Below are positions 1 to 27,413 of a stretch of 27,413 nt of DNA, in pieces. Each line of letters starts with the position of its first letter. Within the stretch, counting starts at the first letter, position 1. The stretch lies in IMG/VR virus record IMGVR_UViG_3300042564_002811, positions 1 to 27,413 of that record; one strand, 5' to 3'. A program made the translations under genes and the position numbers. A model generated the notes under the pieces. It searched no databases. It saw nothing but the letters and a program-made list of their open reading frames with translations, and had not been told where the DNA came from. The stretch comes from a virus.

Positions 1-1101
1 TTAGCAGTCACGCTTAACTCCGCAGGCACAATGGTGGCGTGTACTTTCTCAGTCAATGCCACAACTCTTGAGTTAACGCCCGGCACTGCTGCGAGCGTTA
101 ATCTAGCTGACACGTATGTCAGCAGCGCGGCTGGGGATGCGCTGCAAGCAATTCCCAGTCTGCCCAATTCGTTCGTGATGGGCTATAGCCGCACCGGCAG
201 CGTTAGGGCGCTGCGAGCTATATCAATCAGCGGAACTACTTCCACCATAGGCGCAGAGACGGTAGTTGCGGGGGATTCGGCAAACCCCATTTTCGTAACA
301 ACGGCCAACCGAGTAATTGCAGTATCCGCAGGCGGTGGTCAGCTGCATGTGCAGCCGTACACTGTATCCGGGTCAACTTTAACGCTCGGCACGGGCGCGT
401 CTGTATCCGCCGTGGTCACAAGCCTAGATCGTCTTGTAACGATGGGGACTCGTTGGTGCGCGATATACACAACAACCGGGATTACGCTAGCGAGCCTTAT
501 AACCCTGACAGGTACAACTATTACTCTTAGCACCGCGACGCTTTTCTCAAGCGGCACTTTCGCCACATGCGCAGTGGTAAACGGCTTCCGACTTTTTGCG
601 ATGACCAATGCAACGACCGGTACACCCATAAATATTTTGACGGACGACAACGGCACGGCTGTTTTAGGTACACCGATTGCATCTATGCAACCCGCATCGG
701 GGTCGGCGCGCAACGTCATCAGAGTTTACGATGACACGGCTGAAGTGCTGGTGCAAGAGATGCAGGGAGGAACGAATGCGTTCTTCCACACGTATTCATG
801 CGCAAGCACAAGCCCCGTTGCTTCAAGAGTAATTTCCACGCTGCCAGGCTCTACTACCGCAATCGTGGGTGTTCAGGCAGCAAATCTTAACAGCGGGCTA
901 AACTTGCTGACTGGCACTGTCCAGACGAATTTATTGGCAGTAGATCGACAGACAGATATTGCATTTTACGGACTCGGGCTTGTTAATTTTGATTTGCGAA
1001 CATCAACAGTTGCCACAGGTTTTGTGAGGGGCGCAAACGTCAGAACGCGCTGGTCAATACCGACAAGTGTCAATGTAATTCTCAAACTTGAAATAGTGTA
1101 A
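1..1101 (+). CDS. Probable tail fibre / distal tail protein, 3' part
   Basis: The frame is open from base 1, so this is the C-terminal part of a longer gene; an internal ATG at 31 is probably not the true start. The visible 366 residues are rich in Thr, Ser, Gly, Val and Ala, with almost no Lys. They contain spaced repeats of the kind SGTTSTIG, SGSTLTLG, TGTTITLS and NGTAVLG, at about residues 67, 113, 160 and 207 counted from the internal Met. That is one unit every 45-47 residues, as expected for blades of a beta-propeller or a repetitive beta fibre. No enzymatic motif is seen. Its place just before the lysis genes, and after the tail genes if the genome is circular, suggests a virion tail fibre or receptor-binding protein. 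Function is inferred from composition and position; I do not recognise a specific family. Confidence 0.6.
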   Translation, partial: LAVTLNSAGTMVACTFSVNATTLELTPGTAASVNLADTYVSSAAGDALQAIPSLPNSFVMGYSRTGSVRALRAISISGTTSTIGAETVVAGDSANPIFVTTANRVIAVSAGGGQLHVQPYTVSGSTLTLGTGASVSAVVTSLDRLVTMGTRWCAIYTTTGITLASLITLTGTTITLSTATLFSSGTFATCAVVNGFRLFAMTNATTGTPINILTDDNGTAVLGTPIASMQPASGSARNVIRVYDDTAEVLVQEMQGGTNAFFHTYSCASTSPVASRVISTLPGSTTAIVGVQAANLNSGLNLLTGTVQTNLLAVDRQTDIAFYGLGLVNFDLRTSTVATGFVRGANVRTRWSIPTSVNVILKLEIV

Positions 1102-1118
1102 CTGTGATAAACTTGTAA

Positions 1119-1140
1119 GCACCATTAACGCACCATTAAC
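1119..1140 (+). repeat. Tandem 11-bp repeat before the lysis cassette
   Basis: The 11-mer GCACCATTAAC occurs twice head to tail between the tail-fibre stop and the leader ORF. It could be a regulatory site or a remnant of slippage. No promoter of good quality was found next to it. Confidence 0.6.
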
Positions 1141-1160
1141 GAACTAAAGGAGAACGCATT

Positions 1161-1202
1161 ATGTCCAGCAGCCGTAAGAAAAAGCCTCCAGTCAAGAAAT
1201 GA
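1161..1202 (+). CDS. 13-residue Lys/Pro-rich leader ORF
   Basis: A very short frame encodes MSSSRKKKPPVKK. A strong Shine-Dalgarno sequence (AAAGGAG, 1146-1152) lies 8 bases before its ATG. Its stop overlaps the ATG of the next gene in an ATGA junction at 1199-1202, and that next gene has no ribosome binding site of its own. This arrangement suggests that the mini-ORF is really translated and loads ribosomes onto the first lysis-type gene. The basic run followed by Pro-Pro could slow ribosomes, but that is inference. It may act only through its translation, not as a peptide. Confidence 0.5.
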   Translation: MSSSRKKKPPVKK

Positions 1203-1588
1203 AGATCGCCCTGTTTTCAATCCTGTGGGCGGTGCTGTTTTTCGCCCCTGCTCATGCCGGCGACTGGTACGACCTGAATTTCGGGCTGTATCAGTCGCTG
1301 ACATCGCTATCGCTAATCATTTTAGCAAGCAAGCTGATGGATCGTGGCCGTCATAGGCGGGCGATGTTCAGCGTGCTGATTATCCAGATACTGCTCAATG
1401 CGTTTGACTCCTTTGCCGGATTGTCTTACGAGACATACAACGGCGCTCAAGCTGCTTTAAACGTCATAGAAGTGATGTTGATTATTGACTATACATTATG
1501 GAGGATGTTCTGTGGAAAACGTGATCGGAACAACTCTGGTACTAATAGTCGCGGTGATCTTAGTCCTGAAAGACTACGAGGACGGTAA
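1199..1588 (+). CDS. Membrane protein with signal peptide, lysis cassette (second holin or antiholin candidate)
   Basis: 129 residues. The N-terminus is a clear signal sequence: MK, a hydrophobic core to about residue 17, then an APAHA-G type cleavage site near residue 20. Three further hydrophobic stretches follow at about 34-46, 55-75 and 85-105, then a hydrophilic basic tail. The tail is encoded where the gene overlaps the next one by 77 bases, so its sequence is probably constrained by the other frame. The ATG overlaps the stop of the 13-codon leader. Position directly before a holin and an endolysin suggests a lysis role, such as an antiholin or accessory holin. No family is recognised. 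Confidence 0.6.
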   Translation: MKIALFSILWAVLFFAPAHAGDWYDLNFGLYQSLTSLSLIILASKLMDRGRHRRAMFSVLIIQILLNAFDSFAGLSYETYNGAQAALNVIEVMLIIDYTLWRMFCGKRDRNNSGTNSRGDLSPERLRGR

Positions 1589-1919
1589 TGTGATCGACGG
1601 CCAGGGCGCGTTTATCAAAGCGGTCATCGAGTTTTTTAAACCGTATGGTCAGTACATCATGTACTGGCTCTTTGCTATTTGGGGCGGCACATCAAGTTAT
1701 CTAATGGAGCTGCACGCAAGCGGTGGCAGAGTTAGCTTTAAGATGTGGGCTGGCCGGATGGTTGTCAGCGGCTTTGCCGGGTTCCTGATGGTCTTGATGT
1801 GCGTTTCTCTCGGTCTGCCGATTGGTGTAGTCGGAATATCGGCGGGCATCGGTGGCTACATGGGCGGCTCTGCTATTTTGATGATTCAGAAAATGATTGT
1901 TAAGAGGGTGCAGTCGTGA
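1512..1919 (+). CDS. Holin, LydA / phage holin superfamily III-like
   Basis: 135 residues from a GTG start at 1512, with GGAGG at 1500-1504. An ATG at 1485 would lengthen it by nine residues but has a poorer context. Hydrophobic segments lie near residues 3-16, 38-56, 70-92 and 98-120. The middle and C-terminal part, with the W-A-G-R-M-V-V-S-G-F-A-G sequence followed by a Gly-rich GISAGIGGYMGGSA segment, resembles LydA-type class III holins. Such proteins open the inner membrane to release the endolysin. The gene overlaps the previous one by 77 bases and the endolysin by 4 (GTGA). The holin role is well supported by topology and context; exact family assignment is from memory of the motif pattern. 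Confidence 0.72.
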   Translation: MENVIGTTLVLIVAVILVLKDYEDGNVIDGQGAFIKAVIEFFKPYGQYIMYWLFAIWGGTSSYLMELHASGGRVSFKMWAGRMVVSGFAGFLMVLMCVSLGLPIGVVGISAGIGGYMGGSAILMIQKMIVKRVQS

Positions 1920-2389
1920 ACGCCGAGCAGATCCGCCACAACCTGATAAGACCAATCCTTGTCGCAATGGGCGAGGCAACGCCTTGCAAGCACTCAGACG
2001 CAGCAGAGAACCTTTTAATGGGTACGTGGGCGCATGAATCGGCGGGGGGTAAATTTATCAAGCAAGTCGGCGGGCCTGCTTGCGGGATATTCCAAATCGA
2101 ACCGCCGACAGCGCACAGCATTATTAACAACTATGTGCTGCACAGAAAACCTTTTAAAGACTTCCTCGCCAAGCACACTACCGAACAGACTATTGAAGAG
2201 CAACTGATAACGAATCTGGCATTCCAGATTATTATTGCGCGGCTTGTCTACTTCCCCAAAACTCAGCCGCTGCCAAACGCAAACGACATACGCGAGCTTG
2301 CTAACTACTGGAAGGCACACTATAACACCGCGCTAGGCAAGGGAACGGCTGACAAATTTGTTGATGATTATGCGAGGTATGTTGTGTGA
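1916..2389 (+). CDS. Endolysin, SLT/lysozyme-like
   Basis: 157 residues from a GTG start overlapping the holin stop, with GAGGG a few bases upstream. Around residues 40-62 the sequence AHESAGG, a short gap, then GGPACGIFQIEPPT matches the E-S-x-G-G ... G-x-x-Q-I/M-E pattern of lytic transglycosylase-like or lysozyme-like phage proteins. Glu41 is the likely catalytic acid. There is no signal peptide or SAR domain, so export would depend on the neighbouring holin. Expected action is cleavage of the peptidoglycan glycan strand at the end of infection. The catalytic motif and its place after a holin support this; whether it is a transglycosylase or a hydrolase cannot be told from sequence. Confidence 0.75.
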   Translation: MNAEQIRHNLIRPILVAMGEATPCKHSDAAENLLMGTWAHESAGGKFIKQVGGPACGIFQIEPPTAHSIINNYVLHRKPFKDFLAKHTTEQTIEEQLITNLAFQIIIARLVYFPKTQPLPNANDIRELANYWKAHYNTALGKGTADKFVDDYARYVV

Positions 2390-2835
2390 GTATAGTTTAC
2401 CAAAAGGACATCAAGTATCAATTGTACGAAGATTCCCAATGGCAACTATTAACGCCTATGCAGATTAATTACAGCTTGGACTGTGGATGGTATGGGGTAG
2501 ATAAAGAAGCCGCCACTATCTACGCAAGAGAAGGCTTTGCGTGGGACGGCGCTACAATGTTCCCTGATTTCAAGTGGATACTTGAAGGCTCTTTGTGGCA
2601 TGACGTTCTCCACCTGCTTATCGCTCAAGGGGCGATACCTGTCAGCGAAAACAATGCGATCGACAAGGAGTTGACACAAATTATCAGGACATGCGGCGGC
2701 GTGGGTCAAAGCCACTGGCTAGCGCGTTTGCGAGCGCATTATGTTAAGAAAGCAACCGGGCTGGTGCATCAGCAGGTCACACAGGCAAGGCCCGTTTACC
2801 AGCTCCACAAAGGAAAGGTGCAGAGGATAAAATAA
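2386..2835 (+). CDS. DUF1353-like protein
   Basis: 149 residues, GTG start overlapping the endolysin stop by four bases. The centre contains GFAWDGATMFP and a downstream LWHDVLHLL segment, matching the T-D-x-x-S/W-D-G-A ... H-D-x-L-Y/H pattern of DUF1353 phage proteins, which commonly sit near lysis and tail genes. The conserved Asp and His residues suggest a metal or catalytic site, but the function of this family is not established. No signal peptide or membrane segment is seen. It is immediately followed by the lipoprotein gene with no gap (TAA then ATG). Confidence 0.68.
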   Translation: MSIVYQKDIKYQLYEDSQWQLLTPMQINYSLDCGWYGVDKEAATIYAREGFAWDGATMFPDFKWILEGSLWHDVLHLLIAQGAIPVSENNAIDKELTQIIRTCGGVGQSHWLARLRAHYVKKATGLVHQQVTQARPVYQLHKGKVQRIK

Positions 2836-3060
2836 ATGCGTGCATTGATTGTTGTTATGTTGCTGACTATGACCAGTTGCGCCTCCAGTGGCACTCCAAA
2901 GGGCGCCGTTGCCGGCTGCGGTGAGTTTTCGGCTATAGGCACATTCACCAAGACAGAAGCGCGTGGCAAGGCTCTGTGGCTGTCAGACGGTGATCTTGCA
3001 AAAGAACTCACCGTTGACGATGTCATTAAGCTAGCTGAGTCGTTAGGCTGTCATCAGTAA
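2836..3060 (+). CDS. Small phage lipoprotein (outer-membrane spanin candidate)
   Basis: 74 residues. The N-terminus MRALIVVMLLTMTSC is a lipoprotein signal peptide with lipobox M-T-S-C, giving a lipidated Cys at residue 15. The mature part is about 60 residues with two more cysteines and is not proline-rich, unlike classic Rz1. Its place at the end of a holin-endolysin cassette makes an outer-membrane lysis role plausible, yet no inner-membrane spanin partner was recognised, so the spanin idea is weak. Its 3' end overlaps the convergent leftward gene by 35 bases. Confidence 0.62.
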   Translation: MRALIVVMLLTMTSCASSGTPKGAVAGCGEFSAIGTFTKTEARGKALWLSDGDLAKELTVDDVIKLAESLGCHQ

Positions 3061-3211
3061 GCTTGTCCAGCATCCCCTGTACTTCCCGCTTCGCTTTCTC
3101 GTGCTTTTGTTCGGGCGATAGATCCGCATCACAGCACAGGAACATAACGGCTCCGTCTCCGTGCTTCGCGTAGCAGAGGACGCTGCCTGATGGATAGGTT
3201 GTGAATTTCAT
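3026..3211 (-). CDS. Small hypothetical early protein
   Basis: 61 residues starting at MKFTTYPSGSV, with an AAGGTG ribosome binding site just upstream; the longer frame to 3268 has no such signal. It contains a Cys pair (FLCCDAD) and a charged C-terminal helix. It is the last gene of the long leftward operon. Its ATG overlaps the preceding stop (ATGA), and its 3' end overlaps the convergent lipoprotein gene by 35 bases. No family recognised. Confidence 0.6.
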   Translation of the reverse strand: MKFTTYPSGSVLCYAKHGDGAVMFLCCDADLSPEQKHEKAKREVQGMLDKLTDDSLTTQLA

Positions 3212-3387
3212 CTCGGCACCTTTTTTGTAAAAGTCAGATTGTCGTCGTTGTAAAACCCAGCAGGCCAATTGTTTGTTGCGTCGATGGGTGTTGATTTGCC
3301 CAACGGCACTTGTTCTATCTGGTGGCCTGAGCCGAGGAAGCGTTTGATGTCGGCTTCGAGTCTTTCTCGGATTGTTTTTTCACTCAT
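3208..3387 (-). CDS. Small hypothetical early protein
   Basis: 59 residues from the ATG at 3387, chosen because AGGAG lies 8 bases upstream and the ATG overlaps the previous stop. The N-terminal half (MSEKTIRERLEADIKRFL) is a charged helix, followed by a G-x-x-I-E-Q-V-P-L-G segment. This layout is common among tiny phage proteins of unknown role. Translationally coupled on both sides by ATGA overlaps. Confidence 0.62.
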   Translation of the reverse strand: MSEKTIRERLEADIKRFLGSGHQIEQVPLGKSTPIDATNNWPAGFYNDDNLTFTKKVPR

Positions 3388-3686
3388 TGTTGCTCTCCTT
3401 TTCTTGCAGAAAGCATGGCTTTGTAAAGTGCTGTTAGGTAGTTGTTCCACCCGCCTTTGCCGTGGACCGAGGCCGCGAAAACAACAGCAAGCGCGGCGTC
3501 AATCATCGCTTCAGTCGGCTCCACCGGCACAGGCACGCAATCTTCAGGAATCGTCACGTGACCTTCGGCCTGCAATGCCTTTTCAATAAGCATTGCAACT
3601 CGCATCCAGTCGTCAGGATTGCCGTTGCTGTCAACGTCTTGATAATTCATGCAAATCCACATGGCCTGCTGAAGTAACTCACTCAT
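3384..3686 (-). CDS. Hypothetical early protein with Ea22-like C-terminal module
   Basis: 100 residues from the ATG at 3686, with GGAGG upstream. The centre has CVPVPVEPTEAMIDA and the C-terminus ends AMLSARKGEQQ. The VPVEPTEAMIDAA ... YKAML pattern recurs at the ends of modular phage early proteins of unknown function. The last codons carry the ribosome binding site of the next gene, as at several other junctions here. No catalytic motif is visible. Confidence 0.65.
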   Translation of the reverse strand: MSELLQQAMWICMNYQDVDSNGNPDDWMRVAMLIEKALQAEGHVTIPEDCVPVPVEPTEAMIDAALAVVFAASVHGKGGWNNYLTALYKAMLSARKGEQQ

Positions 3687-3855
3687 TATTATCCTCCAAA
3701 ATAGCAATCAACTCCGCATGCGTCGCAGGCTTCGGGCAATCATCCTTCGGCATAACAATATAGCCTTGCCTGACTTGCTCAAACCCGATGGGGCAGTAAC
3801 CGTGCGGCTTCGTGCTGGGTATCCTGTAAGCTGGGCAGTCCGTGCATCTTTTCAT
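3679..3855 (-). CDS. Small four-cysteine protein (zinc-ribbon-like)
   Basis: 58 residues beginning MKRCTDCPAYR. Cysteines at 4, 7, 21 and 40 could bind a metal, with C-x2-C as the first pair. GGAGG lies 10 bases before the ATG. The stop lies inside the first codons of the next gene (ATGAGTGA overlap). The N-terminal region overlaps the 3' end of the upstream gene by 77 bases in another frame. No family recognised. Confidence 0.58.
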   Translation of the reverse strand: MKRCTDCPAYRIPSTKPHGYCPIGFEQVRQGYIVMPKDDCPKPATHAELIAILEDNNE

Positions 3856-3979
3856 TTTCGACCAACCTCCGGTTTAATATTTTTATCTCGCGGCGCAACT
3901 GTGTGTCGTCACGCGCAACCGTCGCCTGTTGCTCTTTTTCGCTAATAGCGTACAGCAAAAAGGATGAGTCTAGAATCAT
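3779..3979 (-). CDS. Small hypothetical protein with coiled-coil region
   Basis: 66 residues from an ATG at 3979 that overlaps the stop of the membrane-protein gene before it (ATGA), with GGGAG about 10 bases upstream. The first residues are hydrophobic (MILDSSFLLYAI). They are followed by a charged helical stretch from about 14 to 44 with Leu spacing compatible with a coiled coil. The 77-base overlap with the next gene is unusually long for this operon. It could be a peripheral partner of the neighbouring small membrane proteins; that is inference. Confidence 0.5.
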   Translation of the reverse strand: MILDSSFLLYAISEKEQQATVARDDTQLRREIKILNRRLVENEKMHGLPSLQDTQHEAARLLPHRV

Positions 3980-4113
3980 CCGAGACGCACTCCCACAACA
4001 ATGATAATCACAGTCAGCACAATGATCGTCCCGCAAATAATCGTTGCCTCCCGGGCCATCTTTTTTGACTCCTCTTTGTAGCGTTCCTGGGCGCGCCTTG
4101 GGTCGTACATCAT
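3976..4113 (-). CDS. 45-residue single-pass membrane protein
   Basis: The frame starts MMYDPRRAQERYKEESKK, a basic and acidic cytoplasmic-type head. It ends with a strong transmembrane segment from about residue 23 to 42 (ATIICGTIIVLTVIIIVVG) and the tail VRLG. A GGGAGG ribosome binding site precedes the double ATG by 7 bases. The ATG overlaps the upstream stop, and its stop overlaps the next ATG. Unknown function. The signals and coupling make it a credible gene despite its length. Confidence 0.6.
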   Translation of the reverse strand: MMYDPRRAQERYKEESKKMAREATIICGTIIVLTVIIIVVGVRLG

Positions 4114-4325
4114 CGGCTGACCTCCCTTGCAACACCAGCCGATGACTCCGCAGGCTCATACTCCGTCCACAGGTCTCCGCGTCTACGTATGCCGTCTGCA
4201 CGGCGTTTGGTGGCCTCAATATCTATCAGGGCTTGTAAGTCATGGCTTCGCTGGTAGCGTGCGCTGTGGGAGCCTGTGAGGTAGCCTATTGCCGTGCCGA
4301 CTGCTAGTGCGATTAGGTGGTTCAT
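4110..4325 (-). CDS. Small membrane-anchored protein
   Basis: 71 residues. The N-terminal 20 residues (MNHLIALAVGTAIGYLTGSH) form one membrane anchor with glycines, and the rest is a highly charged, probably cytoplasmic helix rich in Arg and Glu. It is coupled by ATGA overlaps to both neighbours. The last codons contain AAGGGAGGT, the ribosome binding site of the next gene. Function unknown. Confidence 0.6.
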   Translation of the reverse strand: MNHLIALAVGTAIGYLTGSHSARYQRSHDLQALIDIEATKRRADGIRRRGDLWTEYEPAESSAGVAREVSR

Positions 4326-4618
4326 TTCATGGAGTCCTCATAATTGCGCTGATCAAAACTTGCTGAGTTATTGCCAACCATCCCCGTTTTAGTTAGCACC
4401 ATGCCCTCCACCACCCATCGGATAGTAAAACCACTTATACAGCCAATGCTTGTTATCTTCATTTTTTTGCCTTTGTACGAGCGACCACAAATATCCACGG
4501 TGTCGCCAACTTTAAACGGGCATTCTTGCTCGGCGTACTGCCGGCGCAGACTATGAACCGCTTGTCGTGCAATCTGGAAAGCGGTGTCTGCTGCTTTTAA
4601 TTGTTCCAAAGTTATCAT
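4322..4618 (-). CDS. Hypothetical protein with possible SH3-like barrel
   Basis: 98 residues. The N-terminal helix (to about 30) is followed by CPFKVGDTVDICGRSYKGKKMKITSI, which has the F-K-V-G-D-x-V ... K-G-K turn seen in small beta-barrel, KOW-like domains. This suggests nucleic acid or protein binding, but no family can be named. Overlaps both neighbours by four bases. Confidence 0.6.
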   Translation of the reverse strand: MITLEQLKAADTAFQIARQAVHSLRRQYAEQECPFKVGDTVDICGRSYKGKKMKITSIGCISGFTIRWVVEGMVLTKTGMVGNNSASFDQRNYEDSMK

Positions 4619-5043
4619 TTCACTAACCCCGCTGCGTATTCAATCAGCCAGACTTTGGGTGCGATTATGAGCTTCACCAGATCAAATCCTTCGTGGACAG
4701 CAGTTGAAAAAGCGATAATCCCAGGCACGCCCCCGAAAAGCGCCCATAACACCCACGCAACTTCAGGGAGGACAGTTATCTCCCTAACATCCCACCATAA
4801 ACCATTCCTGGCATACTCCCCGGGCTGCGGTCTGTTTTTTATCTGCCGGTACGTCGTGTAAATCAACATCCACAAAACAAAGGCCGACAGCGCGAACAGG
4901 CTCCCGCTTTTTACCATGTTGAGGACAATCAACTGCTCAATCACCTCCGGCATTTGCTCTGCGCCAAACGAGTAAGCCGACTGTGCTACACCGGTCATTG
5001 ATTCAATCACTTTCACTATTGCTTGTTGTAGTTCTTCGTTCAT
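4615..5043 (-). CDS. Membrane protein with two or three transmembrane helices
   Basis: 142 residues from the ATG at 5043, preceded by GGGAGG; a GTG one codon earlier is possible. The first 45 residues form a soluble helical region. Transmembrane segments lie near 47-65 and 93-115, with a third hydrophobic amphipathic stretch near 121-138. A WW pair and aromatic belts flank the membrane parts. It resembles phage inner-membrane proteins of unknown role, such as exclusion or holin-like proteins. It is not in the lysis cassette, so a host-takeover or superinfection role is as likely. Confidence 0.62.
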   Translation of the reverse strand: MNEELQQAIVKVIESMTGVAQSAYSFGAEQMPEVIEQLIVLNMVKSGSLFALSAFVLWMLIYTTYRQIKNRPQPGEYARNGLWWDVREITVLPEVAWVLWALFGGVPGIIAFSTAVHEGFDLVKLIIAPKVWLIEYAAGLVK

Positions 5044-5207
5044 CACTCACCTCCCTTGCCTGCTGATAATTTATCGCGCAGTTGCTTCTGTTCTTTTAAC
5101 AAGCTGACAACAACATCAACCGCCCTCTCTCGGTCTGCTGATCCGTTTGTGCCTGAATAACCAAGCCGGTCTAAGGCCTCTTGCTCCCATTGCCAAGATT
5201 GTTTCAT
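5043..5207 (-). CDS. Small hypothetical protein, Ea22-like ending
   Basis: 54 residues starting MKQSWQWEQEAL, mostly helical, ending KLSAGKGGE. A GGAG lies 8 bases before the ATG. The DNA for the last codons carries the AAGGGAGGTG used as ribosome binding site by the following membrane-protein gene, which starts within this stop (TGATG). No function recognised. Confidence 0.58.
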   Translation of the reverse strand: MKQSWQWEQEALDRLGYSGTNGSADRERAVDVVVSLLKEQKQLRDKLSAGKGGE

Positions 5208-5518
5208 ACCGTCTCCTTGCCTGCTGATAGCAGTGATAATTCTTCATCGGTGCATTTTCTTTCGTGACCACAATCTTCGCAGCGCATTTTCGTGTACCGC
5301 ACAGGGTAAGTGTTGGTATTGCTGTACTTGTGATCAGCGCCATTCAAGCATTCGGCTTGTCTGGTTTCGTAGCTAAACGATATCGCCGTTGTGTAAACAA
5401 AGCGTTTTTCGCAGCTGAAACACTCCTGCTCATGCTTCTGATCTTCTTCGTAACCATACCCATAGTCATGATCTATTTCTTGCTCTGCCCCGCAGTACGG
5501 GCATTTGACATTACTCAC
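5204..5518 (-). CDS. Zinc-ribbon protein
   Basis: 104 residues from a GTG start. Two zinc-ribbon knuckle pairs are visible near the N-terminus (CPYC at 6-9 and CFSC at 33-36), and another pair with a following Cys near the C-terminus (CEDC, then C). A Tyr/Asp/Glu-rich turn lies between the first two. Such ribbons in phage early proteins often bind DNA, RNA polymerase or another protein, but no specific role can be given. The stop overlaps the next ATG. The C-terminus LLSAGKETV belongs to the repeated gene-end module. The start overlaps the previous gene by 8 bases and uses a poly-G Shine-Dalgarno. Confidence 0.68.
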   Translation of the reverse strand: MSNVKCPYCGAEQEIDHDYGYGYEEDQKHEQECFSCEKRFVYTTAISFSYETRQAECLNGADHKYSNTNTYPVRYTKMRCEDCGHERKCTDEELSLLSAGKETV

Positions 5519-6053
5519 GATTCGCCCCCCCCTTGACTGCTTTCAGCAGTGCCTTGATCGCGTCCAAAACATCACTTACGTTGTCAGTGCTTGTTCTTGT
5601 TTTTGCTCTGTCTGATAGAAACTGATAAACAGACCATCCATCGTAAACAAAGTCAGGAACCACCGACTGCGGTGCTACTACCGCGCCTGCTGATGGCAGG
5701 GCATCACAACACACCTTAAAATCTGCCCTGTGTTGGCTGCCAAAGTCGGTATGTGCCACTGCCAGCCCAGCGAGATAAAGCGCACCATCAAGCGCGGTTT
5801 TAGACACAAGCACATAGCCTTCGGGAACCACCGGCTGCGGGGCTTTGTAATACGTACCGCTCATGTCGCCCGGCTTATTACATCCGTATGCTGGTGCATT
5901 ATTGCCGTGACAGGTAAAAACCACCGGCTCCCCGCTTTGCAGGGCCTGGAGTGCGTCGATTGCTTGCTTATGCTCGACAGTTATAACACCCGGCGAAATA
6001 GATTCGTAAATGCGTATTGCTGATTCTAATGCGACTTTGATTGCGTCACTCAT
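5511..6053 (-). CDS. Ea22-like modular early protein
   Basis: 180 residues from the ATG at 6053, with GGAGGAG upstream; the longer frame to 6071 lacks a better signal. It contains AIDALQALQSGEP (about residues 27-39), APQPVVPEGYVLV, and PSAGAVVAPQSVVPD, the short modules typical of mosaic Ea22-type early proteins. The same modules occur in the rightward gene at 12331. Proteins of this kind are non-essential early products of unknown role. The last codons contain a run of eight G on the coding strand (5525-5532), which also acts as the ribosome binding site for the next gene. Confidence 0.68.
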   Translation of the reverse strand: MSDAIKVALESAIRIYESISPGVITVEHKQAIDALQALQSGEPVVFTCHGNNAPAYGCNKPGDMSGTYYKAPQPVVPEGYVLVSKTALDGALYLAGLAVAHTDFGSQHRADFKVCCDALPSAGAVVAPQSVVPDFVYDGWSVYQFLSDRAKTRTSTDNVSDVLDAIKALLKAVKGGANRE

Positions 6054-6107
6054 CTTCCACTCCTCCTGCACTCAATTCGGTGCAGCAAATAAGTTATGTA
6101 ATGTTGG

Positions 6108-6299
6108 TTATGCTTCATCTGGATGCACCACCCGCGCTATGCGGCTTGGGTAGCCCAAGATGCGGCATTTCTCTTTTACAGTGTGGCAAGCACCTGCGCC
6201 ATCGACCCACCACATCGAATCATTAGGAGCATTAACAAACTCAGGGTTTGTCATCTCGCCATCATCGTTATATTGGCATTCAATCCAGTTAGATGTCAT
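6108..6299 (-). CDS. Small hypothetical early protein
   Basis: 63 residues starting MTSNWIECQYNDDGEM. It is acidic with several Trp and Cys residues. The ribosome binding site is poor (GGAGG 12 bases upstream), but the gene overlaps the previous one by 11 bases, so coupling is likely. No family recognised. A 54-base gap without another gene follows. Confidence 0.5.
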   Translation of the reverse strand: MTSNWIECQYNDDGEMTNPEFVNAPNDSMWWVDGAGACHTVKEKCRILGYPSRIARVVHPDEA

Positions 6300-6531
6300 A
6301 TTGTCCCGCCGCCTCCACTGCTGCAATTGCACGGCTGGCAATCTCTTTCTGCACATCTTTGTCGAGCATGTCCCAGACAAAAGTTAAATCCACGCCGTTG
6401 CAGAAAGCGTGATCAAAATCAATTTCTGCCGGCTCTGCTGGATCATCAAAAGTGGCTTCAATTTTAGGAGAATACGAATTGATGTGGCACTCGACCTTTT
6501 CGCGGCTGTGGAGCGTTACGGTTACTATCAT
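6289..6531 (-). CDS. Small hypothetical early protein
   Basis: 80 residues, start MIVTVTLHSREKV with AGAGGG seven bases upstream. It begins with a beta strand and continues into an acidic region and a C-terminal helix (DVQKEIASRAIAAVEAAG). No catalytic or binding motif is recognised. Its last codons overlap the next start. Confidence 0.55.
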   Translation of the reverse strand: MIVTVTLHSREKVECHINSYSPKIEATFDDPAEPAEIDFDHAFCNGVDLTFVWDMLDKDVQKEIASRAIAAVEAAGQYDI

Positions 6532-6573
6532 AGTGTTACCCTCTGTGTTGTTATGTACGACACTATAATTGCA

Positions 6574-6780
6574 CTATTTAATGCACTTGTGCAACACTTT
6601 TAGATCATCAATCTTTCGCTTTATCGCATCTTTTACTCGTCCTGCCGTGGTTGCACTAATGGGGCGCTCACCTGTTCGCATGTAGGCGACCATGCGCTTG
6701 GATAGGCCGATTTCCAAGCCCATGCGGTGGTTGTCGTAGCCGAGTTCTGACTGGGCGTTTGTGAATTGTTGGGGGGTCAT
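6574..6780 (-). CDS. HTH (XRE/Cro-type) DNA-binding protein
   Basis: 68 residues starting MTPQQFTNAQSELGYDNHRM. The pattern of a first helix followed by MGLEIGLSKRMVAYMRTGERPI fits the helix-turn-helix of XRE-family regulators, with the recognition helix near residues 27-36. A Lys-rich tail follows. The gene sits ten bases after SSB. A target cannot be named; it may tune the leftward operon. Confidence 0.7.
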   Translation of the reverse strand: MTPQQFTNAQSELGYDNHRMGLEIGLSKRMVAYMRTGERPISATTAGRVKDAIKRKIDDLKVLHKCIK

Positions 6781-6789
6781 ATCAATACC

Positions 6790-7248
6790 TCAGAATGGCG
6801 GAAGGTCATCGTCAAAATCATCATAATCTGCTGGCGGCTGGTTTAATGGTTGCCGCGCTGGCTGCTGCGGTCTTGCTGGCGCATCATTGCTCTGAACTGC
6901 TGCTGGTCCACTATTGCGGGAGTCGAGCAGTTGCATATCATTGGCAACTATTTCCGTGGCGTATTTCGTTACGCCGTCTTGCTCCCAGGATCTTGTCTTA
7001 AGTTTCCCATCAACGTAAATCTTGCTGCCTTTTTTCACGTAGTCTCGAACCACTTCAGCCAGTCGGTTAAAAAATACAATCCGATGCCATTCAGTGGATT
7101 CTTGCTCTTGTCCGGTCTGCTTGTCTTTCCATTTCTCGCTTGTGGCTCCCGATACGCTTGCAACGGCTCCGCCTGATGGCAGGTATCTGATCTCTGGATC
7201 TTTGCCAATAGTGCAAACTAGAATGACTTTATTAACGCCTCTGCTCAT
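6790..7248 (-). CDS. ssb: Single-stranded DNA-binding protein
   Basis: 152 residues with GGAGAG seven bases before the ATG. Residues 1 to about 108 form a typical bacterial or phage SSB OB-fold ([21 protein letters not shown], then [22 protein letters not shown] and [14 protein letters not shown]). A Gln/Pro-rich linker and the acidic tip DFDDDLPPF follow; such tips recruit recombination and replication partners. It would coat ssDNA made by the exonuclease and helicase encoded nearby. Full length and intact. Confidence 0.97.
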
Positions 7249-7277
7249 TTTGCTCTCCTGCGGTCATGCCGCGTTAT

Positions 7278-8363
7278 TTAATAATTAACGGTAATGTGTC
7301 TGATTTCGCCACGCGCAATCGATTCAATCAGCGCCCTTGCTGATGGCTCTGTTATGCCGTATGCAATTAAATCGTCAAGAGCTTCGCGGTTAATTTGCCG
7401 GCGATACGCCTTGTTTGCAGCTTTCTTTTCTGCTTCTTGCTGATCGGCAATTCTCTGGGCTTCAATGCGATTGCGCTCTGCTTCAATTGCCGCCTGCTTT
7501 TCACGCTCCGCCTGCTCTGCCGCTATCCTTGCGCGATCTGCCGCCTCTTGTTGCTGACGCAGTGCAGCGGCTTCCGCTTCGGCCTTCTCACGCCTCGCTC
7601 TCTCAAGAGCTGCCTGATGTTCGCGCTCTTTTCGGTCGGCCTCCTGTTGTGCTGCAATTTGCTGCTGCTCAACACGTTGCCGCTCTTGTTCGGCGCGATG
7701 CTCTGCTGCCTTTCGTTCAATCTCGGCGGCTTCTTTTCTGATCTGCTCTTCACGCTCAATACGGGCTTTTTCTTCAGCATCCTTTCGAATGCGCTCCTGT
7801 TCGGCAGCTTCAGATTCTGCCTTTTCCTGCTCCATAATCGCCACTTTAAAACGATTGATACAGGCGTCCTTTGCTTTTGCAGCGTCAGTTAAAAACTCCT
7901 GCCAACTGTCGTCAATCGCTATGCTTTCAATCTCTTTAAGCACTGTTGTAAGCTTTGCTGAGTTTTGATTGTCAGTGTAAGCATCAAACAGACTGAGGCG
8001 GTCTTTAATGCCTTTGACGCGCCTTTCTTCGGCTTCTTCCCAGTCCGTTAGTGGTTTTCGCACCTCGTCTTTCCACATATCCAGCAAGTCGCGCATCCGC
8101 TTGCGCTCTTCGTCAATCTTGCGCGGAATGTCCTTTAGCTCGGCAACAAGTTCTTTGCCCATGCTGTCCAGCGCGGTTTTTGACTGCGCTACTTTGTAAG
8201 CGACAGAAGCAATTTCCTTTCGACCTTTCGGCGTTGTAACGTCAGGCACAAATGCGTCGATTTCTTCGCGAACTTTAGCCAAAAACGGATCAAGCCCATT
8301 GGGTGTTGAGTAAACTTGGACGGCGGTTTCTTTTGATGGAACCAGTGCAATTTCGTTTGTCAT
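7278..8363 (-). CDS. Long coiled-coil protein of recombination region (DUF1351-like N-terminus)
   Basis: 361 residues. The N-terminal 150 residues (IDAFVPDVTTPKGRKEIAS and an alpha-helical region after it) resemble DUF1351-type proteins encoded beside phage recombinases. From about 175 to 320 there is a continuous Glu/Ala/Arg/Gln-rich coiled coil, superficially TolA-like. The last 45 residues fold separately (REALDDLIAYGITEPSARALIESI). It lies between exonuclease and SSB and so probably helps recombination, perhaps as a scaffold. Its biochemical activity is unknown. Full length, with AGAGGA upstream of the ATG. Confidence 0.75.
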   Translation of the reverse strand: MTNEIALVPSKETAVQVYSTPNGLDPFLAKVREEIDAFVPDVTTPKGRKEIASVAYKVAQSKTALDSMGKELVAELKDIPRKIDEERKRMRDLLDMWKDEVRKPLTDWEEAEERRVKGIKDRLSLFDAYTDNQNSAKLTTVLKEIESIAIDDSWQEFLTDAAKAKDACINRFKVAIMEQEKAESEAAEQERIRKDAEEKARIEREEQIRKEAAEIERKAAEHRAEQERQRVEQQQIAAQQEADRKEREHQAALERARREKAEAEAAALRQQQEAADRARIAAEQAEREKQAAIEAERNRIEAQRIADQQEAEKKAANKAYRRQINREALDDLIAYGITEPSARALIESIARGEIRHITVNY

Positions 8364-8375
8364 GCTTTTATCCTC

Positions 8376-9029
8376 TCAGTTAATGTACTTGTTATGAGTT
8401 TCTGCAAACTCTTTGATGGCGTTTTCAATCCATGCGTTAGCCTTCGCGCACTTGTCTAGCATTTCCTTTTCAATCGTTAAATCACGTTCAAATCTGGCAA
8501 TGGTGATTCTGTGGTGCATTGGTATGCTGCTGTCGATGGTATGTATTGCAGGGTCATCCCACGGCTTCAGAAGGTGTTCAGGGGTGTCCATGGCGCAATA
8601 TGCAATCTCCCACACCGGCAGGTCAAAAAGGCACATGTAGCCTCTTGCTTGCCACTCATACTCTTTTTTGCCGGCCTGATCTTCAGTAAGCGGAAACGTC
8701 AGCAGTGACCATGCAACTTTGATGTCAACGCCCTTGCCGGAAGTCGCTGCAATCAGATCCGGTTCGCCGGTAATAATCCCGTTGTTTCGGCGCCCGGATG
8801 ATTCGACTTTCTTCAGGTCATACAAGAAAACCGAGTTATACAGATCAATGCCTTGATCCTCGCAATATTTGCCTTTTTCAATCATTGGCATGTTGTCCAG
8901 CGACTTGCGAACACCAAACATAATTTCCCGCGCAGATTCCAGCATTGCCGTTTTTGCTGTCTCTGACCATTCTTCGCCTTTGGTGCGTGGATTGGTCATG
9001 ATCTTGGCTATTGAGCTACAACGAATCAT
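8376..9029 (-). CDS. PD-(D/E)XK exonuclease, YqaJ/lambda-exo-like
   Basis: 217 residues. The nuclease core is visible: GEPDLI at 88-93, VDIKVAW at 101-107 and QARGYM at 127-132, matching the D ... D/E-x-K ... Q-x-x-x-Y pattern of the YqaJ / lambda exonuclease group. Asp91, Asp102 and Lys104 are the likely metal-site residues. Such enzymes resect dsDNA 5' to 3' to give a 3' strand for the annealing protein. The ATG overlaps the stop of the Erf gene, so both are likely made as a pair. Confidence 0.85.
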   Translation of the reverse strand: MIRCSSIAKIMTNPRTKGEEWSETAKTAMLESAREIMFGVRKSLDNMPMIEKGKYCEDQGIDLYNSVFLYDLKKVESSGRRNNGIITGEPDLIAATSGKGVDIKVAWSLLTFPLTEDQAGKKEYEWQARGYMCLFDLPVWEIAYCAMDTPEHLLKPWDDPAIHTIDSSIPMHHRITIARFERDLTIEKEMLDKCAKANAWIENAIKEFAETHNKYIN

Positions 9030-9712
9030 GATTGCACCTCGGCCATTACGCGGCCAAGCTGGTCATCATTAAGGGTGTATGCGGCATGAAGTCGGTCAAG
9101 GGTATATTCGCCGGCATTGATCTTTCCGATTGCCTTTGTCAGCCGAGAGTCGGTGATGGGCTGTTTTGGTGGTTCTTTGTTTGCCGCCAGCCCTTGTGCG
9201 TCATTATCTTCTCCGGTACTGATATTCAGCATCATACAAATGCCGTACCGCTTGCCGTAGCTGATAGTGCTACCAACTGCCTGCACTGCGTTTTTGCTTC
9301 CAGAGGTATCAAGAGCAAGGGGTATGCTTGTTTCTTCGCTGTGCCCGTCACGGTGGCTTAATACGGTAGTAATCCACATGACGTTAGACTCATGCTTAAC
9401 GCGAAAGGTTACAGCAAAGCCGTACTTCTGAAGCACTGGCCTGATGGTGTCGTTAATGTCCTCAAGCAAAGCATACTTGGATTTATTGTGGCCCTCGCCC
9501 TTTTCAATCACTCGCGGCAATTCGATCTGCATTGATGCTAGGTCTGCTGTGAATTGCTGCTTTGCATTTCGGTTCAGAATGCGCTCTTGCATATCCAGCA
9601 TTTTTTCCAGCTTGGTAATGTCGGCGTCTTTGTCCATCGCAACGCGCTCAATTACCTGCATCAGCGCCGTTGTTTCTGATGCTTGCGGTTCGTGCTGCAC
9701 TATGTCTTTCAT
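9026..9712 (-). CDS. erf: ERF-family ssDNA annealing protein
   Basis: 228 residues. YALLEDINDTIRPVLQKYGF at about 80-99 and VGSTISYGKRYGICMMLNI further on are the conserved Erf core motifs. The protein anneals complementary single strands during phage recombination and genome circularisation, working with the downstream exonuclease and SSB. The C-terminal 60 residues form a small helical domain. It is the first gene of the leftward operon, 9712 being about 60 bases from the proposed divergent control region. AGAGGG lies 8 bases before the start. Confidence 0.9.
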   Translation of the reverse strand: MKDIVQHEPQASETTALMQVIERVAMDKDADITKLEKMLDMQERILNRNAKQQFTADLASMQIELPRVIEKGEGHNKSKYALLEDINDTIRPVLQKYGFAVTFRVKHESNVMWITTVLSHRDGHSEETSIPLALDTSGSKNAVQAVGSTISYGKRYGICMMLNISTGEDNDAQGLAANKEPPKQPITDSRLTKAIGKINAGEYTLDRLHAAYTLNDDQLGRVMAEVQS

Positions 9713-9743
9713 TCCTGCTACCCTCTTATTTGTGGTTGACGTG

Positions 9744-9773
9744 TTGACAATACTATCATATTCAAAATAGAAT
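9744..9773 (+). promoter_or_regulatory. Rightward sigma70-type early promoter
   Basis: A perfect -35 hexamer TTGACA (9744-9749) and a -10 of TAGAAT (9768-9773) are separated by 18 bases. The start of transcription would be about 9780, some 30 bases before the Cro-like gene. It would drive that gene and the replication genes. Confidence 0.65.
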
Positions 9774-9778
9774 ACAAC
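9751..9778 (-). promoter_or_regulatory. Leftward early promoter (weaker candidate)
   Basis: On the minus strand TTGTAT (9778-9773) and TAGTAT (9756-9751) are 16 bases apart, upstream of erf. The match to consensus is modest, but a promoter is required here for the leftward operon and it lies back to back with the rightward one. Confidence 0.35.
9759..9774. promoter_or_regulatory. Operator-like inverted repeat
   Basis: TATTC and GAATA arms are separated by six bases and cover the rightward -10 and the spacer of the leftward promoter. This is a natural site for the Cro-like or XRE-like protein encoded nearby; inference only. Confidence 0.4.
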
Positions 9779-9810
9779 TACTTTGATATAAACGGTGTAG
9801 GGAACGCAAA

Positions 9811-9981
9811 ATGATGACGCTTGAACAAATACAAGAGGCTTTGAAAGATCGCAAGCTTGTAGCGGTTGCTGAAGCTACCGGGCTTGCTTATAACACTGTT
9901 TGGCGGGTGACTGCTGGAAAGGCGCCATCAGTAAGCTATGACGTGGTAAAAAAGCTTTCTGACTATTTGGAAAGAAAATAA
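9811..9981 (+). CDS. 56-residue Cro-like HTH protein
   Basis: The frame starts MMTLEQIQEALKDRK with AGGGA seven bases upstream. Residues 15-40 (LVAVAEATGLAYNTVWRVTAGK) are a clear helix-turn-helix, with recognition helix near YNTVWRVT, followed by a final helix SYDVVKKLSDYL. Small single-domain HTH proteins at this position act as Cro-type early repressors. No CI-like partner is present in the window. It probably binds sites in the adjacent divergent promoter region. Confidence 0.75.
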   Translation: MMTLEQIQEALKDRKLVAVAEATGLAYNTVWRVTAGKAPSVSYDVVKKLSDYLERK

Positions 9982-10018
9982 AAAGCCGGATGACCTTTGA
10001 AGGGGTATCAACCGGCTT
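9971..10018 (-). terminator. Hairpin with T-tract for leftward transcripts
   Basis: Arms AAGCCGG (9983-9989) and CCGGCTT (10012-10018) enclose a 22-base loop that can pair further. The T-rich run is on the minus strand (TTTTTATTTT, reading into the end of the HTH gene), so it would stop leftward, antisense transcription. In rightward mRNA it is a leader hairpin before the replication gene. Confidence 0.5.
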
Positions 10019-10020
10019 AA

Positions 10021-10035
10021 TGTTCTGAGCGAACA
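10021..10035 (+). promoter_or_regulatory. Leader hairpin touching the ribosome binding site
   Basis: TGTTC and GAACA arms with a five-base loop end at the first base of AGGAG (10035-10039), the Shine-Dalgarno of the DUF1376 gene. With the larger hairpin just before it, this 69-base leader could control translation. Short stem, so tentative. Confidence 0.3.
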
Positions 10036-10050
10036 GGAGTTATTGTACCA

Positions 10051-10800
10051 ATGCACTATTTTAAGCGCAACATAGGCGATTACCACCGCAAGGCAGGGCG
10101 TCTGACAATGCTTGAGCACGGAGCGTACACGTTGCTTATGGATGCGTGTTATGACCGTGAATTATTCCCAACAAGGCAACAGGCTATTGATTGGTGCTTT
10201 GCCAGAACAGAAGATGAGATAAAGGCAGTTGAATTTGTGCTCGGTAAATTTTTCGAGCTTTCAGACGATGGCACTTATGTTCAGCTTAGAATTTTGCAGG
10301 AATTGCTTGAGTATCAGAAAAACTGTGAGACAAACAAGCAGATAGCGATTGAGCGAGAGGAAAAGAAGCGACTTAAAAAGAAAGGAGGAGCAAACGAATT
10401 GAGCACGAACCGTGCACTAGACGTTTACGAACAAGCACCTAACCAAGAACCATTAACCATTAACCAAGAACAAGATATAAAACCTACGTCGAAATCGTTG
10501 ATTTCTCCCTGCCCTGTTGAACAAATTATTTCTCTGTATCAAGAGCATTGCACAAGACTACCGCGACTAAGGGTAATACCCGATAAAACCAAAAGCGCTA
10601 TAAGCGCAAGGTGGAGACAGGATAGTAAATTTCAGAGTTTTGATTTCTGGAAAGGATTTTTCGATTACTGCAATGACAACAAATTCCTGTCCGGGCAGTC
10701 TAACCCACGACCGGGTGCTGATAAGCCATTTAGGGCGGATCTGAACTGGCTTGTTAAGCCCGAACCATTTGCCAACATAATAAACGAGAAATACGCATGA
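10051..10800 (+). CDS. Phage replication protein, DUF1376 domain
   Basis: 249 residues. The first 90 (YFKRNIGDYHRKAGRLTMLE, then a cysteine-containing helix and AIDWCFARTEDEI) are a classic DUF1376 domain, found at the start of phage replication initiators or helicase loaders. A Lys-rich linker and an Asn/Gln/Pro segment (NQEPLTINQEQ) follow. A C-terminal domain from about 160 (IISLYQEHC ... FDFWKGFFDYCNDN ... FRADLNWLV) is typical of proteins that bind replicative helicase. It overlaps dnaB by four bases. The linker DNA holds short tandem repeats that may be the origin. Role as origin binder and DnaB loader is from family and context. Confidence 0.85.
   Translation: MHYFKRNIGDYHRKAGRLTMLEHGAYTLLMDACYDRELFPTRQQAIDWCFARTEDEIKAVEFVLGKFFELSDDGTYVQLRILQELLEYQKNCETNKQIAIEREEKKRLKKKGGANELSTNRALDVYEQAPNQEPLTINQEQDIKPTSKSLISPCPVEQIISLYQEHCTRLPRLRVIPDKTKSAISARWRQDSKFQSFDFWKGFFDYCNDNKFLSGQSNPRPGADKPFRADLNWLVKPEPFANIINEKYA
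10443..10470 (+). repeat. Four 7-bp units, possible replication origin iterons
   Basis: CCAAGAA, CCATTAA, CCATTAA, CCAAGAA follow one another inside the linker of the replication gene, next to an A/T-rich stretch. Lambdoid phages place origin iterons inside the initiator gene. The repeats are short and could reflect only the repeated linker coding. Confidence 0.4.
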
Positions 10801-12164
10801 GCATTGATAACCTCAGATTACCACCACACAACGACGAAGCAGAGACCGCGGTGCTGGCTGCGATCCTGAATGACAATAACTTGATTAACGACCTTGATTG
10901 GTTGCGTGAAGATGACTTTTACCGCGGCGAGAACAAGGCGATCTACCGCCGCATGTCGGCCATGGCAATGATTGGACAGCCGATTGACCCGGTAACGCTT
11001 TGTGGCTCTCTCGATGAAGCTGGTGAGATGGTTGGCGACCTAAACCATGAGTACGTGATTGATCTTGCCTACGCCGCCCGCGGTGGCTCTAACGTGCAGC
11101 ACTATGCTGGCATGATTCGCGGCAAAGCATTCGGTCGAAAACTGATAGCGGTCGGTCAGATGATTGTTGATGCCGGTTACGGTAACGGTGAAATAGATCA
11201 AAAGATTGATCGGGCACAGTCGCTTATTAATGGTCTTGTCCCGGGAGGAACAAGAGAGCCGCGGCACATTGATGCCATTCTGAATGACGTTTTGGTCGAC
11301 CTTGAGCGTCGGTCTAAAATCAAAGGCGAGGTAATAGGACTGAAAACAGGGTTTTGTGATGTGGACAGGATGACTGGAGGATTACAGCCCGGCCAGCTTG
11401 TTGTTATTGCAGGCAGACCCGGGTCAGGCAAAACTACGTTTGCCATGAATGTTTGTGAGCATGTCATATCAGAAGGCAAGAATGTCATCGTGTTTAACCT
11501 TGAGATGATTGATGTGAACATTGCTATGAAAACCATGGCCAGCCTTGGGCGCATACCTTACGACAAGATGCGGTCCGGCGATATTGGGGAGCATGGCAGC
11601 CAGCTAAACACCGCGGCAATCAAGCTAAAGGGCCGTAACTTTTACATTGATGACAACGGGAATCTGTCCAGTAATCAGGTGGTGTCACGGGCGCGCAAGA
11701 TTGCTCAGAAACTGGGTGGTCAGATTGATCTTGTTGTTGTTGATTACCTTCAGCTGCTAAATGACAAAGGGGATGGAGTGCAGCGGATTACTGAAATATC
11801 CCGGGCGTTGAAACTTGCGGCCCGGGAACTGAATTGCCCGGTGATTGCGCTGTCACAGCTTAACCGAAGCCTAGAGAACCGCAACAACAAGCGCCCAATC
11901 CTTGCCGACCTTCGCGAGTCCGGGGCTATTGAGCAGGATGCAGACACGGTCATTATGATTTACCGAGATGAGTTGCACGATGAAAACAGCCAGCAGAAGG
12001 GGATTGCTGAAGCAATTATACGCAAGAACAGGGAAGGCGAACCCGGTACGGCTTACCTTGCTGCCCGGCTTCAGTATTGCCGGTTTGACAATCTTGATCC
12101 GAACCATATACCGCGGCAACAGCAGAAATCGAGCCGTTCCGCATTTGCACACCTTGATGAATAA
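10797..12164 (+). CDS. dnaB: Replicative DNA helicase DnaB-like
   Basis: 455 residues, full length for the family. The N-terminal DnaB domain (PPHNDEAETAVLAAIL at about 9-24) is followed by the RecA-like core. Walker A is GRPGSGKT at 206-213, Walker B is DLVVVDYLQLL at about 311-321, and later come SQLNRSLENR and the arginine-finger region. It unwinds DNA 5' to 3' at the phage fork as a hexamer. Encoding its own DnaB frees the phage from host helicase. The ATG overlaps the stop of the DUF1376 gene, supporting a loader-helicase pair. Confidence 0.96.
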   Translation: MSIDNLRLPPHNDEAETAVLAAILNDNNLINDLDWLREDDFYRGENKAIYRRMSAMAMIGQPIDPVTLCGSLDEAGEMVGDLNHEYVIDLAYAARGGSNVQHYAGMIRGKAFGRKLIAVGQMIVDAGYGNGEIDQKIDRAQSLINGLVPGGTREPRHIDAILNDVLVDLERRSKIKGEVIGLKTGFCDVDRMTGGLQPGQLVVIAGRPGSGKTTFAMNVCEHVISEGKNVIVFNLEMIDVNIAMKTMASLGRIPYDKMRSGDIGEHGSQLNTAAIKLKGRNFYIDDNGNLSSNQVVSRARKIAQKLGGQIDLVVVDYLQLLNDKGDGVQRITEISRALKLAARELNCPVIALSQLNRSLENRNNKRPILADLRESGAIEQDADTVIMIYRDELHDENSQQKGIAEAIIRKNREGEPGTAYLAARLQYCRFDNLDPNHIPRQQQKSSRSAFAHLDE

Positions 12165-12173
12165 AGGCAATCT

Positions 12174-12338
12174 ATGAAAGAAAAACACGTCAACGAAGTA
12201 ATGACCGACTTAATACGTCGATGGCCGACACCGGCAGAAGCCAGAGACGCAAGGATAGAAGCGCGTAACAAGTGGATGCCAAGAATCTGCCGGATACTGG
12301 AAATTGAATTTGTACCAATGGAGAAAAACAATGAGTGA
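12174..12338 (+). CDS. Small hypothetical protein
   Basis: 54 residues starting MKEKHVNEVMTDLIRRW, helical and basic, with AAAGG eight bases upstream. It lies ten bases after dnaB, and its last codons overlap the next ATG (ATGAGTGA). No family is recognised. Position and signals support translation. Confidence 0.55.
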   Translation: MKEKHVNEVMTDLIRRWPTPAEARDARIEARNKWMPRICRILEIEFVPMEKNNE

Positions 12339-13083
12339 CACAATCAGCAAGGCGATAGAGTTGTTACAAATCGCGTCATGCCCCTGTTGTGATGGTGCTG
12401 GGGCGTACTACGATAATCATGGCTGCGCTTGGGAGTGCCAGTTCTGCTGCGAGCGTAAGCAGGCAATAGAGGCACTCCAAGCCCTGCAAAGCGGGGAGCC
12501 AATAGCAGCCGTTCGCGGCTACTACAACGGCAGGTGCATTATTAAGCCGCTTGACCCCGCATTAGTGTTACCGGTTGGCATGGCTTTGTATGCCGCCCCG
12601 CAGCCGGTGGTTCCTGAAGGGTACATTACGCCGTTTGCATGGATGCGCCCCGAAGATGCCGCACGAACAATGATAGCGGTTGAAGGTGAGCGTGCCGAAG
12701 TTGCGCCAGACAAAGAGCATGGATTTAGTGTTCCGCTGTACAGATGCCAGCAGCCGGCGGTTGATCGCAACGAACTGATCGAGCTGCTCATTGCCACACG
12801 CACTCAGTCAGAGGGTGTAACAGCGGATTTAATTATTAAGCTGCTATCAGCAGGTGCGGTAGCAACGCCGCAGCCGGTGGTTCCTGAGCGTCTTGCCAAG
12901 TATGTAGCAAAGAAAAAAGCGGAACTTGATAGATACATAGACGAGTTTTGCCGCTCAGAGCCTGGCACTAACGCAGCGGTCTGGAATTCCGGATATCACC
13001 GGCAGCACGCAGAGGATTTGCAGGAAATTATTGACGAATTGGACGCACTGCTATCAGCAGGCAAGGGAGGTGAGCAACCATGA
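12331..13083 (+). CDS. Ea22-like mosaic early protein
   Basis: 250 residues from the ATG at 12331 (GGAG seven bases upstream), chosen over the upstream ATG at 12304. A Cys-rich head (CPCCDGAG ... CQFC) looks like a DnaJ-type or zinc-binding knuckle. Modules AIEALQALQSGEP, APQPVVPEGY, LLSAGAVATPQPVVPE and the ending LLSAGKGGEQP follow. The module PQPVVPE is present twice, exactly 90 codons apart, encoded by an identical 20-mer. The same modules occur on the other strand at 5511-6053. Unknown function. The 3' end holds an excellent ribosome binding site that now leads only to a 7-codon frame. Confidence 0.7.
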   Translation: MSDTISKAIELLQIASCPCCDGAGAYYDNHGCAWECQFCCERKQAIEALQALQSGEPIAAVRGYYNGRCIIKPLDPALVLPVGMALYAAPQPVVPEGYITPFAWMRPEDAARTMIAVEGERAEVAPDKEHGFSVPLYRCQQPAVDRNELIELLIATRTQSEGVTADLIIKLLSAGAVATPQPVVPERLAKYVAKKKAELDRYIDEFCRSEPGTNAAVWNSGYHRQHAEDLQEIIDELDALLSAGKGGEQP

Positions 13084-13103
13084 CCAAGGGCGGCTGCCGC
13101 TAA
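13080..13103 (+). pseudogene. Seven-codon vestigial ORF
   Basis: GGGAGG followed by ATG at 13080 opens a frame MTKGGCR and then a stop. The junction has the same ATGA overlap as real genes in this phage, so a gene has probably been deleted here or reduced to a mini-cistron. Low certainty. Confidence 0.3.
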
Positions 13104-13142
13104 TAAAAACGCACACAAAGAATCAAAGGGAGTCAGCAGAGC

Positions 13143-13325
13143 ATGAAAAAAGAGCAACAACAAGTAGAAAAGCTGTCAGCAGTCCTTAATGAGCTGGTCA
13201 ACATGGGGCACATTAACGCAAACGACAGAGTTAGAATTGAAGGGCATGGCGAGTGGACAGTTGGGGAATTGCTTCAAGAAGCAGCAGAAACAATTCTCGT
13301 GTCGAGGAATTTTAACAATGGGTAA
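13143..13325 (+). CDS. Small hypothetical protein
   Basis: 60 residues, MKKEQQQVEKLSAVLNELVN, acidic and mostly helical, with a central INANDRVRIEGHGEWTVGEL segment. GGGAG lies 11 bases upstream. Its stop overlaps the NinB start by eight bases. No family recognised; its place suggests an accessory early function. Confidence 0.58.
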   Translation: MKKEQQQVEKLSAVLNELVNMGHINANDRVRIEGHGEWTVGELLQEAAETILVSRNFNNG

Positions 13326-13749
13326 CACGTTTAAGGTAACGGAACTGCGGCAGATCGGAAACGCGGTTCAATGGATGGTAACAGCGGTCGAAGCCGGACT
13401 GTTAGCGGGCGAGGTCGATATCACGCTTGCACCTGAAGGCCGTTCAGCGATTCAAAATCGGCGTTTATGGGCTGTACTGACAGATATAGCAACTCAAGTC
13501 GACTGGTACGGGCAGAAGCTGTCACAAGAGGATTGGAAGCACGTATTTACTGCGTCCATGACTAAACAACGGGTAGTTCCTGGAATCGACGGGGGGTTTG
13601 TAGTCTGCGGATTATCAACATCAAAAATGACAAAGCAGCAATTTGCCGACCTGCTAACCATCATTGACGCTTTTGGCTCAGAGCAAGGGGTTAAGTGGTC
13701 AGATCCTGCGCTTGAAACATTCAGCGAATACCGCGAGGCGCAAGCATGA
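13318..13749 (+). CDS. ninB: NinB / Orf recombination mediator
   Basis: 143 residues. The RSAIQNRRLWAVLTDIATQV segment, then DWYGQKLSQEDWKHVFTASM, VPGIDGGFVVCGLSTSKM and FGSEQGVKW, are the conserved NinB blocks. NinB (lambda Orf) is a ssDNA-binding recombination mediator that replaces host RecFOR and works with annealing proteins such as Erf. The ATG at 13318 has GAGGA upstream; the longer frame from 13189 is not supported. Coupled to the next gene by ATGA. Confidence 0.9.
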   Translation: MGNTFKVTELRQIGNAVQWMVTAVEAGLLAGEVDITLAPEGRSAIQNRRLWAVLTDIATQVDWYGQKLSQEDWKHVFTASMTKQRVVPGIDGGFVVCGLSTSKMTKQQFADLLTIIDAFGSEQGVKWSDPALETFSEYREAQA

Positions 13750-13952
13750 CTTTAAAAATTGACAGAATTGGTTTATCAAGCGATCTACGAACGAATAGGT
13801 GGTCAATTATTTGCCAGTGCGGGAAACGTAATGAGCCATCAACAACGATGCGAGCAACACAGAGATTCCAATGTGAAAAATGTCAGGCTGAAATTTACGC
13901 TGATTACAATGCCAATCCGCCGACCGCAAAGATTATAGAGGCTCAAGCATGA
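13746..13952 (+). CDS. Zinc-ribbon protein between NinB and NinG
   Basis: 68 residues. CQCGK near 23-27 and CEKC near 43-46 form a four-cysteine zinc ribbon. It overlaps NinB and NinG by four bases each, so the three are made together. Small ribbons are common between nin genes; binding partner unknown. Confidence 0.65.
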   Translation: MTLKIDRIGLSSDLRTNRWSIICQCGKRNEPSTTMRATQRFQCEKCQAEIYADYNANPPTAKIIEAQA

Positions 13953-14509
13953 GGCGATGCAAGCAATGCCGAATAGAGATCCCGCCGGCTGCAAAGTGTA
14001 CTGACTTTATCAGCAAGGAGGGATTCTGCGGCATTGACTGTGCCAGTACGTGGGCTGCCTCAATGGCTACTAAACAGCGCATAAAGACACGCAAGGCAGA
14101 AACCAAAACACGCAAGGACAAGATCAAGACAAAGACAGAATGGTTGGCAGAGGCTCAGGCAGCCTTCAATCAATACATCAGGGCAAGAGATCATGGGCAG
14201 GGTTGCATATCATGCGGCACTACAAAGCAGGATATTCAGTATCACGCTGGACACTATCGAACACGTAAGGCTGCACCACAACTCAGGTTTGATGAGACTC
14301 AAGTCTGGCTCCAGTGCGCCACATGCAATAACCACCTGTCGGGCAACCTAATCAACTACAGGCGCGAATTGCTGAACAGAATTGGACAGGCAGAAGTGGA
14401 CAGGATTGAATGCGATAACAGCGAGGCAAGGTTTACGATCGATGATGCCAAGAGGATCAAAGCTGAATACAAGGCTAAATTAGCAGAGTTAAAGAGCTTG
14501 ACAGCATAG
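13949..14509 (+). CDS. ninG: NinG / Rap recombination nuclease
   Basis: 186 residues. The N-terminal knuckle CKQCRIEI and the FCGIDCASTWA segment, the long basic helix (ATKQRIKTRKAETKTRK), and the HNH-like core (CISCG ... YHAGHYRTR ... WLQCATCNNHLSGN) are diagnostic for NinG. NinG (Rap) is a structure-specific endonuclease acting on recombination joints. Cys and His zinc ligands are intact. It ends the early rightward operon, before a terminator. Confidence 0.94.
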   Translation: MRRCKQCRIEIPPAAKCTDFISKEGFCGIDCASTWAASMATKQRIKTRKAETKTRKDKIKTKTEWLAEAQAAFNQYIRARDHGQGCISCGTTKQDIQYHAGHYRTRKAAPQLRFDETQVWLQCATCNNHLSGNLINYRRELLNRIGQAEVDRIECDNSEARFTIDDAKRIKAEYKAKLAELKSLTA

Positions 14510-14543
14510 TACGCACAATGTTTTAATCCTCACCGCTGACGGT

Positions 14544-14561
14544 AACTTAATTTATTAAGTT
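14544..14561. repeat. Perfect 8-bp inverted repeat after ninG
   Basis: AACTTAAT and ATTAAGTT arms are separated by two bases. The stem is all A/T but for two pairs, so it is more likely a protein-binding palindrome than a terminator. Confidence 0.4.
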
Positions 14562-14604
14562 TCTTCAGTTTAAGTAACAAGGGAGTCCAACCCGAACACC
14601 GAAT

Positions 14605-14633
14605 AAGCCCATCGCAAGTGGGCTTTTTCATTT
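14605..14633 (+). terminator. Intrinsic terminator of the rightward early operon
   Basis: AAGCCCA and TGGGCTT arms enclose a seven-base loop, followed by TTT then CATTT. It lies 96 bases after the ninG stop and faces the convergent methyltransferase cassette. The rest of this 177-base gap shows no gene. Confidence 0.8.
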
Positions 14634-14686
14634 GTGCGTCACTAAAACTGCGCCAGCCATAAGCCAGCGCAGGGGGTTACAACAGG

Positions 14687-15889
14687 TCAAAACACCATCT
14701 CTATATTTTTCAATCTAAGTTCAGCCACACGTTTCACTATCAACGGCTTGTAGGCGGGGTTTAATTCACACAGGATTGCATTGCGCCCATTGGCCAGCGC
14801 AACACCAGCAGTTGTGCCGCTGCCGCCAAAAGGGTCTAGCACTGTGCCGCCAATCACGCCAGCCTCGCAAGAGCAGACGGCCTGAAATCCAAGTGTGACC
14901 GTTTTTATGGTTGGCCCCGTGCGGATATCAGGTGTGCTGTTTGTTTGCCTAGAGGTTAAATCCTGTTTGCCAATGATAGGGTTACCGCTTTTACCGGAGC
15001 CACTTTCAAAAGTTTTAGTTTGTTCCGTCAGTCTTTCCCACGGCTTGCCGCATTGTGAGCAGCATCGCTCAGGACAGCCAGCCAATATACAAGGCTCTAT
15101 CAGGCCGGGCGGGAAAGTGGCAAAGTGTGCGCCAGCATAAGGCTTGGTGGTGACTGTCCAGACGCTGCGCTTATTGCGCGTAGGGTTTTCCTCATCATCT
15201 TTACCCTGAAGCCCTTTGTGCGCTCCACCGGAGATTGGAACCTCTCCTGATGTGTACTTGCCTGCCGACCGATCTCTCGCTCCCCAGTTCTGCGCCTCCT
15301 CCTTGATAGCCTCATGGTCATAGTAATACGTGGCAGACTTGGACAGCAGAAAAATATATTCATGCGACTTAGTGCATCTGTCTGTTACGCTTTCCGGCAT
15401 GGGGTTTGGCTTGTGCCAGATAATATCCTGACGCAGATACCAGCCGTCTGCTTGCAAGGCAAAGGCTACTCGCCAAGGAATGCCGATGAGGTCTTTATGC
15501 TTGAGGCCAATGGCTTGAGCGTTGCGGGTAGGGTTGTATCCGTCATGCCTATCCCGGTTAACGCGATCACCATCTTGAGTCTTTCCGCCCTTGCCGCCAG
15601 CAAGCGTCTCTGCTGGTTGATGTGTGCCGCCTCGCTGTGCGGCATAACTATCCCCAAGGTTTAACCATAAAGTGCCATCCTCTCGCAGCACTCGGCGCAC
15701 CTCGTGAAATACTTTAATCAGCTTTGCAACAAACTCCTCTGGTGTTGGCTCAAGACCTATTTGCCCATCATGGCCGTAATCACGCAAGCCGAAGTATGGA
15801 GGGCTAGTCACGCAACAATGCACCGACTGATCGGGCATCTGGCGCATAGAGTCGATGCAATCGCCAATATGTATTTGGTAGTCATTCAT
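14687..15889 (-). CDS. DNA methyltransferase (N4-cytosine or N6-adenine)
   Basis: 400 residues from an ATG at 15889 that overlaps the stop of the small membrane peptide. The catalytic motif TSPPYFGLRDYG is near residue 28, and the AdoMet motif LDPFGGSGTT near 351, so this is the beta-type order of the DNA_methylase family. SPPY is more frequent in N4-cytosine enzymes but also occurs in N6-adenine enzymes. A CCSQCGKPW stretch near the C-terminal third is a zinc knuckle usual in phage enzymes of this type. No restriction endonuclease of a known type is beside it. It probably protects phage DNA from host restriction or modifies promoter use. Confidence 0.9.
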   Translation of the reverse strand: MNDYQIHIGDCIDSMRQMPDQSVHCCVTSPPYFGLRDYGHDGQIGLEPTPEEFVAKLIKVFHEVRRVLREDGTLWLNLGDSYAAQRGGTHQPAETLAGGKGGKTQDGDRVNRDRHDGYNPTRNAQAIGLKHKDLIGIPWRVAFALQADGWYLRQDIIWHKPNPMPESVTDRCTKSHEYIFLLSKSATYYYDHEAIKEEAQNWGARDRSAGKYTSGEVPISGGAHKGLQGKDDEENPTRNKRSVWTVTTKPYAGAHFATFPPGLIEPCILAGCPERCCSQCGKPWERLTEQTKTFESGSGKSGNPIIGKQDLTSRQTNSTPDIRTGPTIKTVTLGFQAVCSCEAGVIGGTVLDPFGGSGTTAGVALANGRNAILCELNPAYKPLIVKRVAELRLKNIEMVF

Positions 15890-15972
15890 AGCAACACCAA
15901 CATAAACATCCCAGCACACAGGATGCACGTCAGGACACCACAAAGGACATCAATCTTCTGGGCGCGGGTCAT
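15886..15972 (-). CDS. 28-residue membrane peptide before the methyltransferase
   Basis: MTRAQKIDVLCGVLTCILCA, then GMFMLVLL. One transmembrane helix from about residue 9 to the end contains three Cys. AAAGGA lies eight bases before the ATG, which overlaps the zinc-ribbon stop; its own stop overlaps the methyltransferase start. It may be a real micro-protein or simply a translational link to a gene that lacks its own ribosome binding site. Confidence 0.5.
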   Translation of the reverse strand: MTRAQKIDVLCGVLTCILCAGMFMLVLL

Positions 15973-16145
15973 TTAAATATTCCTTTAAAAAGGTTTTCAG
16001 CAGAATATTCGTAATTCTTTGCCATGTTGTTAGTGCGTTCAGTTCTGACGCATTTGCCGCAAATGTGATACATGTCCTTTTTAAGTTTAGCGTCTCGTAT
16101 TTCGCCAAGGTACTCGCCGCATTTGTAGCAGTGTATTTGTCTCAT
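15969..16145 (-). CDS. Small zinc-ribbon protein
   Basis: 58 residues starting MRQIHCYKCGEYLGEI. Cysteine pairs CYKC (6-9) and CGKC (29-32) form one ribbon, with a charged helical tail. GAGGT lies 8 bases before the start, and both ends are coupled by ATGA overlaps. Likely DNA- or protein-binding adaptor; function unknown. Confidence 0.62.
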   Translation of the reverse strand: MRQIHCYKCGEYLGEIRDAKLKKDMYHICGKCVRTERTNNMAKNYEYSAENLFKGIFK

Positions 16146-16792
16146 TCCACACCTCGCAGCCGTGGCAGAATGGTTTCCAAAGCAGAAGCTAGTCGCATGT
16201 CAGTATTTGGATAGCCGTTTGCGTCAACGTCAGGGCTTAAGGCGTCGAATATATCGCTCAGGATGCTCCAAGCTGCCTTGTACTCAGGCGTTGGCAGGTC
16301 GTGGCGCACGGCAGCTTGTAGGGCTGCTGTGATATACTGCGTGCGTGACATCTCGCACTTATGTGCGGCTTTTGTAAGCTGACGTAAGAGGCTGTCAGGT
16401 AGGCGCAGGCTTGTAGGTGCGCCCGCTCCCCGCTCAGGCTTAATAATCGGAGTTGCAGCAATTACGTCAAATGGGTCTTGCAGATCGCCTACAGACGCAT
16501 TGAATTTATCTATTGCAGACACAACGGCGGCAATAGCAGAGCAGTCGTCAGTAAAGTTAAAGTATTCTCGTTTTGGGTGAACCCTGCATTTAATCAATTC
16601 ACCATGTATAAATTTTTCAAGGCGTGTATGAAATTTATTTTTTGCATCAAATATCGGAACAAATTTATGGTCTAGCCCCATAGATGAATAACCCGCTATT
16701 CTGTTTTTAAGTATTTGGGTGGTTCTGCCAATCTTGTATTGATTTGGCATGCTTTTGTTTTTAAGTATGTATATGGTTCCTTCGTCGCTCAT
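16142..16792 (-). CDS. GIY-YIG-like (T5orf172/MUG113) domain fused to a ribbon-helix-helix domain
   Basis: 216 residues. Residues 5-80 carry GTIYILKNKSMPNQYKIGRT, a conserved Arg in NRIAGY, a Glu in RLEKFIHGEL and REYFNF. This is the layout of the T5orf172/MUG113 branch of GIY-YIG nucleases (TIY ... YKIG). Residues about 125-165 (TSLRLPDSLLRQLTKAAHKC, then MSRTQYITAALQ) are a ribbon-helix-helix DNA-binding domain. A final helical part ends LPRLRGVE. So a nuclease-like fold is tethered to a specific DNA-binding module. Possible roles are a site-specific nuclease, a homing-type enzyme or a repressor. AGGGG lies 8 bases upstream. Catalysis is not proven. Confidence 0.72.
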   Translation of the reverse strand: MSDEGTIYILKNKSMPNQYKIGRTTQILKNRIAGYSSMGLDHKFVPIFDAKNKFHTRLEKFIHGELIKCRVHPKREYFNFTDDCSAIAAVVSAIDKFNASVGDLQDPFDVIAATPIIKPERGAGAPTSLRLPDSLLRQLTKAAHKCEMSRTQYITAALQAAVRHDLPTPEYKAAWSILSDIFDALSPDVDANGYPNTDMRLASALETILPRLRGVE

Positions 16793-16959
16793 TGTTTATC
16801 CCCTTTGATTGCGGCGTTAGTTGCAGCCTCAAGCGCATCAATAACAAATTGGTTTTTAGTGGTGCGCTTAATGTGAGCCGCCTCATTGATCCTTTTTCGC
16901 AGCCCGTCTGATATGCGGAATGTGGTTGGGTACTTGTCTTTATCGTGCGGGTTTTGCAT
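16789..16959 (-). CDS. Arc-like ribbon-helix-helix repressor
   Basis: 56 residues from an ATG at 16959 with GAGG eight bases upstream. YPTTFRISDGLRKRINEAAH and NQFVIDALEAATNAA form the beta-strand plus two helices of Arc/MetJ-type repressors, which bind DNA as dimers of dimers. First gene of the leftward cassette, so it probably represses its own promoter, where tandem 9-bp repeats lie. Confidence 0.78.
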   Translation of the reverse strand: MQNPHDKDKYPTTFRISDGLRKRINEAAHIKRTTKNQFVIDALEAATNAAIKGDKQ

Positions 16960-17011
16960 AAACGCCTCAGTAGTTTGTGGGTAGCAATGCCGGAAACAAC
17001 AAGATAGCACA

Positions 17012-17038
17012 CAAAGCAAGCAAAGCAATCAAAGCAAA
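17012..17038. repeat. Three 9-bp tandem repeats
   Basis: CAAAGCAA plus one variable base is repeated at 17012, 17021 and 17030, about 50 bases upstream of the Arc-like gene. Spacing close to one helical turn suits cooperative binding of ribbon-helix-helix dimers. Confidence 0.65.
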
Positions 17039-17056
17039 CACAATAGTTTCTATCAA
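17028..17056 (-). promoter_or_regulatory. Candidate promoter of the accessory leftward cassette
   Basis: Minus-strand TTGATA (17056-17051) and TTTGAT (17033-17028), 17 bases apart. The -10 lies inside the tandem repeats, so bound repressor would block it. The -10 match is moderate. Confidence 0.35.
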
Positions 17057-17165
17057 TACAGAGCAGATCAATAGATTATTTGTATCGCTACGCTAATCGG
17101 GTTGAGATACACTTAGCCGTTGATTGTAGTAGTGCTGACCCTCAGCGCGTCCTTGGCGCGCCTTG

Positions 17166-17193
17166 TGCCTCCGAAGTTTGGGGGCATTTTTTT
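17166..17193 (+). terminator. Intrinsic terminator just before the late promoter
   Basis: TGCCTCC and GGGGGCA arms (one G-T pair) with a seven-base loop, followed by seven T. It would insulate the late operon from transcripts arriving from the left. Confidence 0.7.
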
Positions 17194-17220
17194 GCCTTAT
17201 GGTTTGTGGTGGCGTACAAT
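17192..17220 (+). promoter_or_regulatory. Late promoter for packaging and head genes
   Basis: TTGCCT (17192-17197), 17 bases, TACAAT (17215-17220). The -35 overlaps the end of the terminator T-tract. Transcription would start near 17227, about 38 bases before terS. Confidence 0.6.
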
Positions 17221-17230
17221 GAGACATAAG

Positions 17231-17243
17231 GCGGCAGTGCCGC
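17231..17243 (+). repeat. Small perfect palindrome at the late start point
   Basis: GCGGCA, one base, TGCCGC. It would lie at the very 5' end of the late mRNA, or could be an operator or a terminase-binding site. Confidence 0.4.
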
Positions 17244-17264
17244 GATAGATCAACGGTGTTGATT

Positions 17265-17669
17265 ATGGGCAGCAAAACAGAATCACGATCAGTCGGCAGA
17301 CCTCGCCTGTATGATACGCCTGAGCAGTTTGACGCCAAAGTCGAGGAATACAAACTTTACTGCGACACCAAGCCAGAGCCGGTCACATGGACAGGGCTTG
17401 CACTGTATCTCGGATTTTCATCCCGCCAATCTATTGACGAATACCTCAACTATGACGGATTTTCTGACTCCGTAAAACGGGCAAAGTCGCTTGTTGAGTA
17501 TAGCTACGAGCTAAAACTACACGGCGCATCACCAACTGGCAGCATATTTGCACTTAAAAACTTTGGCTGGTCTGATAAGTCAGCAGAGCCAGAAGGCATC
17601 AGCGCGGATCAGGTGATTGAGATAATCAGGGCGGCAAGGCCGGAACAAAGTGCAGCTCGCCCTGACTGA
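17265..17669 (+). CDS. terS: Terminase small subunit
   Basis: 134 residues from the ATG at 17265. A basic N-terminus (SRSVGRPRLYDTPEQF) is followed by a helix-turn-helix region (TWTGLALYLGFSSRQSIDEY) and a C-terminal helical part. This matches small terminase proteins that recognise the packaging site and regulate the large subunit. The first gene of the late operon; it overlaps terL by 20 bases. The ribosome binding site is weak. Confidence 0.82.
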   Translation: MGSKTESRSVGRPRLYDTPEQFDAKVEEYKLYCDTKPEPVTWTGLALYLGFSSRQSIDEYLNYDGFSDSVKRAKSLVEYSYELKLHGASPTGSIFALKNFGWSDKSAEPEGISADQVIEIIRAARPEQSAARPD

Positions 17670-18894
17670 GCCGCAAGAGGACTTTGTATTCTCAACCAAC
17701 CCATACCCTGCGATGGTGGCGGGCTTGGGCGCTGGGAAATCAGAGGCCGGTATAGCAAGGCTGGTCATCAAGATGGCGCAGCAGCCGCAGATTAATACCG
17801 CGTATTACATGCCAACCTATGACTTGCTAAGACTGCGCGCAATGCCTGGCGTCGAGGACATGCTGTCAAGGCTTGGGCTACCCTTTAAAACGAACAGATC
17901 AGAGTACACCATCCACATCAGAGGCTACGGCGACATGATATTCCGGTCATACGACAGACCGGAGCGTATCGTTGCGTACGAGGTGGCAGATTCTATTGTT
18001 GATGAGCTGGACACGTTACCAAAGGACAAGGCGGCGTATGTGTGGCGCAAAGTGTCAGAGCGTAACCGGCAGCACTGCGGCAGAGCCAACACAATCGGCA
18101 GCGTGACAACGCCAGACCAAGGCTATTCCGGCTTTACTTATGAAAAGTGGGTCAAGAAACGCCAGAAAGGGTATGAGCTTATCAAGGCATCAACGGCAAG
18201 CAACCCGTTTTTGCCAGATGGCTACATCGAGCAGATACGCGCAAACTATGACCCGATACTGGCTGACATGTATCTCAATGGCGAGTTTGTCAGCCTGTCA
18301 CAGAACAAGGTCTATCACTTTTTTGACCGCATCAAACACCACAGCGACAGGGTGCTGACAGCCGATGACACCTTTGTTCACATTGGGCTAGACTTCAACA
18401 TAGGCGGCACATGCGCCACCGTCTGGGTGATTGACAACAACCAGCCGATTGCCGTTGATGAGTTCGTCAGTCACGACACAATGGACTTTTGCAACAACCT
18501 TACAAAGTACAAGGCAGAGGGGCGCAAGCTGATTGTTTACCCTGACGCATCCGGCAAGTCGGGCAGCACAAACGCAAGCCAGTCAGACATTGAGATTATT
18601 ATCCAAGCCGGTTACAGGGTAGACTGTGCAGAGGCTAACCCAGCGGTGCGTGACAGAATAAACTCCGTCAACGGATTGCTGGCGCATGATAAAATGCGCG
18701 TCAACACGGACAAATGCCCGAACCTGACAGATGCACTTGAGTCGCAGGGCTATGATACAAAGGGCGACCCAGAGAAGTTCAAAGACCACCCGGCAATAGA
18801 CGACTGGAACGACAGCATGGGTTATTTTATTTACCGCAAATGGCCTGTGCGCCGACCGTCGAGCGCAGGTGTAAAAATGGGAGGGCGCTGGTAA
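17650..18894 (+). CDS. terL: Terminase large subunit
   Basis: 414 residues from a GTG start within the end of terS, probably translationally coupled. Walker A is GLGAGKSE at 25-32. The Walker B region DSIVDELD is near 114-121, with Asp-Glu for ATP hydrolysis. GLDFNIGG near 248 begins the RNase-H-like nuclease domain, with later acidic residues in PDASGKSG and DDWNDSMGY. The motor cuts and translocates phage DNA into the prohead through the portal. Full length. Its stop shares a base with the next ATG (TAATG). Confidence 0.94.
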   Translation: MQLALTEPQEDFVFSTNPYPAMVAGLGAGKSEAGIARLVIKMAQQPQINTAYYMPTYDLLRLRAMPGVEDMLSRLGLPFKTNRSEYTIHIRGYGDMIFRSYDRPERIVAYEVADSIVDELDTLPKDKAAYVWRKVSERNRQHCGRANTIGSVTTPDQGYSGFTYEKWVKKRQKGYELIKASTASNPFLPDGYIEQIRANYDPILADMYLNGEFVSLSQNKVYHFFDRIKHHSDRVLTADDTFVHIGLDFNIGGTCATVWVIDNNQPIAVDEFVSHDTMDFCNNLTKYKAEGRKLIVYPDASGKSGSTNASQSDIEIIIQAGYRVDCAEANPAVRDRINSVNGLLAHDKMRVNTDKCPNLTDALESQGYDTKGDPEKFKDHPAIDDWNDSMGYFIYRKWPVRRPSSAGVKMGGRW

Positions 18895-20138
18895 TGGCTG
18901 CCGACTCGCTCGCAGACACACTGCTAAGACATGCCACATATCTGGACAGGGTGGCATCTGGCGTTATCAAAGACTCTGTTGACCCTGCAATGATTGCCAT
19001 CGCTATTGCGGTGCGTCAGGCGCTTGCTGATTACGCGCCCGACATGAGCCGGATAGAGTTTATCCAGATGCGCTCGCGTATCAGACAGATCGCTGACACG
19101 CAGTTGCGCGCCATGATGACAACCGTCACCAATCAGATGACCGACATTTCCCTGGCAGAGGCGACTTACTTTGCCGGCATTGTTGAAGAGTTTGCAGCAA
19201 AGGGCGTCTCTGTTGCGATACCGTTACCGACAAGCATCGCGCTCAGTGTGCAGCGTGAGATGGTATTGACCGCTGGCGCATCAAGTCAGGTCGGCACATG
19301 GTCGGAGTTCGTCGCAGGGACAACACAGGCGCAGACACAGCTTATCGACAACACAATACGCGCAGGGTACGCAGACGCACAGACAAAAACCGAGATTGTT
19401 AAGCGCCTTGTTGGCACGGGCAAGCTTGATTACTCAGACGGGCTGATTATCAACCGCGCAAAACGTCAGATTGAAACGCTTGTCAGGACGGGCATAAATC
19501 ATTACTCCAACGAGGCAAAGCGCGCAGTTACTGAGCAAAACGAGGATATTGTTGAGGGTTATGTGTTCTTAAACGTGTTCGACAACCGCACAACGCTCAC
19601 CTGTCTGCACTTTGGGGAGTTGGCCGCAACCGGCAAGATTTACAAGGTTGATGACCCTGACACTCCGCGCCCGCCTTTGCACTACAACTGCCGCTCGCAA
19701 CTGATATTCAAGGTGCAGGGGCTAGACCCGTTTGCCGGGCGCATGGCATCGGTAGGCGGTCAAGACACGGCAGAGGCAGCAGAGGCATACAACAAACGAC
19801 AAGAGCGCCTAGACGAGCGCAGGGACGCAGCAGCCGAGAGACGGGCAGAAGGCTTGCCAGCAAAAGAGGTTTCATCCAAGGTTACGCGCAAGGGGCGCGC
19901 AGACGATACGATATTCAAGGCAGGCACGATCAGTGCAGACACTAGCCCGTCAGAGTTCCTGAAGCAGCAGCCGCGCTGGTTTGTGGAGTCAACACTTGGC
20001 AAGTCGCGGGCGGCGTTGTTTCTGGATGGTAACCTGCCTATTGAGAAGTTCACCGACATGCAGGGGTCGCCGCTCACCCTGTCACAGCTACGGGCAATGG
20101 ATGACACAGACGCGGCATTCAGGCGGGCTGGTTTGTGA
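18894..20138 (+). CDS. Mu F-like head morphogenesis protein
   Basis: 414 residues from the ATG at 18894. The mid-region has TGINHYSNEAKRAV, then VFLNVFDNRTTLTCLHFGEL and PPLHYNCRSQL. This is the MuF/SPP1 gp7 domain pattern with its C-x-x-H and H-x-N-C-R elements. The C-terminal third is charged and helical. Proteins of this family are minor capsid components packed in few copies. It lies between terL and portal, where many phages instead have the portal first. Confidence 0.85.
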   Translation: MAADSLADTLLRHATYLDRVASGVIKDSVDPAMIAIAIAVRQALADYAPDMSRIEFIQMRSRIRQIADTQLRAMMTTVTNQMTDISLAEATYFAGIVEEFAAKGVSVAIPLPTSIALSVQREMVLTAGASSQVGTWSEFVAGTTQAQTQLIDNTIRAGYADAQTKTEIVKRLVGTGKLDYSDGLIINRAKRQIETLVRTGINHYSNEAKRAVTEQNEDIVEGYVFLNVFDNRTTLTCLHFGELAATGKIYKVDDPDTPRPPLHYNCRSQLIFKVQGLDPFAGRMASVGGQDTAEAAEAYNKRQERLDERRDAAAERRAEGLPAKEVSSKVTRKGRADDTIFKAGTISADTSPSEFLKQQPRWFVESTLGKSRAALFLDGNLPIEKFTDMQGSPLTLSQLRAMDDTDAAFRRAGL

Positions 20139-20161
20139 TATTGCAGCATCGGCGCTATAAT
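20133..20161 (+). promoter_or_regulatory. Internal promoter before the portal gene
   Basis: TTGTGA, 17 bases, then a perfect TATAAT (20156-20161), overlapping the end of the MuF-like gene. The portal ATG follows 27 bases later with only a weak ribosome binding site. Confidence 0.5.
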
Positions 20162-20188
20162 CAGCAAAACGGCTTACGGGTTTAGATC

Positions 20189-21661
20189 ATGGCGCGAATA
20201 AAATCATCGGCAAGGATATTTCAAAAGCCGGACATTGTTGTGCATGAGCAGTATGACGTTACGCTGCCCGATGTTGTAAAGGTGCGCGACTTCCTTGAAG
20301 GCGAGCCAGCGGTCAAGCGCAAGAAAACCACGTATTTACCGCACCCAAACACCGCGCAAGCAAAAAACCCGGGGCAAGATGAGCTGTATGCCGCATACCT
20401 AATGGGCGGAGAGGTTGAGGACTTCGCCGCACGCACACTTGAGTCAATGCTTGGCAGGCTTAACCGGAACCCCGTCGTCTATGGGTTGCCATCAGAAATC
20501 GCGTATCTTGAGTACGATGCAGACGGAGACTGGACAACACTACAGGAGACCGTCGAGGCTGTTGCCAATAACATATTGGCTGTTAACTACCACATATTGG
20601 TCGCAGAGTACGAGCGGGTTCCCGATGGCGTTGCCGAGCTATCGGTCGCCCAAAAGCAGGCGCTCGGCCTTCGCGCATACATTAGGCAGTACGCACGTGA
20701 AAGCCTGTATGATTGGCAGTTCGGCAAAATCAACGGACGGACGCAGCTTGTTTATGCAAAGCTTGTGACAAGCGAGGTGCGACGCGCAGAAGATGGCCCT
20801 TATTTGCACACAGACGAGCTTGAGCTGTTTTTGGACGAACAAGGCTACAGGCAGACGCTGACCAAATACAAAAACGCCGAGCCTATCGGCCAGCCAAAGG
20901 CGTTTATCCCGATGGCAATGAATAAGCGGCTCACGTATATCCCTATAGAGATTGTCACGGCAGACCGTACGCCCAAAGGCACAGTGCCCAAAAAGACGGG
21001 TTACATCGCGCCATTGGTTTATAAAGCCCACCATCGCTACCAAGTGTCAGCGGATCTCAAAGAAAAGCTGCGAATCATGCAGGACACCAGCTATTCAAGC
21101 GGCTGGTCAGAGGCAAACAAAGAGGAATTCAACAGCATCAACGGGCGACAGTATTTTGCCTTCGGCGCAGGCGTGCATAACTTTCTGCCGCAGGGTGTTG
21201 AGATTGATATCCTCAAAATGCAGGCCGACGGGGATGCGCATTTTAAATATCTGGAAATGAATGCCGGTGAGGTGCAGGCGCTCGGCGGTCGGTTTAACAC
21301 CTCAGAGAAAGAGGTGACGGCAACCGAGGTGATGGATGCAGCAGCAGAGGAGCTGGCAGAGCTTAACCTGATTGCAAACAATATCGAGTCTGCTTTTAAG
21401 CGCATGCTGTGCTACTGCGCTGAATTTGAAGGACTGACAATAACGCCGGAAAAAATAGAGTTCAGCATTAACCGCGAGTTCGTGGCGCAGAACATGACGC
21501 CAGACGAGGTTAGGGCAGTGCGCGAAACCTTCCTAGACAGACTAATAAGCCGTGAACAGGCAGTCCAGAAATTCATAGACGGCGGTTTTTTGCGCGGCGA
21601 GGTTGATGTAATCCTTAACGATATTGATGACGATTTGCCAGAGCCGGAAACAGGCGTATAA
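20189..21661 (+). CDS. Portal protein, DUF4055 type
   Basis: 490 residues. The sequence from about residue 25 to 480 matches DUF4055 phage proteins, with HPNTAQAKNPGQDELYAAYL near the start, a long alpha/beta middle and NQMT-type C-terminal helices (ESAFKRMLCYCAEFEGL, then NREFVAQNMTPDEVRAVRET). This family serves as portal, the dodecameric ring for DNA entry and tail attachment. Placement between MuF and scaffold agrees. The gene is intact, and an internal promoter precedes it. Confidence 0.85.
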   Translation: MARIKSSARIFQKPDIVVHEQYDVTLPDVVKVRDFLEGEPAVKRKKTTYLPHPNTAQAKNPGQDELYAAYLMGGEVEDFAARTLESMLGRLNRNPVVYGLPSEIAYLEYDADGDWTTLQETVEAVANNILAVNYHILVAEYERVPDGVAELSVAQKQALGLRAYIRQYARESLYDWQFGKINGRTQLVYAKLVTSEVRRAEDGPYLHTDELELFLDEQGYRQTLTKYKNAEPIGQPKAFIPMAMNKRLTYIPIEIVTADRTPKGTVPKKTGYIAPLVYKAHHRYQVSADLKEKLRIMQDTSYSSGWSEANKEEFNSINGRQYFAFGAGVHNFLPQGVEIDILKMQADGDAHFKYLEMNAGEVQALGGRFNTSEKEVTATEVMDAAAEELAELNLIANNIESAFKRMLCYCAEFEGLTITPEKIEFSINREFVAQNMTPDEVRAVRETFLDRLISREQAVQKFIDGGFLRGEVDVILNDIDDDLPEPETGV

Positions 21662-21670
21662 TTAAACCAT

Positions 21671-21687
21671 CCAGCACCGTGTGCTGG
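21671..21687 (+). repeat. Stem-loop between portal and scaffold
   Basis: CCAGCAC, three bases, GTGCTGG: a perfect seven-base stem. No T-tract follows, so it is probably an mRNA processing or stability element instead of a terminator. Confidence 0.5.
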
Positions 21688-21717
21688 TCAACCGACAGAC
21701 AATGAGGGGCGGTGCCC

Positions 21718-22437
21718 ATGAGTGATTTGACAGCAGAGCAGTTTGGCCAGTTACCTGAGTTTATCAAAGGCGACTATCAAGAAGTTGAGGCGGATGGCGT
21801 AAAAACGTACCGGCACGCCGGAGTGCTAAAACTTAAAGGCACACTCAATGAGCTTGATGGCAAGCTTAAAGCAACATCGTCAAAGCTGACAGAGTACGAG
21901 GCGACACAAGCGCAGCGGCAAGCGGAAGCAGAAAAGGCTGCGTTTGAGAAGATGAAAAAAGAAGGCAAGATTGACGAGATTTTAGAGGATCAGCGCAAGC
22001 GGCATGAGGCAGAAAAGGCCGAGTTGTCGGAAAAGCTGACCAACAAGGACAAGGCTATAATCCGCAAGGCTGTTGATGGCGTGGCCTCCGACCTTGCGGC
22101 AGAGATTGCTACGGATGTGGGTCGGGCGATGGTAAAAAAAGAGATTGCCAGCCGCGTGCAGTTTGACCCAGATACAGAAAAGTACACTTTTTTAGACGAG
22201 GATGGCAGTGCCACTTCGCTGGATTTGAAAGGCTTTAAAGCGGAGCTTCTCAAGTCGCAAGCCCTTAGCCCTTTAATCAAAGCGCAGTTCTCTAGCGGCG
22301 GCGGTGCAGATGGCGGGCAGGGAAAAAATACTGGCGGTGCCAGTCAGAAAACAGTAACACGCTCGCAGTTTGATGCGATGGGACACAAAGACCGACTGGA
22401 ATTCGCCAAAGCTGGCGGCAAAATAACCGATAATTGA
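21718..22437 (+). CDS. Scaffold protein
   Basis: 239 residues from the ATG at 21718, with GAGGGG upstream; a GTG two codons earlier is possible. Residues about 40-130 form a charged coiled coil (Glu, Lys, Ala, Gln). A small domain and a flexible Gly-rich part (SSGGGADGGQGKN) come before the last basic helix. This is the usual build of a siphovirus scaffold that guides coat assembly and then leaves the prohead. It lies right before the coat gene. No protease domain is seen. Confidence 0.8.
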   Translation: MSDLTAEQFGQLPEFIKGDYQEVEADGVKTYRHAGVLKLKGTLNELDGKLKATSSKLTEYEATQAQRQAEAEKAAFEKMKKEGKIDEILEDQRKRHEAEKAELSEKLTNKDKAIIRKAVDGVASDLAAEIATDVGRAMVKKEIASRVQFDPDTEKYTFLDEDGSATSLDLKGFKAELLKSQALSPLIKAQFSSGGGADGGQGKNTGGASQKTVTRSQFDAMGHKDRLEFAKAGGKITDN

Positions 22438-22459
22438 TTTGCATTTGGAGTAACTGAAC

Positions 22460-23614
22460 ATGCCTAACGTACTAACCGATTTAGCTGCCGATATTTACGT
22501 TGCAGCAGATATTGTCGCCCGCGAGCAAGTGGGCGCTGTTTCATCCGTTGTTATCAACGGTAATGCGTCTGAGCGCGTTGCTGTCGGCGGAGTCGTCCGC
22601 TCGCACTTCACACGCGCAGCGACCTTGATCGAGAATGCCTCGCCATCAATGACCATTCCTGAGGGCACGGATCAAACGATTGACAATAAAACAGCGACGA
22701 TCAGCAAGACCGCAAACGTGCAGATCCCGTGGACTGGCGAGGAAATGCGCCTGATCGACAACGGCTCTGGCTTTGAAACCGTTTACGGCGATCAGATCGC
22801 ACAGGCGATGCGCACGATCACAAACAAAATTGAGCAGAATCTGTTAATTGAGATCTACAGAAACGCCTCTCGCGTAGTCGGCACATCAGGCACAACTCCC
22901 TTTGCGTTAGACTTTAATGCAATGGCAGAGCAGCGCCAGATTCTGGCAGACAACGGCACGCCGATGGCGGACGGCCAAATATTCACTATACTGTCATCCG
23001 TTGCAGGTACAAAGCTACGTAATTTGGCACAACTGCAAAAAGCGAACGAGGCAGGCTCTGACCGCATGCTGCGGCAAGGCGTTCTGCTGGATCTGCAAGG
23101 CATTGCGCTCAAAGAGACCGCCTTTGCACCAGCGCACACCAAGGGCACTGGTACGGGATATCTGGTTAATGCCGGCGCGGGTCTCGCTGTTGGCGCAACT
23201 GCTATCCCTGTTGATACCGGTACGAACACTATCGTCGCTGGCGATGTGATCACGTTTGCTGCCGATACAGCCAACCAATATGTTGTTGCTACAGCATTGA
23301 CGGGCGGCGTGGTGACGATTGCTGCGCCCGGTCTGCGCGTTGCAATCCCTGACAATAATGCGATCACTGTAACTAACAACTACACGGCAAACGCCACCTT
23401 CCACCGAAACGCAGTCGAGCTGATCATACGCCCGCCAGCGATGCCAAAAGGTGGAGACGCGGCTGTTGATATGCTGACAGTCCAAGACCCCCGCTCCGGG
23501 CTAGTGTTTGAGATTGCCGCGTATAAGGGCTACCAGAAGGCCATGTTTGATGTGCGCTGCGTCTACGGCTATGAGGTATGGAAGCCAGAGTTCGTGACCG
23601 GCGTTAAAGGCTGA
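22460..23614 (+). CDS. Major capsid protein, P22 gp5-like
   Basis: 384 residues with GGAG upstream of ATG. The N-terminus MPNVLTDLAADIYVAADIV and the blocks IPWTGEEMRLID and ITNKIEQNLLIEIYRNA match the P22 coat family, an HK97-fold coat. A beta-rich insertion from about 230 to 300 (GAGLAVGATAIPVDTGTN and following) is in the place of the P22 I-domain. The end (DPRSGLVFEIAAYKGYQKAM, then CVYGYEVWKPEFVTGVKG) is conserved. Forms the icosahedral shell. Confidence 0.92.
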   Translation: MPNVLTDLAADIYVAADIVAREQVGAVSSVVINGNASERVAVGGVVRSHFTRAATLIENASPSMTIPEGTDQTIDNKTATISKTANVQIPWTGEEMRLIDNGSGFETVYGDQIAQAMRTITNKIEQNLLIEIYRNASRVVGTSGTTPFALDFNAMAEQRQILADNGTPMADGQIFTILSSVAGTKLRNLAQLQKANEAGSDRMLRQGVLLDLQGIALKETAFAPAHTKGTGTGYLVNAGAGLAVGATAIPVDTGTNTIVAGDVITFAADTANQYVVATALTGGVVTIAAPGLRVAIPDNNAITVTNNYTANATFHRNAVELIIRPPAMPKGGDAAVDMLTVQDPRSGLVFEIAAYKGYQKAMFDVRCVYGYEVWKPEFVTGVKG

Positions 23615-23658
23615 TAACAATTAACAGGGGGCTGGCGCAATCCAGCCCTTTTGTTATC
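23613..23658 (+). terminator. Terminator after the coat gene with extended outer stem
   Basis: GGGCTGG and CCAGCCC (23629-23648) enclose six bases and are followed by TTTT. A second perfect stem, GATAACAA (23613-23620) with TTGTTATC (23651-23658), wraps around it. Probably a partial terminator that keeps coat mRNA in excess over connector genes. Confidence 0.72.
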
Positions 23659-23668
23659 TGGGGTAATT

Positions 23669-24142
23669 ATGGCAATCGTCGTCGAGACTGGCACAGGCAC
23701 AAACCCTGATGCTAATTCCTATATTGATACTGATTACCTCGCAGCGTACGCGCTTGATCGGGGTTATGAGATACAGTCGGAGCCGTCTAATTTAATTTAC
23801 GCAGCGATGGACTGGATAGAAAATCAGCAGTATCAGGGCTGGATCAAGGAGGAAAAACAGCCTCTTTTGTGGCCGCGCCATGATGTTTATTATCGCGGGT
23901 ATTTGCTATCCGCTGACGAGATACCTGCACTGGTTAAAAAGGCACAGGCTGCACTTTGTCTTGAGATAGACAGAGGATATAACCCTCTCGCTACGATCAC
24001 CCAAGGCGTCAAGCGCGAGAAAGTCGGAGAGATCGAGGTCGAGTATCAGGACGGCACAGGCACGTTTGCTATCCGCAGTGTTAATCAAATATTGCGCCCC
24101 TTGCTCGCTGGCGGCATGAATAGCGCCATGAGGGTGTTATGA
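23669..24142 (+). CDS. Head-tail connector / adaptor protein (DnaT-like)
   Basis: 157 residues from the ATG at 23669 (GGGGT upstream). The start MAIVVETGTGTNPDANSYID and the central LLWPRHDVYYRGY match head-tail adaptor proteins sometimes labelled DnaT-like ssDNA-binding in phage annotations. It would form the first ring under the portal. Stop overlaps the next ATG. Confidence 0.75.
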   Translation: MAIVVETGTGTNPDANSYIDTDYLAAYALDRGYEIQSEPSNLIYAAMDWIENQQYQGWIKEEKQPLLWPRHDVYYRGYLLSADEIPALVKKAQAALCLEIDRGYNPLATITQGVKREKVGEIEVEYQDGTGTFAIRSVNQILRPLLAGGMNSAMRVL

Positions 24143-24492
24143 GCCGGTACAACTACGCTCCGCTGCAACAATCTGCTGCCAGACTCATAAATAAGTTTGG
24201 CGCAGAGTACACGTTTGAGCGGCAGGTCGAGCGCGACTACGACCCAGAGACCGGCAAGCCAACAGCGAGAAAGTTTGTCTACACTCGCAACGGCGTTGTT
24301 GTGGATTTTGATCGCAGTGAAGTGGCACAGAACACTGTCCAGCAGGGCGATATTAAACTGCTGGCAGAAAGTGAGGATTACAACATCGGTGACTTGGTCA
24401 GCGTCAACTGTCTACAATATCGAATCGTCAGCATGATACCCATCCAAGGCAGTCAGCAGGCGCTGGCTGTTTATTTACATTTGAGGAAGTGA
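24139..24492 (+). CDS. Head closure / head-tail stopper
   Basis: 117 residues; ATGA overlap with the adaptor. A beta-rich protein with YDPETGKPTARKFVYTRNGV and a repeated strand pattern, as in head-tail stopper proteins that close the portal after packaging. Assignment depends largely on the fixed gene order here. Confidence 0.65.
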   Translation: MSRYNYAPLQQSAARLINKFGAEYTFERQVERDYDPETGKPTARKFVYTRNGVVVDFDRSEVAQNTVQQGDIKLLAESEDYNIGDLVSVNCLQYRIVSMIPIQGSQQALAVYLHLRK

Positions 24493-24872
24493 TGAAAGGA
24501 CTGTCGCAGGCTGTGCTGAGCATCAAGAAACTGGCGCAGCGCGATGCGAGGCGGTACACGCTTGACTGTGCGAACAGGATTATACGCAGGACCCCTTTCG
24601 ACACAGGCATACTCCGTGGCGGCTGGCAACCATCTATCAACACGCCGATAAACACCGAGATAAACAGGCCTGATAAAAACAATTCGATTGTTAGCGCAGA
24701 AATTAAGTTAAATTCTGACCGGCTTGTATTGGGTGATATTTTCTACATGAGCAACAATCTACCGTATGCCGCACGCATTGAGTACGATGGCTGGTCACAG
24801 CAAGCCGTACAGGGCATGATGCGGATATCGGTCATTGAGGTGGCAGCGGCTATCAACGCGGGGCGCAAATAA
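24492..24872 (+). CDS. Tail completion / neck protein, HK97 gp10-like
   Basis: 126 residues from the ATG at 24492 (GAGGA upstream). TPFDTGILRGGWQPS near 37-51 and NNLPYAARIEYDGWSQQAV near 90-108 are the hallmark motifs of HK97 gp10-like tail completion proteins. Acts at the head-tail joint. Ends with a TAATG overlap. Confidence 0.85.
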   Translation: MKGLSQAVLSIKKLAQRDARRYTLDCANRIIRRTPFDTGILRGGWQPSINTPINTEINRPDKNNSIVSAEIKLNSDRLVLGDIFYMSNNLPYAARIEYDGWSQQAVQGMMRISVIEVAAAINAGRK

Positions 24873-25279
24873 TGGCAACCTATTTCGCAGACATTGAGGC
24901 CGCTTTTACGGTCAAGATGAATGAGCTTGCAGACAGGCCGGCTGTTGCATGGCCCAACGTGAAGTTTGAGCCGAATGCCAAAAAACCTTATCTGCGGATA
25001 AACATCATCCCAGCCGAAACCGTACAGGCATCACTCGGCGCAACTGGTAAGGATGAGACAAACGGCATCTGTCAGATTACTTGCTTTGTGCCAACTGGCA
25101 CAGGGCGAACAGACTTGCCAGATATAATTGCCGATCATTTTAAACGCGGCACTGTTTTAAGCTATAATAGCGCCAGCATCAGATTACGCTCGCCCAGTAT
25201 CGGGCCAGCAATAGCAGACGGCGCATTCTATTTTGTGCCTGTATCAATCCCGTATCAGACGTACACAGAGGCAAGGTAA
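24872..25279 (+). CDS. Tail terminator protein, DUF4128-like
   Basis: 135 residues. YFADIEAAFTVKMNELA, then PYLRINIIPAETVQASLGA and GICQITCFVPTGTG fit the tail terminator family (lambda gpU-like fold), which caps the tail tube and fixes its length with the tape measure. Gene order supports it. Confidence 0.78.
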   Translation: MATYFADIEAAFTVKMNELADRPAVAWPNVKFEPNAKKPYLRINIIPAETVQASLGATGKDETNGICQITCFVPTGTGRTDLPDIIADHFKRGTVLSYNSASIRLRSPSIGPAIADGAFYFVPVSIPYQTYTEAR

Positions 25280-25284
25280 TCATC

Positions 25285-26202
25285 ATGTCAATAGCAAACG
25301 GCGCACAGCATTCGATACACTACGTCCCTGAGGCAACGTATGGGACGACACCGGCCAACCCAGCGTTTAAACCCTTCCCGCACACCGGTACAACCCTTGG
25401 CATGACCAAGGACGGTCTTGAGTCTGAAAAGCTGCGCGGTGATCGGCAGGTTGTGGACTTCCGGCACGGGAATCAATCAATAACGGGCGATGTTAGTGCA
25501 GAGCTTGAGTACGGCAGTTTTGACGACATCTTGCAGGCGGTCATGTGCGGAACATGGACGTCTGATACTTTGCGATCAGGAGTTACTCGCCGGTCATTTA
25601 CTATTGAGCGCAAGTTTGCGGATCTAGCCGTACCTGAGTGGCACAGGCATACCGGCTGCGAGTTCAACAGCTTCGCGCTGTCTGTCAGCCCCAATGCGAT
25701 TGTGTCGGCCACCTTTGGCGTGGTCGGCAAGGGCTTAACACCGGCAACCACTGCGATTGCTGGCAGCACATACGCTGCGGCATCATCTGTACAGCCATTT
25801 GACAGCTTTACCGGCGGCATAGAAGAGGGCGGGCTGACGATCGGTATTATCACAAGGATAGAGTGCTTGCTCGAAAACGGACTGGAGCCATTGTTTGCAG
25901 TCGGATCAAAAACAACTATCCGGCCAAGCATTGGCAAATCACGAGCCACAGGCAATTTAACCGCGTACTTTGAAAGCAAGGCTTTATACGAAAAGTTTAT
26001 CAATGAAACGTCATCCAGCATTATGCTAGTGCTTGTCGATCTTGCTGGCAACTCGTATGAGTTCAATTTGCCTAACGTCAAATATAACTCAGGCCAGCCC
26101 GATGTATCAGGCGAGGGCGCGGTCACTATTAGCATGGACTTTATTGCGCTTTACGAAAGTGTAAACGCAAGCCAGATCCTGATAACAAGGACTCCTGCAT
26201 AA
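25285..26202 (+). CDS. Major tail tube protein
   Basis: 305 residues. The N-terminus (HYVPEATYGTTPANPAFKPF) and the pattern of TGDVSAELEYGSFDDILQAV with a beta-rich C-terminus (GAVTISMDFIALYES) match the phage tail tube family of non-contractile phages. It polymerises as hexamer rings around the tape measure. Separated from the tail terminator by five bases. Confidence 0.88.
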   Translation: MSIANGAQHSIHYVPEATYGTTPANPAFKPFPHTGTTLGMTKDGLESEKLRGDRQVVDFRHGNQSITGDVSAELEYGSFDDILQAVMCGTWTSDTLRSGVTRRSFTIERKFADLAVPEWHRHTGCEFNSFALSVSPNAIVSATFGVVGKGLTPATTAIAGSTYAAASSVQPFDSFTGGIEEGGLTIGIITRIECLLENGLEPLFAVGSKTTIRPSIGKSRATGNLTAYFESKALYEKFINETSSSIMLVLVDLAGNSYEFNLPNVKYNSGQPDVSGEGAVTISMDFIALYESVNASQILITRTPA

Positions 26203-26204
26203 TC

Positions 26205-26696
26205 ATGGAGCTATCAAGCCTGTTGACGGTCAATGACCATGAGGCAGGGGCGGAGTGTAATATCCTCTCCCCTGTCGATGGCAAACCAACCGATGTTTAC
26301 ATCCTGCTCGCCGGGGCAGATTCCTCTGTCTGGCGCAAAGCCAAGCGCAAGCAGACAACCGAGATCATGGCGGCTGCACGCTCAAAGGCTCCCGTTGACC
26401 TTGATTACGATGCGATGGACATTGCGGCACTTGTTGATGCAACTATCGGCTGGCGCGGCATTGTCTCTGGCGGACAGCCATATGAGTTCAGCAAGGAAAA
26501 TGCGCTGACGCTGTACTCAGGCTCCCCAGGCATCGTCAATCAGCTACTGGATTTTATTGCTGACAAGCGAAATTTTATCAACGGCTGGTCGAGGAGTTTG
26601 TCAGGTTCGGGCGCTGGTGTTTTTACATCCACGCCCATCCAGAAGGCTCCACGATCAGCCGGTACGAAACGCTCAAGCAGGTTGAAAAAAGCCTAG
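26205..26696 (+). CDS. Tail assembly chaperone, zero-frame product (G-like)
   Basis: 163 residues in the zero frame. It lies between the tail tube and tape measure, where tail chaperones always sit. MELSSLLTVNDHEAG begins a compact domain to about residue 122; the sequence after that (GWSRSLSGSGAG to RLKKA) looks like the shadow of another frame. That, and the slip site AAATTTT at 26570-26576, suggests a -1 frameshift giving a longer product. The chaperone coats the tape measure during tail assembly. Confidence 0.78.
   Translation: MELSSLLTVNDHEAGAECNILSPVDGKPTDVYILLAGADSSVWRKAKRKQTTEIMAAARSKAPVDLDYDAMDIAALVDATIGWRGIVSGGQPYEFSKENALTLYSGSPGIVNQLLDFIADKRNFINGWSRSLSGSGAGVFTSTPIQKAPRSAGTKRSSRLKKA
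26570..26576 (+). other. Programmed -1 frameshift site (A AAT TTT)
   Basis: The heptamer has the X XXY YYZ form in the zero frame (codons AAT, TTT). It lies just after the last stop of the -1 frame (TGA at 26561-26563), so slippage here opens 110 codons of a convincing new frame. Confidence 0.65.
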
Positions 26697-26908
26697 GCAC
26701 AACGCCGGCAGGATTGCTAAATGCGCCAACGCTCGGAGCTGAACACGATGACGCTCTAGAGGCTTACAAGGCGCTGACTACGCACTCATGGCAAGAGCTT
26801 GATGCGTATATGCGCTTATCCGGCAACGTGCTTGCAGCGTGGGAAATAGAGGCTGTTATGACACTGGCAAAGCATAAAGACGAGGTTCCGGCATGGCCAC
26901 TGAAGTAG
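26576..26908 (+). CDS. Tail assembly chaperone, T-part reached by -1 frameshift (GT)
   Basis: The -1 frame from 26576 reads YQRLVEEFVRFGRWCFYIHA and continues to WPLK, with no good start codon of its own at the front. Joined to the first 124 codons of the gene before, it gives a predicted 234-residue fusion. The C-terminal part (HSWQELDAYMRLSGNVLAAW) is helical and acidic. In GT-type chaperones this part binds the tail tube protein, while the G-part binds the tape measure. It overlaps the tape measure start by 16 bases. Confidence 0.7.
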   Translation, partial: YQRLVEEFVRFGRWCFYIHAHPEGSTISRYETLKQVEKSLGTTPAGLLNAPTLGAEHDDALEAYKALTTHSWQELDAYMRLSGNVLAAWEIEAVMTLAKHKDEVPAWPLK

Positions 26909-27413
26909 CAACCTTATTATTTGGGGCCGACACCCGCCCACTCAAAAGCGCAAATGACGAGCTTGTCAAGACGGAGCGCGCAGGCGTGCGCGCTCAGGAT
27001 GCTGCGCGCAAGATGGGGGTCGAGCTTAAAAAGGCGGCGAACGATTCCATCAACCCAATCCAGAAGGTCAGCAGCGGGATCAGCGCATTAACATCCGCGA
27101 TTGTGGCGCTTGGCGGCGCGCTGGCCGCTCGGCAGTTCGCCATCTATACCGATCAATGGACTGACCTTAATTCCCGCATCATCAACGCCACAGGCAGCGC
27201 AGAAGCGGCTAATGAGGCGTTACAGTCCATCAGTCAGACGGCCAGAACAACGTATTCCAGCCTGCAACAAACCGCCGAGGCGTTTTTGCTTAACAGCATG
27301 GCGCTTAATGAGCTTGGTTACACGACACGGCAGCAGGTTGATCTGGCAGACGCACTTAATAATGCGCTGGTAATCTCCGGCACAAAGGGTGAGCGTGCGG
27401 CCTCGGTAATGAA
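26893..27413 (+). CDS. Tape measure protein, 5' part
   Basis: The first 173 codons, cut by the window end. MATEVATLLFGADTRPLKSA and a charged helical N-terminus are followed by a hydrophobic region (ISALTSAIVALGGALAA) and the tape-measure pattern YTDQWTDLNSRIINATGSAE, as in TMP_3-type proteins. It sets tail length and is ejected with DNA. The start lies inside the end of the chaperone T-frame. Confidence 0.9.
   Translation, partial: MATEVATLLFGADTRPLKSANDELVKTERAGVRAQDAARKMGVELKKAANDSINPIQKVSSGISALTSAIVALGGALAARQFAIYTDQWTDLNSRIINATGSAEAANEALQSISQTARTTYSSLQQTAEAFLLNSMALNELGYTTRQQVDLADALNNALVISGTKGERAASVM

Follow-up and report, generated by a model that had tools for sequence, protein, structure and literature searches.

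A leftward operon of uncultured phages that pairs a small regulator and a conserved membrane microprotein with exchangeable DNA-modification genes

P2-like phages and P4-like satellites carry hotspots of exchangeable anti-phage genes (PMC9122126). Similarly, the locus analyzed here holds differing accessory genes at a fixed place in related phages; in contrast to the antiviral systems described there, its slot contains DNA-modification genes and is bounded by the stop codon of a gene for a membrane microprotein (TM28) and one hairpin. Type II toxin-antitoxin systems with RHH antitoxins share with this locus a small RHH gene, an overlapping small effector gene behind it, and likely autoregulation, whereas the second gene here encodes a membrane peptide of 27-28 aa and the regulator is replaceable. 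T5orf172 proteins include phage homing-type nucleases with shuffled DNA-binding domains, a precedent for such nucleases at exchange boundaries (PMC10448857). The group also contains ICP1 Odn, which serves as a sequence-specific weapon against a satellite (PMC8263062). These nucleases likewise combine T5orf172 with a separate DNA-binding domain; in the GIY-RHH protein of the present locus, however, the DNA-binding part is an RHH and the host gene is a resident regulator. The survey text (PMC10448857) does not mention a fusion of RHH to T5orf172. Orphan phage methyltransferases of the N6_N4_Mtase/phrog_67 family, such as those of Salicola phage CGphi29 and Serratia phage Tsm2, are 55-59% identical over most of their length to the enzyme studied here, which differs from them in being encoded by a leftward operon, downstream of an RHH regulator and TM28. 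Our literature search, a weak test, found no report of such a cassette.

The window, the whole stretch of DNA analyzed, is a 27.4-kb IMG/VR phage record. Between ninG and terS it contains a leftward cassette of five genes in the order Arc, T5orf172/GIY-YIG fused to RHH (GIY-RHH), zinc ribbon, a 28-aa membrane peptide (TM28), and an N4/N6 DNA methyltransferase (Table 1). Sequence inspection confirmed all five reading frames and the four-base overlaps reported in the first-pass annotation, with exactly 4 bases shared by each neighboring pair. Its description as a moron-like accessory operon running against its neighbors also agreed with our results, as the cassette has its own predicted promoter and terminator, varies among relatives, and is flanked on either side by conserved backbone genes. 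The same annotation had placed terminators on both sides; the leftward one after the methyltransferase was supported, whereas the hairpin on the terS side faces rightward and is situated upstream of the cassette promoter, and so does not border the cassette transcript. That hairpin, located just upstream of terS in the stretch 17093-17256, is not preceded by a rightward gene, as at a Q-type late promoter. The proposed correspondence to the place of Q, between ninG and the packaging genes, holds as geography only; no Q gene was recognized. An Rfam search gave no match. Another contig, IMGVR_UViG_3300042544_001320, was 100% identical to the window in two compared stretches that together cover positions 10145-24891. 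In addition, a 51-bp inverted repeat (90% identical; window 5926-5976 and ~12450-12500) links two dissimilar early genes, both of which contain the segment IEALQALQSGEP...PQPVVPEG, and possibly represents a duplicated module.

Table 1. Coordinates of the cassette and its flanking features in the window, with the evidence for each
Feature	Position	Strand	Evidence
Terminase small subunit, gp3-like, right flank	17256..17669	+	PF16677 1.9e-16
Rightward terminator-like hairpin, flank, between cassette promoter and terS	17165..17187	+	hairpin fold
Promoter/operator-like block	17001..17033	-	repeats, extended -10 and -35-like hexamer; block conserved in relatives
Arc/RHH-family small regulator, 56 aa	16789..16959	-	weak TacA1/HicB/Arc matches; 70-86% identical homologues at the same locus
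GIY-RHH protein, 216 aa	16142..16792	-	Pfam; invariant residues; AT-rich nuclease half; stand-alone RHH homologues
T5orf172/MUG113 (GIY-YIG superfamily) domain within GIY-RHH	~16780-16532	-	Pfam
RHH regulator part of GIY-RHH	~16414-16307	-	stand-alone RHH homologues
Zinc-ribbon-like ORF, 58 aa, CxxC...CxxC	15969..16145	-	sequence pattern only
TM28, 28-aa membrane microprotein	15886..15972	-	40 loci, 28 haplotypes, median dN/dS ~0.13
N4/N6 amino-methyltransferase cargo, 400 aa	14687..15889	-	PF01555 1.8e-43; phrog_67 5.8e-75
Cassette-end terminator hairpin containing GCGCTGGCTTATGGCTGGCGC	14648..14672	-	fold z = -2.3; right border of cargo slot
Terminator-like hairpin of convergent ninG operon, flank	14605..14625	+	hairpin fold
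ninG/rap, convergent left flank	13949..14509	+	PF05766 7.4e-51

Relatives were first found using the terminase as bait, and their leftward unit after ninG lacked the methyltransferase while keeping a stand-alone RHH half and the 28-aa membrane peptide. Searching with either of two differing alignments of this peptide then gave the same 40 TM28 loci, all from uncultured phages. Across these loci the peptide is 27-28 residues long and is encoded by 28 nucleotide haplotypes that differ mostly by synonymous changes (median dN 0.157 versus dS 1.27), with the positions I-D, T and A-G-M-F invariant. From these haplotypes, invariant positions and substitution rates we conclude that TM28 is a real protein under strong constraint; a chance ORF or an RNA element was considered and rejected, because synonymous variation dominates. 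By our own arithmetic, the Kyte-Doolittle values of LCGVLTCILCAGMFMLVLL average ~2.6, as is typical of a membrane helix. TM28 is a conserved membrane microprotein that had previously gone undescribed and unannotated, and it matched no toxin family.

The comparison identified an RHH-fold regulator followed by TM28, transcribed against ninG, as the core of the cassette. The RHH family was present in 37 loci, and all 35 of these that are not truncated by a contig end contained TM28 as well; in two further loci (L154 and L167) an Arc-family gene precedes TM28 instead. Therefore, the stable part of the cassette is TM28 with the RHH regulator and not the methyltransferase-nuclease pair. The convergent neighbor was NinG in nearly all loci and a Prim-Pol primase in L147, and the cassette was found on at least two terminase backbones. 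In L167, the Arc protein encoded ahead of TM28 (1883-2059) has at its end the tail of the RHH gene, to which it is otherwise unrelated (NRTLGVSNESKN; cf. NKTLGVSNESKNN of L164), as though recombination had taken place between the genes of the two regulators. Neither RHH nor TM28 relatives were found in isolate phages, a host genome scan with RHH gave no match, and the single TerL match, to a Methylococcaceae MAG, was too weak to name a host.

Behind the core lies a cargo slot between the TM28 stop codon and a near-invariant terminator hairpin, which was empty in 27 loci and filled in 13. The hairpin GCGCTGGCTTATGGCTGGCGC occurred with 0-2 mismatches in 29 of the 40 loci, 5-7 bases past the TM28 stop where the slot is empty and otherwise just past the inserted gene. 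In the whole viral collection, exact copies were found once per contig and in TM28 loci only, with the exception of one contig that begins inside a gene for a TET-associated glycosyltransferase (TAGT). The TM28 stop was TAA in 27/27 loci without downstream cargo and TGA in 13/13 filled loci, a rule obeyed by four unrelated cargo families, although the 40 loci are related and do not amount to 40 independent events. In the methyltransferase loci, the PAPS loci and L182, the cargo ORF starts inside the TGA of TM28 (ATGA/GTGA), and the C5 loci have the same GTGA at the TM28 stop; the TAGT loci other than L182 first have a 74-75-aa ORF about ten bases beyond it. Pairwise comparison revealed clean insertions of the methyltransferase (L175 versus the empty L178) and of the PAPS-reductase-like gene (L181 versus the empty L174). 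Moreover, segments of the methyltransferase are 95% and 89% identical between the window and L175 while their NinG proteins are just 73% identical, indicating that the cargo moves apart from its surroundings.

Unrelated DNA-modification enzymes were found as cargo in different phages. Besides the N6_N4_Mtase of the window and L175, these comprised C5 methyltransferases (PF00145) in L180 (= L094) and, by its sequence, L154, and TAGT (PF20691, E ~1e-48) in L104 and L155, with the same protein in L148, L152 and L182. The PAPS_reduct proteins of L181 and L177, with PADLOC matches to BrxP, SspD and DndC, may be metabolic rather than DNA modifiers. In L162, a phrog_757 DNA methyltransferase lies between RHH and TM28. 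No TET partner was found for TAGT in these records, which are fragments, and the control was likewise negative. Counting each family once, DNA modification accounted for 4 of 5 cargo families as against about 3 of the 36 other protein families of at least 150 aa in the same loci (hypergeometric p ~0.002 by our own arithmetic), where modification families were recognized among the 25 commonest Pfam families listed. Those three were two N6_N4_Mtase families and one Mom family, among the families listed. This bias is an enrichment and not exclusivity, and is moderate because these phages often carry methyltransferase and Mom genes in other places too. Outside the slot we observed a Mom-family protein (PF25680, assigned from the family tally) at L180:528-1301 and ParB-N6/N4 methyltransferase fusions upstream of terS at L149:804-2024 (= L106:4237-5457) and L165:2656-3315. 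The whole ninG-terS region looks like a DNA-modification island.

The methyltransferase of the window, whose presence in the cassette the first-pass annotation had recognized correctly, has the beta-class order of motifs by inspection, with the (S/D)PPY catalytic motif (TSPPY at 28-32) ahead of the SAM-binding FxGxG motif (DPFGGSGTT at 352-360). Its relatives in the PDB are TTHA0409-type 2zie, CcrM and N4C methyltransferases. A Cys-rich insert of ~73 residues (CxxC...CxC; window 14849-15068) before motif I is missing from the 95%-identical methyltransferase of L175. In a neighbor scan that covered GIY, RHH, zinc ribbon and TM28, none of these four occurred at 80 further viral loci encoding the nearest relatives of the methyltransferase, so none of these orphan-type enzymes shares the context of RHH and TM28.

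The region upstream of Arc contains three direct repeats of 9 bp, TTTGATTGC, TTTGCTTGC and TTTGTGTGC (window 17033-17007), which abut an extended -10 (TGC-TATCTT, 17006-17001), and a TTGCTT -35-like hexamer 16 bp upstream of this -10. L179, L172, L154 and L167 retain the block, while further upstream the leader has mostly diverged. The Arc and RHH assignments are weak on single sequences and clear from conservation. Since the direct repeats over the promoter adjoin the Arc/RHH gene, we infer that Arc and/or RHH autorepress the predicted promoter through them. The dedicated repressor proposed earlier is consequently supported as a likely autorepressor by the conserved repeats, with binding itself being predicted. 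The element GGCCACGGACGGCC is a doubtful RHH operator, as it also precedes the starts of unrelated ORFs, including ORFs of L097 and L139, two loci in which RHH was not detected. The palindrome TGCAATA-N3-TATTGCA occurs upstream of some loci and is not general across them.

In the relatives, a repeated element (~TAACCAACCACGGCCACGGACGGCCAYnAACACAGAGGATAA-ATG) was observed directly before the starts of several unrelated small ORFs, with up to three copies per locus (L175:4562 and 4807; L184:1982/2227/2589; L104, L106, L163, L177 and others); it is absent from the window. Start-associated sequences have been described in Cluster K mycobacteriophages (PMC3203893), which are similarly repeated, have inverted repeats and stand directly before unrelated start codons. 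The element of the relatives differs from these in sequence and, as far as seen, is confined to the accessory region. It may serve as a linker for gene shuffling.

The N-terminus of GIY-RHH matched Pfam T5orf172 (1.5e-11) and MUG113 (3.6e-9), and the catalytic Tyr, Arg and Glu of this GIY-YIG domain are present; Y8, Y19, R31 and E76 do not vary among the three GIY-RHH homologues. At 38.6% GC, compared with 50.5%, the nuclease-like half ranks with the most AT-rich parts of the window; its GC content is ~33% in L172 and L179, and by comparison with homologues that lack GIY it is an AT-rich insertion that keeps the frame of the RHH gene. Based on the invariant residues, the AT-rich half and the T5orf172 precedents, GIY-RHH looks like a regulator into which an AT-rich homing-type nuclease domain was inserted, and a homing function or one against relatives is possible by analogy. 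PADLOC matched its N-terminal part to PDC-S57, a phage-defence candidate (4e-16). Its AlphaFold model (pLDDT 63) was too poor for a structural claim and Foldseek gave no significant match. The adjacent zinc-ribbon ORF had no significant family and, apart from the identical contig, no homologue among the 40 TM28 loci, being found only in this phage.

Taken together, we consider it probable, at about 0.62 and judging from sequence comparison, that the cassette is an accessory phage operon supplying exchangeable DNA modification for anti-restriction under the control of its own RHH-fold repressor. Arc and/or RHH would act as repressors of the promoter by binding to the repeats that cover it, and cargo would be translated by coupling to TM28. 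We infer that the methyltransferase, by marking phage DNA, would protect it from cleavage by host restriction enzymes. The RHH gene would have acquired its GIY-YIG half as a homing-type nuclease domain, and this domain may help the locus to spread or may be used against relatives. Because 27 of the 40 loci lack downstream cargo, DNA modification cannot be the core's own function. TM28 would act in the inner membrane on its own account, and its retention where no cargo is present leads us to guess at superinfection exclusion.

The first-pass annotation had likened the methyltransferase and its nuclease-like partner to an unusual restriction-modification or anti-competitor unit; in the former case, restriction would fall to the GIY protein and protection to the methyltransferase. 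The two do share one operon, but Arc, GIY-RHH and TM28 occur without the methyltransferase in two lineages (L172/L173 and L179), and L175 has the methyltransferase without GIY or zinc ribbon. Together with the 80 other methyltransferase loci, where GIY, RHH and TM28 are lacking, this independent occurrence led us to reject an obligate GIY-methyltransferase pair. As a cognate restriction endonuclease linked to the methyltransferase, GIY-RHH is not supported, because the two are separable, and GIY is moreover fused to a regulator. The restriction-modification reading is therefore largely refuted already and highly improbable. An anti-competitor role of GIY-RHH is possible in view of its PDC-S57 match and the Odn precedent (PMC8263062). 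It is also quite unlikely that RHH-TM28 is primarily a toxin-antitoxin-like or superinfection-exclusion module with modification genes as incidental cargo behind it. Its pairing in 35/35 intact loci, even when no cargo is present, the small overlapping genes with the regulator first, and weak CopG_antitoxin matches would fit such a module, whereas the exchange of Arc for RHH in L154 and L167 is unlike a cognate antitoxin, the lack of a toxin family matching TM28 speaks against a toxin, and the bias of the cargo to DNA modification argues against incidental cargo.

GIY-RHH might instead be the driver, as a homing endonuclease or an I-TevI-like nuclease/autorepressor, or in an anti-competitor variant like ICP1 Odn; RHH would find the same locus in relatives, cutting would spread the cassette, and the methyltransferase would be a passenger. 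The T5orf172 domain with its invariant catalytic residues, the AT-rich insert within an otherwise conserved RHH gene, the PDC-S57 match, and the precedents of homing nucleases (PMC10448857) and Odn (PMC8263062) favor this proposal. Nevertheless, GIY was found in just three lineages and the cassette and its cargo are exchanged in many GIY-less loci, indicating that it is not the general mover, and we regard such a role as rather unlikely. A more far-reaching proposal, which we put forward tentatively as a possibility, is that RHH-TM28 is an undescribed gene-capture platform, an autonomous membrane-peptide module with a repressor of its own, in which unrelated DNA-modification genes are swapped in translational coupling at the fixed junction of TM28 stop and downstream terminator; in some lineages its regulator would have become a GIY-YIG nuclease directed sequence-specifically against relatives.

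In the favored reading of an operon for exchangeable DNA modification, a conserved membrane microprotein is tied to the place at which environmental phages swap DNA-modification enzymes of different chemistry at a single junction, and these swappable enzymes probably let each phage disguise its DNA from bacterial defences. If this is true, the TM28-hairpin junction would be a search handle for new anti-restriction enzymes in metagenomes, and TM28 would offer a definite starting point for studying the role of very small membrane peptides of phages.
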